From: a candidate division SR1 bacterium
Lineage (GTDB): Bacteria > Patescibacteriota > JACMRA01
Assembly (NCBI GenBank): GCA_014377045.1
Contig: JACMQI010000024.1
Location: 1 to 43,265 of the forward strand
Reading direction: 5' to 3'
DNA: 43,265 bases
Shown here: piece after piece, positions 1 to 43,265 of the stretch
Layout of the letters: each line of letters opens with the position of its first letter
Numbering within the stretch: position 1 is the stretch's first letter
Program-made: the position numbers and the translations under genes
Notes under the pieces: generated by a model
The model's database searches: none
Seen by the model: the letters and a program-made list of their open reading frames with translations, nothing else
What the model was told of the DNA's origin: nothing

Positions 1-720
1 CGTTACTTATCAACAAACTACCATTTAGATTTGCAACATCAGCTATATTTTTTTCGTAAGTTGTTCCTGCTCCACCAGGTGAACTTCCACTACCACCAGT
101 ATTAGAGACAGTACCTGAAAATGTTTTTGTAGCATAGTACAATGCTATCCTACCTCCGCCTCCACCAGAATTGCCAGCGCCTCCATGATTTCCACCGTTT
201 GCTGAGATAGTTCCTGTTCCAGCTAGTGTAGTTGCTTGAAGCCAGATAGATCCACCTGAACCACCTGATGGATAGTAATTTGGTACCCCACCATTTGCTG
301 AGATATTTCCATTGTTTGTTAAAGTTCCGGTAACTGCAAGCTTGATAGCTCCACCTCCATTACCACCTGCATAGCCACAAGAACCACCACCAGCTGAACC
401 AAGATCAGTAGGTTGAGTGATAGAGCCGTAGGTATTAGCTGCATTGTAACCACTTTGACCACCTTTTCCACCATAGCTTCCTCCTGAAACTGCTGCATAA
501 CAACTTCCATTACTATTTCCTGCTCCTGGCCCTTGACCAGCTACTATAGTTCCTATGTATCCTTTGGTATTTCCGTCTATGGTACCGAGTATATTGGCTG
601 ACTGAGCATATATTTTTACTACTTTTCCTCCAGTAGATCCTGTACCAGGTGTGTTGTCAAGACTAGCTGTGACCCCACCATTAACTCTAAACTCATTTAT
701 ATTACAATAACTACCAGACA
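1..720 (-). other. Glycine-rich repeat domain at the visible C-terminal end of the giant protein
   Basis: From about residue 3724 to the window edge the protein becomes very rich in Gly, Ser, Asn and Ala. It contains two similar I-S-A-N-G-G phrases (G-N-I-S-A-N-G-G and G-T-I-S-A-N-G-G) and runs such as SGGGGRIALYY. This looks like a Gly-rich extended or beta-helical stalk of the kind found in large bacterial adhesins. It follows an Fn3 domain and a short Cys-containing stretch. The domain continues past the left edge, so its length and any C-terminal anchor cannot be judged. Confidence 0.7.
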
Positions 721-3700
721 AAGTTTGATTTGTAGATATAATTAAATTTGCTCCTCCAATGTCAGTATCACAGTCCAATTTACTTACACTAAAAATATTG
801 GAATCAACACTATTACCGACGCTATTTACAGCAATAACTTTAAATTTGTAGGATTGTCCTGGTATCAAACCAGAAACTGCGGCAAAGTTGTTAGAACTCA
901 TACCATCATTAAAAATAGTTTCAGTAGCAAAGTTGTTTTGTGAGTATTTTATGATATAATCAGTTATCGGACTACCATTACTGTTCGGAGTAGACCATAC
1001 GAGATTTTGTGTATCGCCCTCAGAGGCCACACCCCTAAGATCAGTTACTTGGTTTGGAACAGCACTCACACCATAATTATAAAGATTGTTACCAGTTCCC
1101 GAAACTCCATCAGTATTGGTTACTTTTACATTTACAGTATTTGACCCAGCAGGCGTGTAAGCAGTGACGGTATGATCGTCAATAAAAGCACCTACAACTG
1201 TATTATTTGCAAAAGATACGTCAATTGCCTTGATTTGTGATCCTATAGTAACCGTAGGCTCTATAGCTGAAAATTTACGTACTAAAATAAAGTCAAACTT
1301 CACACCTGTAGCAGTCTCATCTCTATCAACACTAAATCCTACTTTTCCTGAACTGAATGAAGAATCATTTGCAGTAGTCGTAGTTGTTTGATTTGAGTCG
1401 AGTTTAGTTACACTATTTGATAATGAAGATCCATTAAATGATACTATTTGTCTATAACTAGTATTTGCTACTACACCTCCATTTGTTGGAGTCGCTGAAA
1501 TATTGCTGAAAGTTCCGCCTACACGCTTCACAAGTTCGTTTATATTTGTGTTATATGCTTCGAGAAATCCTGTATATTGATTGTTAGTGTCAGTATATCT
1601 AAACGAAACCCCTTTTCCTTGACTAGAACCTACGCTAAGTGGTGTATTTATCGTCTCAATTACAGCATTGGAAGTAGCAAAAGTCTTTGATATAAAGTGA
1701 CTATAAGGTACACCTGCAGATCCTGTAAGCGGTACCTGTAGTACGCCTCCGCTTTGAGTCCATGTATTACCTATTGCATCCCATTTATTTGTATCGATAG
1801 TATTTCCTTCGAAATCGTCAAAAAATTCAAATACATTATTTCCATTACTTTGTGAAGTCAAATTAGCTAATCCGTAAAACAGATTTAATTTTACAAAAGA
1901 CCCAGCATCTATATTAGGAATTTTAGTCCAAATGATGGTTTTATCTGTATTACATCCTGATTCAATCCAATACGGCAGGTCACCATTATCAGTATTTCTG
2001 ATTCTAAGATTTGAACAATCACTCGCTAACTTATTACTACTAATAAGACTAGATGTATTTACAACAAATTTAGTTTGATAATCTACCAAAGCAGTTGCAT
2101 TTGGATTTGAAATAGTAATAGGAATGAAACTATAGTTTAATGATGCAAAGTTAGTTCCACTTACGGTTACAAATGCACCACCACTATTAGGACCAGCATT
2201 TGGGCTAACAGAAGTTACTGTTGGAGCAACATAATTATAAGTAACATTGGTATTACTATCTATGTTGCCTGGAACTGTCATTTTTATGTTATAAGTTCCA
2301 AGTGGATTTGCAGGAATAGTGACTTTGACCTTTGTTGGTGATATAAATTGTACGGAAGTAGCATTTACGTTACCAATTTTCACTATAGTTTGAGAATATT
2401 CGTCTAAGATAGTTGTAGTTAGCTGATCTAAAGGTACTTTCGTGACAAATGTTTGTCCTGGATTAGAAGTACTAGAATAACCATAGTTATTGTATAAATC
2501 AGAGATTTCAGAAGCGCTTAAAGCTCGATTATAGATCTGTAGTTCATCGATAGAACCACTAAATACTCTACCGCTTGGATAATCAGTCGATCCAATAGTA
2601 AGATTAACTGACTGGACATTTGAAGAACCTATGGTTCCAGATGATACAGAGTTATTCATATAAAGCGATACGTTAGTTCCACTCATTGTCACAGCTTCAT
2701 GATTCCATGTATTTAAAGTAGCTGCTGGTGCAGACCCTGGAACATAATCGTTACAGTACGTTGCCATGCTAGGTCTTCCAGAGCTTTGAATAGACATCAA
2801 AAAAGAAATTCCAGAGCAACCTCTACCTCCCCAGTTAGCAATACCATTATACGATGCATCATTATAACCAGTTGGCTTGATCCATGCGACTGTAGACATA
2901 TTGCTTCCAGTTGGTAAGTTGACAGAAGCTCTTGTAAGCGAGCTATTTGACCCGTTAAAACCTCTTGCATTACCAAATTTACCTGGAGTAACAGTTGTGT
3001 TAGTACCGCCAGTTACACTATTAGTATTTTGAGTATCTTGAGCAGCACTTGATACATTTTCATCCATAGTAAAAGAGCTTACTAAGCCGCTAATTTTTCT
3101 AATAAAGACATTATCTGGGTTAGAAGCCGAAGCACTATTTAGATCACCATAAGAAAAATAAATTTCATTATTACCGGTATTCAAACTTGGCACTTTTATC
3201 CATATTTTAGTAGATGAAGTATTGCATCCTGTTTCTATCCAGTATGGTATATTATTATCATTTTGACTATCGCTAAATCTTATATCACCACAGTCTGATC
3301 GCATCTTACCTTGAGAAATTAGTTGAGAAGTATCTATATTTAGTGAAGTTTGATAATCTATAACACTAGTTTGAGTACCATTATTAAGTACAATTTTGCG
3401 ATTATAAACCCCTCCACCACCACCGAATGGAAAGTAATTACCATCTATCGTTATTTGATTACCACCCGCACTAGGTCCTGAATTTGGAGTTACTGAAGTT
3501 ATAATAGGTGCTACGTAAGTAAAGCCATTTGTTAACACCGCTGAATCACCGTTAGTATTGTTAAATGTTATATTCGCTGTACCTGGAATATGAGACGGTG
3601 TAGTTGCTGTAATAGTAGTAGAATTAACTAGTACAATTTTGGTTGCTTTCACAGTATCAAATAATACTGAAAAGTTTAGTGATTCTGTGCCAATATTTAA

Positions 3701-6700
3701 AATAGGTGAATTTGAAATACTATATAATTGATACTTTGCATTGAGATAACTTTCAATACTTTGCCTGTCCTGCGAGGAAAGCGAAGTGTCAAAAACCATA
3801 ACTTCGGCAACATCTCCATTAAAATATCCGTAACCTCCACCTCCACCTCCAAATGTTTTAGGTGCATAAATATTTGTTCTTGTAGAAGTCAGTCCATTTC
3901 TCACAATCTGCCCATTTAGATCGATTCGTGCAGTTTTATCTGTGTATGAGTAGCTAAGCGAACTAAAATTATTTCCATTGTTGGACGTTGTTACGGCTGG
4001 TGCAGTAAGATAACTAGGTGCATGCTCATGAACAGAAATACCGTTTGTTCCAAAGGCTATACCTGATCCACTATCAGAATTACCAGGATTTTCCGGGAAA
4101 GATAAGTATTGTCTAGCTGTTGTATCTGCTGAAGATAGATTCTCCGCTGGTAATGGTGTGCTTGAATTTGGCTTAGCTACATAGAAAGCAGTAAAATTAT
4201 TTGCGCCAAGCTGAGTTGTAGTATTGATGTAGTCATCTATTCCGTCAAATCTAATTATTGGCTGACCATTGAGCTGATCTTTCAAAAATACTGGACTGTA
4301 AGCCGCTGATGCCTGAGTTACATTATTGAAATTTGATGTTCTGTCGTTCCAAGTACCTATAGATGAGCTACTACAAGTACCGTCACAGAATTTGATGTCT
4401 TCAAAAGTATCACCTATTCCCCATATTGAGGCATCCGCTATCAAATTAAGGCTTGTTGGAGTATTACCGCTTTGGTAAAAAGCCATACCGTTCTTTTTGT
4501 AAAAGACTTTATTATTCAAAAGTTCAACAGATACTCTATCTCCTGGGACAACTGAGCCATAGCCTCCCGCATAACCGCCGCCTTGATAAACTTGAAGACT
4601 ACCATTTGCTGCTATATAAATAGCAAAATCAATATCAGTGTAGTTGCTATCCGTGTTTCCATTAGACAGCCCGATCATCATATTTGTTCTTCCAGTTAAT
4701 TGTTGCGGTATTTTAGCTGATACATATCCTTTTCCTTTTGAAATAGCATTTGTAGTAGTAAATCCTGCGTCCCAAGAACCATCGCTACCACCAGTTTTAC
4801 TAATATTACCACCATCTATAGTCACTCCTACGAGATTTTCAAAACCTGGCCTGACTTCTACGCTTTGATCTGGTATATTATTTGCAGATAACCAGAGCTT
4901 ATTGGTAGCACTTGCAAGTACACTTCCAAAACTAAAATTAGCAATATTTGACTGTGAAGTCAGTGCAGCATTTCCATATGAAAAGTATATCTTGTTTTGA
5001 CCGACTGAAAGCGTAGGCTTTTTAAACCAAACTATAGTTGTGGCTGTGTTGCATGTTGTATTATCAAAATAATAAACAAGATCAGTAGATTCGTCGCTAT
5101 CTTTAAGCCTTATATCACCGCAATCACTTTTCATCTTACCCGCTGTGATGAGACTTGCAGTATCTAATTTAAAACTTCCCTCATAATTAGTGATAGCACT
5201 AGCTGCTGGATTTGTAATATCAATAGTTTTATTATATCCAACTGAACTAAAATTCGTACCTGTAATAGTCACATCCGTACCACCAGTTACTGGTCCTACA
5301 TTTGGAGAAACAGAAGTAATAGAAGGTCCTGCGTAAGTAAAACCATTTGTCAAAACACCCTCATCTCCGCTCGAGTTAACAAACTTAACATTTACACTGC
5401 CTGCAGTATGACTAGGAACCTTAACTGATACAGAAGTTGAGTTGATAAGAGTAGTATTTGATGCTAGTGTAGTACCAAAATATACCTTTACATCTTTTGT
5501 TTCTTCGTTACTGGTAATGGTAGGTAGAGTAGATGTATTAAAAAGCTGATATTTTGTATTTAAGTATTTTTCTATAGATAAACGATCTGGAGTTGAAAGG
5601 GCTGTATTAAAAATTATAGTTTCAGCTATATCACCATTGAGCCATTCAGCACTCACTTCAAAAGGTCTACCTAATCTTAAAGGTTGACCATTATATGAAG
5701 TATAGTCTAATGCTGTACTAAAACTTTGTAGATTACCATTAGTTCCAACCAAATGATCTGTACCGCTATTTCCAATTATAGTTTTTAATTGAAATTGACC
5801 TAAATTACATGGAAAATTTAAAACATTACCATCTGATCCTGAATAAAATCTATCACAAACAACTTGCAATTTTCTTCTTGATCCACCACCCTGATTGACA
5901 TCATTTTTTCCTATAAAAGTACCTCCACCTACATTACTTTTTCCAACTATAAATATACTTGGATTGGATATGTTGAATTGTGAAGGGTTAGCAACATCTA
6001 GTGAATCATCTGACCCATCAAATCTTACAACTGGCTGACCATTTAATGTATTATTTTTTAGAATTGGTTTATTAATAGAAGTTGATCGTGAAGCATTATT
6101 GAAATTACTTGACCTGTCTTTCCATAAAGACACTTGGCCTCCATCAGTCGTGACATCAACTCCAGTATTTGCCGATAGCCATAGTTTGTTATTTGTGCCG
6201 GTCAGTAAAGATCCAAAGCTAAAATTAGATATATTAGATTGAGACGTGTTAGCTAATTTACCATAGTTTAGATAAATAGTATTATTTCCTGCGTTTAATG
6301 TTGGTTTTTTGAACCAAACTATTGTATTAGGCAAATTACAATCCCCATCTATCCAGTAACTTAAGTTCGTAGTTTCGTCAGAATCCAATACTCTTAAGTC
6401 ACCACAGTCACTTCTAAGTTTATTTGCAGCAATTAAACTAGCAGTATCAATCTTTATACTACCTTCGTAGTCTGAAATAGATGTATTTAATGGATTATTG
6501 ATTGATATAGATTTTTTGTAACCTGCAGATGCAAAATTTGCACCATTGATAGTCACGGTATCCCCGCCTAAAGTGCTACTAGAATTAGGCGATACAGAGG
6601 AAATAGTCGGTGCTAGATAAGTAAAACCATTAGTAAGAGTTGCGCTATCTCCACTAGAATTACTAAAAACTACATTGACTGCACCAGCCGTATGTGAGGG

Positions 6701-9700
6701 CACAACAGCCGTAACGGTAGTTGTATTTACAACTGTTAGATTTGTTGCTGGAGTGTTACCAAATAATACAGTAATGCCATTAAATTCTGATCCAGTAGAA
6801 ATACTTGGTAAATTAGATGGGTTAAATAAACGATATTTTGTATTCAAATAATTTTCTACTGTTTGGCGATCCGTATTTGAAAGTGCGCTATTAAATAAAA
6901 GAACTTCGGCAATATCACCATTAAAATAATTACCTCCACCTGAAACAATTGAAGTGTATCCTAAATCAAACGTTCCCGTTGTAAAATTTGAATCGCTCTT
7001 AGTACCAGTAGTTCCCGCTTGTCCATTTAAATACATTATATTGGTAGATCCATTATAAACTGAACTAGATAATTTGGCTTGACCTGCAAATGCGTCCTGC
7101 GTAGAGAAAGATGCACCAGAAGCACTGCCCCATGCTGAAATAAATTTACTACCTCCTTGAGGAGGATAATAGTAAGGTCCAGCAAAAAATCCTGTTGTAC
7201 TATCAGGACCCCAAGAAACTGGAGATGGCCCATAATTTGAAGGAAAATTTAAGTGATTTGTGACAGAAAATAGAGTAAAATTTGTATTTCCGGATAATGG
7301 CAGAGGTGCGCTCATTCCATCATTAACACCATCAAATCTAATCACTGGTTGACCATTTAGTGCATTAGTTTTGAGTATTGGTTGTCTAGTTGACGATGCT
7401 TGAAGCGCGTTATTACCTAGCCCTGATTTATCAGTCAAGTTTGAAATTGATCCATTATCTGAAGTTTGACCGTTAGCAGTGTTCGCGGAAACCCAAAGTT
7501 TGTTATTTGCACCACTTATAATAGGCCCGAAACTGAAGTTATTTATATTACTCTGACTAAAATTAATAGAATTTCCATAAGACAAAGTCACTGTTGAAAC
7601 ACCTGTTGGTAAATTTGGTTTTTTAAACCATAAAATGCTTGAAGGATTATTACAAGACCCCTTTTCAAGATAATAGCTTAGATTTGTAGTGCCATCACTA
7701 TCTTTAACTCTCAGATCTCCACAGTCACCTCTTAATTTACCAGCACTAATAAGGCTGGCGGTATCGAGTGTAATACTCCCCTCATAGTTTGTGATGGCAT
7801 TAATATCTGGGTTAGTTATAGATATGACTTTTTTATAACCATCTGAAGCAAAATTTGTACCACTAATAGTCACAGTATCACCACCTACAGTACTACCTGA
7901 ATTAGGTGATACGGAGGAAATAGTAGGAGCAGCATACGTAAACCCATTGACTAGTGTATCAGTTTGATTATTATTATCTGTGACTACGATATTTTTAGGT
8001 CCTGTAGATCCAGCAGGTACATTTACTAAAAACGAATTTTTGGCACCACCTATCACGGAAGTGGTAGCATTATTACCTCCAATTGTAACTTTTAATGGGA
8101 TTGTCAAACTTGCAGATGATTGTGAAGGAATATTAGAAAGTATTCGGTATTTCTTCCCTAAATAATTTTCGATTTTTGCATTATCACTTGTATCAAGTGG
8201 CGTATTAAAAATGACTATTTCACTTGTCAAACCAATTAATGGTCCATGAAAACCTCTATCTTTATCAAAAGTATTTGCCCCTACATTTCCAGTAGTTATA
8301 AGTGAAAACATCAATGGTTGGTTATAAATTGGGACTGTAGAAATGGTGCTAGCAGCCGATCCATTTATTCGAAATATTCCACTTGTGATATTACCACTAG
8401 CAATTCCATTGGCAAAATAAGCACCATCGCCGCTTCTATGAAAATCATATGAGCCAGTATCTCCAAGTAAAAATGATCCAGCTCCACCTCCTGGTGCGGT
8501 TTCTTTCCAAACTATATATACAGAGCGAATATCCGAGACACGATTTGTAAATGAATAGCTATTTGATCCATTAAATTGTAAAGTTGGTTGATTATTAATA
8601 CCTGAATTTTGATAAGTTGCTCCAGAAAATCCACCTTGAATATTAAGATCATTACCATTTCCAGATTGATCTTGCCACTTAGAAACAATACCTCCATTAG
8701 TAGTTGTACTCGTTCCCGCGTTTGCCTTAACCCAGAGTTTGTTTGTCGCTGGATTAAATAATGCACCAAAAGATAAGTTTGTTATACTACTTTGACTAGC
8801 AAATCCAGGATTATTAAATGTGATAAAAATATCACTTAAACCTGCTGGCAAGGTAGCAAGTTTGTACCAAACTAGTGTTTTTGTAGTATTACATCCTGAT
8901 TCAATCCAGTAAGGTGCGTTAATAGAAGCAGAATCTAAGACTCTAAGGTCACCACAATCAGGTCGCATTTTTCCTTGTGAAATCAAAGTAGCAGTATCAA
9001 TTACACTAACATCTTCATAATTAGTAATAGCACTACCAGGATTATTCAATGTTATCTTTAGATTTTCTCGAGTGTCTAAATTGATACCAGTTAACGTTAT
9101 ATTATAGCCTCCTACTGTAGCTCCAGTGTTTGGAGTAACTGCGGAGATTTTAGGAGCAAAAGCTATATCTTGAGCCTGACTCGCAATAGAATTTTGTAAT
9201 GTATTATACGCTGTAATTCTAAAGCTATAAGGTCCAGTTGTTAAATTAGTTATACTTGCAGAAAGACCAGCAATATAGATGGAACTTATATTAGAGCTAA
9301 ATCTATCATTTGAGTACTCGATTTTATAACCAGTTGCACCAGTTACTGCACTCCAAGAAAGATTTACAGCGGTCTCGTTAGCTTGTTTAGAAACAGTAAA
9401 TCCACTAGGAGTACTTAGAATTGTCAGCGGTGAAGCAGTAGTATCAGCGCTACCTAATGTATAATAACCAGCTTGCAAATTTGTATCTGAAACCGCAAAA
9501 GATACACGATCGCCGTTGGTAATAGTCGTGCTTGTTGTTGCAAGAGCAGTAAAAGCTCCACTAGTACCATTTCTATACAATAATTTATAATTTGAAGTTA
9601 CTCCAGGAATTCCTAATGAGTACTGTGACAAATCGAAAGAAAGAGTAGCGTTTATACCATTTACAGATGTCTTACCAATGCCCCAAATTCTGTTCCAGCG

Positions 9701-11869
9701 AGTACTAACTCCAGCGGGAATATCTGTTGTAGATAATGTATTATTACCTCCATCATGAGCAGCCATGACATACTCACCTGTATCCAAGGTATTTGTAGGA
9801 TCAGAAATAGTTAAACCTTGAGATCCTCCAGATTGGCTAATTGTTAAGTCATCCTCTTTACCAATACCAATAAGTTTATTATTAGCACCAGAAGCTAAAC
9901 TATATTTACTATTACTTATAGATATAGCATATTTCGCAGACAAATAATTATCAATAATTGTTCGTTGTGTCGAAGCGACGTTATTTCCCAGTGTTATTAC
10001 CTCCGATATATCTCCTGTAATTGAAAAAGTATTTGTGCTTCTACCTCCAATGAAAAAAGGAGCGGAAGCACTACCTGTTACATTCGAAGCAATTGGGTTT
10101 GTTAAAGTTTGCGAGGTGCCATTTAAATAAAGATTATGATCAGTATTATTGCCAGCATAAGTTTGATTAATTATTTGTGGAGTATTGTTCGATCCCCAGT
10201 TAGTGCCTATAACTTTTGCTGAGGATTGACCAGATCTTTTTACAAAGGATGAATAATCAGACGTTGAATATAAATAAGAAGAATCTGGGTTAGAGTTTGA
10301 ATCAGTAGAATGTTCATAATAGAGACCATTTCCAGATATTTTGGATACTATATAATTTGTAAATGAGCTGTTTAATATCAAATTATTTTGAGTTCCAATA
10401 ATAGTATTCGCCGCACCATTAAATCTTACTGATGGCTTACCATTTATACCTCCACTTTGAAAGGTTGGCTGGTTTGCTGATATCGTCTGTACCGCATTAT
10501 TTCCATTACCAGATTTATCTTCCCAAGTACTTACTGACGCCCCATCAACTGTTTGTCCTGTACCAGAACTAGCGTCAAAGTGTAGTTTAAGTTTTGCACT
10601 ACAACCTACAGCACCAGTTCCATATTTAGCAGAAAGATAACACTCAACTTGTTTCTGTTCATTAGCAGATAAAGCTCTATTATAAATCAATATTTCAGCT
10701 ATATCACCATAATAAAAACTTGAATTGTTCCAATTTCCTATAGCTATTTTATCAGTATTGGTAAGTCCAGTAAGCGCAGCATCAGATGCTAAAAGTAGAC
10801 CATTTCTATAAAGTTTATGACCTACAGTACTATCAAAGGTACCAGAGCTAAGACTAGCATTATTAGGTATATATCCGTCTACAGTGGCATCGACATTTTG
10901 TCCGAACTGTGCAAATCTAAAAGTAGTATTATTTTGATAACCAAAATGCAAAGCTTGATTAGTATTAAAACTAGTCACATTTGCAACAATTGGCCAAAGT
11001 GCATTCGGTGCAGCATTTCGTTTATCTATAGTAAAAATTGAATAGTTTGAGTTCGCCGGAATAATATTGTTTGTAGTCAAAAGGCTGTCGTTTATTCCAT
11101 CAAATCTAACTGCTGGCTTACCATTGATTGCATTATTGACTAAAATAGGTTGATTAGGAACAGTATTTTGCACTGCGTCATTGTAGGAACCGCTTTGATC
11201 TGTCCAGCTTGTTACATTAGATCCAGTTGTTGCTACAGTACCTGCATCCATTCTCATACTTAGCCCGCTCGTAACTGGAAGGGTCTCACTATCGTATGTT
11301 TGCAAGTTACTTTCTATATCATCATCTAATATAGTATAAGTATGTACAGTTATACCTCCAAGCGTCATTCCAACACTAGGGCTGGAAAGTGTTATCTGTA
11401 TAGTTCTATTATCTTGAGCAATTTTATTATCTATTACAATTAATGGTAATAAAGCTTGTGATTCTCCGGCTTTAATAGTTACCACACCACTTGTATTTCC
11501 ACTAAAATCAGATCCAGATTTTGCAGTTCCACCCGTTACCGCATAGTTTATAGATACATCATTAGTATTGGTTTGCGAAGCCTTAATGATTATATCTGGC
11601 CTTACTGATTCGAGTTTAGATGATATATTTTGCGCAAATTCAACTGAACCACTAGAGGCAAAAGATTTAAAAAAATTGTTTTGCAGTATTTGAAAACCTA
11701 CAGTAAAAAATAATCCTAGTACAAAAAAGAAAGATACCAACATCAAAATAAATCTAATGTTTTTAATATAGATATTTTCTAACTTTCTATTTGAGATTTT
11801 ACCTGAAAATATGCTTTTAATTTTATTAATAACATTTTTCTTATGAAGATTTTTTTTTGGAAAAAACAT
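1..11869 (-). CDS. Giant modular surface protein (LamG/ConA-like, TIG, DUF2341, Fn3, Calx-beta, Gly-rich), C-terminus beyond window
   Basis: I translated the frame from the ATG at 11869. I checked it codon by codon over the first 4 kb from the left edge and by following the translation elsewhere, and found no stop, giving at least 3,956 residues; the gene is cut by the left edge. The N-terminus is basic, followed by one membrane segment (about residues 40-62), then a Calx-beta domain (about 73-185). After that come concanavalin/LamG-like jelly rolls, recognisable by the motif N-G-x-P-x-x-R-F-D-G, a region of unknown type (about 645-810) and an Fn3 domain (about 814-900). Six units of TIG/IPT plus DUF2341 follow; most DUF2341 copies carry a paired Cys signature (SDCGD...CN). 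Jelly rolls usually sit between units and are followed by an E-x-YL-x-x-KY motif. A second Fn3 (about 3600-3690) and a Gly-rich tract end the visible part. These families are known in extracellular adhesins. I infer an anchored or secreted attachment protein; its ligand is unknown. Confidence 0.9.
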   Translation of the reverse strand, partial: MFFPKKNLHKKNVINKIKSIFSGKISNRKLENIYIKNIRFILMLVSFFFVLGLFFTVGFQILQNNFFKSFASSGSVEFAQNISSKLESVRPDIIIKASQTNTNDVSINYAVTGGTAKSGSDFSGNTSGVVTIKAGESQALLPLIVIDNKIAQDNRTIQITLSSPSVGMTLGGITVHTYTILDDDIESNLQTYDSETLPVTSGLSMRMDAGTVATTGSNVTSWTDQSGSYNDAVQNTVPNQPILVNNAINGKPAVRFDGINDSLLTTNNIIPANSNYSIFTIDKRNAAPNALWPIVANVTSFNTNQALHFGYQNNTTFRFAQFGQNVDATVDGYIPNNASLSSGTFDSTVGHKLYRNGLLLASDAALTGLTNTDKIAIGNWNNSSFYYGDIAEILIYNRALSANEQKQVECYLSAKYGTGAVGCSAKLKLHFDASSGTGQTVDGASVSTWEDKSGNGNNAVQTISANQPTFQSGGINGKPSVRFNGAANTIIGTQNNLILNSSFTNYIVSKISGNGLYYEHSTDSNSNPDSSYLYSTSDYSSFVKRSGQSSAKVIGTNWGSNNTPQIINQTYAGNNTDHNLYLNGTSQTLTNPIASNVTGSASAPFFIGGRSTNTFSITGDISEVITLGNNVASTQRTIIDNYLSAKYAISISNSKYSLASGANNKLIGIGKEDDLTISQSGGSQGLTISDPTNTLDTGEYVMAAHDGGNNTLSTTDIPAGVSTRWNRIWGIGKTSVNGINATLSFDLSQYSLGIPGVTSNYKLLYRNGTSGAFTALATTSTTITNGDRVSFAVSDTNLQAGYYTLGSADTTASPLTILSTPSGFTVSKQANETAVNLSWSAVTGATGYKIEYSNDRFSSNISSIYIAGLSASITNLTTGPYSFRITAYNTLQNSIASQAQDIAFAPKISAVTPNTGATVGGYNITLTGINLDTRENLKITLNNPGSAITNYEDVSVIDTATLISQGKMRPDCGDLRVLDSASINAPYWIESGCNTTKTLVWYKLATLPAGLSDIFITFNNPGFASQSSITNLSFGALFNPATNKLWVKANAGTSTTTNGGIVSKWQDQSGNGNDLNIQGGFSGATYQNSGINNQPTLQFNGSNSYSFTNRVSDIRSVYIVWKETAPGGGAGSFLLGDTGSYDFHRSGDGAYFANGIASGNITSGIFRINGSAASTISTVPIYNQPLMFSLITTGNVGANTFDKDRGFHGPLIGLTSEIVIFNTPLDTSDNAKIENYLGKKYRILSNIPSQSSASLTIPLKVTIGGNNATTSVIGGAKNSFLVNVPAGSTGPKNIVVTDNNNQTDTLVNGFTYAAPTISSVSPNSGSTVGGDTVTISGTNFASDGYKKVISITNPDINAITNYEGSITLDTASLISAGKLRGDCGDLRVKDSDGTTNLSYYLEKGSCNNPSSILWFKKPNLPTGVSTVTLSYGNSINFSQSNINNFSFGPIISGANNKLWVSANTANGQTSDNGSISNLTDKSGLGNNALQASSTRQPILKTNALNGQPVIRFDGVNDGMSAPLPLSGNTNFTLFSVTNHLNFPSNYGPSPVSWGPDSTTGFFAGPYYYPPQGGSKFISAWGSASGASFSTQDAFAGQAKLSSSVYNGSTNIMYLNGQAGTTGTKSDSNFTTGTFDLGYTSIVSGGGNYFNGDIAEVLLFNSALSNTDRQTVENYLNTKYRLFNPSNLPSISTGSEFNGITVLFGNTPATNLTVVNTTTVTAVVPSHTAGAVNVVFSNSSGDSATLTNGFTYLAPTISSVSPNSSSTLGGDTVTINGANFASAGYKKSISINNPLNTSISDYEGSIKIDTASLIAANKLRSDCGDLRVLDSDETTNLSYWIDGDCNLPNTIVWFKKPTLNAGNNTIYLNYGKLANTSQSNISNFSFGSLLTGTNNKLWLSANTGVDVTTDGGQVSLWKDRSSNFNNASRSTSINKPILKNNTLNGQPVVRFDGSDDSLDVANPSQFNISNPSIFIVGKSNVGGGTFIGKNDVNQGGGSRRKLQVVCDRFYSGSDGNVLNFPCNLGQFQLKTIIGNSGTDHLVGTNGNLQSFSTALDYTSYNGQPLRLGRPFEVSAEWLNGDIAETIIFNTALSTPDRLSIEKYLNTKYQLFNTSTLPTITSNEETKDVKVYFGTTLASNTTLINSTSVSVKVPSHTAGSVNVKFVNSSGDEGVLTNGFTYAGPSITSVSPNVGPVTGGTDVTITGTNFSSVGYNKTIDITNPAASAITNYEGSFKLDTASLITAGKMKSDCGDIRLKDSDESTDLVYYFDNTTCNTATTIVWFKKPTLSVGQNKIYFSYGNAALTSQSNIANFSFGSVLASATNKLWLSANNIPDQSVEVRPGFENLVGVTIDGGNISKTGGSDGSWDAGFTTTNAISKGKGYVSAKIPQQLTGRTNMMIGLSNGNTDSNYTDIDFAIYIAANGSLQVYQGGGYAGGYGSVVPGDRVSVELLNNKVFYKKNGMAFYQSGNTPTSLNLIADASIWGIGDTFEDIKFCDGTCSSSSIGTWNDRTSNFNNVTQASAAYSPVFLKDQLNGQPIIRFDGIDDYINTTTQLGANNFTAFYVAKPNSSTPLPAENLSSADTTARQYLSFPENPGNSDSGSGIAFGTNGISVHEHAPSYLTAPAVTTSNNGNNFSSLSYSYTDKTARIDLNGQIVRNGLTSTRTNIYAPKTFGGGGGGYGYFNGDVAEVMVFDTSLSSQDRQSIESYLNAKYQLYSISNSPILNIGTESLNFSVLFDTVKATKIVLVNSTTITATTPSHIPGTANITFNNTNGDSAVLTNGFTYVAPIITSVTPNSGPSAGGNQITIDGNYFPFGGGGGVYNRKIVLNNGTQTSVIDYQTSLNIDTSQLISQGKMRSDCGDIRFSDSQNDNNIPYWIETGCNTSSTKIWIKVPSLNTGNNEIYFSYGDLNSASASNPDNVFIRKISGLVSSFTMDENVSSAAQDTQNTNSVTGGTNTTVTPGKFGNARGFNGSNSSLTRASVNLPTGSNMSTVAWIKPTGYNDASYNGIANWGGRGCSGISFLMSIQSSGRPSMATYCNDYVPGSAPAATLNTWNHEAVTMSGTNVSLYMNNSVSSGTIGSSNVQSVNLTIGSTDYPSGRVFSGSIDELQIYNRALSASEISDLYNNYGYSSTSNPGQTFVTKVPLDQLTTTILDEYSQTIVKIGNVNATSVQFISPTKVKVTIPANPLGTYNIKMTVPGNIDSNTNVTYNYVAPTVTSVSPNAGPNSGGAFVTVSGTNFASLNYSFIPITISNPNATALVDYQTKFVVNTSSLISSNKLASDCSNLRIRNTDNGDLPYWIESGCNTDKTIIWTKIPNIDAGSFVKLNLFYGLANLTSQSNGNNVFEFFDDFEGNTIDTNKWDAIGNTWTQSGGVLQVPLTGSAGVPYSHFISKTFATSNAVIETINTPLSVGSSQGKGVSFRYTDTNNQYTGFLEAYNTNINELVKRVGGTFSNISATPTNGGVVANTSYRQIVSFNGSSLSNSVTKLDSNQTTTTTANDSSFSSGKVGFSVDRDETATGVKFDFILVRKFSAIEPTVTIGSQIKAIDVSFANNTVVGAFIDDHTVTAYTPAGSNTVNVKVTNTDGVSGTGNNLYNYGVSAVPNQVTDLRGVASEGDTQNLVWSTPNSNGSPITDYIIKYSQNNFATETIFNDGMSSNNFAAVSGLIPGQSYKFKVIAVNSVGNSVDSNIFSVSKLDCDTDIGGANLIISTNQTLSGSYCNINEFRVNGGVTASLDNTPGTGSTGGKVVKIYAQSANILGTIDGNTKGYIGTIVAGQGPGAGNSNGSCYAAVSGGSYGGKGGQSGYNAANTYGSITQPTDLGSAGGGSCGYAGGNGGGAIKLAVTGTLTNNGNISANGGVPNYYPSGGSGGSIWLQATTLAGTGTISANGGNHGGAGNSGGGGGRIALYYATKTFSGTVSNTGGSGSSPGGAGTTYEKNIADVANLNGSLLISN
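2010..9170 (-). repeat. Six tandem TIG-DUF2341 units, about 1.2-1.8 kb apart, inside the giant gene
   Basis: The TIG strand motif (S-P-N-x-G) recurs near plus positions 9130, 7905, 6590, 5290, 3480 and 2200. The DUF2341 Cys signature recurs near 8955, 7720, 6405, 5120, 3295 and 2015. The spacing is close to 1.3 kb except for one unit of about 1.8 kb, which holds a longer jelly roll. The middle copies (about 4.9-8.0 kb) are the most alike at DNA level, with shared phrases such as the TIG entry sequence, so recent duplication or recombination among them is likely. The cysteines suggest one disulfide per DUF2341 copy outside the cell. Confidence 0.8.
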
Positions 11870-11957
11870 AATTTTTTTGTTTTGTTTTTGTTTTTTATTT
11901 GAGCTATTCTGCTCTAAAGTAACTATTTTATAATTTTTATTACTTATTATAGTGCCT

Positions 11958-11985
11958 ATTATACATGAGGTTTTTATTTTATGCA
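11958..11985 (-). promoter_or_regulatory. Candidate promoter of the giant surface-protein gene
   Basis: On the minus strand a TTTGCA box (11985-11980), a 16-base spacer and a perfect TATAAT (11963-11958) lie upstream of the ATG at 11869. A second TATAAT is at 11951-11946. The predicted leader is about 80 bases, A-rich and without a Shine-Dalgarno motif, which is longer than the leaders predicted for most genes here. Confidence 0.45.
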
Positions 11986-12073
11986 AATTTATGCTTTTTT
12001 GTTGTTAAAATCGACGTATTACTATATAAAATTAAAGATTTTAACGTTTCTCTTGTAATAAAAAATTGTATAC

Positions 12074-12102
12074 TTGCACTAAATCTAATTATCAGATATA
12101 AT
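12074..12102 (+). promoter_or_regulatory. Promoter of the pilin-like gene pair
   Basis: TTGCAC (12074-12079), a 17-base spacer and TATAAT (12097-12102). The expected transcription start is near 12109, about 9 bases before the ATG at 12118. This supports 12118 as the real start rather than the in-frame ATG at 11965, whose extension would span the promoter itself. Confidence 0.65.
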
Positions 12103-12117
12103 ATAGTTATAAATATT

Positions 12118-12732
12118 ATGAAACACGGTAATTTAAAAAAATACTTTATTCGAGCACAGTTTATATCGGTGCTTGCTTTATTGGTGTTTTCATTTTTAGG
12201 AACGTTTGATGTTAGGGCAATTACAATACCTGTCGTTGATAGTATTCCTGCCGCTCCTGGTGATATAACTAACGCTAGCGGTGATACTACTTCTAGTAAT
12301 AGCGCTGGTAGTCCTATCATTAACAAACCTAGTTCTACAATATGTACAATACCAGTTTCTAAAACTACCATAGGCAATATCGCAAAAATTACTGACCCTA
12401 GTCATTATCCTATTATACCAACTGATTGCAAAGGCCCTATTTCTCCTGGATCACTTGGCGGTATAATTACAAGAGCTTATGGGTTTATATCGTCACTTGC
12501 GCTCAACCTTCTGTTTTTCTTTATCGTTTACAACGGGTTTATATGGATTTATAGCGGTATAGATGGAGGACAAAGCTTGGCAAATGCAAAAAGAAATCTT
12601 CAATCAGGAGTTGTAGGTTTTGGACTAATTCTTGGGGCTTTCATTATCGTAAATACTTTTGTTCAACTCTTTGTTAAAGATGGAACTTCATTTGATATAT
12701 CAAGCTTTTTCAATACAAATATCAATAAATAA
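12118..12732 (+). CDS. T4SS_pilin / VirB2-like membrane protein, single module
   Basis: The protein has 204 residues from the ATG at 12118. It starts with a signal peptide or signal anchor (basic K residues, a hydrophobic core LALLVFSFLG, then an Ala-type site near V-R-A). A Pro/Ser/Thr-rich linker with two Cys follows. The C-terminal half carries two membrane helices joined by a short basic loop, with the family-like phrase Y-N-G-F-I-W-I-Y-S-G and the loop A-N-A-K-R-N. This two-helix hairpin resembles the T4SS_pilin/TrbC-VirB2 group that is common in CPR genomes. It lies 2 bases upstream of a related gene, so the two are probably co-transcribed. Whether it forms a pilus or a membrane channel cannot be told from sequence. 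Confidence 0.7.
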   Translation: MKHGNLKKYFIRAQFISVLALLVFSFLGTFDVRAITIPVVDSIPAAPGDITNASGDTTSSNSAGSPIINKPSSTICTIPVSKTTIGNIAKITDPSHYPIIPTDCKGPISPGSLGGIITRAYGFISSLALNLLFFFIVYNGFIWIYSGIDGGQSLANAKRNLQSGVVGFGLILGAFIIVNTFVQLFVKDGTSFDISSFFNTNINK

Positions 12733-12734
12733 CT

Positions 12735-13574
12735 ATGCCTAAAATCTTAAAAAACACGACTTTTTTAATCCTAGCAACGCTATTTTTTACAACGATACCA
12801 GCTTTTGCACAGTCGCTAACAGATTTTCAAATTTTAAAGTATAATACCATTGAAGATTTGTTAAACGCGATTACAACATTTTTAATAAACCTTGCCCCTA
12901 TAGTTGCTGGATTAGTCCTTATTTATGGAGGCTATCTGTATTTTCTTGGAGGGTTTGATCAAAAAGCAGATGGTAGAAGAGCTATTCAAGCTGCTATTAT
13001 AGGTTTAATTATAGTTTTATCTTATGATATTATCAAAGCTCTTGTCATCGGTACAATTTCAGGTGGAACATTTAATACTGCTCCGATCATAAAATTTCTG
13101 ACTGAAATTACAACTTCTCTTATAGGTCTTTCTTCGATTTTTGCGATTGCAGTCATTATATATGGGGGTTACAAATATATGTTTTCATCTCTTCCAGGTG
13201 CAAAAGGCGATGGAAAAGATGCTATTACTAATGGTATACTAGGATTGGTTGCTATTATTATTGCAGGTCCGTTAGTAGAGCTTATAAAAGCAACTATTAC
13301 AGGAACTTCTACTCTAAATATAAACAAAAATGCCATTCAGGCCTTTATCTTAAATATTATTAGCAATTTTCTCATTCCTATTTCATCAATTGTCACTATT
13401 TTCTTTTTTGTCGTTGGTGGCTATTATATGCTTACATCTGGAGGAAATGCTGCACAATTCAAAAAAGGTCAAGATTACCTACGTAATGCTCTGATTGGTT
13501 TGATCATTATACTTGCATCATTTACTATTGTTCAACTTGTTCTTTACGTTGTAAATGGAATTAGCTTTACTTAG
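12735..13574 (+). CDS. Triple-module T4SS_pilin / VirB2-like membrane protein
   Basis: The protein has 279 residues with a signal peptide ending near A-F-A-Q. Three successive copies of a two-helix module follow. Each has a first helix ending in a G-G-Y motif (Y-G-G-Y-L-Y-F, Y-G-G-Y-K-Y-M, V-G-G-Y-Y-M-L), a polar loop with basic residues and a D (A-D-G-R-R-A, G-D-G-K-D-A, K-K-G-Q-D-Y), and a second helix rich in Ile and Leu. VirB2-type pilins normally have one such hairpin, so this is a three-fold internal duplication. It directly follows the single-module gene and lies opposite the giant surface-protein gene. Function in secretion, DNA uptake or attachment is inference. Confidence 0.75.
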   Translation: MPKILKNTTFLILATLFFTTIPAFAQSLTDFQILKYNTIEDLLNAITTFLINLAPIVAGLVLIYGGYLYFLGGFDQKADGRRAIQAAIIGLIIVLSYDIIKALVIGTISGGTFNTAPIIKFLTEITTSLIGLSSIFAIAVIIYGGYKYMFSSLPGAKGDGKDAITNGILGLVAIIIAGPLVELIKATITGTSTLNINKNAIQAFILNIISNFLIPISSIVTIFFFVVGGYYMLTSGGNAAQFKKGQDYLRNALIGLIIILASFTIVQLVLYVVNGISFT

Positions 13575-13585
13575 GCATAAATAAG

Positions 13586-13614
13586 TTGACAAAAACTAAA
13601 TTTGTGAAAAACAT
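13586..13614 (+). promoter_or_regulatory. Weak candidate promoter of murD
   Basis: A consensus TTGACA at 13586-13591 is followed after 17 bases by a poor -10 box (AAACAT, 13609-13614). The ATG of murD starts 8 bases further on, which fits the leaderless spacing seen elsewhere in this window. Confidence 0.35.
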
Positions 13615-13622
13615 CAGGGTCT

Positions 13623-15212
13623 ATGTATCTTGAAAAACTGTTATCGTTACCCTCAAATGAAAAAATTGGTATCATAGGCCTGGGTCAGGAAAATCTTCAG
13701 TTTATAGATTGGCTACTACATGTAGTAAATATTAAACCTTCTCAGATACTTTTAGCAGACCAACGAGAAATCAACCTTTCAAACCCTATATTGCAAGATT
13801 TTAAGAACATTCAAGACAATATTTTTAGTGGTGACAATTATTTGGATATTTTAAAACAATCTAAATTAAATATCGCTTTTAAGGCACCTGGAATATGGTC
13901 TCTTAAGCCTGAGTTTGAGGAGTTTAGAAACAAGCATGGAAAAGATAGTATTCAAAGTAGTCTAGTATTTTTCTATGAAAGATACCGAGAGCAGATCATC
14001 ACTGTAACAGGCACAAAAGGCAAAAGTACGACTTCTAGCCTATTAAATCACTTTTTGCAGAACTCTCAGATTGTCACCTCTCACTATTGCGGAAATACAA
14101 CCAATATATCACCATACCAGTTTTGGACCAATATAAATCAAAAAATCAATTCAACTGAATACTTTGTAGTAGAAGCGTCATCTTTTCAATTACAAGACTT
14201 AGCATTTGCAACTATCTCGTCTCATTTCGGTATCATCACAAACTACTATATAGACCATCAAGATCAACATGGCACACCAATAGAGTACTGGAAAGCAAAA
14301 GATACGGTTTATAAATATCAAAAATATGGTGAAATAACCCTAATAACCGAATCAGTACTCGATCACAGCCAGTCAAAAAAAAGCTTTGATAATACTGCTT
14401 TGATTTCTAGTAATTTAGCGCACGAAATAGCCTCAAGATTTAGTAGTTCGCTAGAAGGCAGTCATAATGAAAGCAATATCACTCAAGCGGTCCTGGTGTA
14501 TCTAAAAGTAATAGATAATAAATTTGATTTGACTCAAAAAGTCCAAATATTGTCTCATCTTCAAACACATCAACAAACTATCCAAAAATCACTCGACTCA
14601 TATAAACCACTTTCTCACAGACAAGAAGTATTTAGCGCATTTATATCACCTATTGTCATAAAAGCTAAAAATTTTGAAAAATCGCTTAGTTTGACCGTGC
14701 GTTTTATAGATGATGGTGCTGCAACTGAGCCTGACGCTGTAGTTGCAGCTATCAAAACCTTGACTGATAAAGCAAACCAGTATATCTGGCTATTTATAGC
14801 TGGTAAAGATAAGGGCGGTGATCTGACTAATATTTCACAAAGTATTTTGGATACGCAGCTTATAAATAGACTATATAAAATAAATTATACAGGTGAAGTT
14901 GGTCAACATTTACTGTCCAATATTTATAAAATGCTTGGTGCAAATCTCACGCCAATGCGAGAAACATTTAAACAAGCAGTAACTGATAACTTGACCAGCA
15001 AAACAACGATTGTTTCAGGCTTTGAGCATTGGATCACTGACCAGATAGCTCAATTAAAAGAAATAAACGATCTAACTATGATAGAATCTATAACTTCGCA
15101 AGATATAGAACTAAATATCGTATTGTCACCTTGTGGGTCATCATTTGACGAGTTTGATAGCTACAAAGAAAGATGTCTGTGGTTTCAAAAGCAAGTGCAA
15201 AGTATAAAATAA
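13623..15212 (+). CDS. murD: UDP-N-acetylmuramoylalanine--D-glutamate ligase
   Basis: MurD adds D-glutamate to UDP-MurNAc-L-Ala in the cytoplasmic steps of peptidoglycan synthesis, using ATP. The 529-residue protein has an N-terminal dinucleotide-fold-like domain (I-G-I-I-G-L-G at 15-21), the Mur-ligase P-loop GTKGKSTT (130-137), the MurD-type EASSFQLQ (184-191) and the substrate loop G-S-H-N-E-S-N (about 280). The C-terminal domain has F-I-D-D-G-A-A-T-x-P-D-A, A-G-K-D-K-G-G-D and the ending L-S-P-C-G-S-S-F-D-x-F. It is some 80 residues longer than a typical MurD, mainly through looser loops in the central domain. murI, which supplies D-glutamate, lies 1.3 kb away on the other strand. Confidence 0.93.
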   Translation: MYLEKLLSLPSNEKIGIIGLGQENLQFIDWLLHVVNIKPSQILLADQREINLSNPILQDFKNIQDNIFSGDNYLDILKQSKLNIAFKAPGIWSLKPEFEEFRNKHGKDSIQSSLVFFYERYREQIITVTGTKGKSTTSSLLNHFLQNSQIVTSHYCGNTTNISPYQFWTNINQKINSTEYFVVEASSFQLQDLAFATISSHFGIITNYYIDHQDQHGTPIEYWKAKDTVYKYQKYGEITLITESVLDHSQSKKSFDNTALISSNLAHEIASRFSSSLEGSHNESNITQAVLVYLKVIDNKFDLTQKVQILSHLQTHQQTIQKSLDSYKPLSHRQEVFSAFISPIVIKAKNFEKSLSLTVRFIDDGAATEPDAVVAAIKTLTDKANQYIWLFIAGKDKGGDLTNISQSILDTQLINRLYKINYTGEVGQHLLSNIYKMLGANLTPMRETFKQAVTDNLTSKTTIVSGFEHWITDQIAQLKEINDLTMIESITSQDIELNIVLSPCGSSFDEFDSYKERCLWFQKQVQSIK

Positions 15213-15222
15213 TTCGAATATA

Positions 15223-15259
15223 AAATAATAACACTTTTGTTAAAAAAATATTATTTTTT
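15223..15259 (+). terminator. AT-only hairpin after murD
   Basis: An 8-bp stem AAATAATA (15223-15230) / TATTATTT (15249-15256) with an 18-base loop is followed by a short T-run (to 15259). The stem has no G-C pairs, so it is at best a weak rho-independent terminator. Confidence 0.35.
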
Positions 15260-15272
15260 AGACTTATACCTG

Positions 15273-15509
15273 TTATACATAAAACAGTTCAATTATAAAA
15301 ACTAAAATAGCTGTATTTCTAAATATAGCACTTAAACTAGATATGTAACAGTTTTGTAGCCCTACAGTATTATTGCTATAATAGACAACGATTGCAAAAA
15401 TAGCTACTATTATATTTAATATAATTAAATTTGTGCTATTTTTTTGTAAATGCGATATCGCAATATTCAAAAATAGTAATGTAAGTACAAAAATTAAATT
15501 ATAAATCAT
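15273..15509 (-). CDS. Possible small two-helix membrane protein
   Basis: An open frame of 78 residues predicts two or three hydrophobic helices (N-L-I-F-V-L-T-L-L-F-L near the N-terminus, I-I-L-N-I-I-V-A-I-F-A-I-V-V in the middle). I recognise no family. It lies downstream of the decayed gene at 15567-16336 on the same strand and has no convincing promoter. The AT-rich base composition alone can produce such a frame, so it may not be a gene. Confidence 0.3.
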   Translation of the reverse strand: MIYNLIFVLTLLFLNIAISHLQKNSTNLIILNIIVAIFAIVVYYSNNTVGLQNCYISSLSAIFRNTAILVFIIELFYV

Positions 15510-15566
15510 AAAAAAAACGCTATTAATATTTAAACTAATTGCTTATAATTGAAGAGTTATCAAGTT

Positions 15567-16336
15567 TTAGTTGCAACTCACATCAGCGTATATATTAAAT
15601 GCATATACACCTTGAGTCGGTAAAGCTCGTAAAGAGTTTGCCCAAGAACTAGAAGTTAAATGTAGCTCAGATATACTTGACCAGTGCTTGATTTACACGC
15701 TAAGACTTATGGATTTAACGAATAGGTATAACTACCACTTGCAAAACTAAGTGCGTAAGATAATCTAGGATTAGGAGAGGTAATAACGGTTAATAATTCC
15801 GTAATTGATCCGCCTGCGTATCCTATGTCGTTAGCCATCAAATCCATATCATCGCCAGTAGTTCTGATATAAATTCCCAGCGTGCAATATAACCAATTCT
15901 TTCTCCTTTACTATTTCGAGCAAGTACAAAAGGTTGATTATAAGTAGCATTTGCGAGATTTTTTAATGTATCTCGCATCTGAATATACTGATCGTAGCTG
16001 TACTGCACATTATTAATGATTTAAATACTGGCTAGAGTTAGCTTGCATTTGAAATCTGACCATACCGTTTCCAGTATTTTGAAGTACAAAACGTTGTTCT
16101 TGGATATTTCTACATGGTGATACTTTAGCATTATTAGCACCTTGTATTACTCCAATTTTAGAAACGTCAATATCGATACAGTGAGGACCTTGTCCATTTG
16201 GTTTTATAACTAATTGGAGCTGTTAAATACTGGTTACTTGACCTTGAGCTGAAGAGATAGTACCAACTCAAGATATAGTTTAGCCAATTAGAGCAGTTGA
16301 TAGGAACTTGAAAAGTGAACGAAATTGTGATTTCAT
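15567..16336 (-). pseudogene. Decayed secreted-protein gene (signal peptide, multiple stops and frameshifts)
   Basis: From an ATG at 16336 the frame reads a good signal peptide start (MKSQFRSLFKFLSTALIG) and is then broken by TAA, TGA and TAA within the first 40 codons. The same frame continues as protein-like sequence (N-G-Q-G-P-H-C-I-D-I-D-V..., N-I-Q-E-Q-R-F-V-L-Q-N-T-G-N-G-M-V) to a double TAA. Other frames take over with Y-S-Y-D-Q-Y-I-Q-M-R-D-T-L-K, then T-T-G-D-D-M-D-L-M-A-N-D-I-G-Y-A-G-G, and finally S-S-W-A-N-S-L-R-A-L-P-T-Q-G-V-Y-A-F, ending at a TAA at 15567. The nonsense changes are substitutions, so this looks like true decay rather than sequencing indels alone. The F-V-L-Q-N-x-G-N-G segment is faintly reminiscent of ricin-type lectin repeats; the family is otherwise unrecognised. 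Confidence 0.75.
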
Positions 16337-16427
16337 TGATTTTGACTTTATAAAGAGTATGAAAGATAGACTATCACTAAAAATATATTTTAAAAACTTG
16401 TAAAGTCTCTAAAATATGATATAATAA

Positions 16428-16455
16428 AGTGATAACTTGTATCTAATCTATCACT
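16428..16455 (-). terminator. Possible weak terminator of the pth-murI operon
   Basis: The inverted repeat AGTGATA (16428-16434) / TATCACT (16449-16455) has a 14-base loop and lies about 30 bases downstream of the murI stop. On the minus strand it is followed by a T-rich but interrupted run (TTTATTATAT). A third copy of the heptamer, TATCACT, is at 16372-16378, so these could instead be binding sites. Confidence 0.3.
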
Positions 16456-16486
16456 GATTTTGGGTTTTTCAAGAGTGCTTTTCTAT

Positions 16487-17299
16487 TTATTCTAGAACTT
16501 TCTCTACATCGCTATCAATTCTAAATATCTTTTTCATTTTTTTCTGAAAATTTTCTGGTTCGCTTGTCACAAAATATCTATTGATACCTTTTTCCTGAGA
16601 TATTTCAGGGTGGTTTCTTAGATATATATACAGTCTTTCGGCTACCATGATTCCTTGTGAAAGCAGTCGAATATTCTCCTTGGCTCCATATTTTTGGAGT
16701 TTTTTAGTTATTATACCTTTCACTATAGGGTAGTGTGTGCAGGCTAGTATAAGAACGTCTAATTGACAAATTATTTCTTTTTTTGTAGCAAAGGCTTTGT
16801 CTAAAATATCATTGATTTTTTGTTTATCCTCTCGCTCGATACTGTCTGCCAAACCAGCACATTCTACAGAAAATATATTCTGATACCCTGTCGCCCTCAT
16901 CTCATGATCATAAAACTCTGAGCGAATAGTTGCTGGAGTTGCCATGATGCCAATATTAATTTCCAGATTTGTATGAATTTGAAGCATTCTCTCAGACACT
17001 GGTCGTATAATTCCAAGTATTTTTTTTGATGGATGTACCTCTGGTAACCAATTATTTTGTAACTCTCTAATTGCAACGGCTGTAGCAGTATTACATGCCA
17101 GTATAACTAAATCACACCCTTTATCAAATAAAAAAGAAACTCCAAGCTTTGTATTATATATTATTTGTTCGTTGGTTTTTTCTCCAAGTGGACAGCTTAG
17201 CGTATCAGCAAGATAAATAGTTTTGATATTAGGTAATAAATTGTGTACTTGTTTTAGTATCGTAAGTCCACCAAGGCCAGAATCATAAAAACCTACCAT
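16487..17299 (-). CDS. murI: Glutamate racemase
   Basis: Converts L-glutamate to D-glutamate, the substrate of MurD, in the cytoplasm. I place the start at the ATG at 17299, giving 270 residues beginning M-V-G-F-Y-D-S-G-L-G-G, the canonical N-terminus; an upstream in-frame start would overlap pth. The two catalytic cysteines are visible in A-C-N-T-A-T (C69) and A-C-T-H-Y-P (C187, with H189), and D6 lies in the D-S-G motif. I-M-A-T-P-A-T-I-R-S is also typical. It follows pth with only 2 bases between stop and start, so the two genes form an operon and translation may be coupled. Confidence 0.93.
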   Translation of the reverse strand: MVGFYDSGLGGLTILKQVHNLLPNIKTIYLADTLSCPLGEKTNEQIIYNTKLGVSFLFDKGCDLVILACNTATAVAIRELQNNWLPEVHPSKKILGIIRPVSERMLQIHTNLEINIGIMATPATIRSEFYDHEMRATGYQNIFSVECAGLADSIEREDKQKINDILDKAFATKKEIICQLDVLILACTHYPIVKGIITKKLQKYGAKENIRLLSQGIMVAERLYIYLRNHPEISQEKGINRYFVTSEPENFQKKMKKIFRIDSDVEKVLE

Positions 17300-17301
17300 G
17301 T

Positions 17302-17895
17302 TTAAGCAACTTTTTCTGTATTGATGATATTTTGAACTTTTGACCAGTCGTCTTTGACCATATTTATTGTTTGTTTGAGACAAAGATCTGAGAGTTTAGA
17401 TATAGTTTTATCATCGATTAGGGAAAATCTTTTAAGTACAAATGTTAGACTTTTTTCGCTATTTTGTTCTGGACGAATACCGATTTTCACTCTCCAAAGA
17501 TTGTTTGGATCTACTTCTATTCCTAAAATGTGTTTGTGAATACTATCTATACCTTTGTGTCCAGCACTTCTACCGCCCTGCACTAATTTCCAACAACCCT
17601 CTTTTTGATCGCTGTCATCTTGTAAAACAAGTAAATGCGTTTCACTTTTATCAACTTTAAAAAACCTGGCAAAATCGCTTAACGCCTCGCCGCTGGTATT
17701 CATATACCTTGTAGGATATACAAAATATACAGGAACGCTCAAACTATCTAGCCTAGCAGCAATAAATCCATTCTTTCTTTTAAAGCCAGTATGCTCAAAC
17801 ATATTTGCCCAATTTTCTACTATTTTTCGTCCGATATTATGTTTGGTATTCAAGTATTTCTCCTCATTATTTCCAAGTCCAAAGACGATAAGCAT
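17302..17895 (-). CDS. pth: Peptidyl-tRNA hydrolase
   Basis: Cleaves peptidyl-tRNA released from stalled ribosomes to recycle tRNA. The 197-residue protein has GLGN (6-9), the catalytic histidine in T-K-H-N-I-G (H19), Y-M-N-T-S-G (N66), L-Q-D-D-S-D (D93) and G-G-R-S-A-G-H-K-G (105-115). In E. coli Pth the residue after this last histidine is Asn114, which contacts the substrate; here it is Lys. From memory, basic residues at this place occur in some other bacterial Pth proteins, so it need not mean loss of function. It is first in an operon with murI and has its own near-perfect promoter, predicted to give a leaderless mRNA. Confidence 0.92.
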   Translation of the reverse strand: MLIVFGLGNNEEKYLNTKHNIGRKIVENWANMFEHTGFKRKNGFIAARLDSLSVPVYFVYPTRYMNTSGEALSDFARFFKVDKSETHLLVLQDDSDQKEGCWKLVQGGRSAGHKGIDSIHKHILGIEVDPNNLWRVKIGIRPEQNSEKSLTFVLKRFSLIDDKTISKLSDLCLKQTINMVKDDWSKVQNIINTEKVA

Positions 17896-17901
17896 GACTT
17901 A

Positions 17902-17930
17902 AATTTAAAAGAGAAGATATTTTTTGTCAA
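17902..17930 (-). promoter_or_regulatory. Promoter of pth-murI, leaderless spacing
   Basis: On the minus strand: TTGACA (17930-17925), a 17-base spacer and TAAATT (17907-17902). Only 6 bases separate the -10 box from the ATG at 17895, so the expected transcription start coincides with the start codon. Confidence 0.6.
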
Positions 17931-17955
17931 ACAAAGTGCCAATGTTCTTCTAATA

Positions 17956-18937
17956 TTAATTGCGATGTTCCAAAGCTCTTACGATCTGTCTTTCAATCTC
18001 TTCGACTTCTTTGCCGAGTAAGGATGGATGACTAAAAGCCACTAAATAATTTTTATAATTGCCAATAAAATCTTCTAAACTCAGATCTAGCATTTGCATA
18101 GTTTTATCAAACGGATCTACCTCTCCTTGCTTATAATTATTGTTTTCTAAGAAATAAATGAATGAATTCCAAAAATCTTCAGCTGAGTTTTTAACTTCTG
18201 ATAGGGATTTGACTTCACCGTTTAGGCCAAACAACACAAAATTAAGAATATTTTTTAGTTCTTGAGTTTGCTCGCTATTTGATTGATCTTTTGTTTCAAT
18301 TTTTTTACTATTTGGAGTTAGTAAATTTAGGATAGAATTACCTTGTTCACTGTTAATATAATTTTTGCTCTCAGCTATGATTAGAAATGACGAAAGAATA
18401 GATTTCTCTTCTGATACGTCTAAAAGCATGTCCAACGTAATTTCTTCAGTTGCAAGAACAGAAAGATACGAGTATCATATTTCAAATTTAAACTTCTAGT
18501 ATCGCTACTTTTAAGAGCAACCCATGCTAAAAAATCCATGATTCGGTTTATATCAGCAGCACTATTTTGACCATTTTCTATTGAACTTTGTAAGCCAACT
18601 TTATTTAACGCAGTTAATAAGATTTTTCGCTTGTTCAAAAGTAGATTTTTCTTTTACTGATTGATTTGATTGTTGAGAGACAATGTTTTGCATAAATTTT
18701 TTCTTGATCGGGATTTATTTCCTCAACAGTAGAAACATTTGGAATTTTAAACCATACTACAGCGATCATACCTACGCCTATGCCTAATATATAACTTATA
18801 GATTTATTTTCTGGGACCAATAGCAAATCAGCGATACCCCATACTCCCCTCCAGATCAAAACAATTGGTAAAGTAAACAAAATTGTTTTATAGCTTGGGA
18901 GTTTAAGTTGAATATGATTTTGAATGTATTTTTGCAT
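17956..18937 (-). pseudogene. Frameshifted gene for a two-helix membrane protein with a helical C-terminal domain
   Basis: Successive minus-strand frames join into one protein-like product. The first (from ATG 18937) has two membrane helices (T-I-L-F-T-L-P-I-V-L-I-W and I-L-G-I-G-V-G-M-I-A-V-V-W-F) and ends soon after N-P-D-Q-E-K. The sense continues in a second frame (F-M-Q-N-I-V-S-Q-Q-S-N-Q-S-V-K-E-K-S), then in a third (N-K-V-G-L-Q-S-S-I-E-N-G to near 18480), then in a fourth stretch to the stop at 17956 (S-Y-L-S-V-L-A-T-E-E-I-T-L-D-M). The first two shifts can be repaired by removing one A from the A-runs near 18697 and 18650; the third needs one added base. I do not recognise the family. 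Its promoter is intact and pth lies 60 bases downstream. It is either recently dead or carries assembly indels. Confidence 0.65.
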
Positions 18938-18960
18938 AAATTTTTATTAGATTTGAGTTT

Positions 18961-18990
18961 ATTATACCTTATTTTTATAATAAAATCAAA
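18961..18990 (-). promoter_or_regulatory. Promoter of the frameshifted membrane-protein gene
   Basis: On the minus strand: TTTGAT (18990-18985), an 18-base spacer and TATAAT (18966-18961). The expected start is about 17 bases before the ATG at 18937. Confidence 0.5.
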
Positions 18991-19177
18991 TGTGTAGGAA
19001 TTTATAACAATTACTATGAAAAAAGTCCATTTACGAATTAATCGACTCAATATATAGCATATTAAATATGATGTCAACGACATATAGTATTTTAACTTGA
19101 CAATAAAACCTTACATTCTTAACTATAAAACAGTAACTATTTGTAATATAATTACAGTAGTTAGCAAATAGATAACA

Positions 19178-20074
19178 TTGATCAAAAAGGTAAATAATTT
19201 GAATAATTTTTTGCAGGTTACAAATTTTCTAAAACAAAACAATAAAGCTATACCAAGCAAAACCCTGTTATGTGTAAATGGTACTATCAATATATTTGAT
19301 ACTCCGTTCAAGCCCCCACATGAACTAATGCATTTTTTCAGCGAAAGTATGATTTTAGATTTAGTTACTAAATTAGGCTTAGAGTATAAGATAGAACGTA
19401 CTTTTTCGCACGCGAGTGAAATATATACTGACTTAATCGAGGAAGTTTTTAAAGCGTCAACAATTACAAAATTACAAAATGAATCTCATCAAATTTGCGT
19501 ACCAAGTAAAGCTCTTACTTTTGATTTTTACGACTTAGTCGATACTTCAATTTTGTTACTGAATTTGAAAAAGCATCATAAAATAATTTCGAAAATTCTA
19601 AAGAAACCCTCTAAGCTACTGTTTCCTAAGTACAGGACTATATGGAATTCGCGATCAAGTTTTCATCAAGATTTGATTGAATTCGATATTCATGGAAAAA
19701 AATCGGTTGGTTTAAAGATAATAGATGACCACTTAGCAGAACAAGATACTTCACTTTTGTTACTACTAGATCATGCCAAATTTGCATTTAAAGTACTCCA
19801 CAATATACTCCCAAAAGAATATATTACTGATGGACACTCAAATCAATATCAATTTAAAATTGATTCATCGTTGGGTAAAATTGTAATAAATTGTGATGAC
19901 TATACACAAAAGTACTTTGCATACGCAAGAAATATAAAATACACAAATACAAAATCAGTTAATTGCGATCAGTTTGATGAGGTTGTCCAGTGTATAACAC
20001 CAGATATTACCAAAATTGAATTTGATCAATTAATTAATCAACACTCTTCATTGTTTGGATATTTCCTACAGTAA
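19178..20074 (+). CDS. Hypothetical protein, no family recognised
   Basis: The protein has 298 residues from a TTG start; the first ATG inside the frame is much later, so the start is uncertain. It has no signal peptide or membrane helix. It is mixed alpha/beta by appearance, with a Leu-rich segment (S-L-L-L-L-L-D-H-A-K near the middle) and several His-containing stretches (K-P-P-H-E-L-M-H, T-F-S-H-A-S-E). I see no catalytic motif that I can name. A TTGACA box lies at 19097-19102 and a TATAAT at 19147-19152, but they are not correctly spaced to each other. The stop codon sits inside a large hairpin (see 20065-20128). It stands alone between a dead gene on the other strand and trxB. Confidence 0.55.
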   Translation: MIKKVNNLNNFLQVTNFLKQNNKAIPSKTLLCVNGTINIFDTPFKPPHELMHFFSESMILDLVTKLGLEYKIERTFSHASEIYTDLIEEVFKASTITKLQNESHQICVPSKALTFDFYDLVDTSILLLNLKKHHKIISKILKKPSKLLFPKYRTIWNSRSSFHQDLIEFDIHGKKSVGLKIIDDHLAEQDTSLLLLLDHAKFAFKVLHNILPKEYITDGHSNQYQFKIDSSLGKIVINCDDYTQKYFAYARNIKYTNTKSVNCDQFDEVVQCITPDITKIEFDQLINQHSSLFGYFLQ

Positions 20075-20128
20075 TCTTCTTCCTACCTCACAAATTTTAG
20101 TAAATTAGAGGTAGGCTTATTCTGTAGG
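20065..20128 (+). other. Long nested hairpin over the stop codon of the 19178 gene
   Basis: Three stems nest in one another: CCTACAG (20065-20071) with CTGTAGG (20122-20128), the perfect 8-bp CCTACCTC (20082-20089) with GAGGTAGG (20108-20115), and AATTT (20093-20097) with AAATT (20102-20106) around a TAGT loop. No T-run follows on either side, so it is not a standard terminator. It may stabilise the 3' end of the mRNA or be a recognition site. Confidence 0.6.
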
Positions 20129-20284
20129 TATGTGCTCAAAAATATAAAATAGCCTGCAGGCTCTTATACGTCATAAAATTTTTCAATATTTCCAACTCCA
20201 ACAGTAACTATTTTTATATTAGTTGAAATATTTCTATTTTATTAAAATAAATATTTTAGCACCATCAGTATAGTATAGTTTTGT

Positions 20285-20314
20285 TTGACAACAATTTTAG
20301 TTATATGGTAATAT
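20285..20314 (+). promoter_or_regulatory. Promoter of trxB
   Basis: TTGACA (20285-20290), an 18-base spacer and TAATAT (20309-20314). Ten bases lie between the -10 box and the ATG at 20325, so the leader would be at most a few bases. Confidence 0.65.
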
Positions 20315-20324
20315 ATTAATCGTC

Positions 20325-21254
20325 ATGTCACAAAAAATAGCAATTATTGGATCAGGCCCTTCAGGTCTTACAGCGGGTATATATACAAGTCGAGCTAATC
20401 TTGATACTACAATATTTTTAGGAATTCAGCCAGGAGGCCAGTTGACAACTACCACAGAAATCGAAAATTTTCCAGGTTTTGTAAACGGTATTCAAGGTCC
20501 AGAACTTATGGAAAACATGCAAAAACAGGCAGAGCGTTTTGGAGCCAAAACTAAATTTGAAACTGTTCGTGATTTTAAATATGGTGTGTCGGGATCAAAA
20601 CCGATATTTACACTTACCCATGATTCGGGTGAAACTACTTATGATGCAGTGATTATCGCATCTGGTGCAAGTGCTAGATACCTAAACTTACCTGGAGAAG
20701 AAAAATATATTGGTCGGGGGTATCATAGCTGTGCGACATGCGATGGATTCTTTTATAAAAATAAAGAAATAATAGTCATTGGTGCTGGTGATTCAGCCAT
20801 GGAGGAGGCAAACTTTTTAACCAAATTTGCAAGTAAAGTTTATATAGTTCATCGAAGTGAAAATTTTCGTGCTAGTAAAATTATGATAGAAAGAGCAAAA
20901 ACTAACCCAAAAATAGAATGGTTACTAAATAAATCTATCGTGTCTTTAAATGGTGAAACAAAAATTGGAAGTGTAGATTTGAAAGATAGTTTAACAAAAG
21001 AAGTAACAAATTTTCCTATTGATGGAGTTTTTGTAGCTATTGGTCACATCCCTAACACTGATTTTGTCAAAGGTAAGCTTAGTATGAACGAAGCAGGATA
21101 TTTACTTCCAAAAAACCGTACAATGTCAGAAATAGAAGGCATTTTTATCGCAGGTGATGTGGAGGATACTATTTATAGACAAGCTATAACTGCTGCTGGC
21201 GACGGGTGCCGTGCTGCTATGGATTGTGAAAAATGGTTAGAAAGTATAGAATAA
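20325..21254 (+). CDS. trxB: Thioredoxin reductase (NADPH, FAD)
   Basis: A flavoprotein that passes electrons from NADPH to thioredoxin. The 309-residue length is normal for the low-molecular-weight bacterial enzyme. The FAD-binding G-S-G-P-S-G (9-14), the redox-active C-A-T-C (136-139), the NAD(P)-binding G-A-G-D-S-A and the C-terminal F-I-A-G-D-V are all present. The segment after the second nucleotide fold reads H-R-S-E-N-F-R-A, where many NADPH-specific members have H-R-R; this could loosen NADPH preference. No thioredoxin gene is nearby. It is followed after 13 bases by a short-chain dehydrogenase gene, probably in the same transcript. Confidence 0.93.
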   Translation: MSQKIAIIGSGPSGLTAGIYTSRANLDTTIFLGIQPGGQLTTTTEIENFPGFVNGIQGPELMENMQKQAERFGAKTKFETVRDFKYGVSGSKPIFTLTHDSGETTYDAVIIASGASARYLNLPGEEKYIGRGYHSCATCDGFFYKNKEIIVIGAGDSAMEEANFLTKFASKVYIVHRSENFRASKIMIERAKTNPKIEWLLNKSIVSLNGETKIGSVDLKDSLTKEVTNFPIDGVFVAIGHIPNTDFVKGKLSMNEAGYLLPKNRTMSEIEGIFIAGDVEDTIYRQAITAAGDGCRAAMDCEKWLESIE

Positions 21255-21267
21255 ATCAAATATTATT

Positions 21268-22053
21268 ATGGATCGTACACTTACAGCCCTTATTACTGGA
21301 GCTTCAAGCGGAATTGGACTTGAACTAGCCACTATTTTTGCCAAAAATCAAACTAACTTAGTACTTATATCCCGCAATAAATCTGATTTAGAAAAAATTA
21401 AAGTAACTCTTGAAAAAGTTTATGATGTAAATGTTTATATTTATGCCTGCGATTTAGCAAAACCAGACTGTGCACAACAAATATATGAAGTAATGTCGAA
21501 CGAGGGAATCGAAATTAATTATCTTATAAACAATGCTGGGTTTGGAGATTATGGTGAGTTTATAGATTCTGATGCTGGAAAAAATTATGATATGATGATG
21601 CTAAATATGGTTACACTTACAGAGATGACGCATCTATTTTTACCTGCTATGAAAGATCACGAATTTGGTCGTATTTTAAATGTGGCCTCTACTGCAGCTT
21701 TCCAACCAGGACCGCTTATGTCGGTATATTACGCTACAAAAGCTTTTGTACTTTCTTTTTCAGAAGGCATCTCGCAGGAATTACAAGGAAGCGGAGTTAC
21801 TGTGACAGTGTTATGTCCAGGCCCTACAGAAACTAGGTTTCAAAAAACAGCTAAACTAGAATCGTCAAAATTATTTAATTCAGTCAATGTAATGGACGCT
21901 CAAATAGTTGCTCAGGCTGGTTATGAAGCTATGCAAGATGGTCAGGTTATTTTGATTCCTGGATTTGTCAATAATGCATTTACTATACTATTGAGATTTT
22001 TACCTAGATTTATAGTTAGAAAGATGGTATTTAATCTTCAAAAAAAAGCATAA
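21268..22053 (+). CDS. Short-chain dehydrogenase/reductase (SDR)
   Basis: The 261-residue protein has the classical SDR layout: the nucleotide-binding T-G-A-S-S-G-I-G (10-17), the structural N-N-A-G, the catalytic Ser in N-V-A-S-T-A-A-F, and the Y-Y-A-T-K catalytic pair, followed by C-P-G-P-T-E-T. Members of this family reduce carbonyl groups with NAD(P)H. The C-terminus has a hydrophobic stretch (F-T-I-L-L-R-F-L-P-R-F), as in SDR proteins related to the DltE/YqjQ type, which may bring it to the membrane. The substrate is unknown. It shares the trxB transcript by its 13-base spacing and lacks its own promoter and ribosome-binding site. Confidence 0.85.
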   Translation: MDRTLTALITGASSGIGLELATIFAKNQTNLVLISRNKSDLEKIKVTLEKVYDVNVYIYACDLAKPDCAQQIYEVMSNEGIEINYLINNAGFGDYGEFIDSDAGKNYDMMMLNMVTLTEMTHLFLPAMKDHEFGRILNVASTAAFQPGPLMSVYYATKAFVLSFSEGISQELQGSGVTVTVLCPGPTETRFQKTAKLESSKLFNSVNVMDAQIVAQAGYEAMQDGQVILIPGFVNNAFTILLRFLPRFIVRKMVFNLQKKA

Positions 22054-22100
22054 ACTGCAAAGTCTTTTAGATAGCACACCTTAAATACATATTTAGATTA

Positions 22101-22145
22101 AAAAAATACTCCAGTATAAATAGGTAATCATTCTACCCATACTGG
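22101..22145 (-). terminator. Rho-independent terminator of the 22156-22584 gene
   Basis: CCAGTAT (22111-22117) pairs with ATACTGG (22139-22145), and an inner GGTA/TACC stem (22123-22126 / 22134-22137) lies inside. On the minus strand the hairpin is followed after AGTA by seven T (plus 22101-22107). It starts 10 bases past the stop of the minus-strand gene. Confidence 0.6.
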
Positions 22146-22155
22146 AACTTAGTTA

Positions 22156-22584
22156 TTATCTCAATGCTGAAAAAAATAAAATATTATTAATTTCAAATAC
22201 GATTTTTGCTTTATTGATAAAAAAAGGTATTTTTATTTTTCTATCAATAGAATTTGTAGAAATGATAAGATATTCTCCTAAAGCTTCAACTAGCAAAACT
22301 ATTTCGGGGGTTCTTATTCCTTCATGAAACGCAACGATATTTCCACAATCTTTTAAAATAACTATAAAATACTTTTTAGGCCTATCAATTAACTTTCGTA
22401 CTTTTATTAATATCATGCCATATGGTATGCATAAAATTAAAACTATGTAAAACTGAATCTTAGTTCCTTCTAAAATTGTATTGGCAAACAGTAAGGATCC
22501 TCCACAAATAAAAAAACAGAGTATTAGATAGTATATATAATTACTTACATCGAGATCGATTCTTTCATATCTTTCATTATCCAC
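22156..22584 (-). CDS. Hypothetical membrane protein with two N-terminal helices
   Basis: The protein has 142 residues. Two adjacent membrane helices (about residues 18-35 and 44-63) are followed by a basic stretch (K-V-R-K-L-I-D-R-P-K-K) and a soluble beta-rich C-terminal half. The layout resembles small bacterial PH-like or YcxB-like membrane proteins, but I see no motif to support that name. The start ATG at 22584 has no Shine-Dalgarno sequence. It is monocistronic, convergent with the SDR gene and followed by a good terminator, which supports its being real. Confidence 0.6.
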   Translation of the reverse strand: MDNERYERIDLDVSNYIYYLILCFFICGGSLLFANTILEGTKIQFYIVLILCIPYGMILIKVRKLIDRPKKYFIVILKDCGNIVAFHEGIRTPEIVLLVEALGEYLIISTNSIDRKIKIPFFINKAKIVFEINNILFFSALR

Positions 22585-22678
22585 TTTTGAATACCTCTAG
22601 CGTGTAAAAAGTATAATTAAACTAATAGTAATTTTCGCATGTTCTGTCAATTACTATCGCTAAACCATTAGCACAACT

Positions 22679-22706
22679 TTGACATTTTTTATAAAACCTT
22701 TAAAAG
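22679..22706 (+). promoter_or_regulatory. Promoter of pheS, leaderless spacing
   Basis: TTGACA (22679-22684), a 16-base spacer and a weak -10 TAAAAG (22701-22706). Seven bases then lead to the ATG at 22714. Confidence 0.45.
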
Positions 22707-22713
22707 TACAAAT

Positions 22714-23733
22714 ATGTCTACTGTGTATAAAACTGTGTTTGAAAAGCTCAATAGTGTCTCAACTTGCCTTAAGGCTCGTGATGAATTAAACAGTGGTGGA
22801 AGAATAGCTGAAATTAAACTTTTGATTACTGCAGCAACTCCTGAAGAAAAAAAAGATTTAGGTAAAGAGCTTAGTCTACTTCGAAAAGAAATTCAAGACG
22901 CTTGTGATGTCAGAATACTAGAGATTCAGCAGTATCAAGAAAAAGACGATTATACAGTTTTTGATCCTTCCTTTCACTCTCAAAGTTACAAAGGAGCATC
23001 TGGTGACTTGCATCCACTTAGTCTTATAATCAAAGAAATCGTTGATATATTTTCAAGGCTTGGATTTGATGTTTTTGAAGGTAAACAAGTAGAAACTCAA
23101 TGGAACAATTTTAGTTCTGCCAATACACCTGATTACCACCCTGCCCGCGATATGCAAGATACTTTTTTCCTACAAGAAAAAGATAAAAATGAAGATAATT
23201 ATGTAATGAGAACTCAAGTTACTGCCAATGCGGTTAGTTATGCTACGAATCATAAGCCTCCTTTTCGGGTTATCTTTCCAGGATTAGTTTTTAGAAATGA
23301 AAATATTGATGCCACGCATGATATAAATTTTACGCAATTTGATATGTGGCTTGTGGAAGAAAAAACTTCTATCAGTCAGCTAATTACTCTTATCAAACAT
23401 TTTTTTCAAGAGTTTTTCAATAAACCAGATTTGAATGTACGTCTAAGACCTAGCTATTTTCCATTTACACAGCCTAGCATGGAAGGCGATATTTCGTGTC
23501 CGTTTTGTAACGGTAATGGTTGTAGGGTATGTAAACAAACTGGCTGGATAGAGGTTTTTGGAGCAGGGCCAATACACAATAAGGTTTTACAAAATATGCA
23601 ACTTGATACAGATAAGTGGCAAGGATTAGCTTTTGGATTTGGGGTTGACAGACTAGCGCAGTTAAAATTTGAGATTTCTGGTATATCACAGTTTTATAAT
23701 GGTCACCTATCTTTTCTGAAAGGTAAAAACTAG
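22714..23733 (+). CDS. pheS: Phenylalanine--tRNA ligase alpha subunit
   Basis: Catalytic subunit of phenylalanyl-tRNA synthetase, which charges tRNA-Phe. The 339-residue protein has an N-terminal coiled-coil region (about 1-90) that binds tRNA in the family. The class II core follows with motif 2 (F-P-G-L-V-F-R-N-E-N-I-D-A-T-H) and motif 3 (G-F-G-V-D-R-L-A). A four-Cys cluster C-P-F-C-x5-C-x2-C (about 262-272) precedes G-W-I-E-V-F-G-A-G, a feature of many PheS proteins. The beta subunit gene pheT, which often lies directly downstream, is not in this window; ftsX follows instead. Confidence 0.95.
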   Translation: MSTVYKTVFEKLNSVSTCLKARDELNSGGRIAEIKLLITAATPEEKKDLGKELSLLRKEIQDACDVRILEIQQYQEKDDYTVFDPSFHSQSYKGASGDLHPLSLIIKEIVDIFSRLGFDVFEGKQVETQWNNFSSANTPDYHPARDMQDTFFLQEKDKNEDNYVMRTQVTANAVSYATNHKPPFRVIFPGLVFRNENIDATHDINFTQFDMWLVEEKTSISQLITLIKHFFQEFFNKPDLNVRLRPSYFPFTQPSMEGDISCPFCNGNGCRVCKQTGWIEVFGAGPIHNKVLQNMQLDTDKWQGLAFGFGVDRLAQLKFEISGISQFYNGHLSFLKGKN

Positions 23734-23741
23734 TTAAATCT

Positions 23742-23770
23742 TTGACATAAATCCACAAACACATTATTGT
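23742..23770 (+). promoter_or_regulatory. Candidate promoter of ftsX
   Basis: TTGACA (23742-23747), a 17-base spacer and TATTGT (23765-23770) start 8 bases after the pheS stop. This predicts a leader of about 38 bases. A second -35-like TTGACT lies at 23772-23777 but has no good -10 box. Confidence 0.45.
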
Positions 23771-23814
23771 TTTGACTATTATACGTCACTTGATTCTTAA
23801 CTTTTCTTGATTAT

Positions 23815-24717
23815 ATGATTAAACACGCAATTTTAGGAGGATTCAAAAATCTAGTTCGATCATTTTGGATTTCGGCTACCGCAATTACTGTCCTGACAGT
23901 TAGTTTATCTTCAGTTGCTCTTGTAGCTAGCTTATCAACAGTTGTGGGTTTTACGCTTAGACAGTTTGATAACCAAATCTCAGTACTAGCTTATTTTAGA
24001 GAAGATGTTGACCAGAGCGTTATTGATACTACTATAAAAGAAATCAAAAATTTACCAGACGCTAAAGATGTAAAGCTTGTAACCAAAGACGATGCAAAAA
24101 AAGAATTAGCAAATTCTGAAGCGGGTAAAAAAGCACTCGAAACGATAAAAGAAAATAAAGGTGGCAACCCTTTACTAAACTATCTTAGCATAACACCAAA
24201 CAATACCGAAAGTTATTCTAAAATTATTGACGCATTAAATGCTGATCGATATAAAAGTCTATGGGACGGTCAAATAGAAAATAAAAAAGATTTTATTGGA
24301 AACCTTCAAAAAATATACCACTGGACTAATGTTGGAGGGCTTGCATTAGTGATAGTCTTTGCACTAGTGTCTATACTTGTAATGGCAAATATACTACGAA
24401 TCACAATTTATGGAAGAAAAGATGAAATAGAAATTATGAGACTAGTTGGTGGTACAAATGCCTATATACGCGGTCCTTTTATATTTGAGGGTGCTTTATA
24501 TAACATTATTGCTTCTATAATAGTTGCTATTATTTTTGTACCTAGTATAAGTCTCTTGATTCCATGGGTAGAAAACTATCTGAAAATAAGTACATCACAG
24601 TACACCTCCGCTCTTATATTACAAATGTATTTAAGTATATTAGGCACTATAATACTTGGTACTTTAGTCGGCATCGTGACTGCCTACTTCGCTACCAAAC
24701 GCTATTTGAAACTATAG
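23815..24717 (+). CDS. ftsX: Cell division protein FtsX
   Basis: The 300-residue protein has the FtsX plan: one N-terminal membrane helix (about 14-38), an extracellular domain (about 45-160) with the typical Y-F-R-E-D-V-D-Q and K-D-D-A-K-K-E-L, then three more helices. The conserved cytoplasmic loop I-Y-G-R-K-D-E-I-E-I-M-R-L-V-G-G lies between helices 2 and 3. FtsX works with the ATPase FtsE at the septum to activate peptidoglycan hydrolases. ftsE is usually just upstream but is absent here, the upstream neighbour being pheS. No signal for translational coupling is visible. Confidence 0.92.
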   Translation: MIKHAILGGFKNLVRSFWISATAITVLTVSLSSVALVASLSTVVGFTLRQFDNQISVLAYFREDVDQSVIDTTIKEIKNLPDAKDVKLVTKDDAKKELANSEAGKKALETIKENKGGNPLLNYLSITPNNTESYSKIIDALNADRYKSLWDGQIENKKDFIGNLQKIYHWTNVGGLALVIVFALVSILVMANILRITIYGRKDEIEIMRLVGGTNAYIRGPFIFEGALYNIIASIIVAIIFVPSISLLIPWVENYLKISTSQYTSALILQMYLSILGTIILGTLVGIVTAYFATKRYLKL

Positions 24718-24728
24718 AAATAAAAGTA

Positions 24729-24757
24729 TTGACAGCAGATTTTAACTATGTCATAAC
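24729..24757 (+). promoter_or_regulatory. Promoter of the 24778 small gene
   Basis: TTGACA (24729-24734), a 17-base spacer and CATAAC (24752-24757). The perfect inverted repeat ATTCTT-TAGT-AAGAAT (24764-24779) lies between the promoter and the ATG at 24778 and overlaps the start codon. It could act as an operator or as a hairpin on the start site. Confidence 0.45.
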
Positions 24758-24777
24758 AAAAGTATTCTTTAGTAAGA

Positions 24778-25059
24778 ATGAAGAAATTTACAATGCTAAA
24801 AGCATCATTTAATGAGTCACTATTTCTATCAATGCTTTTAGAAAAGGAATTAGTTCAGTTTACAAAAGAAGCAATACTCTTTTATAATCACCATCGAAGT
24901 GGTAGATATCAAAGTATTATTGAAAATGAATATGTCATTAAGCAAGTTCTAAATGATATTGGAATTCCAACTAAAATAAGAGATCGAGTAGAAGAAGCTT
25001 GTCAAGAATACTACCGACAGTTAATAATGCTTAATTTACTATATCTTACTGAAACTTAA
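24778..25059 (+). CDS. Small helical protein, no family recognised
   Basis: The protein has 93 residues and is predicted to be mostly alpha-helical, with no signal peptide or membrane segment. The C-terminal half is charged (T-K-I-R-D-R-V-E-E-A-C-Q-E-Y-Y-R-Q). It has a promoter of its own and a strong terminator starting at its stop codon, so it is a complete one-gene unit. This argues that it is real despite its size. An internal ATG at codon 6 is a possible alternative start. Function unknown. Confidence 0.6.
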   Translation: MKKFTMLKASFNESLFLSMLLEKELVQFTKEAILFYNHHRSGRYQSIIENEYVIKQVLNDIGIPTKIRDRVEEACQEYYRQLIMLNLLYLTET

Positions 25060-25114
25060 TTACCAAGCTATACTGACATCAACAAGTGTTTAGTATAGTT
25101 ATGGTAATTTTTTT
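25058..25114 (+). terminator. Strong rho-independent terminator after the 24778 gene
   Basis: Two stacked stems, AATTACC (25058-25064) with GGTAATT (25103-25109) and CTATACT (25068-25074) with AGTATAG (25092-25098), are followed by a T-run (25108-25114). The hairpin begins within the TAA stop codon of the gene. Confidence 0.8.
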
Positions 25115-25130
25115 GTCATACAGCTGTTCC

Positions 25131-25159
25131 TTGACCAGGCTTTGAAAATAAAATAAAAT
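25131..25159 (+). promoter_or_regulatory. Promoter of the pilB-like gene
   Basis: TTGACC (25131-25136), a 17-base spacer and TAAAAT (25154-25159). The expected leader is about 15 bases before the ATG at 25181. Confidence 0.6.
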
Positions 25160-25180
25160 AGTACTAAATCAAAATTTATT

Positions 25181-26899
25181 ATGGCAACTTCTCTTAATCC
25201 TGCACTTTCTGAAAGAGATCCAGATTCTGTAAATCTTAGTATTATTTCAACATCTAAAAAACTCAGAATACAGCGTATAAAAAGTGATTTAGACCATGCC
25301 TTTATCGAAGCAGACACCAAAGAAACTGCGGTATATTTGAGTTTACCATATATTGATTTGTATGGATTTCCTATAGACACGGGTTATTTGGCGTTAATTC
25401 GGAAAGCAGATGCTATAAAATATCACTTAGGAGTGTTCAACATTGTAGGAACAGAAGCCGAGGTAGCAACTCCACAGCCTAATTTTCCAGGTCAAAAAAT
25501 AGTTTTAGATAGGTTGAAACGAGCTGGCTATAAAACAAAAATGTATTTTGTTTCGAATCTTAGTTTTAGTAAACTTATTAAGACATATGATTCAGTGCTT
25601 GTACCTGAAATAATTAATGACAATATTGACCTACATGAAGATCTATTTACTAAATTTAATACAGATAATTTTAGCCTTGTAGATACCGAAAAAACTTTGA
25701 CCTCCCTATCTCTATCTAATATAGTAGACGCAATTTTAGCTATTGCACTAAATTTTGATGCTTCAGATATTCACTTTGAACCAGAAAAAGAAAGTTACAA
25801 TATCAGATTTAGACTTGATGGTGTGCTTCATACCATTGCTAGACTTCCTGCAGAAAGACGTAAGCCTATTGAATCAAGACTAAAACTTATTTCGGGCTTA
25901 AAACTAAATGTAGATAATATACCTCAAGACGGCCGTTTTAGTTTTCATGCTCACGATAAAGATGTAGATGTGCGTGTATCTATGCTTCCTTCAAATTATG
26001 GATATTCTGTAGTTATGCGTTTACTTGGTACAGGTAGTATCAGCTTGGTACTTAAAGACCTTGGTTTTAGTGGACTCGCAAAAGCTCGAGTGGACGCAGC
26101 AATTGAAAGGCCGCAAGGATTAATCTTAACCACTGGTCCCACAGGTAGCGGTAAAACTACAACACTATATACATTTTTAAATAGTATGAATGACGGTGAA
26201 GGTAAAATCATCACACTTGAAGATCCTATCGAATACAAATTACCTGGTATCTCTCAAACTCAAATCGACGCTAATGCAGGATATACTTTCGCTTCAGGGC
26301 TGAGATCTATATTAAGGCAAGATCCAGATTTGGTTATGGTGGGAGAAATACGTGACGGCGAGACTGCAGAAATTGCTGTTCAAGCTTCACTAACTGGACA
26401 CCAAGTACTATCGACTATTCATACAAATGATGCCGCAGGTGCAATACCTCGTCTCATGGAAATGGGTATTAAGGGATTTTTACTTGCTGATTCTTTACAG
26501 GCAGTTATCGGACAGCGACTAGTTAGAAAGCTTTGTATATACTGTAAAACAGTTGCAATACTAGACGATAACGAAAAAAAGATTGTTATTAAGTCACTTT
26601 CAACACTTCCAAAAATAGCAAATATCACACTACCAGAAGAGCTAACATTTTATACAGCTCCAGGATGCGAAAAATGCGAAAGAATGGGATACAAAGGCCG
26701 TATTGGTTGCTATGAAATATTGACTATGACAGATGGATTAAAATCCTTAGTTTCAGAGCAATATCCAAGTATAGTACAAGTGCGTCAAACTGCAATAAAT
26801 GATGGTATGGTAACTATGTTTCAAGATGGTGTTCTTAAAGCTCTAGAAGGTATCACTGATATCAAAGAACTTATTAGGAATATCGATAGTGGATCGTAA
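25181..26899 (+). CDS. pilB: Type IV pilus assembly / type II secretion ATPase, PilB/GspE family
   Basis: A hexameric ATPase that drives pilin polymerisation at the inner membrane. The 572-residue protein has an N-terminal regulatory domain of the T2SSE_N type (about 50-170, including Y-L-S-L-P-Y-I-D-L-Y-G), then the core. Visible are D-A-S-D-I-H-F-E-P, the Walker A box G-P-T-G-S-G-K-T (319-326), the Asp box E-D-P-I-E-Y, Walker B (D-L-V-M-V-G-E-I-R-D) and the His box (T-G-H-Q-V-L-S-T-I-H-T-N-D). The zinc-binding pairs C-I-Y-C and C-E-K-C follow. All catalytic motifs are intact. No pilC, pilT or prepilin gene is adjacent, so the partner genes must lie elsewhere. It stands in its own transcription unit and converges on holB with a 21-base gap. 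Confidence 0.93.
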   Translation: MATSLNPALSERDPDSVNLSIISTSKKLRIQRIKSDLDHAFIEADTKETAVYLSLPYIDLYGFPIDTGYLALIRKADAIKYHLGVFNIVGTEAEVATPQPNFPGQKIVLDRLKRAGYKTKMYFVSNLSFSKLIKTYDSVLVPEIINDNIDLHEDLFTKFNTDNFSLVDTEKTLTSLSLSNIVDAILAIALNFDASDIHFEPEKESYNIRFRLDGVLHTIARLPAERRKPIESRLKLISGLKLNVDNIPQDGRFSFHAHDKDVDVRVSMLPSNYGYSVVMRLLGTGSISLVLKDLGFSGLAKARVDAAIERPQGLILTTGPTGSGKTTTLYTFLNSMNDGEGKIITLEDPIEYKLPGISQTQIDANAGYTFASGLRSILRQDPDLVMVGEIRDGETAEIAVQASLTGHQVLSTIHTNDAAGAIPRLMEMGIKGFLLADSLQAVIGQRLVRKLCIYCKTVAILDDNEKKIVIKSLSTLPKIANITLPEELTFYTAPGCEKCERMGYKGRIGCYEILTMTDGLKSLVSEQYPSIVQVRQTAINDGMVTMFQDGVLKALEGITDIKELIRNIDSGS

Positions 26900-26920
26900 A
26901 TCTACAAATAAATTAATATT

Positions 26921-27655
26921 TTATAAGCTCAAATTAGCAAATACAAACTTTTTTAGTGAGTTTTCGTTATTTAATTTTTGTGATTCTAGGAGTTTTTTGA
27001 TACCCAGACCTATTGATTCTTGCGGTCTTTGTTTGTAATATTCAGTTAAATAAGCTCCTACTTGCCATAGCCAAAAATCGATTTCTTCTCGCTCCAGTTT
27101 AGAAAAATCTTTTATTTCATTATAATCAAATTTAGAAAGCATAATTTTTTGGGCTGATTCCCCTGGTGAAGGTAGTTTTTTCTTTACTTTTTCACTCAAA
27201 GACATGTCTAATATTTTGATTACCTGATTGTTTGGAATAAGATATAGTTGAGAGCGTGATAAAATTGTTGGTAGTATCTCTTGATGATTATGAGCAAAAA
27301 GTACTATAAACAAGTTATATGGTGGCTCTTCTAATATCCTTAACATTCCTTCTTGAAGCTGAGTTGAATATTGGTTGAGGTTACCTAAAAAAACTACGGT
27401 TGGGAACTTATATGACTTGTACAAAGATAAAATTGTATCACGGTAGTCGCTTTTACTACTAAAGTTCATTAATATTACTTGTTGAGTATTTATCAGACTA
27501 TCAAATTTTTTGTCCAGAACATTTTGGGCAACAAGTGTTATGTCCTTACCAGCTAACTGAAATGTACTGTGTTCATAAAAACAATAAACTATTTGGCGTT
27601 GTAAAATGTCTTTATTTACATGCGTTTGAGTTAAATATATATGCGAATTTATCAT
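26921..27655 (-). CDS. holB: DNA polymerase III delta-prime subunit-like protein
   Basis: The protein has 244 residues. The central block L-Q-E-G-M-L-R-I-L-E-E-P-P, then F-I-V-L-F-A-H-N and I-L-P-T-I-L-S-R-S-Q is the delta-prime/gamma clamp-loader signature. The nucleotide-binding P-loop and zinc module of DnaX are absent, as expected for delta-prime; compared with E. coli HolB (334 residues) it is short, mainly at both ends. The clamp loader places the sliding clamp on primed DNA. The ATG at 27655 overlaps the TGA stop of fmt (ATGA), so translation is probably coupled. Last gene of the three-gene minus-strand operon. Confidence 0.8.
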   Translation of the reverse strand: MINSHIYLTQTHVNKDILQRQIVYCFYEHSTFQLAGKDITLVAQNVLDKKFDSLINTQQVILMNFSSKSDYRDTILSLYKSYKFPTVVFLGNLNQYSTQLQEGMLRILEEPPYNLFIVLFAHNHQEILPTILSRSQLYLIPNNQVIKILDMSLSEKVKKKLPSPGESAQKIMLSKFDYNEIKDFSKLEREEIDFWLWQVGAYLTEYYKQRPQESIGLGIKKLLESQKLNNENSLKKFVFANLSL

Positions 27656-28809
27656 GCTATCGCTTCTTCCTTAGATTCAAATATAAAGCCCTTAAAATCA
27701 ATACTTTTTCCACTCACCAAACATATTTTTTCCACCTCTACATACCCTTCTTTACATTTTAGATATACTTTTTGGCCCTTTAGATGGTTTAAAACATACC
27801 ATTCGTCTTGTTCTCCCAGCCCCTTAGATTTTGATACACAGTGGGAAAACTCACCTTGAGAGATACAGCCTTTGACCAAGATTAGCTTGACTTCTTGATT
27901 AAAATAAGCTGATTTATACCAAGTTCCAGGATAATACGAGTACGCCCTATAGTGATTATAGACTTGTTTTGCAGTATGTGTTGCCAGGTTTACCATCCTA
28001 TCTTCTTTATGAATGAGCGATGTCTTAGTAGACTGTCCATAATCCTGCCTTTTAGCTACAAACATACCATTATCTACATCTTTTCCTTCAGATTTCATAC
28101 CCTCTAATACCCGCAGTGCAGCAACAATAGCCCATGTTTTTTCGCCTAGATCGCCCATTTGACTCGCTAACTCATCAAAAGTAGTGTCTTTGTCGAGATC
28201 CACTTGTAACTGCATATATATATCACCTGCGTCCATGTATTCATTCATATCTATCCAGGATAACGCTGTATCAGGATCATCATTTATCAGGCATGTTTGC
28301 ATGGGTGTCGATCCTCTATAAAGCGGAAGCTTTGAGGGATGCCAGTTTAAAAAACCATAACGAGAAGTAGCAAGGACATCGTTAGAAAGTAGCTGCCCAA
28401 ACGAAGCCACGATAGCAATATCAAGATTTGAGGCGATCTTATCAAATATTTCTAATTCATCATTTATCTTAAAAGGCGTATAAAGCGGTAAACTTGCTTC
28501 GCGTGCGTAGTTAGCAATCACGTTGCTTACAGTCTTACCTCTTATTTCCTTATCTGATTGAGTAACTACACAAGTTAAATTGATTTTTTTTTGAAGCACA
28601 CTTTGGTCAAATATCGACTCTTCTAATTCTAAAAGACTATTAGGCAAAATATCTATAAAGTTTTCCTTGCTTTCTAAGAGACTCGTCCACTGTTTTTTGG
28701 CTAGCTCCCCAAGCATACTTCTACTATGTAGTTGTATATCTTTTAAAATCGGTAAAACAAAAGTTGATGATCCAAAAAAGGCTATATTAAAAGTATTCTT
28801 AAGTGTCAT
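27652..28809 (-). CDS. fmt: Methionyl-tRNA formyltransferase
   Basis: Formylates initiator Met-tRNA with 10-formyl-tetrahydrofolate. The N-terminal Rossmann domain starts N-I-A-F-F-G-S-S. The active-site block L-N-W-H-P-S-K-L-P-L-Y-R-G carries the catalytic Asn and His, and M-D-A-G-D-I-Y the Asp. A C-terminal domain follows (about 270-380). At 385 residues it is about 70 longer than the E. coli enzyme (315). Most of the excess is a charged, helical insertion at about 25-77, between the first strand and L-T-C-V-V-T-Q-S-D. It ends in TGA, showing that UGA is a stop in this genome. It follows the 28848 gene after 38 bases. Confidence 0.92.
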   Translation of the reverse strand: MTLKNTFNIAFFGSSTFVLPILKDIQLHSRSMLGELAKKQWTSLLESKENFIDILPNSLLELEESIFDQSVLQKKINLTCVVTQSDKEIRGKTVSNVIANYAREASLPLYTPFKINDELEIFDKIASNLDIAIVASFGQLLSNDVLATSRYGFLNWHPSKLPLYRGSTPMQTCLINDDPDTALSWIDMNEYMDAGDIYMQLQVDLDKDTTFDELASQMGDLGEKTWAIVAALRVLEGMKSEGKDVDNGMFVAKRQDYGQSTKTSLIHKEDRMVNLATHTAKQVYNHYRAYSYYPGTWYKSAYFNQEVKLILVKGCISQGEFSHCVSKSKGLGEQDEWYVLNHLKGQKVYLKCKEGYVEVEKICLVSGKSIDFKGFIFESKEEAIA

Positions 28810-28847
28810 ATATGAAAATTTATGCTAAAGTTTATGAATAGAATTTT

Positions 28848-29879
28848 TTATTTCGTCAACTCAAAACGAAGATCAGAAAGTTTCTTTGAACCTTTGATCC
28901 AAAACCAGCTATGTGGACGTATCGAATCATCACTAAAAAAACCCTCTAAGTCATTAGCAGTGTCAACCGCTTTAAATGTATGATTATCATATCTAATGTA
29001 TGCAATAACCCCGTCCTTCTTAGCAAAACCCTGCTCATCACATTTAAGCCACTCGCTCCCTACTAAATATATTTCTTCTAAAAAGTCATTATATTTTTTT
29101 CTCAATGACACAAGTCTTTCTAAGATTTCATTGTATTCGGTTATCGAAATATCATTCAGATCGCTCATTTCTTCTAGTATTATAGTATGTTTAGGTGGTA
29201 TAACCATATTATTTTCGTACTCTGGACTATCAAAATTAGCATGAGAGTATATATTTACGATTTCTTCAAAGGTGTCCAAAAAACACTGAAGTGAAATAAA
29301 ATCTGTGCCAATAGTATTGTCGATAACAGTGATGTCTACCTTACCTTTTACAATATCGAAAGTATGCGGTGGCAAGTCTATTTTTCCCACTATATCCTGT
29401 ATACTGACCTTATTTAAATCATATTTTGATTGTAGTTTTTCTAGCATAGAGACTATTTTAGCAGATGACTTAGGCCATAAATACTGATCATCAAAGGTAT
29501 ATTTATTCATAGCAGTGAGCAAAAATTTTGGGCCCCGAGCTACTTCTACTTCCATTTCTAAGCTACTGGTATCAGTTTCGCCGATCAATACAGTATTTTT
29601 TTGCTTAATAGATTCAAAAAGTAATCTAATTTTATTAGTATTATTAATCGTAAATACACTCCAGCCATTTGCTTTAAAAAGCTTTTTTATAAATAATATT
29701 TCGATATTTTTTTCTTTTAATCTTGAAAGCCGAACGATTGGAAGCTCAGACTGAAATTTTCTATAATAATCCTTTTGCAACTTTGAAATAAAAATCTGAG
29801 CAACTATATTAGTGAATTTATTTGAAGTTAGTACTTTAAACATATCTGAACAATGAAGCCAAAAAATTATCTTGTCCAT
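28848..29879 (-). CDS. Hypothetical protein, first gene of the fmt-holB operon
   Basis: The protein has up to 343 residues, with an N-terminal basic helical region, a central segment with T-V-L-I-G-E-T-D-T-S-S-L-E and a helical stretch (about 230-270). The C-terminal part has aromatic residues (H-S-W-F-W-I-K-G-S-K-K-L). No signal peptide, no membrane helix and no motif that I can assign. The ATG at 29879 lies one base beyond the T-run of a terminator-like hairpin. The next in-frame ATG, at 29843 (M-F-K-V-L-T-S-N-K-F), is a reasonable alternative start. Co-directional with fmt and holB, so a housekeeping role is possible but unproven. Confidence 0.6.
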   Translation of the reverse strand: MDKIIFWLHCSDMFKVLTSNKFTNIVAQIFISKLQKDYYRKFQSELPIVRLSRLKEKNIEILFIKKLFKANGWSVFTINNTNKIRLLFESIKQKNTVLIGETDTSSLEMEVEVARGPKFLLTAMNKYTFDDQYLWPKSSAKIVSMLEKLQSKYDLNKVSIQDIVGKIDLPPHTFDIVKGKVDITVIDNTIGTDFISLQCFLDTFEEIVNIYSHANFDSPEYENNMVIPPKHTIILEEMSDLNDISITEYNEILERLVSLRKKYNDFLEEIYLVGSEWLKCDEQGFAKKDGVIAYIRYDNHTFKAVDTANDLEGFFSDDSIRPHSWFWIKGSKKLSDLRFELTK

Positions 29880-29880
29880 G

Positions 29881-29907
29881 AAAAAAAGAACTATATCTCA
29901 AGTTCTT
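29881..29907 (-). terminator. Rho-independent terminator directly before the start of the 28848-29879 gene
   Basis: On the minus strand AAGAACT (29907-29901), an 8-base loop and AGTTCTT (29892-29886) are followed by T to 29881. It would end transcripts from the dead DUF1543 gene. Because the next gene starts at 29879, it could also act as an attenuator or simply mask that start. Confidence 0.65.
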
Positions 29908-30054
29908 AGTAATTAAATTTCCTAAAATGGAATATAACAGTCTACTAGTTCGCTTAGCTTTCCAGTAAACGTTAGCGTAATAACAATTTTATAATTAGCT
30001 TAAATCACGGTAAGGTTAATTATGTCGTAAACATGTAACTTAAGTAAATTATAA

Positions 30055-30389
30055 CTAGCTCTGACTTAGCTCGACTTTTGACTTCGCTACAAAAAATCCA
30101 CTTCGATGATGTTCAAGAAAATCTTCAGGGTGAGAAGCTCCCAAGATGACAAAATATAATTTGGAACAATTTTATGCATCTTGAGTTACGATATCATCAG
30201 ATACACTTATCTGAAAACCATCTATGTACTCAACTTTTACATAAGCATCAATGTAAAGCTCTTCTTACATTATTCAAAACAATCTTGCACCATTTCACCA
30301 ACTGCAAAAACTACAACATGAACTTCGATATTTGCTTTATCATGTTTACCACCGAGATAAAAAGCGTAAAATCCATCTGTTTCACTTTA
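30055..30389 (-). pseudogene. Broken DUF1543-family gene
   Basis: One frame reads D-G-F-Y-A-F-Y-L-G-G-K-H-D-K-A-N-I-E-V-H, then V-V-V-F-A-V-G-E-M-V-Q-D-C-F-E, then a stop. A second frame continues with E-L-Y-I-D-A-Y-V-K-V-E-Y-I-D-G-F-Q-I-S and, after an in-frame TAA, with K-L-Y-F-V-I-L-G-A-S-H-P-E-D-F-L-E-H-H-R. The Y-L-G-G-x-x-x-x-A-N-I-E-x-H pattern and the second, similar half match my memory of DUF1543 proteins. At least one frameshift, one nonsense codon and a missing start make it non-functional. It is followed by a terminator at 29881-29907. The plus-strand open frame at 30174-30446 is its shadow. Confidence 0.75.
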
Positions 30390-30464
30390 ATAAAAAACGA
30401 ACTGCTATGCAACTTTGATCAATTTGATGGATTTGCCAAGCATTAATCAAAGGTAAAGAATATC

Positions 30465-30495
30465 TTGACACACATTTTATAATTGATCATATTAT
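30465..30495 (+). promoter_or_regulatory. Promoter of the aldo/keto reductase-trmB pair, leaderless spacing
   Basis: TTGACA (30465-30470), a 19-base spacer and TATTAT (30490-30495). Only 5 bases separate the -10 box from the ATG at 30501. It overlaps the upstream TTG (30483) that would otherwise extend the gene, so 30501 is the real start. Confidence 0.6.
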
Positions 30496-30500
30496 ACCTC

Positions 30501-31313
30501 ATGACTACACAATTTTACGATAATACAAAAATACCACAGTTAGGTTTAGGTACTTGGCAGCTTACTGGAGAAGTAGGTTATCAGGCAACTAAAGACGCAT
30601 TGGAAATCGGTTATCGGCATATCGATACAGCCCATATTTATGGTAATCATGGTGAAGTTGGTGAAGCTATCAAAGATTCTGGTTTAGATCGAAGTGAGCT
30701 GTTTATTACAAGCAAGCTTTGGCTAGATGAAATGTCTGAAGAGGATGTTAAGCCTGCCCTTTTGCGTGCTTTAAAAGAGTTACAAATAGACTATATCGAT
30801 CTTTATATTATACACTGGCCAAACCAAACAGTGCCAGTAAAATCAACACTTGCAGCACTAGCAAGTCTAAAAAAAGAAGGATTAACCAAGCACTTTGGAG
30901 TATCTAATTTTACGATAAACCATTTAAAGAACACTTTGAAAATAACTCAAGAAATAGACACAAATCAAGTAGAGTTTCACCCAAGTTTAAATCAAAAAGA
31001 ACTATTGGAATTTTGTAATTTAAACAAAATTAAATTGACTGCGTACTCACCTATTGGTCACGGTAAAGACTTAGATATTCCACTTATAATAGAAATGGCA
31101 AAAGAGTATAATAAAACTCCAGCCCAAATCTGCATCAACTGGTGCCTGCAAAAAGGCTTGGTAACAATACCAAAAGCATCGAGCAGAACTAGACTTCAAG
31201 AAAATTTTGATGCACAGTTATTTACTTTATCTCCACAAGATATAGTATTGATAGACGATCTAAATCTTAACAATCGATATATAAATCCAAGCTTTGCAGA
31301 ATTTGAGTACTAG
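30501..31313 (+). CDS. Aldo/keto reductase
   Basis: NADPH-dependent reductase of aldehydes and ketones with a TIM-barrel fold. The protein has 270 residues from the ATG at 30501, beginning M-T-T-Q-F-Y and running into I-P-Q-L-G-L-G-T-W. The catalytic tetrad of the family is complete: D42 and Y47 in Y-R-H-I-D-T-A-H-I-Y, K72 in I-T-S-K-L-W and H105 in Y-I-I-H-W-P. The cofactor-binding end I-P-K-A-S-S-x-x-R-L-Q-E-N is present. It is closest in style to the 2,5-diketo-gluconate/methylglyoxal reductase (AKR5-type) group, but the substrate cannot be told. Its TAG stop directly abuts the ATG of trmB. Confidence 0.92.
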   Translation: MTTQFYDNTKIPQLGLGTWQLTGEVGYQATKDALEIGYRHIDTAHIYGNHGEVGEAIKDSGLDRSELFITSKLWLDEMSEEDVKPALLRALKELQIDYIDLYIIHWPNQTVPVKSTLAALASLKKEGLTKHFGVSNFTINHLKNTLKITQEIDTNQVEFHPSLNQKELLEFCNLNKIKLTAYSPIGHGKDLDIPLIIEMAKEYNKTPAQICINWCLQKGLVTIPKASSRTRLQENFDAQLFTLSPQDIVLIDDLNLNNRYINPSFAEFEY

Positions 31314-31970
31314 ATGTCTAGAAGCAAGTTAAAAAAGTTTCAAGAAATAACAACAAGAAAAAATGTAATTGAAGTAGTCTATCCAAATAAGCAAAACATT
31401 AGTATCGATTGGCAAGCTCATTTTGGCAACAAAAATCCTATTATTTTAGAGTTAGCTTGTGGAAATGGAGAATATACCAATGGCCTTGCAGCATTAAATC
31501 TTGATAAAAACTATATTGGTATAGATATTAAAGGTGAGCGTATTTGGCAGGCTTCTACCGATTCAATAACTAACAACCTCACTAATGCTGCTTTTTTTAG
31601 ATGTCAGATTGATCACCTTGCAGATTACTTTGAGCCTAATTCAGTTAGCGAAATTTGGATTATTCACCCTGATCCATTTTTAAGAGAAAGTGATACAAAA
31701 AAGCGACTTACTTCTAGGAAATTTCTCAATATTTATCGCCAGTTTTGTAGACCAAATAGCATAGTTTACCTCAAAACAGATAGCCAAGAACTTTTCGATT
31801 TTACCTTAAAAATATTAATCAGTGAAAATATCACACCAATTGTAGCGGTCAACGACTTGTATAAATCACATTTTCTTACAGATCATCACTTAATTATAAC
31901 TAGGTTTGAAAGAAAAGCACTAAATAATGGTGGTAAAATATACTATATCAAATTTTCACTTAAATCCTAA
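31314..31970 (+). CDS. trmB: tRNA (guanine-N7)-methyltransferase
   Basis: Makes m7G46 in the variable loop of tRNAs with S-adenosylmethionine. The 218-residue protein has the SAM-binding L-E-L-A-C-G-N-G-E-Y, the family block Y-I-G-I-D-I-K-G-E-R-I-W, W-I-I-H-P-D-P-F (F-P-D-P-W in many members), K-K-R-L-T-S-R-K-F-L and L-K-T-D-S. It lacks the long N-terminal extension of the E. coli protein, as do many small-genome versions. It starts at the base after the aldo/keto reductase stop and ends 4 bases into the convergent TMEM175-like gene. Confidence 0.9.
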   Translation: MSRSKLKKFQEITTRKNVIEVVYPNKQNISIDWQAHFGNKNPIILELACGNGEYTNGLAALNLDKNYIGIDIKGERIWQASTDSITNNLTNAAFFRCQIDHLADYFEPNSVSEIWIIHPDPFLRESDTKKRLTSRKFLNIYRQFCRPNSIVYLKTDSQELFDFTLKILISENITPIVAVNDLYKSHFLTDHHLIITRFERKALNNGGKIYYIKFSLKS

Positions 31971-32644
31971 TCTACGATATCCAGTTGAGCCAGACTACCC
32001 CTAAGCTTCATATTTTCGAGCTTAAATAACTTGGTAACCAAGCCAATCATTCCTGGAACTATCAAAACGAAAGCCTGTAAAATAAGAACGAACAAAGATA
32101 TATAAGTACTTATAAGCGCGACTGCGACTGCGAGTATAGATCCAGCAAATCCGACCCAAACACGCACAGTACCATAAACTAGATCTTTTCTTGTCACCAT
32201 AACTTCTTGAAACTTTGGATTTTCTATTTTTGGATTACTGTACACATATTCGCGTATCCACCAGTTTAGTCCCGCCATGATAGCTATATTTAGAGAGTAA
32301 ACCGCCACTGCCACTCTGCTTTGAGTATATTGACCTAGCAGGTGAGATGAAAAAGGTATAAGGCTTAGGAATGCCATGAAAATAAAATTTAGATTCATCA
32401 ATCCTCTTGTAACGGACTTGGACATGAGTGAAAATAAAAAATTATGAGTATACCAAAAAGTTGCGAGCATAGTAAAACTAAGAAAATAAGCAAAAAATAA
32501 TGGCAATTTTTCTTGAAGACTGTGCAGTAAAGCATCTTCGGTAAACTTTTCGTAAAGTTCAGGAATTTTGATTTCTATAACTAATAGAGTCAAAACAATA
32601 GCAAATAATGCATCAGAAAGGGCTTCAAGGCGAAATTTGGACAT
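31967..32644 (-). CDS. TMEM175-like (DUF1211) ion-channel family membrane protein
   Basis: The 225-residue protein has about six membrane helices. Helix 1 begins R-L-E-A-L-S-D-A-L-F-A-I-V-L-T, matching the R-x-x-x-F-S-D signature of the TMEM175/DUF1211 family except for Leu in place of Phe; helix 3 carries F-W-Y-T-H-N. Bacterial members of this family form tetrameric potassium-permeable channels, each subunit having one six-helix unit, which fits this length. Ion selectivity here is inference. It overlaps the 3' end of trmB by 4 bases (stop to stop) and is divergent from the 32728 gene. Confidence 0.8.
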   Translation of the reverse strand: MSKFRLEALSDALFAIVLTLLVIEIKIPELYEKFTEDALLHSLQEKLPLFFAYFLSFTMLATFWYTHNFLFSLMSKSVTRGLMNLNFIFMAFLSLIPFSSHLLGQYTQSRVAVAVYSLNIAIMAGLNWWIREYVYSNPKIENPKFQEVMVTRKDLVYGTVRVWVGFAGSILAVAVALISTYISLFVLILQAFVLIVPGMIGLVTKLFKLENMKLRGSLAQLDIVD

Positions 32645-32727
32645 ATCATTATATGTACCAAGTTTAAAAGTTTTGTAAAGTCTTATTATTTTCCAAACTT
32701 GACATCATATAGAGATTATATAACCAT

Positions 32728-35259
32728 ATGATTAATTTTCGTATGCTACATAAATTTAAAGTATCTTTTAATAGTGCAGTTCAAATATTCTTAGCAAAAA
32801 AAATTATCAATCTATTATTACTGCTAATATCAGCGATATTATTTTATTTTTTGAGTTTTGAAATAGGGTTTTTCTTTCTCATTTTATCTTTTTCAATGGT
32901 CAATCGTTTCTCTCCTAAAGTCCTTATTATTGGAGCTTTAGTTTTACTTGTTTCTATCCCTTTATTTCTCATACTTGAACAAGATAGTACAGCAGAAAAA
33001 ATAGCGATTTACGTATACTATCTTCTAATAGCTACAGTTATTGTCGAAGTAACGACTCTCATAAAAAACCGTTTAAAAACAAAAAATAATCTAAATCAAA
33101 GTGTCAAAGTATCTTCTGAAGAAGAGCTCGAGCGCACAGTCGTAGAAATAGAAGCAAAGCCTACGTTACAGCTTACACAGAAAAAAAGTATTTCTATGGA
33201 GTTTCAAAGGCGGCCTACCATTATAAACTCAAATATCATCTTAGCCATACCTCCCGAAAAACCAATAGCAAAAAAATTAACTGAAATAATAGAAAGTAAA
33301 AAACCAAATAAAAATATCAATTTAAAAAAACTTTTCACCAATCTGAGTGGGCCGATAGATAATTCCGAACCAAAGCAAAAGTTCACTTTTCCAAATTTTG
33401 GCATTAAAGTACAAAATATACCTAGCTTTTGGAACTATATTGTACTATCTATATCAGCTTTAATACCTATAGTAATTTTTCGATTTACAGGATTACCTAG
33501 TTTTCGTGATTTAACCACAGTTCCATATTTTTATAATATTCAAAATGGCCCTTTTGACCTCAGTGTCATAGAAAATATAGCGTTTAATCAACTTACACGT
33601 TTTTTAAATCCCGAAACTATAAGCAGCTTATTTTTTCAACTCTTTTTCTTTTTAGGAACTATAGTTAGCTATTTTTTTCTCCTAAAGATACAAAAAATAT
33701 TTACGACAAACGATTCTTATACATCGTCAAATAGTAATAAAATTTTAGTTTTTTTAATCAGCTTACTGTATGTTTATAATCCATTTACATTTGAAAGATT
33801 TTTAATGGGCCAACACTTTGTTCTAAGAGGTCACCTACTTTTTATTCCAGTAATATTTTACCTACTCCAATTTCTAATAGCTTTTACAGAATTTAAAAAA
33901 CCTGAATTTTACTTACTTAGTGAAAAAAATATTAGCTCATTTAGCAATTTTGGATGGGCTCTAACGCTGATATCATTACTCAACACACATCACGGTCTGT
34001 TCGCTATATCTTTAGCAATTATAGGCTTCATATTTATAGGCCTTTCGAACACAAAGTATATTTATAAAAATGTAAAGAAAACTGACTCTTCAGCTATTTT
34101 AAACAATATTTTTAAGGTATTTAGTATATTACTCCTTATTGTATTACCAAGCGTTATTATATTTATCAATCGCTATAGCAATAACCCTCAACAAGTGACA
34201 TTTGAAAAGCAAAAAATAGAGCAACCAGATTTACAGCGACAAACAATTTCTGCCTTTAGTCTCAAAGTACTAGACGATCAAAATTTAGTATCAAAAGCTT
34301 TGATAGGAGCCGCAAGCTGGAACACACCTAGTTTTAGTGAAGTAAATAGCATTGCAGTGTCTCTAGGGAGTCTAAGGAAAGCGAGCATTTATTATAGCCC
34401 TAAACTCAATATATTTTTCATTTTATTTATTTGTATCATACTTGGATACTGTGCTTATCTCGCCGATAAATTTTTTAAACCACTTTTGTTTCCATTTTTA
34501 TTACTAATACCTATACTTTTAATACTAAATTTCGGATATTCAAGAAATTTTGAAAAGATCAACTCGCTATTTTTTAGCTTACCTTTTAGCTATACTTTTC
34601 GCGAAGCTGGCAAATTTTATAGTTTATTTTTAGCACTCTTATCTGTTATATTAGTTACTTATAACGAACACTTTACTAGGTATATAAGAAAAATAAGTAT
34701 TGGAATTTTTAGTTTTATTCTTATTGGAAACCTGCTCGTTTTTCTTCCACTTAGTCAGAATATAGTCTATGCAGATTACCCTGAGATACTCAAAGATTTA
34801 TCCGCTAATTGTAAGCGAAGCGATAAAACAAAAGTATTATTTTTACCCTTTACTACTTACATTTATCCTTCTTATAGTAATGTGTTTACAGCAAACTATA
34901 GTAGATACCTTTTAAATTGCGAGGTTTTGAGCGCTGATTATACTATTCTTGAAAATCGTGAATTGACAAGTAAATCAACAAATAAAATAGAACTATCAAA
35001 TAGCAAAGTCTCAAACAGTATCAATGGTATCATATCAACATTTACTAAATCAAATTCTACAGATTCAAATGCGTATGAAAATCTGAGAAAAGAGCTTCGT
35101 ATATTTGGAGTCTATACAATTGTTGTTGACGAAACAAATTATTCCGACACTTCAAATTACGATTTGGGAGTATTTAGTAAAAAGCTTCAACAATACATCA
35201 CTCCAGATAGTACTCAAAAAAATGATATCGTAAATATGTCTATTTACTCATTAAAATAA
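32728..35259 (+). CDS. Large polytopic membrane protein, GT-C/YfhO-like, function unknown
   Basis: The protein has 843 residues. Three or four N-terminal helices (about 20-115) are followed by a polar, Lys-rich linker (about 120-230). A second membrane part (about 232-670) has a dozen helices, and an outside-facing soluble domain (about 680-843) follows. The loop Y-V-Y-N-P-F-T-F-E-R-F-L-M-G-Q-H is a pattern I associate with large CPR membrane proteins; L-P-S-F-R-D-L lies in the first loop of the second part. The plan resembles GT-C glycosyltransferases and YfhO, but no catalytic acid pair can be assigned. A TTGACA at 32699-32704 suggests its own promoter, with a poor -10 box. The ATG at 32743 is an alternative start. 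A role in surface glycan or lipid modification is a guess. Confidence 0.7.
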   Translation: MINFRMLHKFKVSFNSAVQIFLAKKIINLLLLLISAILFYFLSFEIGFFFLILSFSMVNRFSPKVLIIGALVLLVSIPLFLILEQDSTAEKIAIYVYYLLIATVIVEVTTLIKNRLKTKNNLNQSVKVSSEEELERTVVEIEAKPTLQLTQKKSISMEFQRRPTIINSNIILAIPPEKPIAKKLTEIIESKKPNKNINLKKLFTNLSGPIDNSEPKQKFTFPNFGIKVQNIPSFWNYIVLSISALIPIVIFRFTGLPSFRDLTTVPYFYNIQNGPFDLSVIENIAFNQLTRFLNPETISSLFFQLFFFLGTIVSYFFLLKIQKIFTTNDSYTSSNSNKILVFLISLLYVYNPFTFERFLMGQHFVLRGHLLFIPVIFYLLQFLIAFTEFKKPEFYLLSEKNISSFSNFGWALTLISLLNTHHGLFAISLAIIGFIFIGLSNTKYIYKNVKKTDSSAILNNIFKVFSILLLIVLPSVIIFINRYSNNPQQVTFEKQKIEQPDLQRQTISAFSLKVLDDQNLVSKALIGAASWNTPSFSEVNSIAVSLGSLRKASIYYSPKLNIFFILFICIILGYCAYLADKFFKPLLFPFLLLIPILLILNFGYSRNFEKINSLFFSLPFSYTFREAGKFYSLFLALLSVILVTYNEHFTRYIRKISIGIFSFILIGNLLVFLPLSQNIVYADYPEILKDLSANCKRSDKTKVLFLPFTTYIYPSYSNVFTANYSRYLLNCEVLSADYTILENRELTSKSTNKIELSNSKVSNSINGIISTFTKSNSTDSNAYENLRKELRIFGVYTIVVDETNYSDTSNYDLGVFSKKLQQYITPDSTQKNDIVNMSIYSLK

Positions 35260-35360
35260 GCTAATCTAAACACTCCAAGAAATATAAGAATTAAAAAATA
35301 GTTTGACAGATCTTTAAATATATGATTTAGGTAAAATACAAACCTATTCTTGTAAACAAA

Positions 35361-35783
35361 ATGCTTAAAAAGTTGTTTAAGTTGATTTTAAATATTATCT
35401 CTTGGATTAAGAATAATACTTTAAAAAAGAAAAATAAACTGAAAAAATCTAAAGCACTTGATGGCAGTTACACTTTTGACAAATATGTATTTGACATATT
35501 GATTAGTTTTATCAATACATCAGAATACTATCATCTAATATTAACTTATCAATGCGAAATAAAAAGTAGTTCAAAATATGAAGACCGACTTAATATTCTA
35601 GACATTTTATTTGAAGCCATGATTTCAGATGGACTATGTTTTGGTTCTAAGCTAAATAAAAATATCTGTGAAAGTTTTATCTATTTTTTAAAGATTTTAA
35701 GATGTATACCAGAAACCTCAGTAAATCAATTAGACGAAGATACATACCAAAAAGTTTTCTCTAGTTTTCAACAACTAACATAG
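35361..35783 (+). CDS. Small basic/helical protein, no family recognised
   Basis: The protein has 140 residues. The N-terminal 30 are a hydrophobic then very Lys-rich segment (L-K-K-L-F-K-L-I-L-N-I-I-S-W-I, then L-K-K-K-N-K-L-K-K-S-K), possibly a membrane-surface anchor. The rest is predicted to be helical with scattered Cys (five in the second half). A TTGACA is present at 35303-35308 without a clear -10 box at the right distance. A perfect terminator follows 12 bases after the stop, which supports a real single-gene unit. Function unknown. Confidence 0.55.
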   Translation: MLKKLFKLILNIISWIKNNTLKKKNKLKKSKALDGSYTFDKYVFDILISFINTSEYYHLILTYQCEIKSSSKYEDRLNILDILFEAMISDGLCFGSKLNKNICESFIYFLKILRCIPETSVNQLDEDTYQKVFSSFQQLT

Positions 35784-35795
35784 ATAGTTATAATT

Positions 35796-35826
35796 GATTG
35801 TCAGTCAAAATGACAATCTTTTTTTT
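35796..35826 (+). terminator. Perfect rho-independent terminator after the 35361 gene
   Basis: GATTGTCA (35796-35803), a 7-base loop, TGACAATC (35811-35818) and eight T (35819-35826). Confidence 0.9.
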
Positions 35827-35899
35827 GGTCAACTAAATATCAGATTGAGTATTATAATAAATAATAAGGTATACTATTATTAAACTACATTAATATGAG

Positions 35900-36350
35900 T
35901 ATGATTTGAAGTAATCATCGAACTTTATATTTTTCGATCTTTTTATAGTTTGATATTTTATTTGTACTCATTTTTTTTGCTTTTTATAGAATTTTCTTTT
36001 CTTTGTGAATTAATTTATTTGAGTTTTTCTATTTTGAAATAGCATTTTTGCATTACCAAAGAAATTTTTTAGCATTACTTAGACTGTCTTTAATTTCTCA
36101 AATTTTAGCTTTTTTTCTATAAATATAGTGTTAGTGGAGTAGTTATTAACTCATCATCAGACTCCGCAAATTGCAATTTTGATCTGCCTAGATGCCTTAA
36201 AATGCTCAAACTTAGTAACTCCAAGGCTTACCTATTCTATTAATAGCCTTATCAACAAAGTAACCCTAATCATCACTTCTTAAAAAGTACCATACAGTAA
36301 GTATTTACCGTACTATACGATATTAATTGTACTAGAAGCCTGATTAGGAA
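35900..36350 (-). pseudogene. Possible coding remnants in a gene-free stretch (minus strand)
   Basis: No frame longer than about 60 codons is open, but protein-like phrases occur in changing frames on the minus strand: G-Y-F-V-D-K-A-I-N-R-I-G-K-P-W near 36250, F-E-H-F-K-A-S-R-Q-I-K-I-A-I-C-G-V near 36190, and Lys-rich text (M-L-K-N-F-F-G-N-A-K-M-L-F-Q-N-R-K) near 36050. This suggests an old, dead gene of unknown family. AT-rich chance translation remains possible. Confidence 0.3.
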
Positions 36351-36379
36351 AAAAACTATATTAAGTAATTATTTTAGTT

Positions 36380-36840
36380 ATTCTTCTATATAAGCTTATA
36401 AGATCCTTGGGTTCGGTGGTTGGGGCGAACCTCTTGAACTCTAGACTATCTTTGCTAATGAGAAATTTTCCCAAGTTACGTTTAATACTCTTCGTTTCCA
36501 GAATTCGTAGTAAAGCTTCTTTTAAATAAACAAAAATTAGATCTGTATTTTCACTATTGATATATATATATTTTAGAATTTATAAGAAATATTACTTGAT
36601 AATTAACAAAGTAATTATCTGCAATTACTTTGCCAATACCAGGTTCTGACCTCCAAGCTGATTACTTTGAAAGCTAAATACGACTAAACCTATGTCCTTA
36701 TGAGTTTCATAGAGGCTTTAAAGTCCTTAGTATTGCTGAGTAAATCCATATTTACTCAAAACGTTAATAACAAAAATATTACATTACCATCGAATTCAGA
36801 AAAATTTACAGGATTTCCTGAAGAGGAGTTATAAAGTGAG
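36380..36840 (+). pseudogene. Possible coding remnants in a gene-free stretch (plus strand)
   Basis: Plus-strand phrases such as I-L-G-F-G-G-W-G-E-P-L-E-L and I-F-A-N-E-K-F-S-Q-V-T-F-N-T-L near 36420-36510 are broken by stops. A 42-codon open frame from the ATG at 36700 (M-S-F-I-E-A-L-K-S-L-V-L-L-S-K-S) ends at 36828 or thereabouts. I recognise no family. No promoter, terminator or RNA gene is evident in 35830-37040. Confidence 0.25.
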
Positions 36841-37046
36841 AATAAACTATATTAGGAATATTTTAACTATTGTACAATAGACAATAGTATATTATTTGCA
36901 AAGTTTTGATTTATTACCAAATTCTTATAATTTAATATATCAATTTCTGTTCTTGATTTGAAATATTATTTGACTTGATTTTTAATAATAAGTTTAATTA
37001 TTACAATAATAACATTTTCACTACCTGCAAACCAAAAACAATTTTT

Positions 37047-37949
37047 ATGCAAAGAAAATACTTTCTAATACTTAATTCGAAATCACGCAAAGTTTCAAAA
37101 GATAAAAGCGGCTTTTTGAAAGCTTTATCACAGCACGGTATCGAAATTGAAAGAATATTTGAACTTAGTGACTCCAATAACTTGAAAAAGCAACTATCGA
37201 CCATTAATCCTAAATCTAGTATAATTCTTATTGCTTCGGGTGATGGAGCAGTATCATCGGTTATCGACTACTTTGTATACACTGAAGCGTTAGTTGGAAT
37301 TATTCCAATGGGAACCGCTAACTCATTTGCTAGAAGCCTAGGAATTCCTTCAGAACTTAATGATGCCTTGGAGGTAATAAAAGCAAATTACTTTACCCAA
37401 ATAGATCTTGGAAAAATTGGAAATGATTATTTTGCTAATACAGCAAACATTGGAATTAGCTCATTAATTAACCAGTCTGTGAACGACAGTACCAAAAGCA
37501 TATTTGGAAGAAGTGCTTATCTATTCAGCGCAGTTTATCATTTATTATTTGCAAAAAGTTTTGATTTGGTTATTACCGATGAGAACAAATCCAAAAATTA
37601 TTTTAGATCTGTAGAATTATTGATTGCCAATGGACAATATCAAGGTGGAATAAATCTTGCTCCAAATGCATCTCTCAAAAGTAGCCAAATTAATTTACGA
37701 ATAGTTAAAGCAGGATTTATGAGTAAATTCAAATTACTAGTATTTTGGCTTGGAAGAGTTTTTGGTCAAACTTGGTTTAAAGATATAATTGTAGATTTAG
37801 AAGGTAAAAGTTTTTTGATAGAAACTAAGCCAAAACTCCGAGTTGATATTGACGGCGAAGGTGGTATTGCCACTCCCTTTGAAATTTCAATTGCTCCAAA
37901 AGCTATAAATATAATCATAAAAGAAAATGCTAGTAAAAAAATTAACTAA
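37047..37949 (+). CDS. Diacylglycerol/lipid kinase family protein (DAGK catalytic domain)
   Basis: I prefer the ATG at 37047 (M-Q-R-K-Y-F-L-I-L-N), giving 300 residues, because the 24 extra residues of the upstream TTG start are Asn-rich and unlike the family. The nucleotide-binding block A-S-G-D-G-A-V-S-S-V-I-D corresponds to the family's G-G-D-G-T, with Ser and Ala replacing Gly and Thr. It is followed by G-I-I-P-M-G-T-A-N-S-F-A-R-S-L-G-I-P, which is canonical. YegS/BmrU-type enzymes phosphorylate diacylglycerol or related lipids using ATP. The stop lies inside the next gene, a PAP2 phosphatase, so kinase and phosphatase are co-expressed. Confidence 0.85.
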   Translation: MQRKYFLILNSKSRKVSKDKSGFLKALSQHGIEIERIFELSDSNNLKKQLSTINPKSSIILIASGDGAVSSVIDYFVYTEALVGIIPMGTANSFARSLGIPSELNDALEVIKANYFTQIDLGKIGNDYFANTANIGISSLINQSVNDSTKSIFGRSAYLFSAVYHLLFAKSFDLVITDENKSKNYFRSVELLIANGQYQGGINLAPNASLKSSQINLRIVKAGFMSKFKLLVFWLGRVFGQTWFKDIIVDLEGKSFLIETKPKLRVDIDGEGGIATPFEISIAPKAINIIIKENASKKIN

Positions 37950-38472
37950 TATCGATCTTAGAGTCTCTAATTGGATTTATTCAAAAAGGCAGAAGTGGCT
38001 TACTGCAATATTAATAATAATTACCAATACAATGGATAAATGGTTGTTTATTCCCATCTTTGGAACTTTTCTTTGCTTTATTAATTATGCTAATTGGCAA
38101 TTTGTATTTGTGTGGTTTTGGGGAATGGTATTTTGTGCTTTTCTTTTTAATTCAATTCTTAAAATAATATTCAAACGTCCTAGACCAAGTCAATCTCAAT
38201 TAGTCAGTGAAAAACATTACTCCTTTCCTTCTGGTCATGTAATGACAACTATTCAAGTTTCTTTTCAAAGCCTGTATTTATTTATACAAAATTTTCAGTC
38301 AACTATATTTCCATATCATATCTTGGTGTGTGCAATATTATTTGTTTTAGTAATTGCGTTTTCAAGAGTGTACTTAGGAGTGCATTATGTTAGTGATACA
38401 ATAGGAAGTGTTTTTTTTGGAAGTATTTCAGTTGCTATAAGTATTTTTGTATTTCAAAATTATATTCAGTAA
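37927..38472 (+). CDS. PAP2-family membrane lipid phosphatase
   Basis: The 181-residue protein has about five or six membrane helices. All three parts of the PAP2 active site are present: K79-x6-R86-P87, P-S-G-H (101-104) and S146-R147-x5-H153-x3-D157. Such enzymes remove phosphate from phosphatidic acid, undecaprenyl pyrophosphate or similar lipids on the outer face of the membrane. The start overlaps the lipid kinase gene by 23 bases, which implies coupled translation. The pair could recycle a lipid carrier or phosphatidic acid from scavenged lipid; that role is inference. Confidence 0.88.
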   Translation: MLVKKLTNIDLRVSNWIYSKRQKWLTAILIIITNTMDKWLFIPIFGTFLCFINYANWQFVFVWFWGMVFCAFLFNSILKIIFKRPRPSQSQLVSEKHYSFPSGHVMTTIQVSFQSLYLFIQNFQSTIFPYHILVCAILFVLVIAFSRVYLGVHYVSDTIGSVFFGSISVAISIFVFQNYIQ

Positions 38473-39042
38473 TATACAAGTTTGAAATTTATATCAAAGC
38501 TAATTCGTTATCAATATCTTTAACTGTTTAGAGCTAGGGTTACCTTATTTTTTGTGTTCTTTTTCTTAATAGTAAATGTAAACTAAGATTTTAATAAGCC
38601 ACAAATTTGTCAGAATTGCTTTTGTACTTTATCGTCGCTCTACAAACCTTGAACTTTGAACAAATTACGGACTGAAAGAATACTCGAGTTTCCTCATTAC
38701 TCTTTTAATTCACAATAACCTATATATATTCAAATCTAATTTATATTGTTTCCAATTTTAACCATAAATTTTTGAGTTCTGAGAAATTAATAAACGTCCC
38801 TAATTTATCAGAGAACAGTTTCGCGCAATGTGATCATGAAATTGTTTTGAGGTTAACTTAGTAAGACCTCCAATTGATCGTTGATAAAATTCACTATTGA
38901 AGTATATGCGAATTTATGACTTATAAACATCTATTATTAAAATAGGAATATCATTTATATATTTAATTTTATAAAAATGTATCTTTTATACTCAAAACCA
39001 ATTTTTTATTTAACTATATTAATCATTTCTTAAAAGAGTCGC
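38473..39042. other. Gene-free stretch, 570 bases
   Basis: No open frame of note and no RNA gene that I recognise. On the minus strand near 38770-38880 the phrases G-G-L-T-K-L-T-S-K-Q-F-H-D-H-I-A-R-N and, in another frame, F-I-N-F-S-E-L-K-N-L-W-L-K-L-E-T-I look like remains of a coding sequence. They are too short to name. Confidence 0.4.
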
Positions 39043-39654
39043 CTACTTCTCAAAACCATTTCCTTTGAGTCTTCCCTTTCCACTTAATATATACGGAATT
39101 GACTTTGCTACTCTATCTAATCGGGTTTTGGATTGCTTAGCTCCTATGAAATATAGATAATATCCTTTTTGTCTCCCAGGAGTGAGTTTTTCAAAGGCAT
39201 CTCGCAAGCCTGTTATTTCATCTAATTTGATGTTAAACTCTTCAGGATAAACAAGCTCAGTAGCCTTTTGAAATTCTACTTGCATACCAGATTTTTCGAT
39301 CCTGATTGCTTCAATAATATAATTTTTAATAGTATTTTTCATCTCGTCTATCTGCTCAACACTTGTAAATCTGATCTGCCTACCCGCTTGAACATTTTCG
39401 GTTTGCTGTATCAGTATATCGTTTGGATCATTCATGAGTGAGCCTTTGAAAAATAAAATAGCGACATAGTCTTTAAAAGTATGGATCAAAAATAGCATTT
39501 GACCATCAAAAGTGTAAGTAGGCTTGCCCCATTTCACCTCTTCTCCAAGACCCAAATCAAGAGAAATCTCACGTAGTTTAACTTTGACTGCTTTCCAAGT
39601 AGTTTCTTTTTCAAAATACCAGTCAGCTTTGGAGTTTGGTTTGCTATTGATCAT
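39043..39654 (-). CDS. YdeI/DUF1801-family protein
   Basis: The protein has 203 residues from the ATG at 39654; a well-placed promoter upstream rules out the 36-residue extension. The N-terminal part is a DUF1801-like domain (E-V-K-W-G-K-P-T-Y-T-F-D-G-Q-M-L-F, then D-Y-V-A-I-L-F-F-K-G-S). The C-terminal part has the YdeI (OmpD-associated) signature A-F-E-K-L-T-P-G-R-Q-K-G-Y and A-K-Q-S-K-T-R-L-D-R-V. Function is poorly known in any bacterium. It is a family frequent in Bacteroidota, and it is divergent from a photolyase-type gene that also has that flavour. Confidence 0.85.
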   Translation of the reverse strand: MINSKPNSKADWYFEKETTWKAVKVKLREISLDLGLGEEVKWGKPTYTFDGQMLFLIHTFKDYVAILFFKGSLMNDPNDILIQQTENVQAGRQIRFTSVEQIDEMKNTIKNYIIEAIRIEKSGMQVEFQKATELVYPEEFNIKLDEITGLRDAFEKLTPGRQKGYYLYFIGAKQSKTRLDRVAKSIPYILSGKGRLKGNGFEK

Positions 39655-39670
39655 AGTTTTAGTTTTGCTT

Positions 39671-39699
39671 TTTATAAATAAATTGTAAAGTAAATCAAA
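39671..39699 (-). promoter_or_regulatory. Promoter of the YdeI/DUF1801 gene
   Basis: On the minus strand: TTTGAT (39699-39694), a 17-base spacer and TATAAA (39676-39671), 16 bases before the ATG at 39654. Confidence 0.55.
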
Positions 39700-39755
39700 C
39701 TTTGCTAAATAAATTACTCTCAAATAACGTAATTCATAGATAGTATAGCTTAAAA

Positions 39756-39784
39756 TTGACAAATATAAGCATAATTCGTTTACT
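39756..39784 (+). promoter_or_regulatory. Weak candidate promoter of the FAD-domain gene
   Basis: A consensus TTGACA (39756-39761) and, after 17 bases, a poor -10 box TTTACT (39779-39784); the ATG follows after 9 bases. Confidence 0.35.
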
Positions 39785-39793
39785 TGCTAGAAT

Positions 39794-40864
39794 ATGACCA
39801 ATACAAAATTTGAACCTAAAACTAAAACTCATTTACTTGAATATATTTTCAAAATTGATCCTAAAAACTATGAAAGAACAAGGAATAGTCTAAATGGAAG
39901 TGTGACGTTGTTGTCTCCTTATATCACTTGTGGTGCGATCTCTTTGACTGAAATCAAAAACTTAATATTAAGTAAAAATGGTAGTCGAGAGTCATCAAAA
40001 CTGATTCAAGAATTAGCTTGGAGAGACTATTTTCAGTCTGTGTATTTGAATATGGGTGATGAAATATTTAAAAGTATTAAACGAGAGCAGGATTTTAGTA
40101 AATTTGATCAAATACCAACTACAATTTTGGAAGCTAAAACTGGAATTAAAGTCATTGATAATGCTGTAACTAAACTTTACAAAATTGGTTATCTACACAA
40201 CCATGAGCGTATGTGGTTAGCAATGTTAATATGCAACATTGCGGGTACAAGATGGGAAGTTGGTGCAAAGTGGATGTACTATTATCTTTTAGATGGTGAT
40301 TTGGCATCAAACACTTTATCATGGCAGTGGGTAGCAGGTACTTTCTCTTCTAAAAAATATTTTGCAAATCAAGAAAACTTTAATAAATACGGACTAAGTA
40401 GCGATAGACAATATGGTACAATATTAGATAAAAGTTATGAGGAGTTAAGTCAAAATTCAGATGATAAGATAGTCCAGAGTATATTTGAAAACCGAGCAAA
40501 TTTGGAATTGGAAAATAACACTGAATACTTGAAGAGTTTCTTTGAAGTAGCTGACTTATCCATCGAAACTAATATATATTTTACAATCACTACAATTACT
40601 GAAGATTTGAAAGACCAGTCTAATCCAATTTTAGTCTATATTGAAGACAAAGACTGGCTCATATCTAAACAAAAAATTGACTTTGTAATTAGTCAAATCA
40701 AGCTAATTGTTCCAAATACAAAATTACTAGTTTTATCAAAAGATGATGTTAATTATGAAAATATCTTAGCCAAGCTACCGAAACAAGAAAGAATGTTTCC
40801 ATCTTTAACTGATTACTATCAATCATTTTTTAAATTCTGGAGTAAAGCAGAAAGACTAGTTTAA
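39794..40864 (+). CDS. Photolyase/cryptochrome-type FAD-binding protein lacking the N-terminal photolyase domain
   Basis: The 356-residue protein begins directly with the helical FAD-binding part of photolyases. It shows S-P-Y-I-T-C-G-A-I-S (41-50), E-L-A-W-R-D-Y-F (73-80), E-A-K-T-G-I-K-V-I-D-N-A, G-Y-L-H-N-H-E-R-M-W (132-141) and D-G-D-L-A-S-N-T-L-S-W-Q-W-V-A-G (167-182), then K-K-Y-F-A-N-Q-E-N. The alpha/beta antenna domain that normally precedes this (about 130-200 residues) is missing. A C-terminal segment (about 260-356) with N-P-I-L-V-Y-I-E-D-K-D-W-L has alpha/beta character. From memory, short FAD-domain proteins with similar N-termini occur in Bacteroidota, so transfer from there is possible. 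DNA repair or light sensing are the likely roles; activity without the antenna domain is unproven. Confidence 0.85.
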   Translation: MTNTKFEPKTKTHLLEYIFKIDPKNYERTRNSLNGSVTLLSPYITCGAISLTEIKNLILSKNGSRESSKLIQELAWRDYFQSVYLNMGDEIFKSIKREQDFSKFDQIPTTILEAKTGIKVIDNAVTKLYKIGYLHNHERMWLAMLICNIAGTRWEVGAKWMYYYLLDGDLASNTLSWQWVAGTFSSKKYFANQENFNKYGLSSDRQYGTILDKSYEELSQNSDDKIVQSIFENRANLELENNTEYLKSFFEVADLSIETNIYFTITTITEDLKDQSNPILVYIEDKDWLISKQKIDFVISQIKLIVPNTKLLVLSKDDVNYENILAKLPKQERMFPSLTDYYQSFFKFWSKAERLV

Positions 40865-41166
40865 TTCTTAAGACCAAAGTCGAACGCTGCAAATGCAAAA
40901 AGATAAAAAACAAGCTGGTGAAAAAAAGCATCATCACTTCCAACAAATTTTAGAAATGATTCTGGAATAACGATTATACAAATAGCTGTTGCCAAAGTAG
41001 CTAAGGTCATTATCCCAAGTATTTTAAAAAAATTGTAAATAGTTTTGATAATATACTGAGTATTAAATACGATATTTTTCTGGATCAACCCATTGAAAAT
41101 GTGTGAGAAAAACCCTATTAGACATCCTATAAACGAGTAAAAGAGACAAGATAGGATAAAAGACAT
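40861..41166 (-). CDS. Hypothetical membrane protein, three helices
   Basis: The protein has 101 residues from the ATG at 41166 (M-S-F-I-L-S-C-L-F). An upstream in-frame start at 41229 would overlap the preceding gene and is less likely. There are three hydrophobic helices (about 3-22, 46-67 and 83-98). Its stop overlaps the end of the FAD-domain gene by 4 bases. It follows the 41183 gene after 16 bases, so the two probably form a unit. No family recognised. Confidence 0.45.
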   Translation of the reverse strand: MSFILSCLFYSFIGCLIGFFSHIFNGLIQKNIVFNTQYIIKTIYNFFKILGIMTLATLATAICIIVIPESFLKFVGSDDAFFHQLVFYLFAFAAFDFGLKN

Positions 41167-41182
41167 GAATATAAATTTAGTA

Positions 41183-41503
41183 TTATGACTTCTTTCGATT
41201 CTTCCATTTATCAAGTTGATCGACTGCAATTTGCTTATTTTCTGAAGCTAAATCTACTCCAGGAATCTCAATTGGACAAATCTTCCCGTCTTCTTCAATA
41301 GAAATATTATATTGTTGTAAGAGCTGATGTAAATTTTCTTCACCTACTTTTGCGTATTGGTCCCAAAAAGATATGGATATAGGCTGTTTAAAAGCAGCAA
41401 GGAATTTAAGACTTGATAGATGCGAATCTTCAATGAAATTAGACTCAACCACAACACGCACAGGTTTTAGTTTTTCTATTTTATTTTGTGATTTTTCAAA
41501 CAT
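41183..41503 (-). CDS. Small soluble protein, no family recognised
   Basis: The protein has 106 residues, charged and probably soluble. It has a beta-strand-like segment P-V-R-V-V-V-E-S-N-F and a region S-I-S-F-W-D-Q-Y-A-K. Asp and Glu are frequent in the C-terminal half and Lys at the end (K-W-K-N-R-K-K-S). No motif is recognised. The ATG at 41503 has no Shine-Dalgarno sequence. It lies upstream of the three-helix protein gene on the same strand. Confidence 0.45.
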   Translation of the reverse strand: MFEKSQNKIEKLKPVRVVVESNFIEDSHLSSLKFLAAFKQPISISFWDQYAKVGEENLHQLLQQYNISIEEDGKICPIEIPGVDLASENKQIAVDQLDKWKNRKKS

Positions 41504-41816
41504 ACTACAATTATAATTAAATTTTGGAAATTAGTCTAGAAAAATCTGTAGTCTTATATCTAAGTATTTTATTACACTTGGGTCAAGTTTTGTGAGTTTG
41601 AAAGTGACCGATTTGTATACCATAAATGACATGATACTATTTTTTGTAAGAGGCAGTTTTAATGTTATACTTTGACAAGCTTTGACTCTTTTTCTTGAAT
41701 ATCTCTTAGATCTTCGGCAAAAAATAGTTTATATCGATATGCTAGACTCAAAGGAGATCTTACTGGAGGTAAAATAAAATATTTCAACTAACTAAATCAG
41801 GATTTTTTGCGCTTAG
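41504..41816. other. Gene-free stretch, 313 bases, with a possible short coding remnant
   Basis: No complete gene. On the minus strand about 41660-41775 one frame reads F-I-L-P-P-V-R-S-P-L-S-L-A-Y-R-Y-K-L-F-F and A-E-D-L-R-D-I-Q-E-K-E-S-K-L-V-K-V, with no start codon. It looks like the end of a lost gene just downstream of the restriction-modification gene. TTGACA at 41671-41676 on the plus strand has no gene to serve. Confidence 0.35.
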
Positions 41817-43265
41817 CTATTCTACATCCGCCCAGACTTTGGCAATAACGGATTTGATTTTGGCTTCGTAGATTGCAATTAGTTGCTTGGAGCTATCCAC
41901 CAAAGCCCGCTCGTGTTCTATCCGTGCTACTATCTCGTTTTGGATTGGTAATGGTGGAAGTGGGATTTGAAGACTTGATATTCGTTCTAAAGCTAATTTT
42001 GGAATACCTACACCTTGAGTTAATATTTTAATTTGTTCCTTAACTATTTCAGATTGTAGGACTTCTAAAATATATTTTTGACTTAAAATTTTAACATCAT
42101 TCAAGACAATTTTTGCAGCGTTTTCAGTTAGTGATTTTCCGTCTAAGATTTTAGGTATAATTCCAACTAAACCAATCGTCCCAGCAATTGAAACATAAAT
42201 ATCATTTACAGAAATTGTATAATTTGAAATCTGATCAAAAACTTTTTTATCAATATATTTAAGTGTATTCAAATTTATTGAATTTTCGCTAAAATCTACA
42301 ACTCTAATGTAAGGATAATTTGTTACAGAACTAGAAAAATTTAAGCCTTTTGGAATTCTTTTCCCTCCTTTAATTTTTGAAACATCTCCCAGTTTCACCA
42401 TTTCCCAAGTTGGGTCAATATCTATTTTAGGTTTCCAGTTTTGGGTGATTTGTTTTGCTCCGTCAATGATTTTTTGGTAGCCTGAGATTTCCTCCACGAT
42501 TTTTTGTTGTATTTCTAGCGGTGGAAGTGGGATTTTGAGTTTTTTAATTTTCTCTTTATTTAGCATTAACGCTCCCATATTATTTGTACTGGAATCTTGT
42601 TTTGTTGCAGTTGAAAGTGAATAAAATAAATAATTTAAATTTACTTTTTCATTTGGCTCAAACGCAATTATTGCTTCATTTGTGTATAGGTCTTTTCCTG
42701 CAAATGCGGTTTTACCAACTGATAGTTTGAAACTCATCAAAAGTGATCCTTCTTTAATCAGCTTGCAGTTTGAATTTTTAATTCCTAAGTCAGCAATATG
42801 TTCCTTTGTTTCAAGAATGGTTGACACTCCGTCCATATCTCTAATTGAAACCCATAAATTATCTTCGCCAAAATATTCACTTTTTTCTCTTGAGGGTGTG
42901 CCGCCTATTTTAAGGTCATCAAATATTTCCCCGAGTTGTACCATTGGATATTTAGAATTGGTATAATCCGCTGTGGCTTTGTACCTATCTCCAGACAGGT
43001 TGTAGTCGCCTGATTCTCGGAGTTTGGTTTTGGATACGATTTGCACATTATCTGGCAGGTTCTCATTCGCAATTCCTTTCTCAAAGTTCTCAATTATTTT
43101 TAAGGCTGCTGGCAAATCATTCTTGGTGTTTTCGCGCCTCTGGGCAGATAGATCAAACCCGTCATTAGCAATTTTGATAAACAGCACGCTATCACTAGCT
43201 TTGGCTCGTTTGCGATCAAGTATTAGGATAGAAGTTTTGACACCGCTGTATGGCTGGAATACACC
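41817..43265 (-). CDS. Fused type I restriction-modification methylase-specificity protein (HsdM C-terminus plus HsdS), N-terminus beyond window
   Basis: The frame is open from the right edge to the stop at 41817, giving 482 visible residues. The first part, V-F-Q-P-Y-S-G-V-K-T-S-I-L-I-L-D then F-I-K-I-A-N-D-G-F-D-L-S-A-Q-R-R, is the C-terminal end of an HsdM N6-adenine methylase. It runs without a stop into an HsdS with two target-recognition halves. These start at Y-P-M-V-Q-L-G-E-I-F and W-E-M-V-K-L-G-D-V, each closed by I-P-L-P-P-L-x-I-Q and a helical spacer (K-I-V-E-E-I and E-I-V-A-R-I). The GTG at 43187 is internal, not the start. HsdS halves each read one part of a split DNA site. No hsdR lies in the window. 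Confidence 0.85.
   Translation of the reverse strand, partial: GVFQPYSGVKTSILILDRKRAKASDSVLFIKIANDGFDLSAQRRENTKNDLPAALKIIENFEKGIANENLPDNVQIVSKTKLRESGDYNLSGDRYKATADYTNSKYPMVQLGEIFDDLKIGGTPSREKSEYFGEDNLWVSIRDMDGVSTILETKEHIADLGIKNSNCKLIKEGSLLMSFKLSVGKTAFAGKDLYTNEAIIAFEPNEKVNLNYLFYSLSTATKQDSSTNNMGALMLNKEKIKKLKIPLPPLEIQQKIVEEISGYQKIIDGAKQITQNWKPKIDIDPTWEMVKLGDVSKIKGGKRIPKGLNFSSSVTNYPYIRVVDFSENSINLNTLKYIDKKVFDQISNYTISVNDIYVSIAGTIGLVGIIPKILDGKSLTENAAKIVLNDVKILSQKYILEVLQSEIVKEQIKILTQGVGIPKLALERISSLQIPLPPLPIQNEIVARIEHERALVDSSKQLIAIYEAKIKSVIAKVWADVE

Follow-up and report, generated by a model that had tools for sequence, protein, structure and literature searches.

Several groups of large or modular surface proteins invite comparison with the locus described here. 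A survey of Patescibacteria counted 149 proteins of more than 4,000 aa, of which 82 carry FhaB and/or DUF2341 domains, and proposed a function in adhesion; in its accessible text these giants are reported as domain counts, and no split TIG domain or nested unit is described (PMC11809585). The CPR bacterium Vampirococcus lugosii has giant, multi-domain membrane proteins thought to attach to its host, for which the accessible part of the report names DUF11, integrin, fibronectin, PKD and WD40 domains and neither DUF2341 nor a split TIG (PMC8080830). Archaeal DUF2341 proteins encoded in type IV pilus loci are proposed pilus-tip adhesins, and the portion of that study available to us describes no split-TIG giant (PMC4858521). 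In RTX adhesins such as FrhA and MpIBP, a ligand-binding domain is inserted into a split Ig-like domain, which aims it away from the stalk (PMC10865825). Finally, PilC, a modular minor pilin of Streptococcus sanguinis (PDB 7oa7 and 7oa8) in which an Ig-like module is followed by a ConA-like lectin, has been shown to bind glycans (PMC9934059).

We analysed a window of 43,265 bases, the entire contig C10 of a 1.04-Mb genome in 42 contigs, which encodes a giant protein with features of each group. It resembles the surveyed giants in phylum, size, DUF2341 content and proposed adhesion, and the Vampirococcus proteins as a multi-domain giant. DUF2341 is what it has in common with the archaeal proteins; unlike theirs, its gene lies outside any type IV pilus operon. 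With FrhA and MpIBP it shares a split Ig-like domain bearing an insert and a beta-sandwich stalk, but its visible part has no RTX repeats, its sockets are TIG domains that stand six in series and not at one end, and what they carry is a cassette of DUF2341 and a jelly roll. PilC, unlike this protein, is a 52.8-kDa type IV pilin without a TIG socket. Giant DUF2341 proteins in Patescibacteria (PMC11809585) and split Ig sockets in other adhesins are already known. No description of six serial TIG sockets with DUF2341-jelly-roll cassettes was found in the open-access papers searched, and serial split-TIG display appears to be new to the literature.

A giant modular reading frame

A preliminary description of this DNA had proposed a single open frame of at least 3,956 codons encoding a giant modular surface protein. 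The minus-strand frame begins with an ATG at 11869 and is open at the left contig end. About 290 stops would be expected in it from base composition and none is observed, and the remaining two frames of the minus strand hold 280 and 501 stops over the same interval. Its GC content by codon position, 0.41/0.47/0.19, is the pattern of a real gene. The window being the whole contig, there is no sequence to the left of position 1 and the C-terminus is cut by the contig end. HMM matches were obtained for every domain that had been named, and the proposal of a giant modular surface protein has good support. The features outside the repeated units are as follows.

2..11869, minus strand: giant ORF of 3,956 codons, C-terminus missing (stop-free frame)
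11681..11773, minus strand: hydrophobic segment, aa 33-63, membrane anchor or signal sequence (hydropathy)
11318..11590, minus strand: Calx-beta, aa 94-184 (Pfam, 32.2 bits with the N-terminus scanned alone, cut-off 27)
10658..11092, minus strand: first Laminin_G_3 jelly roll, approximately aa 260-404 (Pfam, 5.5e-10)
9890..10597, minus strand: second jelly-roll-like region, approximately aa 425-660 (jelly-roll part of the unit profile, 4.9e-22; no Pfam match alone)
9191..9415, minus strand: fibronectin type III domain 1, aa 819-893 (Pfam, 2.2e-7)
794..1048, minus strand: fibronectin type III domain 2, aa 3608-3692 (Pfam fn3, best stretch)
35..568, minus strand: Gly-rich region, aa 3768-3945 (29% Gly; present in both full-architecture homologues; no Pfam match)

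A Pfam search of the full translation recovered DUF2341 six times (1.2e-78), TIG in 12 stretches (2.4e-53), Laminin_G_3 in four stretches (5.3e-31) and the two expected fn3 domains (1e-16). All named domains were thus found, with Calx-beta close to its cut-off (26.7 bits in the whole protein). The proposed N-terminal membrane segment corresponds to a single hydrophobic stretch; Lys-rich sequence precedes it up to about aa 33, which differs from the short leader reported for the modular pilin (PMC9934059). The Gly-rich end of the preliminary description is indeed rich in Gly, but it is the end of the contig and not of the protein.

Six TIG domains split around DUF2341-jelly-roll cassettes

Six TIG-DUF2341 units had also been described. 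Six are present, but TIG does not precede DUF2341: it is split around a DUF2341-jelly-roll insert, and the 12 stretches matching TIG are the two parts of each of six domains. The units (U1 to U6), all delimited with HMMs, are as follows.

7934..9157, minus strand: U1, aa 905-1312; split TIG 9068-9157 and 7934-8116, 317-aa insert
6617..7933, minus strand: U2, aa 1313-1751; split TIG 7841-7933 and 6617-6796, 348-aa insert (also AlphaFold2 model)
5333..6616, minus strand: U3, aa 1752-2179; split TIG 6524-6616 and 5333-5512, 337-aa insert
3515..5332, minus strand: U4, aa 2180-2785; split TIG 5240-5332 and 3515-3694, 515-aa insert
4355..4882, minus strand: extra U4 segment, aa ~2330-2505 (~175 aa), absent from the other units (alignment of units); without a match in Pfam or a credible one in the PDB
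2231..3514, minus strand: U5, aa 2786-3213; split TIG 3425-3514 and 2231-2410, 338-aa insert (Laminin_G_3, 4.5e-21)
1073..2230, minus strand: U6, aa 3214-3599; split TIG 2141-2230 and 1073-1246, 298-aa insert

Each unit gives two over-cut-off half matches to TIG/IPT (PF01833), one from profile position 1 to ~45 and the other over ~28-84, and the whole domain is covered only if the insert is bridged. A routine HMM scan shows each unit only as two half-TIG matches. HMMs built from the TIG halves and DUF2341 returned the order N-half, DUF2341, C-half in all six units, with inserts of 298 to 515 aa. Three homologous TIGs are intact, two in the related genome G001 and one in locus L051, and have 4 residues between the halves, versus 287-515 in split TIGs, all of which contain DUF2341 at that position among those compared. 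The two intact TIGs of G001 are flanked by split ones with 327-509 residues between halves, and that of L051 adjoins one split TIG. The solved TIGs of Plexin-A1 and MET likewise show this arrangement in alignment, an N-half and, 3-6 residues further on, a C-half. Because the gap is so short in these intact domains, comparison of the sequences places the DUF2341-jelly-roll cassette in the same loop of every TIG, which we take from the TIG fold to be the loop between strands B and C. The layout is that of a split-Ig adhesin, a ligand-type domain inserted in the loop of an Ig-like domain, with putative ligand binding by the insert.

In each cassette a jelly roll comes after DUF2341, in most units apparently of the LamG/ConA type. 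DUF2341 (PF10102) exceeds its curated cut-off of 23.4 bits in every unit (33.9-81.6 bits). Scores for the LamG/ConA-like lectin profile (PF13385) are 76 bits in U5, 27.5 in U2 (cut-off 27.6) and 20.2 in U4, and the U1, U3 and U6 cassettes scanned alone gave no match to it. The U6 insert differs from the others in its second part, for which Pfam gave no match.

The units are 27-52% identical to U2. Between units, identity is 52% for the TIG N-half, 48% for DUF2341, 32% for the TIG C-half and 25% for the jelly rolls. With units this divergent, and with the same N-terminal order in the separate assembly of G001, an assembly chimera or repeat artefact is unlikely. A recent duplication of all units within the protein is unsupported, as a DUF2341 tree, most of whose forks are weak, does not group the six units of the window.

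Structure prediction of one unit of about 440 residues, as the preliminary description had suggested, was performed on U2. The AlphaFold2 model (41 sequences) has a mean pLDDT of 79.7 and a pTM of 0.78; both TIG halves and the DUF2341 block reach about 90-98, and the jelly roll is of low confidence in part (40-75, partly below 50). The Foldseek matches of the model were sialidase/trans-sialidase entries, binding domains of neurotoxins and PilC of S. sanguinis (E 2e-5), each of them weak at a TM of about 0.3. At the sequence level PilC does not match the unit profile (E<=1).

A probable multi-site adhesin and other readings

We infer that the frame probably encodes the N-terminal portion of a giant Patescibacterium adhesin, either secreted or anchored in the membrane, whose split-TIG sockets would project lectin-like cassettes that grip glycans of other cells. 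The single hydrophobic segment would target or anchor the N-terminus. Behind it, a stalk of beta-sandwich domains would comprise Calx-beta, two jelly rolls, Fn3, six TIG, Fn3, the Gly-rich region and, judging from the homologues, SdrD_B. Each TIG would act as a split socket, in which the loop between the N-half (..GxNF strand) and the C-half (VxFGG strand) bears the cassette. The two halves of one unit presumably fold into one Ig domain, so that the chain would exit the stalk, fold the cassette and return, leaving the cassette hanging sideways with its far face free. The lectin-like cassettes would then most likely attach to glycans on the surface of another cell, with several sites that each bind weakly. 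Projection to the side, binding of glycans, contact between cells and surface location are all predicted properties, and the split Ig-like domains that project ligand-binding domains in RTX adhesins support the socket reading by analogy.

The preliminary description had called the protein, if it came from an episymbiont, a strong candidate for host contact. This putative role is plausible, given the lectin-type folds, the Patescibacteria lineage and the precedents in two reports (PMC8080830, PMC11809585). A more specific proposal, which we put forward tentatively and with slightly less than even confidence, is a serial, exchangeable display scaffold that arose in a small Patescibacteria class and also occurs in a Peregrinibacteria MAG, its six split TIG sockets, all using the same loop to take up a DUF2341-lectin cassette, giving an episymbiont a multi-site grip of varied specificity. 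The question bears on how Patescibacteria recognise and hold their hosts, which is largely open in the field. Should the cassettes prove to be lectins, every unit of ~440 residues would be a clearly bounded recognition module open to testing. The layout would also show how giant adhesins gain binding sites without a break in the stalk, by insertion in a domain loop and not between domains.

The protein might instead be a passive coat or spacer, a long beta-sandwich chain that makes fibres or a coat for distance or protection and whose jelly rolls bind nothing specific. Its composition (S, T, N and G make up 44% of residues) would suit this, as would a match of the jelly-roll part to an S-layer domain-containing protein in the PDB (4.8e-4) and the fibrous, giant-protein-rich surface of Vampirococcus (PMC8080830). 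We nevertheless consider a coat unlikely, because jelly rolls that vary this much (25% identity) on a conserved socket (48-52% in DUF2341 and the TIG N-half) are better suited to varied binding. Less probable still is nutrient capture, in which the protein would bind polysaccharides or particles and not mediate cell contact: LamG/ConA-like folds are common among both glycan-binding and glycan-degrading proteins, and the Foldseek matches of U2 include arabinanase and arabinofuranosidase entries, but Pfam identified no catalytic domain in the visible part and none was evident in the parts of homologues scanned.

The adhesin reading presupposes that the halves of one unit pair with each other. 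The C-half could in principle fold with the N-half of the next unit, placing DUF2341-jelly-roll blocks in line between permuted Ig domains. As a control, we modelled the contiguous 91-aa junction of a C-half and the next N-half, which also folds fairly well (pLDDT 86.6, pTM 0.68), so that AlphaFold2 models alone would leave pairing of neighbouring halves possible and do not decide the question. However, confidence in the N-half drops from 95-98 in the unit to mostly 56-91 in the junction, and the best PDB matches of the junction, the tandem TIGs of MET and Plexin-A1, superpose poorly overall at a TM of 0.47, with none at E<=0.001. The sequence evidence, that is, the comparison of intact and split TIGs in homologues, appears decisive: permuted pairing is highly improbable, since intact TIGs run N-half, 4 residues, C-half, and since the N-half at the start of U1 and the C-half at the end of U6 would both be left without a partner.

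Homologues, the missing C-terminus and neighbouring genes

Genomes of the same phylum as the window are identical over about 3 kb to records of Candidatus Dojkabacteria (G072 = L095) and candidate division Kazan (G116 = L115); both groups are Patescibacteria, which places the window in that phylum. Relatives were searched in overlapping sets of 145 and 380 genomes, and full-unit matches were confined to the window genome, G001 and G004. The remaining matches in the phylum are to DUF2341, some with jelly-roll sequence, without the TIG frame. Within the class of the window genome (six genomes of one family compared), G001 and G004 have the same overall architecture, and their Gly-rich regions are 36-42% identical to that of the window protein. 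The G004 homologue is an open frame of 6,205 aa, a lower bound as it is cut at its 5′ end. That of G001, which repeats the N-terminal domain order, spans about 19.9 kb in three overlapping frames, with about 6,600 aa read across them; the two frameshifts in this gene (L125/L126, G001:C35:11715-31602) are either real or sequencing errors.

A scan of named genomes with one degenerate motif, not exhaustive, caught five full units, four in the Peregrinibacteria MAG palsa_1335 and one in MAG BP8.bin61. In palsa_1335, the split-TIG giant gene is immediately preceded, on its upstream side, by another giant frame of at least 2,747 aa (L050:2-8338, plus strand). A viral origin was rejected: viral contigs gave DUF2341 or TIG matches, with no full split unit among the matches listed. 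Elsewhere, the window genome contains a cluster of secreted proteins, two with DUF2341 (G000:C15, L128:8506-14718), and a series of secreted ORFs that looks much like it, with DUF2341 in one of them, occurs at G003:C10:100472-104994.

The window protein is incomplete, and the sequences of its same-class homologues run on past the Gly-rich region with SdrD_B repeats. A search of its own genome with the C-terminal 2,000 aa of G004 gave no match, and one with SdrD_B gave one 789-aa fragment at the end of contig C33. Open frames at contig ends were also checked for a continuation (several short contigs reading as N were left out). The C33 fragment was the sole candidate to match the homologues, but weakly (35% over 57 aa), and we do not claim it as the continuation. 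The C-termini of G001 and G004 lack LPxTG, and RTX repeats (GGxGxDxxx) are found neither in the visible window protein nor in the G001 and G004 sequences, C-terminus included. The window genome has three sortase-family loci, and the start of its contig C42 (L200:1-850) encodes a C-terminal fragment of another surface protein with an LPRTGG end, a hydrophobic stretch and a positive tail. The breaks in this assembly may be due to long genes for surface proteins, as contigs C3, C8, C17, C22, C27, C31, C33, C39 and C42 end inside large Ser/Thr/Asn/Gly-rich open frames.

On the opposite strand, 95 bases from the ATG of the giant gene, starts a tandem pair of T4SS pilin-type genes (PF18895; 11965-12732 and 12735-13574, plus strand), the first just below the cut-off and the second also matching TrbC. 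No T4SS pilin genes were recognised beside the G001 giant gene in its ORF list, and G004 is cut at that point; a conserved neighbourhood is unsupported on this list. Three window ORFs have no Pfam match at E 0.01 (32728-35259, plus strand, 843 aa; 28848-29879, minus strand, 343 aa; 19178-20074, plus strand, 298 aa), and a very AT-rich stretch of ~1.2 kb at 35783-36975 (GC about 0.26) has no ORF of 60 aa. A T2SSE-family (PilB-type) ATPase gene (25181-26899, plus strand, E 4e-119) lies 13 kb from the giant gene, and a type I restriction-modification specificity subunit (Methylase_S; 41817-43265, minus strand) is open at the right contig end.
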